Source: Rhodocyclaceae bacterium | GTDB taxonomy: Bacteria > Pseudomonadota > Gammaproteobacteria > Burkholderiales > Rhodocyclaceae | Direction of reading: 5' to 3' | DNA: 35,817 bases | Assembly: GCA_028687645.1 (NCBI GenBank) | Contig: JAQTZQ010000020.1 | Span: 1-35,817, forward strand | Shown: positions 1-35,817 of the stretch, one piece after another | Numbering within the stretch: the first letter of the stretch is position 1 | How the letters are laid out: every line of letters starts with the position of its first letter | Notes under the pieces: generated by a model | Told to the model about the DNA's origin: nothing | Databases searched by the model: none | The model's input: only the letters and a program-made list of their open reading frames with translations | Program-made: the position numbers and the translations under genes

Positions 1-182
1 ACCACGAACAGGCGTGACCTCGTGAACGCAACCACAGGCCAATCTCTCTCATCGTTCTGTCGGGCAGCGAAACACCCTCGACAAAATCCGGGACAAATCC
101 GACTTTGTTGAGTTGCCACCCGCCCCCGGAATTGAGTAGCGCGTGACTTTAGAGTCCAATCCCACCACCAAGGAGATTGGAC

Positions 183-446
183 ATGAAGAAGTGATTCACT
201 GAAGAACAGATCATTGGTTTCCTGCGGGAAGCAGAGGCAGGCATGCCCGTTGCGGAGCTTTGCCGCAAACACGCCTTCTCGGAAGCGAGCTACTACCTCT
301 GGCGCAGCAAGTTTGGCGGGATGAGCGTCTCGGATGCCAAGCGCCTGAAGGAACTGGAGCTGGAGAATTCCCGGCTCAAGCGCTTGCTAGCTGAGTCGAT
401 GCTGGAGAACGAGATTGCGAAAGAGGCCCTGCGAAAAAAGTGGTGA
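183..446 (+). pseudogene. IS3-family transposase OrfA, interrupted by a stop at codon 4
   Basis: The natural start is the ATG at 183, which has a good ribosome site (AAGGAG, 7 bases upstream). It reads M-K-K then TGA (192-194) and continues in frame as FTEEQIIGFLREAEAG, the usual OrfA N-terminus. Homologous OrfA proteins, as I recall them, start MKKRFTEEQ, so the stop looks like a single CGA to TGA change. Downstream the frame is intact and carries the helix-turn-helix (CRKHAFSEASYYLWRSKFGG) and a leucine-zipper-like coiled coil ([18 protein letters not shown]). A shorter 67-residue product could start at the ATG at 243 but would lack the first helix. The frame ends at 446 just after an A6G slippery site, as expected for fusion to OrfB. 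Confidence 0.8.
434..440 (+). promoter_or_regulatory. -1 programmed ribosomal frameshift site (A6G)
   Basis: The heptamer A-AAA-AAG sits in the orfA frame two codons before the orfA stop (TGG TGA). Slipping back one base at this point joins orfA to the orfB frame, which begins with GTG at 440. This is the classic arrangement by which IS3-family elements make the OrfAB transposase. Confidence 0.75.
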
Positions 447-1300
447 GCGCACCGTCAAGACGTGATCTGGTGCACTTCCTGATCGACAAGGGACTCAGCG
501 AGCAGAAATCACTCCGTTTCGTTGGCATGAGCCCGAGCGCTTTCCGTTACCGGCCGGTGATGGATCGCAATACCGCCTTGAAAGAAAGGATCATCACGCT
601 CGCTCAGCGCCACCGGCGCTACGGGGCTGGGATGATCTATCTAAAACTGCGTCAGGCAGGAGAGATCGTGAATCACAAACGGGTGGATCGGCTCTATACC
701 AAGGCAGGTCTGCAAGTGAGAAGGCGCAAGCGGAAGAAGATCCCGGCTGCCGACCGGCATCCTCTGGAACGCCCCTTGGCGGCCAATCAAGTCTGGTCGA
801 TGGATTTCGTGTTCGACAGGACGGCTGAAGGGCGTGTCATCAAAAACCTCACCGTTGTCGATGACGCGACTCATGAAGCTGTGGCCATTGTGCCGGAACG
901 ACTGGGCGGCCTGCAACTACCCCGTGTTCTCGATCAGTTGGCCAAGACGCGGGGACTCCCCAAGGCTATCAGAACCGATAACGGCAAAGAGTTCTGTAGC
1001 CGGGCCATGCTGACCTGGGCTCATGCCCGTGGGGTTCAGTTGTTCCTCATCGAGCCTGGAAAGCCCAACCAAAACGCCTATATCGAATCATTCAATGGAC
1101 GCTTCCGTGATGAATGCCTGAACGAACACTGGTTCACCAGCATGCGTCACGCACAAGACATCATCGAAGCCTGGCGGCGGGAATATAACGAGGAGCGCCC
1201 CAAGAAATCCCTCGGCGGGATGCCCCCTACCGCTTATGCCAGATCACTTGCCCATAAATCAGTAAAATTAACCCCGGACTCTAAAGCCCACTGCTACTGA
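440..1300 (+). CDS. IS3-family transposase OrfB (DDE integrase domain)
   Basis: This 286-residue protein would carry out cutting and joining of the element, normally as the C-terminal part of an OrfAB frameshift fusion. An N-terminal HTH_21-like segment (about residues 40-85, [16 protein letters not shown]) precedes an rve integrase core. The three catalytic acids are visible: Asp in WSMDFV, Asp in RTDNGKEF and Glu in [15 protein letters not shown]. The C-terminal W-(x)[19 protein letters not shown] segment is typical of the family. The frame is complete, so OrfB is potentially active, but the nonsense codon at the start of orfA probably limits OrfAB production. The GTG start at 440 is formal; in practice translation probably enters by frameshifting. 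Confidence 0.9.
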
Positions 1301-1439
1301 AAACGGTGGGACGTCGCAGCAAAAAGAACTGGCGGTTATCCTGCCAAATCATGGCACCCCGGACCTGGATGGATTAACCGTCTACGTCCCAAAAAGCCAA
1401 GAATAAAATATCCCGACCGCAAAATCGAAATTCAGCTAA

Positions 1440-2069
1440 CTATTTGGTACGCTTCACTGTAGTCTTTTTCTTGACCGGCTGACTAGCACAAAGTCCATAC
1501 AAAAGCGTATCGGAAAAAGCCTCGCCGAGTTCGTCAGCGTTCATCGGCCCCTTGGCCGAATACCACTCCGATGCCCAGTTCAAAGCACCAAGAACCGAGA
1601 AAACCGCAACACGAACATTGAGATCGGAGCGGAAAACGCCACTTTGAATACCGTCCTCAATAATTTGCTTAAAAGCCTGGGCGTATTGACGACGCATATC
1701 GATCGCACGCTCGCGATTGGTATCAGTCAGGAAACGCCACTGGTGAAAGATAACAAGTGTGCGAGCAGGATCTTCTGCAACAGCCATTAGATGCGCATTA
1801 ATGGCGACGCGCAAACGTTGGTCAGCCGACTCCGTTGAGGACTCAACAAGCTCCAAAATGGAAAGAAAGCGATTAATACCTAAACCGACAATTTCAAGGA
1901 GCAATGCCTCCTTGCTATCGATATGAGCGTAAAGACTACCAGGCAGCAAACCGACTGCCTTAGCAATATCACGCATCGTAGTGCCGGTATAACCTTTTTC
2001 GCCAAAAAGACGAACGGCAGTTTCGAGAATAAGCTCCCGCGAACTGAGATTTTCTTGTACTTTGCTCAT
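1440..2069 (-). CDS. TetR-family transcriptional repressor (candidate master regulator of the catabolic island)
   Basis: This 209-residue protein has an N-terminal TetR DNA-binding domain (about residues 10-56). It contains ETAVRLFGEKGYTGTTMRDI and a recognition helix around VGLLPGSLYAHIDSKEALL. The remaining ~150 residues are helical and would bind the ligand; the shape resembles KstR2-like regulators that sense an acyl-CoA, but this is inference. The basic tail (KKKTTVKRTK) is unusual but short. It sits at the edge of the ETF/beta-oxidation block, and a motif related to those near the acyl-CoA dehydrogenase, MaoC and second CoA ligase promoters lies about 120 bp upstream of its ATG. That suggests autoregulation and control of the island. 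The ribosome-binding site is weak. TetR membership is firm; ligand and targets are inferred. Confidence 0.88.
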   Translation of the reverse strand: MSKVQENLSSRELILETAVRLFGEKGYTGTTMRDIAKAVGLLPGSLYAHIDSKEALLLEIVGLGINRFLSILELVESSTESADQRLRVAINAHLMAVAEDPARTLVIFHQWRFLTDTNRERAIDMRRQYAQAFKQIIEDGIQSGVFRSDLNVRVAVFSVLGALNWASEWYSAKGPMNADELGEAFSDTLLYGLCASQPVKKKTTVKRTK

Positions 2070-2190
2070 TACCGCGATTTAAATATCCAAAAGGAATAAC
2101 CAAAAGCGGCACAAACCGAGTTTGATTGCACCGCAAAAAGAAAAATGACCCGACTGCTACGCACTCATCAGTGCAAAAACCAGTTTTCTT

Positions 2191-2203
2191 AACAAACGAT
2201 TGT
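2191..2203 (+). promoter_or_regulatory. Candidate TetR operator upstream of the first tetR gene
   Basis: The 13-mer AACAAACGATTGT differs by one base from AACAAATGATTGT found (on the minus strand) in front of the MaoC operon at 21661-21673. It shares AACAAAYG with the sites at 13579-13590 and 21893-21904. It is an imperfect palindrome (ACAA..TTGT). It lies ~122 bp before the ATG of the TetR gene. Confidence 0.45.
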
Positions 2204-2336
2204 ACCAGAGTGCCTACTCAAAGCCTAACTCTCTGTTCCTAGCGGAAATATATCGAAAAACTCTAAATCAACCTCTACGCCCCCCCCCTGAAGTCTTTCT
2301 TGCTAAACACAACGCTGATCCATGGAAACACCCGGA

Positions 2337-3269
2337 TCACCCCAACTCGGAGACAAACTGCGGCACTAACTCGAATAGATCTCCAACCAGACCATAGTCT
2401 GCAATCTGAAAAATTGGCGCATCAGGATCTTTATTGATGGCAACAATGATTTTTGAATCTTTCATGCCTGCCAAGTGCTGAATAGCGCCCGATATCCCGA
2501 CTGCAATGTAGAGTTGCGGCGCAACGATTTTGCCCGTCTGCCCCACTTGATAATCGTTTGGCGCGAATCCCGCATCAACAGCGGCACGTGAAGCGCCCAT
2601 CGCTGCGCCAAGCTTATCGGCAAGCGGATCTAGTAAATTATGATAATTCTCACTACTTCCAAGACCGCGTCCACCTGAAACAATAATCTTTGCAGCGCCG
2701 AGTTCCGGGCGCTCACTCTTGGTCAGCTCTCGACTGACAAATGAAGATTTCCCTCCCGATGCAGGTACGGAAAGTTCGACTATCGGGGCCGCACCTCCGG
2801 TTCCTGCAGCATCGAAACCCGTTGTTCGTACGCTGATCACCTTGATCAGATCGGCGGATTTAACCGTTGCCAAGGCATTACCAGCATAGATCGGACGGAC
2901 AAAAGTATCAGGCCCTTCAACCGAAACGATTTCCGATATTTGAGCGACATCCAGCAAGGCGGCAACACGCGGCAAGAAGTTCTTACCAAAAGTCGTTGCA
3001 GGCGCCAGGATATGCTCATATCCACCGCTAATCGCCAGGACCAAGTCAGCAACATCCTCAGCAAGTTGAGGCTCAAGCGCTGCGCTGTCGGCCATCTTGA
3101 CGGAGGCCACACCAGCAATGCCGGCGGCCTGTTCGGCCACCCCCTTACAAGCGAACCCAGCGACCAGGATGTGGACTTCCGATCCAATCTTGTTTGCCGC
3201 AGTTATGGTATTCAGCGTCGCGCTCTTAAGCGCCTTATTGTCATGTTCTGCAATTACCAAAATAGCCAT
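2337..3269 (-). CDS. etfA: Electron transfer flavoprotein, alpha subunit (FAD-binding)
   Basis: EtfA (310 residues from [11 protein letters not shown]) pairs with EtfB to accept electrons from acyl-CoA dehydrogenases and pass them to the quinone pool through ETF-quinone oxidoreductase. The N-terminal ~190 residues are the ETF Rossmann-like domain. The C-terminal ~115 residues are the FAD domain, with [32 protein letters not shown] and the signature [16 protein letters not shown] followed by [14 protein letters not shown] chose the ATG at 3267-3269, four bases past the etfB stop; a TTG 15 bases further upstream lies inside etfB and is less likely. It forms an operon with etfB and is the natural electron acceptor for the acyl-CoA dehydrogenase encoded at 12324-13460. 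Confidence 0.95.
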
Positions 3270-3273
3270 TTTT

Positions 3274-4029
3274 TTACCCCGCAATTACTTTTGCTTCATT
3301 TTTGAGTTTATTGAGCAGCACTTGCACATCCGGAACGATTATTCCTGCCTTGCGTGACGATGGCTCAACCACCTTGAGGGTGGTCAGGCGTGGCTCAACG
3401 TTAACCCCCAGGTCCGCTGGCGTTAAGGTCTCTAGCGGCTTCTTTTTGGCTTTCATGATGTTGGGCAAAGTGGCATAGCGTGGCTCGTTCAGTCGCAGAT
3501 CAGTAGTCACAACCGCTGGCAACGGCAATTCCAGGGTTTCGAGGCCACCATCGACTTCACGCGTCACAATTGCCTTACCGTCTACGATTTCAAGTTTCGA
3601 AGCAAAAGTAGCCTGCCCACAGTTCATGAGTGCAGCCAGCATCTGGCCGGTCTGATTGGCATCATCATCGATCGCCTGCTTACCGCAAATTATAAGTTGC
3701 GGTTTTTCCTTGTCATAAATCGCTTTGAGCAACTTGGCTACTGCCAATGGCTGCAAATCGATATTGGTCTCAACCAAAACAGCACGATCGGCACCGATCG
3801 CAAGACCCGTGCGCAATGTTTCCTGAGATGCCGCAATACCACACGAAACCACGACAACCTCACTAGCCACACCCGCCTCTTTGAGACGGACAGCTGCTTC
3901 AACGGCAATTTCATCAAAGGGATTCATCGACATCTTGACGTTTGACAGGTCCACTCCGGAACCATCCGCCTTTACACGGACTTTCACGTTGTAATCAATT
4001 ACCCTTTTAACAGGAACAACGATCTTCAT
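3274..4029 (-). CDS. etfB: Electron transfer flavoprotein, beta subunit
   Basis: EtfB (251 residues) holds AMP and forms the heterodimer with EtfA. Family marks are the N-terminal [19 protein letters not shown], the [21 protein letters not shown] segment and [10 protein letters not shown] about halfway (the ETF beta signature region). The length is normal for the bacterial group I (fatty-acid oxidation) ETF rather than the FixAB type. It precedes etfA with a 4-base gap, so the two are co-transcribed and probably translationally coupled. The 109 bp upstream (4030-4138) separate it from the stress-protein gene; no clear promoter could be assigned there. Confidence 0.95.
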
Positions 4030-4138
4030 TTAGACCTCTTTTCACAATTCAAATAAGCGCCGTGGGCGGCAATTTCAAAAAATAATTTTCAAGCAATCAC
4101 AAAGCACGCTAACTACTTCAAAAAAGCCTCGACTAGCT

Positions 4139-5164
4139 CTACCCTATGTCTGCAAGATTCATGATTCGCTCAAAAAATTTATCGAAATCAGCATCTCGAT
4201 CTTTGTCGAAGCGGGGATCGCCATTTTCAAGAAACGCATTAGCGATTTCCTTCCAGTCCGACGTAGTGAAATGCCTGCGGCAATCGGGAAGAATTTCTTT
4301 TTCCTCTAAGGTCATGTGCCCCCAGATGTGATCGGCGTACTTCTCTACAGAGAGCGTCAACGAGCCCAGATTCACTGCATTAGGGGCAGCTAGATAAATA
4401 TCCACCGCCGCTTCAATTGCCGCAATTATTGTCGGCTCTGCCACATGCTGGATTTCCAGGGTGCCGATCACCTTATCCGCCTCAGCAGACTTGCCGCGCA
4501 ACCTGGCAAATAAATATTCCTCTTCCTTAGGATGATGCAACTCCTGAGTAAAGCGCCGAAAATAAAGAATCATGGCTCGCAACAGGCGCGCATTTAGCGG
4601 CAACTGAGTCACACGAGCCTGCTCCAAAACGTGCTGAAGCCCCTTGATCACGGCAGCTAGTGAGCGGTGCTCACCTTTGATCGCAGATATCGCAGCATTC
4701 ATTTCCGGAGATGTAGCGTTGCTCTCAACAGACGAAACAAGCACAGGGATGGTTGTATGCGCCAGTACCTTCTGAGTCTGTGAACCGACAAATAGCCCCT
4801 TTAATCCACGCTTACCGTGCGAAGCCATGAAAATCAAGTCGCAGTCTTGCTCTTCAGCGGTATCGATGATCACTTCGTAGGGGCGATCACTTGTCTTGGC
4901 AATGGACTGATAGGGCACCCCAAAAGTTTGCGCCTCAACCTCGCCCTTGGCGAGAATAGCCCGAGCACTACCCGCTTCCTGCTGCGCATAATCTTTGGGC
5001 GACATGGCATGTACCAGTGCTCCACCATCAGTCGCACCAAAGTCAGATCGAGCATGGACAAACGTAATGCGCGCACCAATTTTCTTGGCAAACTCTACCG
5101 CCTTGGAAACAGTGTCGATAGAAAGGTCGGTGCCCTCTACCGGTACGAGTATGTGTCGATACAA
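4139..5164 (-). CDS. UspA universal stress domain fused to a hemerythrin (HHE) domain
   Basis: This 341-residue protein joins two domains. Residues ~1-148 are a UspA fold starting MYRHILVPVEGTDLS, with the ATP-binding pattern G-x2-G-x8-GS in HGKRGLKGLFVGSQTQKVL. Residues ~165-325 are a hemerythrin-like helical bundle with candidate di-iron ligands in KGEHRSL, QELHHPKEEEYLF, LEIQHVAE and YADHIWGHMTLEEKEILP. Hemerythrin domains bind O2, NO or iron in di-iron centres; UspA domains bind ATP/AMP. The fusion may sense oxygen or nitrosative stress in an organism that alternates oxygen and nitrate respiration, but that is inference. It lies on the same strand between the MMPL transporter gene and etfBA. 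No membrane segment is seen, so the protein should be cytoplasmic. Confidence 0.85.
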   Translation of the reverse strand: MYRHILVPVEGTDLSIDTVSKAVEFAKKIGARITFVHARSDFGATDGGALVHAMSPKDYAQQEAGSARAILAKGEVEAQTFGVPYQSIAKTSDRPYEVIIDTAEEQDCDLIFMASHGKRGLKGLFVGSQTQKVLAHTTIPVLVSSVESNATSPEMNAAISAIKGEHRSLAAVIKGLQHVLEQARVTQLPLNARLLRAMILYFRRFTQELHHPKEEEYLFARLRGKSAEADKVIGTLEIQHVAEPTIIAAIEAAVDIYLAAPNAVNLGSLTLSVEKYADHIWGHMTLEEKEILPDCRRHFTTSDWKEIANAFLENGDPRFDKDRDADFDKFFERIMNLADIG

Positions 5165-5237
5165 AGTATTCTCCTCGACAAAAAACTTAGTGAAGGGATC
5201 TGTGGCAGCAATCTATGCAGGATGAAGCCACGACCGA

Positions 5238-7694
5238 TCAATGAATATCCTGAATTGCCGCAGCCCTATTGGGTTCGCGCTCATCGAAAATCAGCCCATC
5301 ATCCAATGGCATCAATTCCTTCGGTGTGGCAGACTGCAACAAGAAGGTTGCCAGACTGGGCACAAGAATCAGAGCACCAAGCATGTTCCAAATAAACATG
5401 AACGCGAGCAGGATGCCCATATCAGCTTGAAACTTGATAGGAGACCAGGCCCAGGTAATCACTGCCGCAGCCAGGGTCACACCGATCAATGCCACAACTT
5501 TCCCGGTAAAGGCCAATGCACTCGTGTAGGCATCTGCAACTGACATTCCCTGGCGCTGTTGCACTAACTGTACAGTCAGCAAATACAAGGAATAATCAAC
5601 ACCAATACCGACACCCAATGCAGTTACGGGAAGGGTGGCAACCTTTACACCAATCCCCAAGAACACCATCAGGGCCTCACAAAGAATGGTGGTAACAACA
5701 AGAGGAACCACCGCAACGATAACGGCTTTCCAGTTTCTGAAGGTGATGTAGCACAACAGGATCACAGCTGCATAAACATAGAAAAGCATGCTGCGGTTTG
5801 CATGACTAACAGCAATATTGGTTGCAGCCTCAATACCTGAGTTACCAGCAGCCAGAAGAAACTTGCGTTCATCAGTGTTATGTTCGGCAGAAAATCTCTC
5901 CACAGCCTCGACCACACGTGACAACGTCTCTGCCTTGTGATCGGACAGAAAAACAATGACGGGTGCTACTGATCGCGAATCGTTGAACATTTCCGGGTTG
6001 GAGTCATAAACGTAGTTAAGTGCATCCGAAATGACAAACGGATCGCGATTAATCGTCATCCACTTCTCTGAGCCTTCAAATCCGGCAGAAGTGTAACTTC
6101 TCGCCAAACTAGCGGCAGATACTGTTGTCTGAACGCCAGGTATTTCACGTAACGTTTGTTCCAAACGGTCCATCTCAAGTAGCGTTTCAAAACTGACCAG
6201 ACCGTTATCTGGCGTCGTAACGATAACTGCGAACTGGTCGCTTGATAACTGATAGTTAGATGTGATGAATGCGTTCGCCAAGTTGTACTGGGAATCTGGC
6301 CGCAACTCAGGCGCACCTGGATCAAGGTCACCGATTTTGAGTTGAAGACTGACTATCAGACCTGCAACGGTAAGCAAGCCACTAACAGCGATCACGCCAA
6401 TTGCCCACTTCGGTTGGGTGAAGCGTCCCAGCCATCTGGCCAGAGGATGATCGCCTTCGCTTGTTACCAAGCAACGCTTGGCAGCTGACTGACTGACACT
6501 GGTATAGGACAAGAGAATTGGCAGCAAGATCAGATTAGTAAAAATCAACACCGCCACGCCAATGCTGGCAGATATGGCAAGCCCGCGAATGACAGGAATA
6601 TCGATGATTGTAAGAACGGCAAAACCCACTGCGTCGGCCAATAATGCCGTCAGCCCGGCCAGGAAAAGCCGCCGAAATGTATAGCGTGCGGCAACATATC
6701 GGTGCGTACCCCGACCGATGTCCTGCATGATCCCGTTCATTTTCTGCGCCCCATGAGAAACGCCAATAGCGAAGATCAGGAACGGAACTAGGACAGAATA
6801 GGGATCAAGAACGAATCCAAATATCTGCATAAGGCCAAGTTGCCAGACGACAGCAATCATGGAACAAAACACCACAAGCACTGTGCTGCGAATACAGCGC
6901 GTGTAGATCAGAATGATCGCCGCTGCAATGATTGCCGCAAAAATGAAGTAGGTAAAGACCTCAAACAAGCCCTGGATCAAGTCACCAACAAGCTGGGCAA
7001 AACCGATGATATGAACCCGTACGCCATCACTCTCGAGCTCCCGAATCTTTGATAGCTCCTGATGGAATGCGCCGTAATCAAGTGGCTTGCCCGTCGCCGC
7101 ATCAGTGTCTAGCAATGGAACGAAAATCATGCTCGATTTCTGGTCGTTGGCGACCAAGGAGCCAATGATCCCGGAGCGATTGACATTAGTGCTCAACGCC
7201 TTAAGACTACTTTCCGAGCCGTTGTAGGAATCCGGCATCACCGGCCCACCCTTGTATCCCTCTTCGGTAATTTCTGTCCAGCGTACAACAGGCATCCATA
7301 ACGACTTCATGAATGGCCGATCGACACCGGCAATTAGATATACTTGGTCGTTGATTTTGCGTAGGACTTCCAAATACGCAGGAGAGTAGATATCGCCTTT
7401 CGTATTTTCAACGACAATGCGTACCGAATTACCCAGCCCTCGGAGCGCTGTCGCATTATTGCGATAATTCTCAACAAATGGATGCGACTGGGGCATCATG
7501 CTGTCAAAACTTGCGTTTATCTCCAGCAGAGACCCTTTCAGCCCTAAAAACAAGGTCAGTAAAAGACACCCCACGACAAGCAGAAAACGGTTGTTAAAAA
7601 TCATCCGCTCCAGCACGTTGCCTGAATTCTTGTCAAAGTCTTCTCTTGATGCGATGACAGGCATCACATCCAATTTATCGGTGTTTACGTTCAT
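5238..7694 (-). CDS. MMPL/RND-superfamily transporter (hydrophobe exporter-like)
   Basis: This 818-residue inner-membrane protein has the RND layout of two repeated halves. Each half has one helix followed by a large periplasmic loop and a five-helix bundle. The first helix is at about residues 37-55 (FLLVVGCLLLTLFLGLKG). The first bundle is near 240-400 (VFTYFIFAAIIAAAIILIYT through VLIFTNLILLPILLS). The second half starts near 430 (WAIGVIAVSGLLTVAGLIV) and its bundle is near 640-790 (ALGVGIGVDYSLYLLT). It belongs to the MMPL branch often found with DUF1302, DUF1329 and YCF48-like genes in degraders of steroids, terpenes and other hydrophobic compounds. The exact substrate is unknown. It lies 41 bp downstream of the YCF48-like gene on the same strand, so the two form a pair. 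The ATG at 7692-7694 fits the spacing. Confidence 0.88.
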   Translation of the reverse strand: MNVNTDKLDVMPVIASREDFDKNSGNVLERMIFNNRFLLVVGCLLLTLFLGLKGSLLEINASFDSMMPQSHPFVENYRNNATALRGLGNSVRIVVENTKGDIYSPAYLEVLRKINDQVYLIAGVDRPFMKSLWMPVVRWTEITEEGYKGGPVMPDSYNGSESSLKALSTNVNRSGIIGSLVANDQKSSMIFVPLLDTDAATGKPLDYGAFHQELSKIRELESDGVRVHIIGFAQLVGDLIQGLFEVFTYFIFAAIIAAAIILIYTRCIRSTVLVVFCSMIAVVWQLGLMQIFGFVLDPYSVLVPFLIFAIGVSHGAQKMNGIMQDIGRGTHRYVAARYTFRRLFLAGLTALLADAVGFAVLTIIDIPVIRGLAISASIGVAVLIFTNLILLPILLSYTSVSQSAAKRCLVTSEGDHPLARWLGRFTQPKWAIGVIAVSGLLTVAGLIVSLQLKIGDLDPGAPELRPDSQYNLANAFITSNYQLSSDQFAVIVTTPDNGLVSFETLLEMDRLEQTLREIPGVQTTVSAASLARSYTSAGFEGSEKWMTINRDPFVISDALNYVYDSNPEMFNDSRSVAPVIVFLSDHKAETLSRVVEAVERFSAEHNTDERKFLLAAGNSGIEAATNIAVSHANRSMLFYVYAAVILLCYITFRNWKAVIVAVVPLVVTTILCEALMVFLGIGVKVATLPVTALGVGIGVDYSLYLLTVQLVQQRQGMSVADAYTSALAFTGKVVALIGVTLAAAVITWAWSPIKFQADMGILLAFMFIWNMLGALILVPSLATFLLQSATPKELMPLDDGLIFDEREPNRAAAIQDIH

Positions 7695-7735
7695 GGCGTC
7701 AGGGATTTATCTCAAGTTGTGTTTGTTTTGGCTAT

Positions 7736-8851
7736 TTACTTGGCAATAACAGATAGCGACTCAGCGCGCACCCCTTGAACGCCAGTGAGAACAAGGGAAC
7801 CATCTGCCACACTAACCAGATCGGTATAACGCATAGGCTGCGTTGTTGAGAGCACCTTGAATTTCGCGCCCAAGGCATCAGATAGAAGCAAATGGCCGGC
7901 GCTATTCGCCAAAATAAATCCAGATGCATCGCCACGACTCATACCGCTCGTCAACGTCGCCTCAGTCGGCATTTCTACCGACGACCATTGACTACCACCA
8001 TCTATGCTGCGGAAAACCACTCCGCGTAGGCCAAAAGCGAGCAACACCTTTCCCTGGCCAGCAATACCAAAAAAACTACCGGCGTACCCAGTCGACAAAC
8101 TGGTGAAACGTTCATGGCCGCGATCTAGCATATAAACCTTGCCATGCTCGCCAACGACATATATGTTTTGCCCAATTCCCCTAATGCTATTCAAATTCAG
8201 GGACTGTTGGTTATCGATGCGGTGCATCCAAGGTTGCCAAGACTTACCACCATCCATCGTTGCAACAATCATGCCGAACGAACCTACGGCAAAGCCCTTC
8301 TCTGCGTTCTCGAACCAGACACCCAGGTAAGGTAAGGCCGGACCAGCCTTGAAGTTCTGGGCAACAAGCATAGCAGCTGCCTGTTTAGACGCGTCCCCCC
8401 CCGCATCGCTGTAAAATTTTGCGAAGGCTTCCGCCGCCATTCGACCATCAAGCTGCTTGGTCCAAGTCTGGCCAGAATCTCGCGTATTGAGAATTACGCC
8501 ATCGTGACCGACTGCCCAGCCATCCCGTTCAGTTGGGAAACTTACGGCAAGCAAATCACTTTGTACCGGCACGGAAGCCTGAGCCCAGCTTTTGCCGGCG
8601 TTATCCGACCAAACGATCAAGCCACGAGACCCAACGGCAATTAGCCTGCTTCCCGCCTTGGCTATAGCCATCAACGAACGCTGTTCAATTGAGTTTTGCA
8701 GTTCCGCTGGATGGTCGAGAGGATCCCGAAAAGCGTGCTGCCCAAAAGCAGTCGTGGAAAACAACACAATTATGGCCAATATAGCCATTTGCGGATGGGC
8801 GCCCCCCAACCTCTTGCCTATCAGTGAAAAAACCCAACCCATTGCGTTCAT
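7736..8851 (-). CDS. YCF48-like (BNR/beta-propeller) repeat protein
   Basis: This 371-residue protein has an N-terminal hydrophobic segment (about residues 22-37, MAILAIIVLFSTTAFG), probably a signal peptide, followed by repeated propeller blades. The Asp-box-like repeats include SDNAGKSWAQ, NTRDSGQTWTK, TMDGGKSWQP and SIDGGSQWSS. Linking elements such as GSRGLIVWS, GHDGVILNT, GSFGMIVAT and GEHGKVYML repeat at regular spacing. The plant/cyanobacterial YCF48 relative assists photosystem II assembly. In proteobacteria this family is seen beside MMPL transporters and DUF1302/DUF1329 proteins, where a periplasmic accessory role is likely but unproven. It is upstream of the MMPL gene in the same operon and downstream of a strong terminator-like hairpin (8935-8963). 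Confidence 0.8.
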   Translation of the reverse strand: MNAMGWVFSLIGKRLGGAHPQMAILAIIVLFSTTAFGQHAFRDPLDHPAELQNSIEQRSLMAIAKAGSRLIAVGSRGLIVWSDNAGKSWAQASVPVQSDLLAVSFPTERDGWAVGHDGVILNTRDSGQTWTKQLDGRMAAEAFAKFYSDAGGDASKQAAAMLVAQNFKAGPALPYLGVWFENAEKGFAVGSFGMIVATMDGGKSWQPWMHRIDNQQSLNLNSIRGIGQNIYVVGEHGKVYMLDRGHERFTSLSTGYAGSFFGIAGQGKVLLAFGLRGVVFRSIDGGSQWSSVEMPTEATLTSGMSRGDASGFILANSAGHLLLSDALGAKFKVLSTTQPMRYTDLVSVADGSLVLTGVQGVRAESLSVIAK

Positions 8852-8934
8852 TACTCTGCATCCTGCTTCAATCAGAAAGGGCTAGGCCTTGCTATCCGAG
8901 AACCAGGAGAAGCAAATACCTGAAAGCCCAAAAG

Positions 8935-8963
8935 GGTGGGCGGCAAAGCTCCTGCCGCCCACC
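8935..8963 (-). terminator. Rho-independent terminator after the DUF1302-DUF1329 pair
   Basis: A perfect 11-bp stem (GGTGGGCGGCA with TGCCGCCCACC) and a 7-base loop begin 14 bases past the DUF1329 stop. On the minus strand the stem is followed by CTTTTGGGCTTTC, a moderately T-rich tail. Readthrough or a separate promoter must then serve the downstream YCF48-MMPL genes. Confidence 0.7.
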
Positions 8964-8977
8964 ATTCTTATATAGCG

Positions 8978-10378
8978 TTAGCGCACACCACCGGCCCCCA
9001 CGGATTGCGCCGTGAGATTAATAGGCAAGCCTTCACTACTCGTATAGTGCTTTAGGAATTTTCCGGGATCGCCACGACCAGAATTCAGCACGGAATAGTT
9101 TCCTTTGATCAGGTCGTTATAGGAGCAGCTTTCGTTATTCATGCCGCCACCAGCGTCATAAGCCGGGAACGTGAACACATTGGCCACCTTCCAGAGCTTG
9201 CCCGAGTTGTCATAAGCCTCGGTGGCAACAATGTTCCAGCTATCCTCGTCGATATAGAACGTACGGCGGCTGTAGGCGTGGCGTGCTGTTGCCTTGCGTG
9301 TCGCATCCACGACCCAGACACGGTGCTTCTCCCAACGCACAGCACTCGGATTGACGTGCTTCGGACCAAGGAAATCCTTGGAAGCCATCGTGACCGTCGC
9401 GCCGAAGACGTTATAAGGCACGATCATTTCCTTCTTGCCAACCAGCTTGAAGTCAAAGCGATCCATCCGACCGACCCAGCCGTACAATTCGTCCCAGGTC
9501 AAAACGCCACCGTAAGCGGCGATTGGCACGTCATGGCTGAATTCCGGCGCCGCACGAACCCGACGCTGCCCCGGCGTATAGAACCACACCTTCTGCTCGG
9601 GATTGGACAGATAAAAATTCAGGAACACGATACCCGCCGAAGACGGCGGAGAGGTAAGCATTGCGCTAAACCCGTGCACTGCATTGAAGGTTTCCTTGCG
9701 CATCTTCCCGCTCTGCTCGTACCACGGCTTCACATAATATTCATTAGGCTCGGGAAGAGCCGAAATCGAACCAGCAGCATCCACCAGCCAAGCACCAGCG
9801 AAGGTATGACGAACAGCTGGTGCGTAGCTCATATTATGATTCCACATTACCTCCACACCCTTTTTGGGGATTGGGAAGGGCACGCCGGCATAGGGCAGAT
9901 TGTCTTTATCCGCACCGGTCATCGCATCACCTTCAACCTCGCCAGACACATTCGCCGTCGTCGCGTTCTTGACACTATTCTGCCTTACCCATTCTGGGTA
10001 AGCCATCGTGCGATGGGTTGGATAAACATCCATGCGGAAGGACGGAAACTGGGCAATCATTGCCTTCGCGCCTTCCGTCAGTTGAGCAGCGTATTGAGCC
10101 ACATTCTTGGAATCAATTACATAAAGCGGCTTTTCGTCCTTGAATGGATCAATCCACTTTCCGCCTTTAGTGAACCCGGCCGGCGGCGTGGTCATCCCTC
10201 CAGCATAAGCGGGAATCGAGCCGTCTGCATTTCCGGCCTTGATCGCACCGAACTCTGTGAGGGTTGTACCAAGTTGCTTTGCCTCTTCGGCAGTAACAGC
10301 TGCAAATGCGGAATTCGCACCCAAGGCAAACAAGCTGGACGCCAGCAGCGACCCCAATACCGTTTTCGTTTTAGACAT
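8978..10378 (-). CDS. DUF1329 family exported protein
   Basis: This 466-residue protein starts at the ATG at 10376-10378, which has an AAGGAG site 7 bases upstream. A signal peptide is clear (MSKTKTVLGSLLASSLFALG, cleavage after ANSAFA). The mature part matches DUF1329, an outer-membrane-associated family with a LolB/LolA-like fold. Typical pieces are LTEFGAIKAGNADGSIPAYAGG near the start and FYIDEDSWNIVATEAYDNSG with TARHAYSRRTFYIDEDSW near the end. DUF1329 genes are nearly always next to DUF1302 genes, as here, 21 bp downstream. Their proposed role is in handling hydrophobic substrates or lipids across the periplasm; no direct biochemistry is known to me. A formal upstream start (15 bases earlier) would overlap the ribosome site. 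Confidence 0.88.
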   Translation of the reverse strand: MSKTKTVLGSLLASSLFALGANSAFAAVTAEEAKQLGTTLTEFGAIKAGNADGSIPAYAGGMTTPPAGFTKGGKWIDPFKDEKPLYVIDSKNVAQYAAQLTEGAKAMIAQFPSFRMDVYPTHRTMAYPEWVRQNSVKNATTANVSGEVEGDAMTGADKDNLPYAGVPFPIPKKGVEVMWNHNMSYAPAVRHTFAGAWLVDAAGSISALPEPNEYYVKPWYEQSGKMRKETFNAVHGFSAMLTSPPSSAGIVFLNFYLSNPEQKVWFYTPGQRRVRAAPEFSHDVPIAAYGGVLTWDELYGWVGRMDRFDFKLVGKKEMIVPYNVFGATVTMASKDFLGPKHVNPSAVRWEKHRVWVVDATRKATARHAYSRRTFYIDEDSWNIVATEAYDNSGKLWKVANVFTFPAYDAGGGMNNESCSYNDLIKGNYSVLNSGRGDPGKFLKHYTSSEGLPINLTAQSVGAGGVR

Positions 10379-10399
10379 TTCTATCTCCTTCAATACCGT

Positions 10400-12064
10400 T
10401 TAGAACGAAGTCTTCAAAGTGAGCTGCAGCCAGGCACGGTCATTCAAACTTACTGCACCATTACCGCCAAAGCCGTTGTATGCCGGCAAACCAAAGGCAT
10501 TATTTGCTGTATCGCCAGTACGCCAGTGATATCCGTTATATTGGAGCGTCAGAGAAGTCTTTGACTGATAGGTCGCCTTCACACCAACCGAGTAAATCTG
10601 ACTACCTTCAGCGTAAAAGGCCCCGGCTCGATAGGCTGCATTACCTGTCAAGCCCGTTGTTAAGGAGATGGGTGTGCTGATATCAATAGACGGGAAAACC
10701 TGAAGCCATTGGGGCTCAAACAGCATTGCGAAGGCCAACTGGTTTTTCGTTGAACATCCATCACGCCAAGAACCGGCACCCCCCGTCGTCGGATTTACAC
10801 AGTTAGCCGTACCGACGCCGTTATACAGACTGGCATTTTTTGTTACTGAATGCAGGCGCGTATAACTGAATTCAGCGAGGAATATACCGGTATCCCAAAT
10901 TGGGTTGCTACCAAGCTGAACAAACGTATTCAAAATCACGTTCGAAAGATTACCTCTGGCACCTTCGTCCGTAACTTGCAACGGCGCCGAGTTCAATGCG
11001 GTGTTTCGGCGATGGTTAATTTCAAGTCCCATACTAGCCAGACCGAAACTTTTCTCCAGGCTAAAACCGAACAACTTGGTTCCTTCGGCATACCTTCCCT
11101 GCAAATGACCGGCAGGAGTCAACAAGGTTAGCCAAGGATCAACTTCATCAAACTGTCGATAATAAAAACCCATATCGGCATTAGCCCAACTCGGTGACCA
11201 GGCCACCTTTACACCAAAGTTCTTATTGTTATCTTTTGGCCTGATCATCCCATCGTTAGGCATACCAGCCCAACTGTTGGGACCATCAAATAGAGGATCA
11301 AAGAAACCCAAATAAGTGGCAGATTCCGGGTAACGATTCCCGCGGAATTCGAAGAACCATTGAGCAGCAACTGAAAGCTCAGGGGTAATATCGACCGAAG
11401 CCGCGATCTGCTTGCGCGGCATGAAGAGTTCCTTCACCTCTGTTCCAGGCTGCGAGAACCCCTTCTGGAAGTCGATAGGCGACTGAGAAAAGCCGATATT
11501 CGAGAAGCCGAAGAAGAAGGCATTACCCCAGTACTGACTCAGACGACCAACCTTGAGGTGAACGGGGGTCTCTGCAATATCGGTATTGAGGAACAGGAAA
11601 TAGTCCAGCATTTCCCCGCCCTGCAGATAATATTTTTTGGTATGACCGCTGTAGGTCCCACCGTTATACGCATTACCCATCAAACCGCCAAAGGCCGGAT
11701 TCTGATTCGCGTCATCGTTATACGCAAAATCCTTCCAGACTGCCGCTGACGTCCGAAAACCCATTTTTCCTTTGTACACGCCCTGGAATTCAATCAGATC
11801 CTGAATCCGATTGGTAACCATGTCGCCTTCATCCTTGAATTTGTAATCACCTTGCGCAAAAGCTACGTGATTTCCAATCTTTGGATCCATGCCCTGAGCA
11901 CGCCAGCCTGCAGTGTATTGAACGGAGTTATCAAGATTGATATCCCAATCTGAACCTGCATCAATTTTTGCCGCTTGCGCACCGATTGCGAAACAGCATC
12001 CCGACACTGCAATTGCGATTTTCTGCAATTTACCGCAGCGAGGCCTTCCAGATATTTTTTGCAT
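10400..12064 (-). CDS. DUF1302 family outer-membrane beta-barrel protein
   Basis: I chose the ATG at 12062-12064 (554 residues) because it gives a proper signal peptide (KLQKIAIAVSGCCFAIGAQA, cleavage before AKIDAGSDW) preceded by GGTGGAG. Upstream in-frame codons lack that context. The mature chain is a succession of amphipathic beta strands with aromatic girdles (VQYTAGWRAQG, KVGRLSQYWGNAFFFGFSN, FGVKVAWSPSW) and ends in an aromatic residue (LQLTLKTSF), the usual signal for outer-membrane barrel assembly. DUF1302 proteins are predicted porin-like barrels linked to uptake of hydrophobic compounds. It is the first gene of the envelope set and its leader contains an inverted repeat at 12196-12223. 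Confidence 0.88.
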   Translation of the reverse strand: MQKISGRPRCGKLQKIAIAVSGCCFAIGAQAAKIDAGSDWDINLDNSVQYTAGWRAQGMDPKIGNHVAFAQGDYKFKDEGDMVTNRIQDLIEFQGVYKGKMGFRTSAAVWKDFAYNDDANQNPAFGGLMGNAYNGGTYSGHTKKYYLQGGEMLDYFLFLNTDIAETPVHLKVGRLSQYWGNAFFFGFSNIGFSQSPIDFQKGFSQPGTEVKELFMPRKQIAASVDITPELSVAAQWFFEFRGNRYPESATYLGFFDPLFDGPNSWAGMPNDGMIRPKDNNKNFGVKVAWSPSWANADMGFYYRQFDEVDPWLTLLTPAGHLQGRYAEGTKLFGFSLEKSFGLASMGLEINHRRNTALNSAPLQVTDEGARGNLSNVILNTFVQLGSNPIWDTGIFLAEFSYTRLHSVTKNASLYNGVGTANCVNPTTGGAGSWRDGCSTKNQLAFAMLFEPQWLQVFPSIDISTPISLTTGLTGNAAYRAGAFYAEGSQIYSVGVKATYQSKTSLTLQYNGYHWRTGDTANNAFGLPAYNGFGGNGAVSLNDRAWLQLTLKTSF

Positions 12065-12195
12065 ACTAATAGTCTCCACCATTGGGTTTGTGCTTAACGA
12101 ATTTCGTTTTACGACGAACTCCTCCCCGAATAAAAAACAGACCACCCCTCCAAAACCAGCAAAAGCCAAAATACACATCAGCTTTCGGGTATTTC

Positions 12196-12223
12196 TCACA
12201 CCTAATTAATCATCAAGGTGTGA
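12196..12223. promoter_or_regulatory. Inverted repeat in the DUF1302 leader (candidate operator)
   Basis: TCACACCT and AGGTGTGA form a perfect 8-bp inverted repeat separated by 12 AT-rich bases. It lies ~132 bp upstream of the chosen DUF1302 start and is unlike the AACAAAYG sites elsewhere. It could bind a different regulator or fold as a weak hairpin. No poly-T follows. Confidence 0.4.
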
Positions 12224-12282
12224 TGAAATTTTTTCAACCAAAGCTCTAAGAGCCAGTGATACAACCGTCAAATAGACAAAGC

Positions 12283-12308
12283 GGAGGGACATAGACTTAA
12301 GCCCCTCC
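12283..12308 (-). terminator. Weak terminator-like stem after the acyl-CoA dehydrogenase
   Basis: GGAGGG and CCCTCC can pair across a 14-base loop starting 15 bases past the stop codon of the acyl-CoA dehydrogenase. The stem is short and the following tract is only partly T-rich (GCTTTGTC), so function is uncertain. Confidence 0.3.
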
Positions 12309-12323
12309 AATCAGGAAAGTCCA

Positions 12324-13460
12324 TTACAAGCCGAGTTCTTTGGCAATAATGCTGCGCTGAATTTCGTTTGTGCCACCACCAACCATCCCGTGTTTTGCCT
12401 CACGGAAATAGCGCTCCATATCATATTCAGGAACCTGAGCGTAACCACCCAAAGCTTGCATGCCATCGAAGGCGATCTTGAACAAAGTCTCGGAGCAGAA
12501 GACCTTAGCCATGGAGACTTCTCGAATAGCACGCTCGCCACGCGCCATCTTGCAAGCTGCGGAGTAGACCAGCAGGCGGGCAGCCTCGAGTTGCGTAGCA
12601 CCTTCAGCCATTCGGTGTTTAAGAACCTGAAAATCCGACAGGGAGCGACCAAACTGTTTACGATCCTTGGTATAACGAATCGTGTCATCCAAGGCAGTCT
12701 GTGCATTCCCAACCTGCGAAGCGGCGATACTCAGACGCTCGAATTCCAGGTGCTCACCAATGTAGTGCCACCCTTTGCCAACTTCGCCGAGAAGGGCGTC
12801 TTTCGGTATCCGCATGTTGTCCATGAAGAACTCTGTCGTACCCAAGCTTTTGCGGACGATCGTGTTCATTTTCCGGATATCCAAACCCGGAGTTGTATTC
12901 GGCACCAGAAACAAACTGAACCCGTCGTAACGCTCAGCACTTGTGCGAGCCAGAATCGCGATGGTGGCCCCCGGTAGATGAGCACCCGAACAGAAAACCT
13001 TGTTGCCGTTCAGTACCCACTCATTCCCATCAAGATGAGCCGTCGACCTGGCAGACGCAGCATCCGAACCAGAGCCCGGCTCACTGATAGAAATTGAGAA
13101 CTTGCCAACACCTCGCAAGAAAGGCTCCAGATAGCGCGCTTTCTGCTCAGGGGTGCCATGGCGCGAGATATTCGTCGCCGTAAACATGGAAGTCATGATG
13201 CATGCCGCAGTATCGAGGCTGAATTTTCCGATTGCCTCACAGAAGATTGCGAACATGACCGGATCAGCAGCAACACCGCCCTGCTCCTCATCTACCAGCA
13301 GCCCCAACCATCCTTGCGCAGCCATCTTCTGGAACACTTCTTCGGGAAACTCGCGGCTTTCGTCATGCTTGCGCGTGTATTCGCGACCAACTTCTTTTTC
13401 CATGAAATTGTGCACCGTGTCGTGCCACATGCGCTGCTCGTCCGTAAAACGGAAATCCAT
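12324..13460 (-). CDS. Acyl-CoA dehydrogenase (IVD/LCAD-like base position)
   Basis: This 378-residue FAD enzyme would form the alpha-beta double bond of an acyl-CoA and pass electrons to EtfAB. It shows all three acyl-CoA dehydrogenase domains: the N-terminal helices, the middle beta domain (FSISISEPGSGSDAAS, residues ~121-136) and the C-terminal helices ending GGGTNEIQRSIIAKELGL. The usual catalytic Glu of the YEGT motif is replaced (VGGGT, residues 360-364). A Glu at 241 in EFERLSIA aligns by eye with the alternative base of isovaleryl- and long-chain acyl-CoA dehydrogenases. This suggests a branched or bulky substrate. It is a single-gene unit with its own promoter (13572-13600) that overlaps a candidate TetR operator; the AGATGGAGAAAAAAGC ribosome site precedes the ATG. 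Confidence 0.92.
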   Translation of the reverse strand: MDFRFTDEQRMWHDTVHNFMEKEVGREYTRKHDESREFPEEVFQKMAAQGWLGLLVDEEQGGVAADPVMFAIFCEAIGKFSLDTAACIMTSMFTATNISRHGTPEQKARYLEPFLRGVGKFSISISEPGSGSDAASARSTAHLDGNEWVLNGNKVFCSGAHLPGATIAILARTSAERYDGFSLFLVPNTTPGLDIRKMNTIVRKSLGTTEFFMDNMRIPKDALLGEVGKGWHYIGEHLEFERLSIAASQVGNAQTALDDTIRYTKDRKQFGRSLSDFQVLKHRMAEGATQLEAARLLVYSAACKMARGERAIREVSMAKVFCSETLFKIAFDGMQALGGYAQVPEYDMERYFREAKHGMVGGGTNEIQRSIIAKELGL

Positions 13461-13872
13461 GCTTTTTTCTCCATCTAAGAGTTCGGCCGGCCTGAACGAT
13501 TCGTGCTAGACAAAACACGAACAAGAACTCCGACCAAAAAATTACTTGATAACGATGCACCATCCGCCCCAACAATAAAACAAATGTTAGTTCAGGTCAA
13601 CGGAACAGGATGACGAAATGAAAAAATAGGCGAAAGACTGTGGTGACACATGACGCCAGAAAGTTGCTGGCCACCATATCGGAAGGTGTCAGTAACCTCT
13701 ACCAACTAGCGCATTTCGGAGCTATACGCTCCCGCCCAAGGGAATGGACCTCAAGTAAATCTATAGCAGATAGATTAGGGTACCGGGGCTTTCGCCATTA
13801 CACAGCGGAATCCAATGTCAGGGCGTCGCATCATGTCTTCGGGCCTGACAAGCCTATCGGGCTCAAATATTT
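13461..13872. other. 412-bp intergenic region between SDR and acyl-CoA dehydrogenase genes
   Basis: This stretch holds the acyl-CoA dehydrogenase leader, its promoter and operator (13572-13600). Beyond about 13600 I see no gene or recognisable repeat up to the 3' end of the SDR gene at 13873. Short frames here have no ribosome sites or family resemblance. Confidence 0.6.
13572..13600 (-). promoter_or_regulatory. Acyl-CoA dehydrogenase promoter with operator inside the spacer
   Basis: On the minus strand a -35 box TTGACC (13595-13600) and a -10 box TATTGT (13572-13577) are exactly 17 bases apart. The spacer contains AACATTTGTT, i.e. the plus-strand site AACAAATGTTAG (13579-13590) shared with the second CoA ligase promoter. 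Identity continues over TAAAACAAATGTTAGTTC, 18 bases. A repressor bound here would block RNA polymerase. Confidence 0.6.
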
Positions 13873-14619
13873 CTATTGCGCCGTCATGCCTGCATCGATC
13901 ACATGTTCTGCACCTGTGATGTACGAAGCCTCATCGGATGCGAGGAAAAGCACTAAATTAGATACTTCGCCTGGATCTGCGATTCGCCCGAGCGGGATCA
14001 TGGACGTAGCATTACCACCGTTGTCATCGGTTGCTTCAACCATCATAGGCGTCAGAATGAAGCCTGGATGAACAGAGTTAACCCGGATATTTTTGGGGCC
14101 ATATTCAATGGCCGCAGCCTTCGTCATACCCCGGACAGCAAATTTGCTAGCCACATAGGCAATGCTCGGAAATCCATAGTTAGCTACGATGCCGGCGATT
14201 GATGAAATATTGACGATAGAACCTATACCAGCTTTGAGCATGGAAGGAATTGTTGCTTTCATGCCAAAAAAGACAGCGTGCTGATTCACCGAACATACTT
14301 TCATATAGTCTGCTTCGCTCAACTTTGCAGTCTTAGTGACCGGCCCCAGAATTCCAGCATTGTTGACTAGGACGTTCACTGGCCCAAATGCCTTCTCAAC
14401 AGCATCGACTACGGCATACCAATCATCCAGACTGGAAACATCGTGTCGAATAAAGATGCCATTGGGGCCTAATTTGTCCGCGAGGGCCTTGCCTGCAACT
14501 TCATTCGTGTCAGTCAGTACAACTTTGGCACCTTCCGCTACAAATTTTTCCGCATGAGAAGTACCCATGCCACGGGAAGCACCGGTAATGATTGCCACTT
14601 TTCCAGTTAGTCTTGCCAT
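13873..14619 (-). CDS. Short-chain dehydrogenase/reductase (NAD(P)-dependent)
   Basis: This classical SDR (248 residues from the ATG at 14617-14619; a TTG directly before it is less likely) would oxidise or reduce an alcohol/ketone, for example a 3-hydroxyacyl-CoA or a ring hydroxyl. The cofactor motif TGASRGMG is at residues 13-20, NNAG at 86-89, the catalytic Ser in NISS (137-140), and Tyr155/Lys159 in YVASK. Asp37 after the second strand (VVLTDT) suggests NAD(H) preference. Two extra residues separate Ser and Tyr compared with the usual spacing. The ribosome site AAAGAGAG is present. It is transcribed in the same direction as the second SDR but 448 bp away, with an AT-rich leader of its own. 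Confidence 0.9.
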   Translation of the reverse strand: MARLTGKVAIITGASRGMGTSHAEKFVAEGAKVVLTDTNEVAGKALADKLGPNGIFIRHDVSSLDDWYAVVDAVEKAFGPVNVLVNNAGILGPVTKTAKLSEADYMKVCSVNQHAVFFGMKATIPSMLKAGIGSIVNISSIAGIVANYGFPSIAYVASKFAVRGMTKAAAIEYGPKNIRVNSVHPGFILTPMMVEATDDNGGNATSMIPLGRIADPGEVSNLVLFLASDEASYITGAEHVIDAGMTAQ

Positions 14620-14942
14620 CAAATTCTCTCTTTACAAATTTTGGGGGACGGGATTTTCCTGTAAAACGCCACTTTTGAATTTGCCGAATACTGCTAGTTG
14701 GCTCAACCTCAGTAGCGGATTCGAATATTTCTGCTTAGCCGTGCTTCCTTATATTCGGCTGAGACAAGCACAAAATCCAACTCAGCTTGGAACCTCAGAA
14801 ATCACGCCACAAAAATGGCAAAAGTTTGTTCTTTCCACCTGATTGCATATTTCGACACCAGGACAATCCTGCCCATTTGACTTCCGTTCTTTTTTCTCGC
14901 TGGACTCGGAAAAAATGCAGGCAGACTTTTTTGCCGGGCAAA

Positions 14943-15000
14943 AATATTCAAGAATATTCATCATTTTTCTACCCCGAAAAAATTCAAGTTTAAATATTCA
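14943..15000. repeat. Three AATATTCA octamers with helical-turn spacing
   Basis: Identical octamers start at 14943, 14953 and 14993, so their spacing is 10 and 40 bases, whole turns of B-DNA. The first two are tandem copies differing only in the two bases that follow. Such phasing is typical of cooperative protein binding or intrinsic bending, but AT-rich DNA can produce it by chance. Confidence 0.45.
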
Positions 15001-15018
15001 TTCATGTAGACATGGGCC

Positions 15019-15048
15019 GGCATTGCGCCGATAACATGGCGCAATGCC
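15019..15048 (-). terminator. Strong hairpin downstream of the second SDR
   Basis: GGCATTGCGCC pairs perfectly with GGCGCAATGCC (11 bp) around an 8-base loop, 19 bases past the stop of the SDR at 15068. The sequence after the stem on the minus strand (GGCCCATGTC) is not T-rich, so it may stabilise the mRNA end rather than terminate by itself. Confidence 0.45.
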
Positions 15049-15067
15049 TTTCAGATGGGCCGCCCTC

Positions 15068-15808
15068 TTATAGAGAGGTATAGCCGCCGTCAATAAGAAT
15101 GGAGGAACCCGTGATAAACGACGACTCGTCACTAGCGAGGAATACCCCCAGATGAGCAACCTCTGAAGCATCGGCCATACGGTGCAACGGGACTGCATTT
15201 TTTACGGCTTCAATGTATTCGGCAGGCATGTGTGCCGTAATACCCGTAGTAATCGGGCCGGGACAGATCACATTTGCACGGATACCCTGCTTGGCATATT
15301 CAACAGCAGCGACCTTTGTCATCTGCCCAACCGCGCCTTTGGAGGCGCAATAGGCCGTCATGGTCGGGAACGCCACGACTTGGGCCATGGAAGACGTATT
15401 TACAATGGCGCCACCGCCGCTCTTGAGCATCAAAGGGATGCCGTAACGCATGCCAAGAAATACGGAACGGCCATTGATCGCCCATACGCGGTCAAATTCT
15501 TCTTCGGAATATTCGCCGGTAGGAACCATGCCACCGTCGATCGCTGCGTTATTTACCAGCACATTGAGCTTACCAAAGTGCGTAATTGCCGCTTGCAACA
15601 TAGCCTGAACATCAGCACTTTTTGAAACATCGGCCTGAAACGGGATGCAATTACTACCGATTCGTTTAGCAACAGCGTCCTGCTGGCCGGAAATATCGGC
15701 AGCAATGACCTTTGCCCCTTCACGACAGAACATCTCTGCCATGGCAGCGCCGATACCAGATCCAGCACCCGTAATGACAGCTACTTTTCCTTCCAATCTT
15801 CCAGCCAT
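15068..15808 (-). CDS. Short-chain dehydrogenase/reductase (NAD(P)-dependent)
   Basis: A second classical SDR of 246 residues. TGAGSGIG is at 13-20, NNAA at 86-89, NTSS at 137-140, Tyr153/Lys157 in YCASK, and the C-terminus GSSILIDGGYTSL is typical. Asp38 (IAADIS) suggests NAD(H). It differs clearly from the neighbouring SDR, so the pair is not a recent duplication. The ribosome site GAAGGAGAC lies just upstream of the ATG at 15806-15808. It follows the crotonase-family gene by 67 bp on the same strand and may be the last gene of the long operon that starts at the MaoC gene. A 3-hydroxyacyl-CoA or hydroxysteroid-like substrate is plausible but not shown by sequence. Confidence 0.9.
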   Translation of the reverse strand: MAGRLEGKVAVITGAGSGIGAAMAEMFCREGAKVIAADISGQQDAVAKRIGSNCIPFQADVSKSADVQAMLQAAITHFGKLNVLVNNAAIDGGMVPTGEYSEEEFDRVWAINGRSVFLGMRYGIPLMLKSGGGAIVNTSSMAQVVAFPTMTAYCASKGAVGQMTKVAAVEYAKQGIRANVICPGPITTGITAHMPAEYIEAVKNAVPLHRMADASEVAHLGVFLASDESSFITGSSILIDGGYTSL

Positions 15809-15875
15809 TTTTGTCTCCTTCGTTAGAATTAATTACTGCTACTTGTTACCGCTTTGATTCGCGGCCAATGGTTAC

Positions 15876-16703
15876 TTACTTGCTCGGTTTCTTGTCATTT
15901 GCGTTGAACCTCGCTGGACGCTTCTCGCGGGCGGCAGCGACGCCTTCTTTCAAGTCTTCGGTATGGCTCATCGTAGCAACCGCCCAGAAGCTCGCATTCA
16001 TCGAACTGATCAGATCCATATGCCAACTTTGCCGCAGCTGCTGCTTGGTCGCTTCCAGCGCCAAACGCGGATAGGCTGCAATCCGCGCTGCCAGTTCAAC
16101 CGCCGTAGCAATCAAGGCTTCTGGCTCGACCACCCGATTGACCAGCCCCATCGCCAGCGCACGCTCGGCATCGACGATATCGCCCGTCAGTGCCAGTTCG
16201 GCTGCCATGCCCGAGCCAATCAGACGGGGCATAAAGTACGTCCCGCCATTACCCGGATTCAGTCCCAGCTTGATGTAGGTTTCACCCATCTTGGCCCGGG
16301 TCGAGGCAATCCGTAGATCACAGGCCAATGCCAAATCAAAGCCACCCGCCGTCGCACCACCATTGATCGCCGCAATCAGCGGCAACCGGCAGCTCACCAG
16401 CCGCTGCGTCACCGGAAACAGGACTCGGGCGTTGTACGGCTCGTGCTCAATGGCAATCCGCTCTTCCAAATACCGCGCAAAGGTCGGCAAATCAGCACCC
16501 GCACAGAATTGCTTGCCCGCGCCGGTCAGGACCAGAACACGCACCGACTTGTCCTCTTCGATCGCATTGATCGCAGCCAACAAATCCCGCGCCATCTCAG
16601 GTACGACGCCATTGCCAAACTCCGGCCGGCTCAGCGTCAGAACTACAACGCCATCCGCCGCTTTCTCGTAGTAGACGGTTTCCAGTTCTACGCGCTGTTT
16701 CAT
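15876..16703 (-). CDS. Crotonase (enoyl-CoA hydratase/isomerase) family protein with atypical active site
   Basis: I chose the ATG at 16701-16703 (275 residues) because AAGGAG precedes it. Upstream frame extension runs into the intergenic gap. The crotonase fold is clear, with both oxyanion-hole segments: FCAGADL (66-72) and GGATAGGFDLALACD (115-129). By eye, the two catalytic glutamates of enoyl-CoA hydratase are changed: the first is Asp123 (GGFDL in place of GGCEL) and the second position is Tyr143 in GETYIKLG. It may therefore be an isomerase, hydrolase or C-C bond enzyme rather than a plain hydratase; Glu141 lies close by and could substitute. It belongs to the GC-richer operon that begins at MaoC, 31 bp after the thiolase gene. 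Confidence 0.85.
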   Translation of the reverse strand: MKQRVELETVYYEKAADGVVVLTLSRPEFGNGVVPEMARDLLAAINAIEEDKSVRVLVLTGAGKQFCAGADLPTFARYLEERIAIEHEPYNARVLFPVTQRLVSCRLPLIAAINGGATAGGFDLALACDLRIASTRAKMGETYIKLGLNPGNGGTYFMPRLIGSGMAAELALTGDIVDAERALAMGLVNRVVEPEALIATAVELAARIAAYPRLALEATKQQLRQSWHMDLISSMNASFWAVATMSHTEDLKEGVAAAREKRPARFNANDKKPSK

Positions 16704-16734
16704 GGTTCTCCTTTTATGCTCTTTGTCTTTTTGT

Positions 16735-17904
16735 TCAGTTAATCTTGCGCACAACACTGGCGATGGCCAGTGCATACCGGCCATCGAGCCAGCCACCACC
16801 ATTCACCGCAAGACCTATATTAGCTTTGGCCAACTGCCGACTGCCTGCACGCCCACGCAACTGCGTGCACAACTCGGCAATCTGCGCACACCCTGTAGCA
16901 CCCAACGGATGCCCACGACTCAGCAGACCGCCGCTCGTATTCACCGGGATACGGCCACCAATATCAGTTTCCCCGCGGCGCACCAAATGATGCGCTTGCC
17001 CTTCTTCGCAAATCCCGATTTCCGAGTACTGCAGCAGCTCAGCCGGTGCCGCCGCATCATGTAGTTCGATCATGTCGAAATCATTGGGACCCAAACCTGT
17101 CGCCTCATAGACCGCCTGAGTCGCGCGCTGAACAGGACTACCTCCAGCTCCCGGGCCGATCTTTGAGGTCAGCAGCTCAAGGCCACCCGCCCCAAGCCGC
17201 CGGGCATAGGACTCAGAACAAAGGAGTAGCGCCGCACCACCATCCGTGGTCGGCGAACACATCGGCAAGGTCAGCGGCGAAACAATCATGCGACTGCCGA
17301 TCACATCTTCAAGCGTCTGCGGCTTGCGCAGATGGGCCAGCGGATTGCCGGCCGCATGTCGCCGATTCTTGACCGCAACCCGCGCGAAATCCTCCGCCGT
17401 CGCATCGTAACGATCCAGATAGCTTTGGGCCACACCCGCGTAATACTCCATCAGCAGAGAACTGCTGGCGACCTCACCCGGAATGGCCTCTCCAATTTCG
17501 CCAATATCCGTCGCCCCACGCAAGGCATTGAAGGGGCGCGAACGATCTTCATGGTTGAGCTGCTCCGTGCCAACCACCAGCACCACCTCAGCCATGCCAC
17601 TCTTGATCGCCTCGAAACCGAGAAAGAGCGCAGAACCACCAGAGGCACAGGCATTCTCGACATTGATCAGCGGCCTTGCTGCCAGCCGGTGGTTACGCAG
17701 GGCCACCTGCCCACGAATCATCTCCTGCTGCGAAACGATACCCGCCGCTGCATTGCCGAAGTAAATCCGCTCCACGTCTTCAACCGGAATACCAGCATCC
17801 AACAACGCCTCATCAATGGCAGCAACCGCCAAGGCGCCATAGCCACGGCCCATGTGTTTGCCAAACGGCGTCATACCGACACCGGCAATCAGAACTTTGC
17901 TCAT
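16735..17904 (-). CDS. SCP2-type thiolase (acetyl-CoA acetyltransferase family)
   Basis: This 389-residue thiolase would cleave a 3-ketoacyl-CoA with CoA. The nucleophilic Cys86 is present in ENACASGGSA. The histidines His282 (IELHDAAAP) and His332 (RGHPLGATG) are also present. In SCP2-type thiolases the second acid/base Cys is found in HDCF or in a CxG motif near the end; here these read HDAA and VNGGG (Asn368), so neither position is Cys. The enzyme should still form the acyl-Cys intermediate but may be slow in the condensing direction or use another base. It is separated from the upstream CoA ligase gene by only 2 bases, so the two are coupled. Confidence 0.9.
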   Translation of the reverse strand: MSKVLIAGVGMTPFGKHMGRGYGALAVAAIDEALLDAGIPVEDVERIYFGNAAAGIVSQQEMIRGQVALRNHRLAARPLINVENACASGGSALFLGFEAIKSGMAEVVLVVGTEQLNHEDRSRPFNALRGATDIGEIGEAIPGEVASSSLLMEYYAGVAQSYLDRYDATAEDFARVAVKNRRHAAGNPLAHLRKPQTLEDVIGSRMIVSPLTLPMCSPTTDGGAALLLCSESYARRLGAGGLELLTSKIGPGAGGSPVQRATQAVYEATGLGPNDFDMIELHDAAAPAELLQYSEIGICEEGQAHHLVRRGETDIGGRIPVNTSGGLLSRGHPLGATGCAQIAELCTQLRGRAGSRQLAKANIGLAVNGGGWLDGRYALAIASVVRKIN

Positions 17905-17906
17905 TG

Positions 17907-19502
17907 TCAGACTCCTTTTACTGATTGCTGTGTCGGACCACCACCACCGATCCGCCCTTCATGACCCACCCAGTAGGTCTCACGAATCTCTTTTCGCATG
18001 ACCTTGCCGTAGCCACTCACCGGCAACTTCTCCATAAAATCCACAGCCTTGGGCTTCTTGTAACCAGCCATGTTGTTGCCACAATGCTTGATGATTTCTT
18101 CCGCCGTGACCGTCATTCCCGGCTGGCACTCAACCACGGCATGAACAGCCTCACCCCAATAGGCATCAGGGATACCGAAGACCACAACGTTGGCAACCGC
18201 CGGATGGGCAACGATGACTTCCTCGACCTCTCGCGGATAGACGTTGTTGCCACCAGAAATAATCATGTCCTTGGCGCGATCCAGCAGGAACAGGTAGCCG
18301 TTTTCATCAAAGGCACCAATGTCCCCGGTATGCAGCCAGCCGTTGCGCATGGCTTCCGCCGTCGCCTCCGGGTTGTTCCAGTAACCGGCCATCACGATGT
18401 CGCCACGAACAACGACTTCGCCAGCCTGTCCGGGCGGCAATTCCTGATCGTTGGCATCAACGACACGCGCTTCAACATCAGTCCGGATCGTCCCGGTAGA
18501 ACCAATTCTCGGATCGTTCGCCGCAGCCATGCGCGCCGTCACTGCCGCGTTCATCCCGGTAATCGTGATCGGCGACTCGCCCTGACCATAAAGCTGGGTA
18601 AACACCGGACCAAACGCCTTGATGGCATTGCGCAAATGCTCGACGTAGATCGGCGCACCGCCAAAGCAGATAGCGCGCAGGCTAGATAAGTCATATTTGC
18701 CCGGCTCAAACTCTTCAAGCATCTTGATGATCTGCGTCGGCGCGAGGAAAGCAATGTGCGACACCCGCATCCGCTCGATCAGCGCGAACAATTCCTTCGG
18801 CTCGAAACTCTTGTTCTCGAAGATCACATTGGTCGCCCCACGCGCCACTGCCGGCAAAGCAATGATCCCGCTGCCATGCGACATCGGCGCTGCATGTACA
18901 ACCACTTCCCCTGGCTGAATATTGTGCAGGTCAGCCAGGTAATTCATGATCACCACCCTCACCGTACGATGCGTCCAGGTGGCACCCTTCGGCCGCCCAG
19001 TCGTACCCGAGGTGTAAAACAACCAGCAGGGATCCGTCTCGGCAACCTCCACCGGCACAGCCAAACGAGCCGCTGGATCAAGCAGCGTCTCGTAGGTGGC
19101 AGCCCCTGTCGCCGAGGTCAGGCAGATACGGTGACTGACACCGGCAAAGTCACCGATATGCTCAACGATCCCATCCTGAAACTCGGCCCCGTGAATCAAT
19201 ACCTTGGCCCCGGAATTCCCGACGATGTAGGCAATTTCCTTGGCATGCAGGCGGGCATTGGTCGGCACCACCACCAGACCGGCAGCGAAGCACCCATAAA
19301 TCGTTTCCAGGATGCGCGGACTATTGGCCAAACAGAAGGCGACGCGATCACCCGCCTTCAGACCCAAAGCCAGCAAATTGCCGCCAATCGTCAAGGCGCG
19401 CTGATAAAACTCGTCATACGTGATTTGCTCATCACCATGAATCAGCGCCAAGGTAGCCGGATTCTGACGCGCCGCTTTCTGTAAGAAGATGCAGGTATTC
19501 AT
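17907..19502 (-). CDS. AMP-dependent acyl-CoA synthetase (class I adenylate-forming)
   Basis: From the ATG at 19500-19502 (531 residues; AAGAAGGA lies upstream) this is a full-length acyl-CoA ligase. It shows the P-loop YTSGTTGRPKGATWTH (163-178), the A4/A5 motif YGQGESPITITG, LHTGDIGAFDENGY, and the hinge DRAKDMIISGGNNVYPREVE. The C-terminal catalytic Lys is in SGYGKVMRKEIRE. It would activate the free acid or an acyl intermediate with ATP and CoA. The FadD3/FadD17-like style seen in steroid and terpenoid clusters fits the context, but the substrate cannot be read from sequence. It lies between the DUF35 gene (16-bp gap) and the thiolase gene. Confidence 0.92.
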   Translation of the reverse strand: MNTCIFLQKAARQNPATLALIHGDEQITYDEFYQRALTIGGNLLALGLKAGDRVAFCLANSPRILETIYGCFAAGLVVVPTNARLHAKEIAYIVGNSGAKVLIHGAEFQDGIVEHIGDFAGVSHRICLTSATGAATYETLLDPAARLAVPVEVAETDPCWLFYTSGTTGRPKGATWTHRTVRVVIMNYLADLHNIQPGEVVVHAAPMSHGSGIIALPAVARGATNVIFENKSFEPKELFALIERMRVSHIAFLAPTQIIKMLEEFEPGKYDLSSLRAICFGGAPIYVEHLRNAIKAFGPVFTQLYGQGESPITITGMNAAVTARMAAANDPRIGSTGTIRTDVEARVVDANDQELPPGQAGEVVVRGDIVMAGYWNNPEATAEAMRNGWLHTGDIGAFDENGYLFLLDRAKDMIISGGNNVYPREVEEVIVAHPAVANVVVFGIPDAYWGEAVHAVVECQPGMTVTAEEIIKHCGNNMAGYKKPKAVDFMEKLPVSGYGKVMRKEIRETYWVGHEGRIGGGGPTQQSVKGV

Positions 19503-19518
19503 TGAATGGGGTCCTTCT

Positions 19519-19926
19519 TCATTTAGAAGATGTGTGACGGAACCAGGCAGCAGACTGACACGCAATCGAGTCACCCGACATCGGCACATACTCGACCGGC
19601 ACATCGCAGGCGTAGCTATCCCAGTCGCCATTCGCATCCGGCACCAGGCGCGTCAATAACTGAACACCCTCTTCAAGCTTCACAACCCCAAGCGCATATG
19701 GCAGATCAGCCTCGAAGCCAATCGGCGCCCCCATGCGCAACACCGTAAAGCTATGCAGAACACCACGCCCAGAAGCTTTTTGCCACCCCAGCGAGGAAGA
19801 TTGACAGTGCGGACAAGCATGGCGGGGATACATATTCAGACCACCACAGTCATTACATTTCTGAACCAACAATTCGCCACGAGCCAAGCCCGCACGGAAT
19901 TCATCACGAATCGGGTTATGACTCAT
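19519..19926 (-). CDS. DUF35 OB-fold zinc-ribbon protein (thiolase/aldolase partner)
   Basis: This 135-residue protein has a rubredoxin-like zinc ribbon (Cys24, Cys27, Cys38, Cys41 in KCNDCGG and ACPHCQ) followed by an OB fold (GRGVLHSFTVLRMGAPIGFEADLPYALGVVKLEEG). Members of this family, such as the C-terminal part of ChsH2 in actinobacterial steroid degradation, bind thiolase-fold enzymes and are needed for their activity or stability. Its start overlaps the stop of the adjoining thiolase-fold gene by one base (TAATG), so the two are translationally coupled. Because that neighbour lacks the thiolase Cys, the pair resembles ChsH2-Ltp2. It may also serve the true thiolase two genes away. Confidence 0.88.
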   Translation of the reverse strand: MSHNPIRDEFRAGLARGELLVQKCNDCGGLNMYPRHACPHCQSSSLGWQKASGRGVLHSFTVLRMGAPIGFEADLPYALGVVKLEEGVQLLTRLVPDANGDWDSYACDVPVEYVPMSGDSIACQSAAWFRHTSSK

Positions 19927-21155
19927 TACTTTCCTCCCTTCGCGACCCGCTCAAGGAGCAGGACCTGCGCATCCATGTAGCTACCGCCAGTACCACCAAC
20001 GATGCATCGCTGCACCCCCGGAACCTGACGTTGCGATCCAGCACGACCAAGCAATTGACGCACCCCTTCAACCAGCAGCGCCGTACCACCGCCAACACCG
20101 GTATGACCCGCCGACAGCATGCCGCCATTCGTATTACAGGGCAGTTTGCCGCCCGGATCGGCCGCACCCGAAGCAAACCAGCGCGCCCCCTCAGAGGGCT
20201 CGCAGAAACCCAGCCCCTCAACCGCAATGGCGGTGACCGCCGCATAGGTGTCGTAAATCTGCGCTATTTGCGCATCTTCCGGACCCCAACCCGATTGCTC
20301 ATAGGCCCGTTTAGCCGCCGTGGCCCAACCCAACGCAGCAAGGTCAGGCTCCTGGCCGATACTGTAGTGGCTCACGCAACCACCCGAACCAGCCACCCGA
20401 ACCATGGTGTCCAGACCCCGCTTTTTGGCGTTTTCTGCACTGGTCATCACAAAAGCAACCGCACCGTCAGCCAGCATCGGACACTCCAGGGCATGCAGCG
20501 GCTCCGCCACAACCTTCGAGGCCAACACCTTCTCAACCGTCAGCGGCTTGCCGTAATACATCGCATTCGGATTGAGTTGCGCCCAATTACGAAGGGTGAC
20601 GCAGACAGAAGCCATGGCCTCCGGACTAGACTGGGTGGCATGCATGTAGCGTCGCGTAATCAGCGCACCAATGGCATTAAATTGCAGGCCCGTCGGCATT
20701 TCCCACTCACCAGGAATGCCGTACTTGCTCAACATCGTCACCATTTCATTCACGTCCGCCGAACCCCAGCGTTCGCATTGCAGAACCAGCACGGTGCGGG
20801 CATGTCCCGATGCAATCAAGCCCGAGGCCAGACGCACAGCGTTGTCGCTGGTCGAGCCGCCAGAGTGCACCATGAAGCTCGATTTCAGATGACCGATCAG
20901 CCCCAACTCTTCCGCCATGCGCGAGAAGATAAGGTCAGCTTGGTCCACAGCCGAATGCAGGTTCGGAATCAGCAAAATAGTGTCGACATCACGCGGCACC
21001 ATCTTGGCGTCTGCCAGCGCCAGCAATCCAACACGCGTCAGGTCACCAATAAAATTACGGTCCGGATAGCGCCCGGATGGCAATTCACCCACACCAATGA
21101 AGACCGGATCATTAGGCGACTTGGCGTCGACGTTCAAGGGCCAGGTATCAGCCAT
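19926..21155 (-). CDS. Thiolase-fold protein without nucleophilic Cys (Ltp2-like retro-aldolase candidate)
   Basis: This 409-residue protein has the thiolase fold (DGAVAFVMTSAENAKKRG, NTNGGMLSAGHTGVGGG) but cannot do thiolase chemistry. Where the neighbouring thiolase has NACASGG (Cys86), this protein has FMVHSGG, putting Val96 at the Cys position. The thiolase His of the HD motif is Tyr301 (QIYDTYAAV), and His351 remains in SAGHTG. Ltp2, the aldolase of steroid side-chain degradation, likewise lacks the Cys and depends on tyrosines, one of which (Tyr294) I recall at this position. It would cleave a tertiary beta-hydroxyacyl-CoA to a ketone and a short acyl-CoA. It overlaps the MaoC gene by 8 bp and the DUF35 gene by 1 bp. 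Confidence 0.87.
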   Translation of the reverse strand: MADTWPLNVDAKSPNDPVFIGVGELPSGRYPDRNFIGDLTRVGLLALADAKMVPRDVDTILLIPNLHSAVDQADLIFSRMAEELGLIGHLKSSFMVHSGGSTSDNAVRLASGLIASGHARTVLVLQCERWGSADVNEMVTMLSKYGIPGEWEMPTGLQFNAIGALITRRYMHATQSSPEAMASVCVTLRNWAQLNPNAMYYGKPLTVEKVLASKVVAEPLHALECPMLADGAVAFVMTSAENAKKRGLDTMVRVAGSGGCVSHYSIGQEPDLAALGWATAAKRAYEQSGWGPEDAQIAQIYDTYAAVTAIAVEGLGFCEPSEGARWFASGAADPGGKLPCNTNGGMLSAGHTGVGGGTALLVEGVRQLLGRAGSQRQVPGVQRCIVGGTGGSYMDAQVLLLERVAKGGK

Positions 21156-21639
21156 GAGCGACTCCTTCAGCCGGACGACGTTTGGCCAGCATACTTTGCA
21201 GGAAGGACATCACCTCTTCCTCGCGTTGATTACGAACCGAATAGCGCACTCGCAGCGTGCCGTATTTCGGATGGCTCACCGCATCAAGCTCGACCACTTC
21301 GGCATGAACCTTCAAGGTGTCGCCCGGAATAACCGGCTTCAATGCCCGCAGATTGGTAATTTCCAGCAGCGCAACAATCGCATCGCCGTAAAAACCACTC
21401 ATACCAACCAGACCGACTGCAATCGCAAAAGTCAGCGGACCGTGCGCAATGCGCGTCCCAAAGCGCGTCCCTTTGCCAAACTCCTCATCGATATGCAGCG
21501 GGTAATGATCCCCCGTCAGCCCCGCGAAGACCGTCAGATCACCGATATCAACCGTCCGACCCCGCGTTACAACCACGTCACCCAGCAAAAAATCATCAAA
21601 ACTCTTCGCCGATGGATCTCGAAAAATTCGTCCAGACAT
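21148..21639 (-). CDS. MaoC-like (R)-specific enoyl-CoA hydratase
   Basis: This 163-residue single hot-dog hydratase carries the hydratase 2 motif with catalytic Asp44 and His49 in LTGDHYPLHIDEEFG, and continues FGTRIAHGPLTFAIAVGLVG. The length fits a dimeric MaoC domain protein. It would add water to an enoyl-CoA, supplying the beta-hydroxyacyl-CoA for the retro-aldolase-like protein encoded directly downstream (8-bp overlap). It is the first gene of the minus-strand operon that runs at least to the crotonase-family gene. A good ribosome site (GGAAGG) precedes the ATG at 21637-21639, and an operator-like palindrome lies at 21661-21673. Confidence 0.9.
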   Translation of the reverse strand: MSGRIFRDPSAKSFDDFLLGDVVVTRGRTVDIGDLTVFAGLTGDHYPLHIDEEFGKGTRFGTRIAHGPLTFAIAVGLVGMSGFYGDAIVALLEITNLRALKPVIPGDTLKVHAEVVELDAVSHPKYGTLRVRYSVRNQREEEVMSFLQSMLAKRRPAEGVAHG

Positions 21640-21660
21640 CCCGATTACCTTCCGAATAAA

Positions 21661-21673
21661 ACAATCATTTGTT
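21661..21673 (-). promoter_or_regulatory. Candidate TetR operator in front of the MaoC operon
   Basis: On the minus strand AACAAATGATTGT is a near-palindrome (AACAA-N4-TTGTT extends by one base on the other side). It matches the site before the first tetR gene at 12 of 13 positions and shares AACAAATG with the other two. It lies ~22 bp upstream of the MaoC ATG, where a bound repressor would block transcription or the leader. Confidence 0.45.
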
Positions 21674-21859
21674 CAGAGTAACCGAGTACAATGCCCACCG
21701 TCAACTGCAGCCCGTGAATTGAAAAAAATCGCAGCCATCTCTAACCTAAAAGCCCCCCCAGCGAGTCATCTATAAGGCTTGGGGCATCACAGCGTAGCCG
21801 CGAAAAAGTTCCGCTCAGCTTAGAATCGGAAACAATGCCCACATCCCAGCAGACGATAC

Positions 21860-21904
21860 TTGACAATATTTTGCTGCCTGCTCTAACATTAAAACAAATG
21901 TTAG
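21860..21904 (+). promoter_or_regulatory. Promoter and operator of the second CoA ligase operon
   Basis: A consensus -35 TTGACA (21860-21865) and a -10-like TAACAT (21884-21889) are 18 bases apart. A perfect 8-bp inverted repeat, CTAACATT-N6-AATGTTAG (21883-21904), overlaps the -10 box and the start point. Its right half and the N6 recur exactly in the acyl-CoA dehydrogenase promoter. Confidence 0.6.
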
Positions 21905-21943
21905 TTCTTGATCATCGACAGAAGTCAATTAACCAAATACGAC

Positions 21944-23674
21944 ATGACCACACTCAACGCCCAAGCAAGACGAGAGCTTCTGCAATCAGGACATCCAAAG
22001 TGGGTGCCGATGACGATCTCCCAAGCACTTGACCAAGCAACAAGCCGCTATGGCAGCAGGCCATTAGTCATCACAGGGGAAAAGAGTTACTCCTATCAGG
22101 AGATACAGTCATGGTCGCGTGAAATTGCAGCAGGACTCATCGCCGGTGGTCTAAAAGCGGGCGACCATGTCGCAATAGTAATTGGTAATTATCCTGAATT
22201 CGTGGCAATCAAATTTGCCATAGCCCGCGTCGGTGCCGTTGCTGTTCCGATGAACTATCTGCTCCGTCATAACGAAATGAACTACGTGCTGGAGCAATCT
22301 GACAGCACCGTGCTATTCATCATGAATGCCATGCGGGATCGAGACTATCTTGCCGATCTGGACCAGATAATCCCAGGCTGGGAAACTCAGGGGGGTGGTA
22401 GTCACCTTCCTAAGTTGCGAGAGGTTATCGTCATCGACATCGATGGCAACATGCGATCGAATGCAAAAACACTGGGAACATTAATCGCTCAAGGTAATAG
22501 CGACTCCTTCGATCAACTTGCATTATGCGAGAAAAATGCTGATCCGGACTTTCGTTCCGACATCGTTTATACCTCGGGCACTACTGGCCGACCAAAAGGT
22601 GTGATGCTGACGCACCAAATGGTCCTTCGTGCTGCCTACGCATCGGCCTATGTTCGTGCATTTGAGGACGGCCGGAGAATTTTGTTCGCGCTACCCATGT
22701 ATCATGTGTTTGGCTACGTTGAATGCCTAATGGCCAGCATATTTGCTGGTGGCGCCATCATTCCACAAGCCATTTTTGATGCAGCGCAAATGCTTGACTT
22801 TGTCCAAAAACATCGTGCCAGCGAAATCGTATGCGTTCCAACAATGACGCTGAAACTCCTCGAAATAGCGCAGCAACACCCGATAGATCACTCGAGTCTC
22901 ATTGCAGTTTTTAACTCCGGTGGCGATTCACCTCCGACCATCTGGCAAGATATCAGATCAATTCTTGGCGCTTCTGAGGTTTTAACTGGTTATGGCATGA
23001 GCGAAACCACCGCCTCTACTACCTGCACCTTGCCTGAGGAGCCGGACAAGTATGTACTAAGAACCAATGGCAAACTTAAGCAGGCAGGCATTGCAGGAGC
23101 AGGACTTCCCCACGAGCATCTTGCGACCTACAAGACCATCGATCCGGAGACAGGGGCAGATCTGCCATTTGGCGTCGCGGGTGAATTAATGGCACGCGGC
23201 CCCATCGTCACAAAAGGCTATTACAACAAGCCAGACGAAACCAAAGCTGCATTCAACGCCGATGGATGGTTACATACGGGCGATGTTGGGACTATCACGG
23301 CGGAAGGCTACCTAACGCTGACTGGCCGCATCAAGGAAACTTATCGCTGTGGCGGCGAAATGGTGATGCCGCAAGAAATCGAATCCGTTCTAATTGAACA
23401 CCCCCTCGTTGCCCAAGCATCAGCGGTTGGAATTCCTGACAAAAAGATGGGTGAAGTCGGCTGTGTATGTATTGTCTGCAAGGGTGACAAACAACCAGAT
23501 GCACAGGAGCTGATTGATTTCTGTGCTGCGCGATTGGCACGCTTCAAGGTTCCCCGTCACATCATTTTCCTGACTCCAGACGAAGTGCCACGCACCGCCA
23601 CAGGTAAGGTACAGAAATTTCGCCTTGGAGACATCGCAAAACAACGGATTGCGGAACTTGCTAGCCGACAATAA
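21944..23674 (+). CDS. AMP-dependent acyl-CoA synthetase (second, plus-strand)
   Basis: This 576-residue ligase (ATG at 21944; a TTG at 21908 is an alternative start and the ribosome site is weak for both) carries YTSGTTGRPKGVMLTH (209-224), YGMSETTAS, LHTGDVGTITAEGYLTLTGR, the hinge GRIKETYRCGGEMVMPQEIE and the C-terminal Lys in PRTATGKVQKFRLG. It is distinct from the minus-strand ligase and more AT-rich. It is probably the entry enzyme for the free acid, because it heads an operon with an ABM-domain protein, a ferredoxin and a ferredoxin reductase and is divergent from the degradation operon. A TetR-type inverted repeat covers its promoter, so induction by an acyl-CoA product is likely. Confidence 0.9.
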   Translation: MTTLNAQARRELLQSGHPKWVPMTISQALDQATSRYGSRPLVITGEKSYSYQEIQSWSREIAAGLIAGGLKAGDHVAIVIGNYPEFVAIKFAIARVGAVAVPMNYLLRHNEMNYVLEQSDSTVLFIMNAMRDRDYLADLDQIIPGWETQGGGSHLPKLREVIVIDIDGNMRSNAKTLGTLIAQGNSDSFDQLALCEKNADPDFRSDIVYTSGTTGRPKGVMLTHQMVLRAAYASAYVRAFEDGRRILFALPMYHVFGYVECLMASIFAGGAIIPQAIFDAAQMLDFVQKHRASEIVCVPTMTLKLLEIAQQHPIDHSSLIAVFNSGGDSPPTIWQDIRSILGASEVLTGYGMSETTASTTCTLPEEPDKYVLRTNGKLKQAGIAGAGLPHEHLATYKTIDPETGADLPFGVAGELMARGPIVTKGYYNKPDETKAAFNADGWLHTGDVGTITAEGYLTLTGRIKETYRCGGEMVMPQEIESVLIEHPLVAQASAVGIPDKKMGEVGCVCIVCKGDKQPDAQELIDFCAARLARFKVPRHIIFLTPDEVPRTATGKVQKFRLGDIAKQRIAELASRQ

Positions 23675-23733
23675 AGCAAAAAATATCGCGCTATGCCTTG
23701 CATAAAAATATGCCGCGACAGATTGGAGAAAAA

Positions 23734-24033
23734 ATGGTTATTGAACGTGTAGAACTGCTAATTAAGACCGGACAGGAATCGGCTTTCGAAACCGCCATGG
23801 TTCGTGGTCAGGCCTTACTTGCATCGGCCGCTGACTGTCGTTCTGTAACTATTGCGCGCGGAGTTGAAAATGCTGAGAAATTCCTGCTCCTCCTCGAGTG
23901 GGATTCGCTGACCGCACATACAAACTTTACACAAACGACAGAATTCGCGCAGTTCCGTGAAATTGCTGGGCCTTTCTTTGCCGCACGGCCTGCTATGGAA
24001 CATTTTTCGCCAGTAATAAACTTGGCCGCCTAA
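23734..24033 (+). CDS. Antibiotic biosynthesis monooxygenase (ABM) domain protein
   Basis: From the ATG at 23734 (GGAG five bases upstream) this is a 99-residue dimeric alpha-beta barrel protein: VIERVELLIKTGQESAFETA, then RSVTIARGVENAEKFLLLLEWDSLTAH and FREIAGPFFAARPAMEHF. The EKFLLLLEWDS strand is typical of ABM/YgiN-like proteins. Known members are cofactor-less oxygenases of quinols or heme-degrading enzymes, but many are of unknown role. It has no obvious cofactor residues. Its place between a CoA ligase and a ferredoxin pair hints at a role in the redox step or in aldehyde/hydroxy product handling, which is inference only. Confidence 0.7.
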   Translation: MVIERVELLIKTGQESAFETAMVRGQALLASAADCRSVTIARGVENAEKFLLLLEWDSLTAHTNFTQTTEFAQFREIAGPFFAARPAMEHFSPVINLAA

Positions 24034-24070
24034 TCTGGCCCACATAACAAACCAAATGGAGACTCCATAA

Positions 24071-24376
24071 ATGCCACACGTAGTTACTGATAATTGCCAA
24101 CGTTGCCGCTTTACCGAGTGCGTCGTTACTTGCCCAACCGCTTGTTTTCATGGCGATGCAGATATGTTGTACATCGATAGCGTCGCATGCATTGACTGCG
24201 CAGCCTGCGTTACTGCATGCCCGGTACGCGCGATCTATGAACTCACCGACCTGCCAGAAGACAAGGCTCACTGGGGACCTATCAATGCAGAGCGAGCAAT
24301 GATCCTACCTATTGTTGACCACAAGCAAGAGCCGTTGTCGACAGCAAATGCTCGCAGAACTGAACTAGGCTACTGA
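24071..24376 (+). CDS. Seven-iron (3Fe-4S/4Fe-4S) ferredoxin, FdI type
   Basis: This 101-residue ferredoxin has nine cysteines in the pattern of Azotobacter FdI shifted by one: Cys9, Cys17 and Cys50 for the 3Fe-4S cluster, Cys21, Cys40, Cys43 and Cys46 for the 4Fe-4S cluster, with Cys12 and Cys25 as the free ones. The text reads NCQRCRFTECVVTCPTACF and CIDCAACVTACPVRAI. The long acidic C-terminal tail is also typical. It lies 37 bp after the ABM gene and 7 bp before a ferredoxin-NADP reductase, with which it should exchange electrons. The final electron acceptor (a P450, Rieske oxygenase or reductase) is not in this window. The ribosome site GGAG is at proper distance. Confidence 0.93.
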   Translation: MPHVVTDNCQRCRFTECVVTCPTACFHGDADMLYIDSVACIDCAACVTACPVRAIYELTDLPEDKAHWGPINAERAMILPIVDHKQEPLSTANARRTELGY

Positions 24377-24383
24377 GTAAATC

Positions 24384-25745
24384 ATGCACACACTTGGAAC
24401 TGAACTCAATCCACTACGCATTGCCATCGTCGGCAGTGGCCCAAGTGGCTTTTACGCAGCGGAGGAATTGCTCAAGTCGAGCATGGCGGTCAGCGTGGAC
24501 ATGATTGATCGACTGCCATCTCCCTTTGGACTCGTCCGAAGTGGAGTTGCGCCTGACCATCCTAAGTTAAAGATGCCAATTGTCGTGTTTGACAAGGTTG
24601 CCCAGATGCCTGGATTTAGCTTTCACGGCAATGTCACGGTTGGCCAGGATATATCCGTAGAGGCCTTGCAAAAGACTCATCATGCAGTGATTTTTACGTG
24701 CGGCGCGCAAACCGACCGTAAACTAGGGGTGCCTGGGGAGGCTTTAGCAGGTAGCCATACAGCCACTGAATTCGTTGGCTGGTACAACGGTCACCCAGAC
24801 TATCGCCATCTAAATTTCGACCTATCTCAGGAAGTCGCAGTCATCATAGGCCAAGGCAACGTTGCTGCTGACGTTGCTAGAGCACTCAGTAAATCGGTCG
24901 ATGAATTAAGAACTACCGATATGGCAGAACACGCAATTGAAGCGTTAGCCAAAAGTCGTGTTCGCGAGATTCATATTATCGGCCGCCGGGGCCCTGCTCA
25001 GGCAAAGTTCACCAATAAGGAACTAAAGGAACTCGGAGAGTTAACCGGATGCTCCGCTGAAATCAACTCGGGTGGCATTGTCCTGAACGACGAAAGCCTC
25101 GTCGAGATCGAAAGCAAAACCAATTTTATCGCCGCAAAAAACGTCGAAATCATGCGCTCTTGGACGCAAAACGCCGCAACAAATGGCAACAAGCGGATTG
25201 TTTTCCATTTCCAGCAGAGTCCGGTCAAGCTGGTTGGTACAGATAGGGTCCAACAAATCATTCTGGAAAAGAATAACTTGAAGGGGCCTGCCTTTGACCA
25301 ACAGGCATATGGAACAGACGAACAGGAAATACTGAATTGCGGTTTAGTATTCCGCAGCATTGGATACCGTGGAGTTCCAATTCCAGGTGTTCCGTTCGAC
25401 GAAAAAAAAGGAACCTTTCCCAACTCGGCGGGCCGCATAAATAATGCGAGAGGTCTTTATACCGCTGGTTGGATCAAGCGTGGGCCATCTGGCATTATTG
25501 GCACAAACCGTGCCGATGCACTTGAAACGGTAGCTACTCTTCTTGGAGACTTGGAATCCCTAGAGCGAGATCCAAAGCCAGGTTTTTCGGCACATTTCAG
25601 CACACTTGAAAATAGCAAAGTAAAGGTTGTTAGTTACCAAGGCTGGCAACGAATCGATGCGGAGGAACGTCGCCGAGGAGAACTCAAAGGAAAGCCGCGA
25701 GAGAAAATCACTGACATTGCCGAGATGCTCAGTATTGCAAGCTAA
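24384..25745 (+). CDS. Ferredoxin-NADP+ reductase, adrenodoxin-reductase type
   Basis: This 453-residue flavoprotein belongs to the FprA/adrenodoxin reductase family, which carries electrons from NADPH to ferredoxin. The FAD motif IVGSGPSGFYAAEELL (15-30), the family signature FGLVRSGVAPDHPKLK, the NADP-binding VIIGQGNVAADVAR and the C-terminal GWIKRGPSGIIGTNRADA are all clear. The length is the usual ~450 residues. It is the last gene of the operon from the second CoA ligase. Together with the seven-iron ferredoxin it forms a complete NADPH-driven electron chain. No P450 or oxygenase follows in the window, so the partner must be encoded elsewhere. The ribosome site is weak, probably because translation couples to the upstream ferredoxin gene. 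Confidence 0.93.
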   Translation: MHTLGTELNPLRIAIVGSGPSGFYAAEELLKSSMAVSVDMIDRLPSPFGLVRSGVAPDHPKLKMPIVVFDKVAQMPGFSFHGNVTVGQDISVEALQKTHHAVIFTCGAQTDRKLGVPGEALAGSHTATEFVGWYNGHPDYRHLNFDLSQEVAVIIGQGNVAADVARALSKSVDELRTTDMAEHAIEALAKSRVREIHIIGRRGPAQAKFTNKELKELGELTGCSAEINSGGIVLNDESLVEIESKTNFIAAKNVEIMRSWTQNAATNGNKRIVFHFQQSPVKLVGTDRVQQIILEKNNLKGPAFDQQAYGTDEQEILNCGLVFRSIGYRGVPIPGVPFDEKKGTFPNSAGRINNARGLYTAGWIKRGPSGIIGTNRADALETVATLLGDLESLERDPKPGFSAHFSTLENSKVKVVSYQGWQRIDAEERRRGELKGKPREKITDIAEMLSIAS

Positions 25746-26173
25746 TTTCCTGAAGATAGTAACCAAGCCGGCAATCAAATTCGCTAATGGTGATGAGATC
25801 TCTAATTTAGTTCCATCAGCGTTTCAGTAAAAGTCCTCTGCTTGGATTTCTAAAGCCCCCCGTTCCCAACAGAGTGGTTGAGATTTCTAGCGATCTCGAA
25901 CATGAAGCAATTGTTCTGTTTGCTCGGGAGTGGCGTGCAGTTTTTCTGCACCCCATCCTCGACTTTAGTTCGCTCGCATTCGCAATGCCGACAAACTGGC
26001 TATACAAGTATCCATGTGCCCGCGACACTGATTTCAGGCAAACCAACAGTATTTAGCTTTTCACCGGAGCAGGTTCGACTCCTACATTGCTAGATCGATC
26101 TAATTGATTCAGATATTTTTGTTATAGATCGAAATCAACCGCTCGCATTACCAATATTTTGACGAAGATAAAA
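25746..26173. other. 428-bp intergenic region before gltA
   Basis: No gene is supported here. A stretch at 26069-26085 resembles a tRNA T-arm (AGGTTCGACTCC) but no other tRNA parts are found. A perfect 12-bp palindrome TAGATCGATCTA is at 26091-26102, ~72 bp before gltA. The remainder seems to be the leader and promoter zone of the gltA block, without a clear -35/-10 pair. Confidence 0.5.
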
Positions 26174-27472
26174 ATGACAATCGAACGCAAGGCAACACTG
26201 AGCATCGACGGCCAGGCGCCGGTCGATTTTTCGATCATGGCGCCGGTCCATGGCAACGACTGTGTCGACATCCGCACCCTGGGCGCCAAGACCGGCCTGT
26301 TCACCTACGACTCCGGCTTCCTGTCCACGGCCAGCTGCAAGTCAAAAATCACTTTCATCGATGGCGACGTCGGCCAGCTTCTGTACCGCGGCTACCCCAT
26401 CGAACAGCTCGCCGAGAACTGCAACTTCCTCGAAGTGGCCTATCTGCTGAAGAACGGCGAACTGCCCAATGCCGCACAGAAAGCCGGGTTCGAGAAAGCC
26501 GTGACGCAGAACACGATGGTGCACGAGCAGCTCGCCAAGTTTTTCTCCGGCTTCCGCCGCGACGCTCACCCGATGGCCGTCATGACCGGCGTCGTCGGCG
26601 CCCTTTCGGCCTTCTATCACGATGCCATGGACTTCGGCGACGCCGAGCACCGCAACGCCAATTTCATCCATCTCATCGCCAAGATGCCGACCATCGTCGC
26701 CATGGCCTACAAGTACAGCACGGGCATGCCCTTCATGCAGCCCGACTACGAGCTCGGCTACACCGCCAACTTCATGCGCATGATGTTCGGCAACCCGTGC
26801 GAGAAATACGTGCCGAACCCGGTGCTGGTGCGCGCCCTCGACGTCATCTTCACGCTGCACGCTGACCACGAGCAGAATGCCTCGACCTCGACCGTCCGTC
26901 TGGCCGGTTCTTCGGGCGCCAACCCCTTCGCCTGCATCGCGGCCGGCATCGCCTGCCTGTGGGGCCCGGCCCACGGGGGCGCCAACGAGGCCTGCCTGCA
27001 GATGCTCGAGGAAATCGGCGACGTCTCGCGCGTTCCCGAGTTCATCGCCCGCGCCAAGGACAAGAACGATTCGTTCAAGCTCATGGGCTTCGGTCACCGC
27101 GTCTATAAGAACTTCGATCCGCGCGCCAAGCTCATGCGCAAGGTGTGCAACGAGGTGCTGACCGAACTCGGCCTCGAAAACGACCGCCTGTTCAAGCTGG
27201 CCATGGAACTCGAGCGCATCGCCTTGGAAGACCCGTACTTCGTCGAGAAGAAGCTCTACCCGAACGTGGACTTCTACTCCGGCATCGTCCAGAAGGCCAT
27301 CGGCATCCCAACCGAAATGTTCACCTGCATCTTCGCCCTGGCCCGTACGGTCGGCTGGATGACGCAATGGGAAGAGATGATCACCGATCCGGAATACAAG
27401 ATCGGTCGTCCGCGTCAGCTGTACATGGGCGCCGCCAAGCGCGACGTCGTGCCGCTCGCCCAACGCGGCTAA
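26174..27472 (+). CDS. gltA: Citrate synthase (type II)
   Basis: GltA (432 residues) condenses acetyl-CoA with oxaloacetate, the entry to the TCA cycle. The ATG at 26174 gives the usual start [13 protein letters not shown]; a TTG at 26159 is less likely. Hallmarks are [21 protein letters not shown] near the N-terminus, [20 protein letters not shown], the catalytic His in [12 protein letters not shown], His in [14 protein letters not shown], and Asp in [16 protein letters not shown]. Its third codon positions are strongly C-biased, unlike the AT-richer neighbours on both sides, suggesting a housekeeping-type gene of different history. A terminator-like hairpin follows at 27489. A decayed gltA fragment lies 2.4 kb downstream. 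Confidence 0.97.
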
Positions 27473-27488
27473 ACACCATCCTTAAATC

Positions 27489-27530
27489 GCCGGTGGAATG
27501 CCCTAAAGGCATCCCCCGGCAGATTTTCTT
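27489..27530 (+). terminator. Rho-independent terminator after gltA
   Basis: GCCGGTGGAATGCC and GGCATCCCCCGGC pair with small mismatches around CTAAA, followed by AGATTTTCTT, starting 17 bases past the gltA stop. This isolates gltA from the ribBA-like gene downstream. Confidence 0.65.
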
Positions 27531-27778
27531 GGAGAACTCTTTGAACAATCCAGGTTGCCTCGCCAAATACACGAACTTTTCGGCCAGCCGGAAGTTAGCG
27601 TGGGTTCGCTGTCAGGCTGTGGACCTACACAACGCCTGCCACGTCCAGTTGGCAATCGGAATGTCACATACTTTCCGCCGAGAGAAATGAGGGAATTTAA
27701 AAAAATTTATAAGTACTAATGGGGCTTACAAGAAAGGGAATCGATTTAGCCTTCTTCGGCCGCCAACTTTCACGACCA

Positions 27779-28897
27779 ATGGAGTTCGCCATAAAAATTC
27801 CCACAAAATCAAATATTTCGAGTACATCTGAGATCATTGGAGAACTCAAGGCCGGCCGTATGGTCGTCCTGGTAGATGAAGAAGATCGGGAGAACGAGGG
27901 TGATCTCGTCATTGCAGCTCAGCATGTTACGTCCGAGGCCATTAATTTTATGGCCAAGCACGGGCGGGGCTTAATCTGTTTGACACTTACCGAAGCACAC
28001 TGCAGAAAACTGAGTCTCGGCCAGATGGCTGGCAACAACAAGACCCAGTACGGGACTGCCTTTACTGTCTCGATTGAGGCGGCCAAGGGCGTCACTACCG
28101 GGATTTCCGCCGCTGATCGTGCCCACACCATTCAAGTTGCCGTCAGCAAGGGAACAACGACTGACGATATCGTTCAGCCTGGCCATGTATTTCCTATCAT
28201 GGCTCGCGAAGGGGGCGTGCTTGTGCGTGCCGGACATACGGAAGCCGGTTGCGATTTGGCAGGCATCGCAGGCCTTGAGCCGGCTTCAGTCATTTGCGAA
28301 ATCATGAACGACGATGGCACCATGGCTCGTTTGCCAGAGCTAATCAAGTTCGCAAACACACATGGCCTGAAGATCGGTACGATCGCAGACCTGATTCACT
28401 TTCGAGCAGCTTCCGAGACATTGGTGGAGCGCATTACAAGCAAAGCTATTAGCACGCGCCACGGAGAATTCATTCTGTATGCCTATCGTGATAAGGCCAA
28501 TATCACCACTCATCTGGCATTGGTGAAAGGCAATATACCTGCAGATGGTGAAACGCTAGTTCGTGTTCATCAACCGCTCTCAGTACTTGATTTTCTTGAC
28601 CCATCTAGTCGGAGCCAGACCTTCTCAATTGATCAGGCGCAAGCGGCAATAGCCAACCACGGTCATGGTGTCATTGTGTTGATGCATCTCGCCGAAAATG
28701 ACGAGTCCCTGCTCAATCGACTAACTGGTGAGAAAGCTGTAGCGCAACCCAAGTGGGACCCGCGTACCTACGGTATCGGAGCACAGATTTTGCGTGATCT
28801 TGGCGTTACAAAAATGTGTCTGCTTGCTTCTCCGAACAAAATGCCCTCCATGACAGGCTTTGGCCTTGAAGTCAGTGGGTTTAAAGCAGCCATTTGA
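27779..28897 (+). CDS. ribBA: 3,4-dihydroxy-2-butanone 4-phosphate synthase with degenerate GTP cyclohydrolase II-like domain
   Basis: RibB makes the four-carbon precursor of riboflavin from ribulose 5-phosphate. The N-terminal ~210 residues carry all RibB motifs: VDEEDRENEGDLVIAA, AKHGRGLICL, GVTTGISAADRAHTI and RAGHTEAGCDLAGI. The remaining ~160 residues align with RibA (GTP cyclohydrolase II) but the zinc/catalytic region reads LVRVHQPLSVLDFLD where RibA has VRVHSEC, so the Zn cysteines are absent and this half should not be active; such degenerate RibBA proteins are common in betaproteobacteria. The start is uncertain: an ATG at 27719 would add 20 residues with no better ribosome site. 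It lies 69 bp before folE2. Confidence 0.9.
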   Translation: MEFAIKIPTKSNISSTSEIIGELKAGRMVVLVDEEDRENEGDLVIAAQHVTSEAINFMAKHGRGLICLTLTEAHCRKLSLGQMAGNNKTQYGTAFTVSIEAAKGVTTGISAADRAHTIQVAVSKGTTTDDIVQPGHVFPIMAREGGVLVRAGHTEAGCDLAGIAGLEPASVICEIMNDDGTMARLPELIKFANTHGLKIGTIADLIHFRAASETLVERITSKAISTRHGEFILYAYRDKANITTHLALVKGNIPADGETLVRVHQPLSVLDFLDPSSRSQTFSIDQAQAAIANHGHGVIVLMHLAENDESLLNRLTGEKAVAQPKWDPRTYGIGAQILRDLGVTKMCLLASPNKMPSMTGFGLEVSGFKAAI

Positions 28898-28966
28898 TGA
28901 CTATATTCATGGCGCTTCACCCCAGAAAAAATTCCTCTTTATTCGGACAAGCCCCAGCCAAGCAAA

Positions 28967-29764
28967 ATGGATAGAAAAACTCAATTAATGCCGGATGTCC
29001 AAAGTGCTGCTGACACTCGCCAGATAGCAATCAACAAGGTCGGCATCAAGTCGATCCGCCACCCGATCAAGGTCCAGGACAAATCAACCGGCGTGCAGCA
29101 CACCATCGCCATGTTCAACATGTACGTCGGCCTGCCGCACAACTTCAAGGGCACGCACATGTCTCGCTTCGTGGAGATCCTGAACAGCCACGAACGCGAA
29201 ATCTCGGTCGAGAACTTCCCGGTCATGCTGCGTGACATGGTCGCCAAGCTCGAAGCCGAAACCGGCCACATCGAGATGAACTTCCCGTATTTCATCAACA
29301 AGACGGCGCCGATTTCCGGCGTGCAAAGCCTGATGGACTACGACGTCACCTTTATCGGCGATATCTGCCACGGCGAGATCGCCACCTCGGTCAAGGTCGT
29401 CGTCCCGGTCACCAGCCTTTGCCCGTGCTCGAAGAAAATCTCGGAGCGCGGCGCCCACAACCAGCGTTCGCACGTCACGATTACCGCCCGCACCAACGAT
29501 TTCGTATGGATCGAGGAAATCGTCCAGCTCGTCGAGCAGGAAGCTTCCTGCGAGCTGTTCGGCCTGCTCAAGCGCCCGGATGAGAAATACGTTACCGAAC
29601 GCGCCTACGACAATCCCAAGTTCGTCGAAGACATGGTCCGCGATGTGGCCGCCCGTCTCAATGCCAATGGGCGCATCGACGCTTACACTGTTGAATGCGA
29701 AAATTTCGAGTCCATCCACAATCATTCAGCATACGCTTCTATTGATGGGAAACAGCCGCTTTAA
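28967..29764 (+). CDS. folE2: GTP cyclohydrolase I, FolE2 type
   Basis: FolE2 (265 residues) makes 7,8-dihydroneopterin triphosphate from GTP, the first step of folate or queuosine-type synthesis, and can replace zinc-dependent FolE when zinc is scarce. The family signature is clear: [20 protein letters not shown] near the start, [20 protein letters not shown], and the metal/catalytic Cys region [23 protein letters not shown]. The C-terminus [17 protein letters not shown] is typical. The middle of the gene (about 29040-29680) has strong C-ending codon bias like gltA, while the first ~70 and last ~90 bases are AT-richer like the surrounding DNA, giving a mosaic look. No strong ribosome site precedes the ATG. 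Confidence 0.95.
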
Positions 29765-29889
29765 TCAGTTCCGCAGCTACCTGTTTTAGTACTGTTAATT
29801 GGGTTTTGCCTTTTATGTTCAAAGACAGCGTCTTTATGCTTCCGTCAAGCTGATAGACAGATGCGTCGCCACACTCTGTGCTATTCACT

Positions 29890-30031
29890 TTTCGGGAAGG
29901 ATCAGAACATCTGCGAGAAATACGTCCCCAACCCAATGCAGGTCGATGCGCTGAATACAATCTTCACGCTGTACGCCGATCAAGAATAGAACGCATCGAC
30001 TTCCACTGTCGGTCTGGCCGGTTCCCCAGCC
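29890..30031 (+). pseudogene. gltA: Decayed fragment of citrate synthase (gltA)
   Basis: Reading from about 29890 gives [18 protein letters not shown], then ALNTIFTLYADQE, a TAG stop, then NASTSTVGLAGS. Intact gltA at 26798-26911 reads [20 protein letters not shown] and [19 protein letters not shown], so the fragment aligns without gaps over ~38 codons. The TAG replaces the CAG codon. Many changes are at third positions, which suggests old divergence rather than a recent copy. The rest of 29765-30102 (338 bp, upstream of the hydrolase gene) shows nothing else I recognise. Confidence 0.85.
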
Positions 30032-30102
30032 TTACGCCTCCGGGCTCTTAGCCATATAAATGGACGAGACCTGCCGACCTTCCATATACAATGAGTTAGC
30101 CC

Positions 30103-30939
30103 ATGACGAATTTTCTGGCAGACGATGGCGAAACCATCCACTTAAATATCTCTGGCAAAGGTTCGCCTCTGATTCTGTTGCACGGATGGACTTCAAGCAA
30201 CCAGGAATGGTCTCCCTTCATCGCCGAGCTGAATGCCAAACACCGTGTCTATCGCTGGGATGCACGAGGCCATGGCTGCCATGCGGTTAGACACCCGAAT
30301 GCGGTTACTGTCGAGCGCATGGCATCCGACCTGCGGAATATGATCGACAATTACGGCATCACCAATGCCACCGCCACAGGCCATTCAATGGGCGCACTAA
30401 CGCTATGGCAATACTTGCGCGACCATGGCACTCACGGGCTGTGCAAACTCTGCTTGATCGACCAATCGCCCAAGCTAATGACGAGCGATGACTGGGAACA
30501 CGGAGTTTACGGTGATTTTGGCGTCGACCGTAACAGGGAGATGATTTCATGGCTGCGCAACGACTTTGCAGAGGGTGTGCTGAAGCTAGTGGCGAACGGC
30601 TTAAACAAACGTGCCGAAGAGAATTATCGGCAAAACTCGCCGGGCTGGGAGCGTATGCGTTCCGCATTGCGTACACTAAATCCGGAACCGCTGATCAACT
30701 GCTGGCTGAGCCTGAGCGCTGCCGATTATCGTGACGTTCTGGCAAAAATATCGCTGCCGACGCTGCTGATCTATGGCAGCGAGAGCAATTTCTACCGAAC
30801 ATCGACCGCACGGTACGTATCCGACAAAATTCCGAATGCAGTCCTGCGTATCTACGAGGACACCGATCATTCGCCCCATCAATGGCAACGCGAACGTTTT
30901 GTACGCGAGTTGATCGAGTTCATCAACGCGCCAGACTGA
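30103..30939 (+). CDS. Alpha/beta hydrolase
   Basis: This 278-residue protein has the alpha/beta hydrolase fold: the oxyanion-loop motif LLHGWTSSNQEW (25-36), RWDARGHG (51-58), the nucleophile elbow ATGHSMGAL with Ser95, and a C-terminal His in DTDHSPHQWQRERF; a candidate Asp lies in LLIYGSESNF/EDTDHS. It has no signal peptide and should be cytoplasmic. The substrate cannot be read from sequence; ester, lactone or C-C hydrolysis (meta-cleavage type) are all possible. It is related in style to the alpha/beta hydrolase at 31305 (HGW, GHSMG) but diverged. It lies 71 bp after the gltA fragment. Confidence 0.88.
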   Translation: MTNFLADDGETIHLNISGKGSPLILLHGWTSSNQEWSPFIAELNAKHRVYRWDARGHGCHAVRHPNAVTVERMASDLRNMIDNYGITNATATGHSMGALTLWQYLRDHGTHGLCKLCLIDQSPKLMTSDDWEHGVYGDFGVDRNREMISWLRNDFAEGVLKLVANGLNKRAEENYRQNSPGWERMRSALRTLNPEPLINCWLSLSAADYRDVLAKISLPTLLIYGSESNFYRTSTARYVSDKIPNAVLRIYEDTDHSPHQWQRERFVRELIEFINAPD

Positions 30940-31304
30940 AGCAGCAACCAGCCGCTCATCTCAAGACAAACATATTTTATTTCGCCCGGCCTATTTTTTG
31001 ACAGATAGCAAAATCACTTAGCTTGAGTAGAGCGCATAAGAACTAATGTGTAAAGGATCACTCGGCAGGAAACTTCTCCAATGCCAGAACCGATGATTAC
31101 CGTAGCGGATTCATTGCGGAATCATGCCAATGGCAATATGCAACTCGGCCTATGCCCCATTCTGCCAGGACCGGCAGGTGGACTCCCAGGTCGCTCTGTC
31201 CTCTCTACAGATTTTGTCATTCGGCGGACATATCCTATTCCTTAGTGCGCTACTCTGGCGGTATCTTATTAACATGGAACGCGAAAAGGGCAATTAAGAT
31301 TGAC
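30940..31304. other. 365-bp intergenic region between two hydrolase genes
   Basis: No gene is supported. A TTGACA (near 31000) may be a -35 box, but no matching -10 at 16-18 bases was found. The stretch GATTC-N6-GAATC near 31110 is a small inverted repeat. I see nothing else of note. Confidence 0.45.
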
Positions 31305-32174
31305 ATGTCTCTAACTAGCACGACTGAACATATCGTACTCCGCAGCTTGCGCTATCATGTCCGCCACTGGGGCCCGCTCGATGCGCCTAAGCTTTTTCTG
31401 CTGCACGGTTGGATGGATTCATCAGCCACCTTCCAGTTTGTCGTCGATGCGTTCAAGAACGCTTGGCATATTATCGCGCCAGACTGGCGCGGCTATGGTG
31501 ACAGCGAATGGCTGGGACACCCCTACTGGTTCCCTGACTACTATGCCGATCTTGATGCCCTGCTTCAGCATTACTCCCCGGATGAGCCGGCCAAGTTGGT
31601 TGGTCACAGCATGGGCGCAAACATTGCGGCAACTTTCGCTGGCCTCCGCCCACAGCGAGTTGCCCAACTGGCGATGCTCGATTTTCTCGGCCTCAAGCCG
31701 GACCCCGCCATCGATGCCCCAACCCAGATCGGGAAATGGCTGGACGAAATCGCCGAGCAACCGCAACTCAGGGTCTATCCAGATCACGGCGCGCTGGCCC
31801 GCCGGCTGCGTTTTACCAACCCTCGATTGACCGTTGAACAAGCAGAATTTCTGTCCCATGCAGTCAGTCGTGTGACCACTGACGGCTCAGTCGAAATGGC
31901 TTGTGATCCGTGGCACAAGGTGGCATCGCCCTCACTTTATCGGGTGGACGATGCCATGGCGGCCTGGCGTCGCGTGACAGCGCCAGTACTTATGGTGATC
32001 GCTGAAAAGGGGTTTGTTATCACGCGCTTCGGTCAGGAGCCGGATGAGTTTCAGCGGCGTATTAGCAGTTTTTCTAATATTCAGATTCACACGGTTGCAG
32101 ACGCCGGACACAACGTGCATCACGACCAACCAGAGATCGTTGCTGGGCTACTCGAGGGATTTTTGCAACGGTGA
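31305..32174 (+). CDS. Alpha/beta hydrolase
   Basis: From the ATG at 31305 (289 residues) this is a second alpha/beta hydrolase: FLLHGWMDSSATFQFV (31-46), APDWRGYGDSEW, nucleophile elbow LVGHSMGANIA with Ser102, and a C-terminal His in VADAGHNVHHDQPEIV. The GHNVHHDQPE ending is common in proteobacterial haloalkane-dehalogenase-like or esterase-like hydrolases. An upstream in-frame ATG at 31152 is rejected because it adds 51 residues with no family resemblance. Context does not reveal a substrate. The following 249 bp (32175-32423) to the TetR gene hold no supported gene. Confidence 0.88.
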   Translation: MSLTSTTEHIVLRSLRYHVRHWGPLDAPKLFLLHGWMDSSATFQFVVDAFKNAWHIIAPDWRGYGDSEWLGHPYWFPDYYADLDALLQHYSPDEPAKLVGHSMGANIAATFAGLRPQRVAQLAMLDFLGLKPDPAIDAPTQIGKWLDEIAEQPQLRVYPDHGALARRLRFTNPRLTVEQAEFLSHAVSRVTTDGSVEMACDPWHKVASPSLYRVDDAMAAWRRVTAPVLMVIAEKGFVITRFGQEPDEFQRRISSFSNIQIHTVADAGHNVHHDQPEIVAGLLEGFLQR

Positions 32175-32423
32175 CCTCCACCTACAGGCAGGTACTCGGC
32201 CAAAGCCGCCCTTGGGCCTATTCTTCATGTTAGACGGCAATTCGCCGGTTAGCGGTCTTTCAACCGTAGACGGCGCTGAATGGCAGCTTTCTCATTCGGG
32301 GAACTGGCGCTTCCGACCCAATCCGGACCGTCATAGGAAGAACGCTCGTAAGTCGGCTATTGAATTACTGCGGCCAATACATCTTGCCGACCTGAGAATG
32401 CTGCCAGCCCAGCAGCTTGAGAT

Positions 32424-33107
32424 TTACACCTGCGATAGCGGCAATCCTTGAATAAGCGAATCCATATAGCGCTCGAAAAGCGTGTCAGGGTTTTGCTTGA
32501 ACAAGCGGATGCGTCCCGTGTTGTTCAGCACCAACACGCCCACGATGTGTGCAAAGACGGCACTGGTTTCGAGAACGGCCTCTTCAGTGCTCAGTCCCAA
32601 AGCTTCCAACTGCACCTGCACAGGGTTCAACGCCGCCATTAACTGGTCGTTCAACTCCTGGTTGAGTTCCGCTGTCAGGCCACGCGGCTTCATGCCATCG
32701 AACAGGTAGAAGCCCAAATCCAGTTCTTTGGGATTGTCGCGGTAGAAAACGTAGAAGGCTTCCGCTTTGGCGCGAAGCAAGTCGATTGATGATGCAGATT
32801 TGCCACTCGGTTTCGCAGCCTCGACGACTTGGTTTAAGCGCTGCAAGGACTCACCGAGCAGCGCCCCGTATATCTCTTCCAGATTGACGAAGTAGCTGTA
32901 TATGGCACCGGGGGTATAGCCCGCTCGCTTGGCGATTTCCCGCAAGCTTGCGCCATCCAGACCTAGCTCGAAAAACGCGCTACGTGCCGCGTCGAGAATC
33001 AGGGTTCGCCGCGCCTGATTGAGCGTACTTTCCCGCGCCACGCGGGATGCGGCGGTGTCACCACTTTTTCTGGCGGTATTTTTTCGAACGGCAGTTGACT
33101 TTTCCAT
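32424..33107 (-). CDS. TetR-family transcriptional regulator of the HpaB-like operon
   Basis: This 227-residue protein has a basic N-terminal extension (~30 residues, KSTAVRKNTARKSG), then a TetR helix-turn-helix with RTLILDAARSAFFELGLDGA, SLREIAKRAGYTPGAIYSYF and NLEEIYGALL. The ~150-residue C-terminal domain is helical. It is divergent from the HpaB-family gene with only 74 bp between the two ATGs, and this gap contains inverted repeats at 33124-33148. Local autoregulation and control of the HpaB-isochorismatase pair is the straightforward reading; the inducer would be the aromatic or heterocyclic substrate. It is not closely similar to the first TetR in the window. Confidence 0.88.
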   Translation of the reverse strand: MEKSTAVRKNTARKSGDTAASRVARESTLNQARRTLILDAARSAFFELGLDGASLREIAKRAGYTPGAIYSYFVNLEEIYGALLGESLQRLNQVVEAAKPSGKSASSIDLLRAKAEAFYVFYRDNPKELDLGFYLFDGMKPRGLTAELNQELNDQLMAALNPVQVQLEALGLSTEEAVLETSAVFAHIVGVLVLNNTGRIRLFKQNPDTLFERYMDSLIQGLPLSQV

Positions 33108-33114
33108 GAACCGG

Positions 33115-33148
33115 ATTATACACTGTTCTTACAAATTGAACACTGTTC
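33115..33148. promoter_or_regulatory. Divergent promoter/operator between tetR and the HpaB-like gene
   Basis: A perfect 11-bp palindrome GAACACTGTTC (33138-33148) follows a copy of ACACTGTTC (33120-33128), whose TGTTC pairs with the next GAACA as a second inverted repeat across 9 bases. On the minus strand a consensus TATAAT (33115-33120) lies 7 bases before the tetR ATG. These are likely the binding sites of the adjacent TetR. Confidence 0.6.
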
Positions 33149-33181
33149 AATATTATTAACGGCGTTACGAGAGGAATAAAC

Positions 33182-34777
33182 ATGACTGCTACCGACACCA
33201 GCGGCTTGATGGATGGGAAAGCGTTTCGCGAGTCCCTGAAGAAGTACAAACCCACCGTCTATGTGGATGGCCAATTGATTGAATCGGTCGTTGATGCGCC
33301 GTCGCTTCAGCCCGGTATCAACGCTATGGCAGTCACCTATGACTTCGCGCATGACCCGGCAATGGCCCCCCTGATGCTGGCCAAGCAAACGACATCCGGA
33401 AAGACGGTCAATCGTATGCTGCACATCGACGAGTCGGCCGGTGACCTGCTGAACAAGCTAGAGGCTGTCCGCGTGCTTTGCCAGGAAACGGGCTGTGCAC
33501 AGCGCTATCTGGCCCACGACGCCCTCGGTGGCATCTTGCAGGCCGTGTCGAAGATTGACGACGCCAAGGGTTCGACCGAATACACCGCGAAGTTCTCCGC
33601 TTACCTCCAGCATGTACAGGACAAAGACCTGACGCTGGGCATTGCGATGACCGACGCGAAGGGGGACCGCAGCAAGCGCCCCAACCAGCAATTGAATCAG
33701 GATGTGTACGTTCACATCGTCGAACGTAACGCCAAGGGCATCGTGATTTCCGGAACCAAGGCCATCGTTACCGGCGCTCCGTACGTCCATGAATTCCTCG
33801 TAATGCCGTCTCGCAATATGCGCGAGGATGATGCTGACTTCGCCGTTTGCTGTGCCGTTCCGGTAGACGCACCGGGCGTCACGATTGTGTCGCGTGCTGC
33901 CGGGCGCCCGGGTGAGAAGCCGGAACATGGCTCACCGCTATTCTCCCGCAAGTATGGCCAATCGACCGGCGTGGTCATCTTCGATAAGGTGTTTGTGCCT
34001 TGGGACCGCGTGTTCCTGTCGGGCGAGTGGGAGTTTTCGGGTGATGTGACGTATAACTACGCCACCCACCACCGCCATAGCTGCATTGGCGCCCGGGCAG
34101 GCTTTGGTGATTTGCTCATCGGTGCCGGTGTACTGATGTGCGAAGCCAATGGCCTGGACCCGAACAAGAAGGCCAATCTGCGTGACCCAATGGTGGAACT
34201 CATCAAGATTACCGAGGGATTCTATGCCTGCGGCGTGGCCGCCAGCGTCTATGCGGTTCAAGACCCGTACTCGAAGTCCTTCATGCCGGAACCGGTCTAT
34301 TCGAACATCGGCAAACTGCTGCTTTCCACCCAGATTTACGACATGCACCGTCTTGCCCATGAGGTATCGGGCGGCCTCATCGTTGCCTTGCCTGGTCCAG
34401 ATGAAGACCACAATCCGGCCACAGCGGCGACGTTGTCGGAAGTGCTGCGTGCCAATCCTGCTATCCCGTACGACAAGCGTATCGAGGTGTCACGCTTCAT
34501 AGAGGATTTGACGGCCTCCTATCAGGGCGGCTGGTACTCGCTCATCAGTCTGCACGGCGGCGGTTCACCGACGGCACTGCGGCAGGAAATCTGGCGCAAC
34601 TACCCGGTTGGCAGCAAGGTCGAACTGGTCGAGCGTCTGATGGAGCGTGGTGTGCTGGCTGAAGACAACCGAGCCATCACCAAGAACAAGCAGCCTGGAC
34701 GATGCTGTGATGCAGGTTGCAGCCAGCCTGGCCAGCCCTTCATGGTGCCGCTACCAGAAATCAAGAAGAGCGCTTGA
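33182..34777 (+). CDS. HpaB / 4-hydroxybutyryl-CoA dehydratase family flavoprotein
   Basis: This 531-residue protein has the acyl-CoA-dehydrogenase-like fold of the HpaB/AbfD family: MDGKAFRESLKKYKPTVYVDG at the N-terminus, RVLCQETGCAQRYLAHDAL (97-115), the FAD region TGAPYVHEFLVMPS and the C-terminal HGGGSPTALRQEIWRNY. True 4-hydroxybutyryl-CoA dehydratase binds a 4Fe-4S cluster through Cys99, Cys103, His292 and Cys299. By eye these correspond here to Cys105, Tyr109, His297 and Ala304, so two ligands appear lost and a cluster is unlikely. It may rather be a flavin-dependent monooxygenase or another CoA/flavin enzyme. The start follows GAGAGGAATAAAC. A cysteine-rich tail (CCDAGCSQPGQP) is unusual. 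Confidence 0.85.
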   Translation: MTATDTSGLMDGKAFRESLKKYKPTVYVDGQLIESVVDAPSLQPGINAMAVTYDFAHDPAMAPLMLAKQTTSGKTVNRMLHIDESAGDLLNKLEAVRVLCQETGCAQRYLAHDALGGILQAVSKIDDAKGSTEYTAKFSAYLQHVQDKDLTLGIAMTDAKGDRSKRPNQQLNQDVYVHIVERNAKGIVISGTKAIVTGAPYVHEFLVMPSRNMREDDADFAVCCAVPVDAPGVTIVSRAAGRPGEKPEHGSPLFSRKYGQSTGVVIFDKVFVPWDRVFLSGEWEFSGDVTYNYATHHRHSCIGARAGFGDLLIGAGVLMCEANGLDPNKKANLRDPMVELIKITEGFYACGVAASVYAVQDPYSKSFMPEPVYSNIGKLLLSTQIYDMHRLAHEVSGGLIVALPGPDEDHNPATAATLSEVLRANPAIPYDKRIEVSRFIEDLTASYQGGWYSLISLHGGGSPTALRQEIWRNYPVGSKVELVERLMERGVLAEDNRAITKNKQPGRCCDAGCSQPGQPFMVPLPEIKKSA

Positions 34778-34783
34778 TAGCAA

Positions 34784-34815
34784 ATACCACCTTCAGTTGC
34801 CGCTGGAGGTGGTAT
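34784..34815 (+). repeat. Intercistronic hairpin
   Basis: ATACCACCTTCAG pairs with CTGGAGGTGGTAT (13 bp with one T-G wobble) around TTGCCG, seven bases after the HpaB-like stop and 30 bases before the isochorismatase-family ATG. No T-run follows, so it more likely stabilises the upstream mRNA or tunes expression than terminates. Confidence 0.55.
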
Positions 34816-34845
34816 CACTCCTAAGTCCCTAAAAGGAGAACAGCA

Positions 34846-35376
34846 ATGCTTCATGAAGCCAATCAATCGACTCTCGTTCTGGTAGACCTTCAACAACGGT
34901 TAATGCCCAGCATTTTTGAAGGCGAGCGCGTCATCAAGGAGGCCGTTCGCCTGGCCAACATTGCCCGAATACTTGAAATTCCCGTCATCGGAACTGAACA
35001 AAGCCCGGAGGGAATTGGTGAGAACGTCAGTGCAGTAAAGCAGCTTTGCCAGCAAACGGTTGTCAAACAGCATTTCGATGGGTGTGAAGATGGGCTGATT
35101 GAGGCCATCCATGCCAACCGGAGGAATGTCATCGTTGCTGGGTGTGAAGCTCATGTGTGCGTTCTGCAAACATGTGCCGGGCTACTTAAGCATGGATTGA
35201 ATGTAACGGTAGTTACCGACGCCATCGGCTCCCGCATCACCGCTAACCGTGATGCGGCTATCGCTCGGCTAGGGAAGGCTGGTGCCACACTCGCCACAGT
35301 CGAGATGGTCGCCTTCGAATGGATGCGGACCAGCAAGCATCCTCGATTCAAGGACGTTCTTACTCTCGTTCGCTAA
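34846..35376 (+). CDS. Isochorismatase-family (cysteine) hydrolase
   Basis: This 176-residue protein shows the catalytic triad of the family: Asp14 in LVLVDLQQRL, Lys74 in TVVKQHFDG and Cys105 in GCEAHVCVLQTC, with the cis-peptide region before it. AAGGAG lies 9 bases upstream of the ATG. Family members hydrolyse amide or enol-ether bonds (nicotinamidase, N-carbamoylsarcosine amidase, maleamate amidase, YcaC-like). Downstream of an HpaB-family enzyme, it might remove nitrogen or open an amide made after hydroxylation of a nitrogen heterocycle or amide; this is inference. It is probably co-transcribed with the HpaB-like gene (68-bp gap with a hairpin). Confidence 0.9.
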   Translation: MLHEANQSTLVLVDLQQRLMPSIFEGERVIKEAVRLANIARILEIPVIGTEQSPEGIGENVSAVKQLCQQTVVKQHFDGCEDGLIEAIHANRRNVIVAGCEAHVCVLQTCAGLLKHGLNVTVVTDAIGSRITANRDAAIARLGKAGATLATVEMVAFEWMRTSKHPRFKDVLTLVR

Positions 35377-35705
35377 GCAGCTACGACCGCATTCTGAGTC
35401 CAGCGGTCGTTCGTATGGCTGGTTTCACATAGGGAGCAACGGCTGCTTCTGGCCGGGAGCACGAGTACAGGATACCCGACGCAGTGCTGACGTTGAAACT
35501 CCCCTTGATTATCCGATGGCAGCAATCGGGTATCTAGCCTGTAAGCGTGCTGTCGGCCATGAGCGGACGGTCGCCTGTCTTTATCAGCACCCATTTGAAT
35601 GACTGGTTAGGCTGATACCCGCCGCAACGCCTACACGATAAACTCTGATACATCAGTTCCTTAAGTATCGCTCAGTGCATAACAAAAATTGAAAGAATAA
35701 CCAAT
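35377..35705. other. 329-bp region without a supported gene
   Basis: Short frames are open here but none has a ribosome site or family resemblance. The region carries a GTTAGGC heptamer near 35607 that alone is not enough to call an integron site. It may contain decayed coding DNA, since stop-rich frames with mixed composition fill the space between the hydrolase gene and the possible insertion sequence. Confidence 0.4.
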
Positions 35706-35817
35706 ATGGGTTATGCCAAGGATGCTTTAACTTGGGCTGAAAATATCTTCGGTAGGCGGACTCAACAAGTAACGGAAACCCGTCTTGGCTTTAAGCTTGC
35801 GTTAAGATTAGTTGACT
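35706..35817 (+). CDS. Partial ORF running off the window, possible IS4/Tn5-like transposase N-terminus
   Basis: An open frame starts at the ATG at 35706 and reaches the window end without a stop (37 codons). It begins MGYAKDALTWAENIFGRRTQ and continues ETRLGFKLALRLVD. The WAENxFG and RLV pieces resemble the N-terminal DNA-binding domain of IS4/Tn5-type transposases (WAxxxFG...R-(L/T)-RLV), but the match is short and weak. The upstream sequence has no clear ribosome site. If true, a second insertion sequence bounds this island on the right. Confidence 0.35.
   Translation, partial: MGYAKDALTWAENIFGRRTQQVTETRLGFKLALRLVD

Follow-up and report, generated by a model that had tools for sequence, protein, structure and literature searches.

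A trio of overlapping genes in a Rhodocyclaceae contig of 35,817 nucleotides (the whole stretch analysed, hereafter the window) codes for a MaoC-type hydratase, a thiolase-fold protein and a DUF35 protein with four cysteines. We consider it fairly probable that the encoded proteins are a hydratase and a DUF35-supported retro-aldolase that act in the degradation of camphor or a closely related bornane via 6-oxocamphor and would release acetyl-CoA. More tentatively, we suggest that the trio performs the C-C cleavage step of a lower 6-oxocamphor-type camphor pathway spread across Pseudomonadota and Actinomycetota, that its thiolase-fold protein is a non-steroid retro-aldolase of the Ltp2/Sal kind with a third acid/base set (Tyr, Ser/Thr and His), and that it could help to recognise a broader branch of YD 'thiolases' which lack the cysteine and are in fact acyl-CoA aldolases.

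The gene trio and its neighbours

The initial annotation had described three genes with overlaps of 8 and 1 bp, coding for a hydratase, a thiolase-fold protein and a zinc-ribbon OB-fold partner. The overlaps agree with the ORF coordinates and the letters at the junctions, and the protein identities with the Pfam matches (Table 1). Residues D44 and H49 of the hydratase, which we take to be catalytic, are the same in all 10 rows aligned (13 MaoC sequences known), and so are the four cysteines of the DUF35 protein in all 9 (13 known). The DUF35 gene adjoins the putative aldolase gene in the window and in all 12 related loci, and the complete trio is contiguous with unchanged order in the same 12 loci, which argues against a chance arrangement.

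The putative aldolase and its 12 relatives, which share 62-94% identity and come from Pseudomonadota and Actinomycetota, make up a family of 13 rows; the relatives come mostly from MAGs, and some rows nearly duplicate each other (L029 and L030). The closest relative is encoded in locus L025. Among 35 genomes of the same genus, 10 gave a match at E<=0.001, all with at most 36% identity. When at most four candidates were scored in each genome, no other genome had a match at E<=1e-70 in the class sample or at E<=1e-60 in the phylum sample.

Table 1. Genes of the window, with domain matches or conservation in 12 related loci
Feature	Position	Strand	Evidence or conservation
MaoC-type hydratase, 163 aa; predicted beta-branched enoyl-CoA hydration	21148..21639	(-)	Pfam MaoC_dehydratas E 2.3e-24
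Thiolase-fold Cys-less protein, 409 aa; predicted retro-aldolase; Gly100, Y301, T303, H351	19926..21155	(-)	Pfam Thiolase_C_1 E 7.2e-45; alignment, tree
DUF35 / ChsH2-type zinc-ribbon OB-fold partner, 135 aa; C24, C27, C38, C41	19519..19926	(-)	Pfam zf-ChsH2 E 2.8e-13, OB_ChsH2_C E 7.5e-15
Acyl-CoA synthetase (FadD type)	17907..19502	(-)	ORF listed to 19637, start near 19502 is a guess; homologue of at least 55% in 7/12 loci
SCP2-type thiolase; nucleophile Cys and HD motif present	16735..17904	(-)	homologue of at least 44% in 9/12 loci
Enoyl-CoA hydratase/isomerase family protein	15876..16802	(-)	homologue of at least 52% in 10/12 loci
SDR dehydrogenase	15068..15808	(-)	homologue of at least 55% in 2/12 loci
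Second SDR dehydrogenase	13873..14622	(-)	59-78% homologues in L023, L025, L027
Acyl-CoA dehydrogenase; predicted to introduce the alpha,beta double bond ahead of hydration	12324..13460	(-)	68-78% homologue in 10/12 loci
Electron transfer flavoprotein alpha and beta	2337..4029	(-)	beta homologue in only 1/12 loci
TetR regulator	1440..2069	(-)	homologue of at least 38% in 9/12 loci
Another acyl-CoA synthetase, oriented divergently to the trio	21908..23674	(+)	46-53% homologue in 7/12 loci
Small ABM-domain protein	23698..24033	(+)	homologue in 2/12 loci
Fer4 ferredoxin and reductase (presumably FprA-like)	24071..25745	(+)	reductase homologue in 2/12 loci (L023, L034)

No dehydrogenase homologue above 24% is present in the fetched stretch of L025, and none of the 12 fetched stretches contains a homologue of the DUF1302, DUF1329 or MMPL genes. 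A true thiolase in the operon of the trio had been pointed out initially; a Cys-bearing thiolase does lie in the same strand run, and its predicted activity would fit the thiolysis of later intermediates.

Active-site residues and phylogeny of the putative aldolase

Val96 had been assigned to the position of the nucleophile cysteine, and this assignment has to be corrected: the column holds Gly100 in 13 of 13 family rows, the same residue as in Sal and Ltp2. The presence of Tyr301 in place of the HD-motif histidine was borne out by alignment and tree. The motif reads YD in all family rows (YDTY in the window protein), and Y301, Ser or Thr at position 303 and H351 are kept in 13 of 13, Y301 thereby across two phyla; residue 303 is Thr in the window and in L025 and Ser in the other 11 rows. 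Apart from a few exceptions, the thiolase rows also have a histidine at the His351 position, as do 4U4E, the R. etli row and all 9 other YD rows, and its conservation is therefore not specific to a role in an aldolase.

The tree was midpoint-rooted for drawing, and the branches of Sal, Ltp2 and two further rows were flagged as long. In it, the family forms a single branch (support 100/99) inside a YD group without nucleophile cysteine. This group, which also includes Ltp2, Sal and 4U4E, is set apart from the thiolases with support 100/98 (26 rows versus 11 others). The family falls outside both the Ltp2 and the Sal clades, and Ltp2 pairs with row h_L012_3 (99/98). A first AF2 model of the protein was poor (pLDDT 46.7). 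The second, built on an alignment with ten thiolase rows, reached a pLDDT of 78.0 and a pTM of 0.85, with residues 348-355 around His351 below 50; Foldseek ranked thiolase 7YVY first, Sal fourth, 4U4E fifth and Ltp2 ninth, so that the model confirms the fold and does not separate aldolase from thiolase.

The Sal-Shy(DUF35) entry 9MYR is the best PDB sequence match of both the putative aldolase and the DUF35 protein. CtSal-CtShy, a bile acid aldolase/hydratase of Comamonas testosteroni (PMC12329534), shares with the trio a thiolase fold without nucleophile cysteine, a DUF35 partner and a MaoC hydratase, and CtSal likewise has the tyrosine of a YDxY motif and the glycine at the thiolase Cys position. 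However, CtSal carries YDCY with an essential Cys304 and Gln352 (Y-C-Q), whereas the window family has YD[S/T]Y and His351; CtShy is a fused MaoC-DUF35 protein with a Cys3His zinc site, whereas in the trio the two are encoded by separate genes and the DUF35 protein has four cysteines; and the context of CtSal-CtShy is steroid degradation, compared with a bornane-type context for the family. The Cys304Ser and Cys304Ala variants of Sal are reported to be inactive (PMC12329534), and since the family has Ser or Thr at this position, the Sal mechanism is not transferable. Ltp2-ChsH1-ChsH2 (PDB 6OK1) is also a retro-aldolase with a four-Cys DUF35 protein and cuts next to C17-OH, a tertiary carbinol of the cyclopentane ring of the steroid, but its hydratase is formed with ChsH1 and its residue set is Y-H-Y. 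The equivalence to Ltp2 claimed in the initial annotation thus holds for the protein families and the large clade, but not for the subclade, and the active-site letters differ in part (YD[S/T]Y with His351 versus YDHF with Tyr344). Nor is the proteobacterial location special, as it had been taken to be, since Shy/Sal and Ltp2-type sets are already described from C. testosteroni (PMC12329534, PMC12502768). The putative thiolase 4U4E of Sphaerobacter thermophilus has YDSF and a histidine at the His351 position, but is 30% identical (Foldseek alignment) and belongs to another subclade.

Companion genes similar to those of camphor routes

The trio family is accompanied by a homologue of 6-oxocamphor hydrolase (1O8U), a Baeyer-Villiger monooxygenase (BVMO) similar to OTEMO (3UOV) and a P450, all of them companions and not members of the trio. 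This co-occurrence with genes resembling those for camphor ring opening hints at a bornane monoterpenoid and at a possible place of the trio in a degradation route of the camphor type; the neighbouring genes also point away from steroids. The genome of the window carries the hydrolase, the BVMO and the P450 on contigs C279 and C269 and not on the trio contig.

Its hydrolase homologue (L040:7227-8126) shares 62% identity with 1O8U and has retained all five residues that we take to be catalytic in 6-oxocamphor hydrolase, namely His45, His122, His145, Asp154 and Glu244. Identity to 6-oxocamphor hydrolase is 57-69% among the hydrolase homologues, and the 12 distinct genes that span these positions all code for the first four residues and, with one exception, for Glu244. 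In the PDB, the L023 hydrolase matched 1O8U best (E 4.8e-110), the beta-diketone hydrolase 2J5G with 1.4e-74 and the first enoyl-CoA hydratase with 5.6e-25. A hydrolase with at least 55% identity is encoded in 10 of 12 genomes, that of the window included. It lies within the fetched trio locus in six of the 12 related loci (one copy cut by the contig end), and in L023, L033 and L034 it is the immediate divergent neighbour of the dehydrogenase-MaoC-aldolase run. Whole-genome searches of G806 and G807 gave no hydrolase match at E<=1e-30 (locus L032 of G807 holds a copy truncated by the contig end).

The best PDB match of the BVMO is OTEMO (E 2.4e-184, 49% identity). BVMOs with at least 73% identity are present in 7 of 12 genomes, the window's own included, and one with 58% in a further genome; the values drop to 48-50% in G802 and G803 and further to 35-39% in G805 and G807. 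The BVMO of the window's genome is 79% identical to that of a Rhodococcus plasmid. Out of 72,556 plasmid records, pR8L1 of Rhodococcus sp. 008 gives the top match for each of aldolase, BVMO and hydrolase, and it alone has at least 60% for both aldolase and BVMO. With the top candidates scored in 368 other genomes of the class, a BVMO at E<=1e-170 was found in three (best 51%) and a hydrolase at E<=1e-60 in two (49-50%); the seven stretches examined from the three genomes with a BVMO of about 50% contained no match to a trio protein. The P450 is the single match in the window's genome and generic (best PDB match 4DXY, E 6e-49).

Published Pseudomonas camphor degradation ends in acetyl-CoA and isobutyryl-CoA and uses diketocamphane monooxygenases of the luciferase family, for which a PF00296 search gave 0 matches in the window's genome and matches in 10 of 14 control genomes. 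The classic Pseudomonas camphor (CAM) route was therefore set aside for this genome.

Proposed reaction and alternative readings

The 6-oxocamphor route of camphor breakdown is known from Rhodococcus. In our scheme, hydroxylation by the P450 and oxidation by an SDR would yield 6-oxocamphor, which the hydrolase would open to alpha-campholinate for CoA activation. An acyl-CoA dehydrogenase would introduce the alpha,beta double bond and the MaoC protein would add water, giving a tertiary beta-alcohol, whose oxidation to a ketone is impossible because the beta carbon is tertiary. Tyr301 would remove the alcohol proton, the C-C bond would break to give acetyl-CoA and a ketone, and the enolate would be protonated by another residue, for which His351 is a candidate. 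The cyclopentanone would undergo Baeyer-Villiger opening, lactone hydrolysis and oxidation; the aldol step could precede or follow the Baeyer-Villiger step, and both orders would converge on 4,4-dimethyl-3,5-dioxohexanoate. Ligase and thiolase steps would then yield two more acetyl-CoA and isobutyryl-CoA. Activity, substrate, residue roles and step order are predictions here, and the hydration and retro-aldol cleavage of a beta-branched acyl-CoA, as initially proposed, would fit the motifs, partners and clade. The output of the scheme, three acetyl-CoA and isobutyryl-CoA, matches that given for the Pseudomonas route in PMC8706424 and PMC4097962.

For Pseudomonas, the steps after OTEMO, from the first open-chain intermediate to isobutyryl-CoA, are called poorly characterised in part of PMC6027186, and the genes down to isobutyryl-CoA are counted as all assigned in its introduction and in the reviews PMC8706424 and PMC4097962. 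Among the matches listed from the open-access literature, no gene was found for these lower steps of the 6-oxocamphor route, and no title or abstract joined camphor degradation by this route with an aldolase or such a gene cluster. The ORFs of the CAM cluster are reportedly listed by Iwaki et al. (2013). Camphor breakdown gave biochemistry P450cam, and its lower steps would be covered by a conserved hydratase/aldolase set that acts at a tertiary beta carbon. To our knowledge, retro-aldolases of the Ltp2/Sal kind come solely from steroid degradation; the set would extend them to monoterpenoids, supply enzymes with small substrates for the formation of C-C bonds and suggest that not all genes annotated as 'acetyl-CoA acetyltransferase' code for thiolases.

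The same retro-aldolase chemistry might instead act on a different substrate, either a terpenoid or an alicyclic acid (a derivative of menthane or cineole, or an acetic acid with a cyclohexane or cyclopentane ring), with the hydrolase homologue being a beta-diketone hydrolase and the BVMO that of the other pathway. We regard this as rather unlikely. It would agree with the modest identity of the BVMO to OTEMO, the beta-diketone hydrolase as second-best PDB match of the hydrolase, the generic, P450cam/CYP125-like P450s, the missing diketocamphane monooxygenase match and the presence of trio and BVMO without a hydrolase match in G806, but is opposed by the identity of the hydrolase homologues to 6-oxocamphor hydrolase and their retained residues. 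Acetate is reportedly removed from cyclohexaneacetate by a hydroxyacyl-CoA lyase (Ougham and Trudgill, 1982); nothing on its gene appeared among the open-access matches listed, and cyclohexaneacetate as the sole substrate was retained only within this alternative.

A steroid substrate was considered at the outset because of the likeness to Ltp2, and an orthologue of Ltp2/ChsH1-ChsH2 or Sal/Shy would explain the shared protein families and gene trio and the presence of Sal and Ltp2 among the best four PDB sequence matches. The separate clade, the different catalytic letters, the unfused MaoC and DUF35 genes and a score of the HsaA marker of 40.6 bits in the window's genome (cut-off 450; a single marker that 0 of 14 control genomes pass, and thus without a positive control) make this reading highly improbable. 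Scarcely more credible is a C-C forming or acyl-transferring complex similar to PhlABC or the HMG-CoA synthase complex, or an inactive thiolase-like protein: DUF35 proteins also partner such enzymes (PMC12329534), and the AF2 model resembles thiolases and PhlC as well, but the nucleophile cysteine is absent, Y301 is retained in both phyla and the context of two acyl-CoA ligases, a dehydrogenase and a thiolase is catabolic. The benzoylsuccinyl-CoA thiolase BbsAB (PDB 7PXP) also combines a thiolase fold with a DUF35 subunit, but is a true thiolase with cysteine and HD motif.

Gene order and distribution of the trio

The MaoC hydratase, thiolase-fold and DUF35 genes (Pfam) form the start of a minus-strand gene run, and the overlaps of 8 and 1 bp claimed in the initial annotation were borne out by gene coordinates and junction sequence. 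On the same strand, the trio is followed by genes for an acyl-CoA synthetase, a Cys-bearing SCP2-type thiolase, an enoyl-CoA hydratase family protein, two SDRs and an acyl-CoA dehydrogenase, and further on by DUF1302, DUF1329, YCF48-like, MMPL, stress-protein, ETF and TetR regulator genes. A second acyl-CoA synthetase, an ABM protein, a ferredoxin and a reductase are encoded divergently. MMPL/YCF48-like/DUF1329/DUF1302 sets are frequent beside hydrophobic-substrate catabolism; no homologue of DUF1302, DUF1329 or MMPL was found in the 12 fetched related stretches.

Features of the window and of three related loci
Feature	Position	Strand	Remark
Transposase-type ORF (rve, HTH_21)	440-1300	+	Close to contig edge; compatible with island having been acquired
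Universal stress protein domain, then hemerythrin domain	4139-5164	-	One ORF
MMPL, YCF48-like, DUF1329, DUF1302 genes	5238-12199	-	
MaoC, thiolase-fold, DUF35 genes	21639-19519	-	Thiolase-fold 409 aa; DUF35 135 aa
HpaB-type monooxygenase-family gene, divergent TetR, isochorismatase-family gene	32424-35376		Probably a unit of its own
L025 (closest relative), second SDR	16409-17149		Adjoins first SDR; 67% to window's SDR
L024 (Rhizobium etli plasmid), YDAY thiolase-fold and OB-fold proteins	14983-16577		40% to window's
L073 (genome G806, contig C26), OTEMO-like BVMO	9798 onward		Matched in two pieces

A scan of genome contigs by two short peptide patterns, which for that reason reaches only near relatives, gave 12 loci; 11 hold relatives at 63-94% (tblastn), and L036 was dropped as an ordinary thiolase (28%). 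Another relative (65%), on plasmid pR8L1 of Rhodococcus sp. 008, came from the plasmid collection. Taxa named among the relatives are Sphingorhabdus, Novosphingobium, Sphingomonadaceae, Sphingomonadales, Rhizobiaceae, an uncultured proteobacterium, Nocardioides (two), Aeromicrobium and an actinomycete MAG. The three genes are contiguous in all 12 related loci and form a real, conserved gene set. Under preset identity limits, and with contig ends cutting several loci, acyl-CoA dehydrogenase and enoyl-CoA hydratase genes each occur in 10/12, thiolase and TetR genes each in 9/12, and FadD and the divergent synthetase each in 7/12. Among 35 same-genus genomes no match exceeded 36%, so that the gene set is of patchy occurrence and may have been acquired.

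Active site and phylogeny of the thiolase-fold protein

Active-site columns were read against six PDB chains, using the PDB stretches in the HMMER output. Val96 had been proposed to replace the nucleophilic Cys, which was the wrong residue, as the Cys column holds Gly100; the Tyr proposed for the HD-motif His is indeed present (Y301-D302-T303-Y304). His351 occupies the column of Tyr344 in Ltp2 and Gln352 in Sal, two steroid side-chain retro-aldolases. Y301, [S/T]303 and H351 are retained in 13/13 family rows, with Thr303 only in the window and L025. Based on the residue roles described in PMC12329534, Ltp2 uses Tyr-His-Tyr and Sal Tyr-Cys-Gln, whereas this family has Tyr-[Ser/Thr]-His, a third combination among characterised members. 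The same paper describes Sal with Ser for Cys as inactive, and the proton donor here must therefore be another residue. One might guess at His351; however, His is also found at this position in 4U4E (a putative Sphaerobacter thermophilus thiolase), the R. etli protein, all nine (9/9) of the remaining YD rows and the majority of the thiolases, so that it may be a thiolase inheritance rather than a new acid.

In a 37-row tree, in which Sal and Ltp2 lie on long branches, the 13 members form a single branch (support 100/99), with the R. etli plasmid protein as closest neighbour (100/100) and sister branch. Both are nested in a 26-row group (100/98) including Ltp2, Sal and 4U4E, in which every row has YD and lacks the nucleophilic Cys. 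The 11 rows opposite include SCP2 thiolase, 7YVY, BbsB (a true thiolase) and the window's second thiolase, as well as h_L013_2 and h_L014_1, which lack the HD motif and have long branches. A second AF2 model (pLDDT 78.0, pTM 0.85) has a thiolase fold, with 7YVY, 9MYR (Sal), 4U4E, 6ET9, 6ESQ and 6OK1 (Ltp2) among the Foldseek top ten; it does not discriminate between aldolase and thiolase, and its His351 loop is unreliable. We consider the protein quite probably a retro-aldolase.

Nine tree rows from relatives (L004-L012) are thiolase-related ORFs with YD[ACS]F, no nucleophilic Cys and His at the His351 position, a wider branch of probable non-thiolases. The R. etli locus also carries hydantoinase-type, acetoacetate decarboxylase-family and P450 genes.

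A likely but unproven bornane/camphor context

On pR8L1, a crotonase gene is divergent from the dehydrogenase-MaoC-aldolase run. The best PDB match of its product is 6-oxocamphor hydrolase (1O8U, E 4.8e-110), followed by beta-diketone hydrolase (1.4e-74) and enoyl-CoA hydratases (from 5.6e-25). Homologues (55-100%) occur in 10/12 family genomes, the window's included, and within the trio's fetched locus in 6/12, one copy being cut by a contig end. The window's genome encodes one on contig C279 (62% identity to 1O8U), adjoining the genome's sole P450 match. His45, His122, His145, Asp154 and Glu244, which we take to be catalytic, are kept in spanning copies except for Gln at 244 in L061; the cut L032 copy spans Glu244 only. 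With top candidates per genome scored, 2/368 other genomes of the class had a match at E<=1e-60 (49-50%).

The BVMO is closest to OTEMO (3UOV; E 2.4e-184, 49%), and the copies of the window's genome (contig C269) and pR8L1 share 79% identity. Best matches in the 12 genomes were 100 (own), 92, 81, 80, 78, 78, 73 (partial), 58, 50, 48, 39 and 35%. In the window's genome, pR8L1, L029, G800, G808 and G809 the BVMO gene has an SDR gene and one of SMP-30 type next to it. Scored likewise, 3/368 other genomes of the class reached E<=1e-170 (best 51%), and no trio protein was matched in the stretches surrounding these three. Among 72,556 plasmid records, pR8L1 ranked first for aldolase, BVMO and hydrolase (the last at 54%). 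No luciferase-family match was found in the window's genome, and the Pseudomonas diketocamphane route is therefore not encoded there, within reach of this test.

The Rhodococcus 6-oxocamphor route leads to alpha-campholinate, a cyclopentanone that carries acetic acid as a side chain. In its thioester the beta carbon is tertiary, whether or not the ring has been opened by the Baeyer-Villiger step, and acetyl-CoA would be freed by dehydrogenation, hydration and then a retro-aldol cut. With the aldol step before or after the Baeyer-Villiger step, 4,4-dimethyl-3,5-dioxohexanoate would result, from which activation and two thiolytic cuts would give two acetyl-CoA and isobutyryl-CoA, a predicted overall yield of three acetyl-CoA and one isobutyryl-CoA. 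This equals the Pseudomonas yield given in PMC8706424 and PMC4097962. Published statements differ on how settled the lower Pseudomonas steps are: PMC6027186 terms those past the first aliphatic intermediate poorly characterised, and its introduction, PMC8706424 and PMC4097962 state gene assignments for every step.

The two-piece BVMO match in L073 perhaps reflects a frameshift or a divergent stretch.
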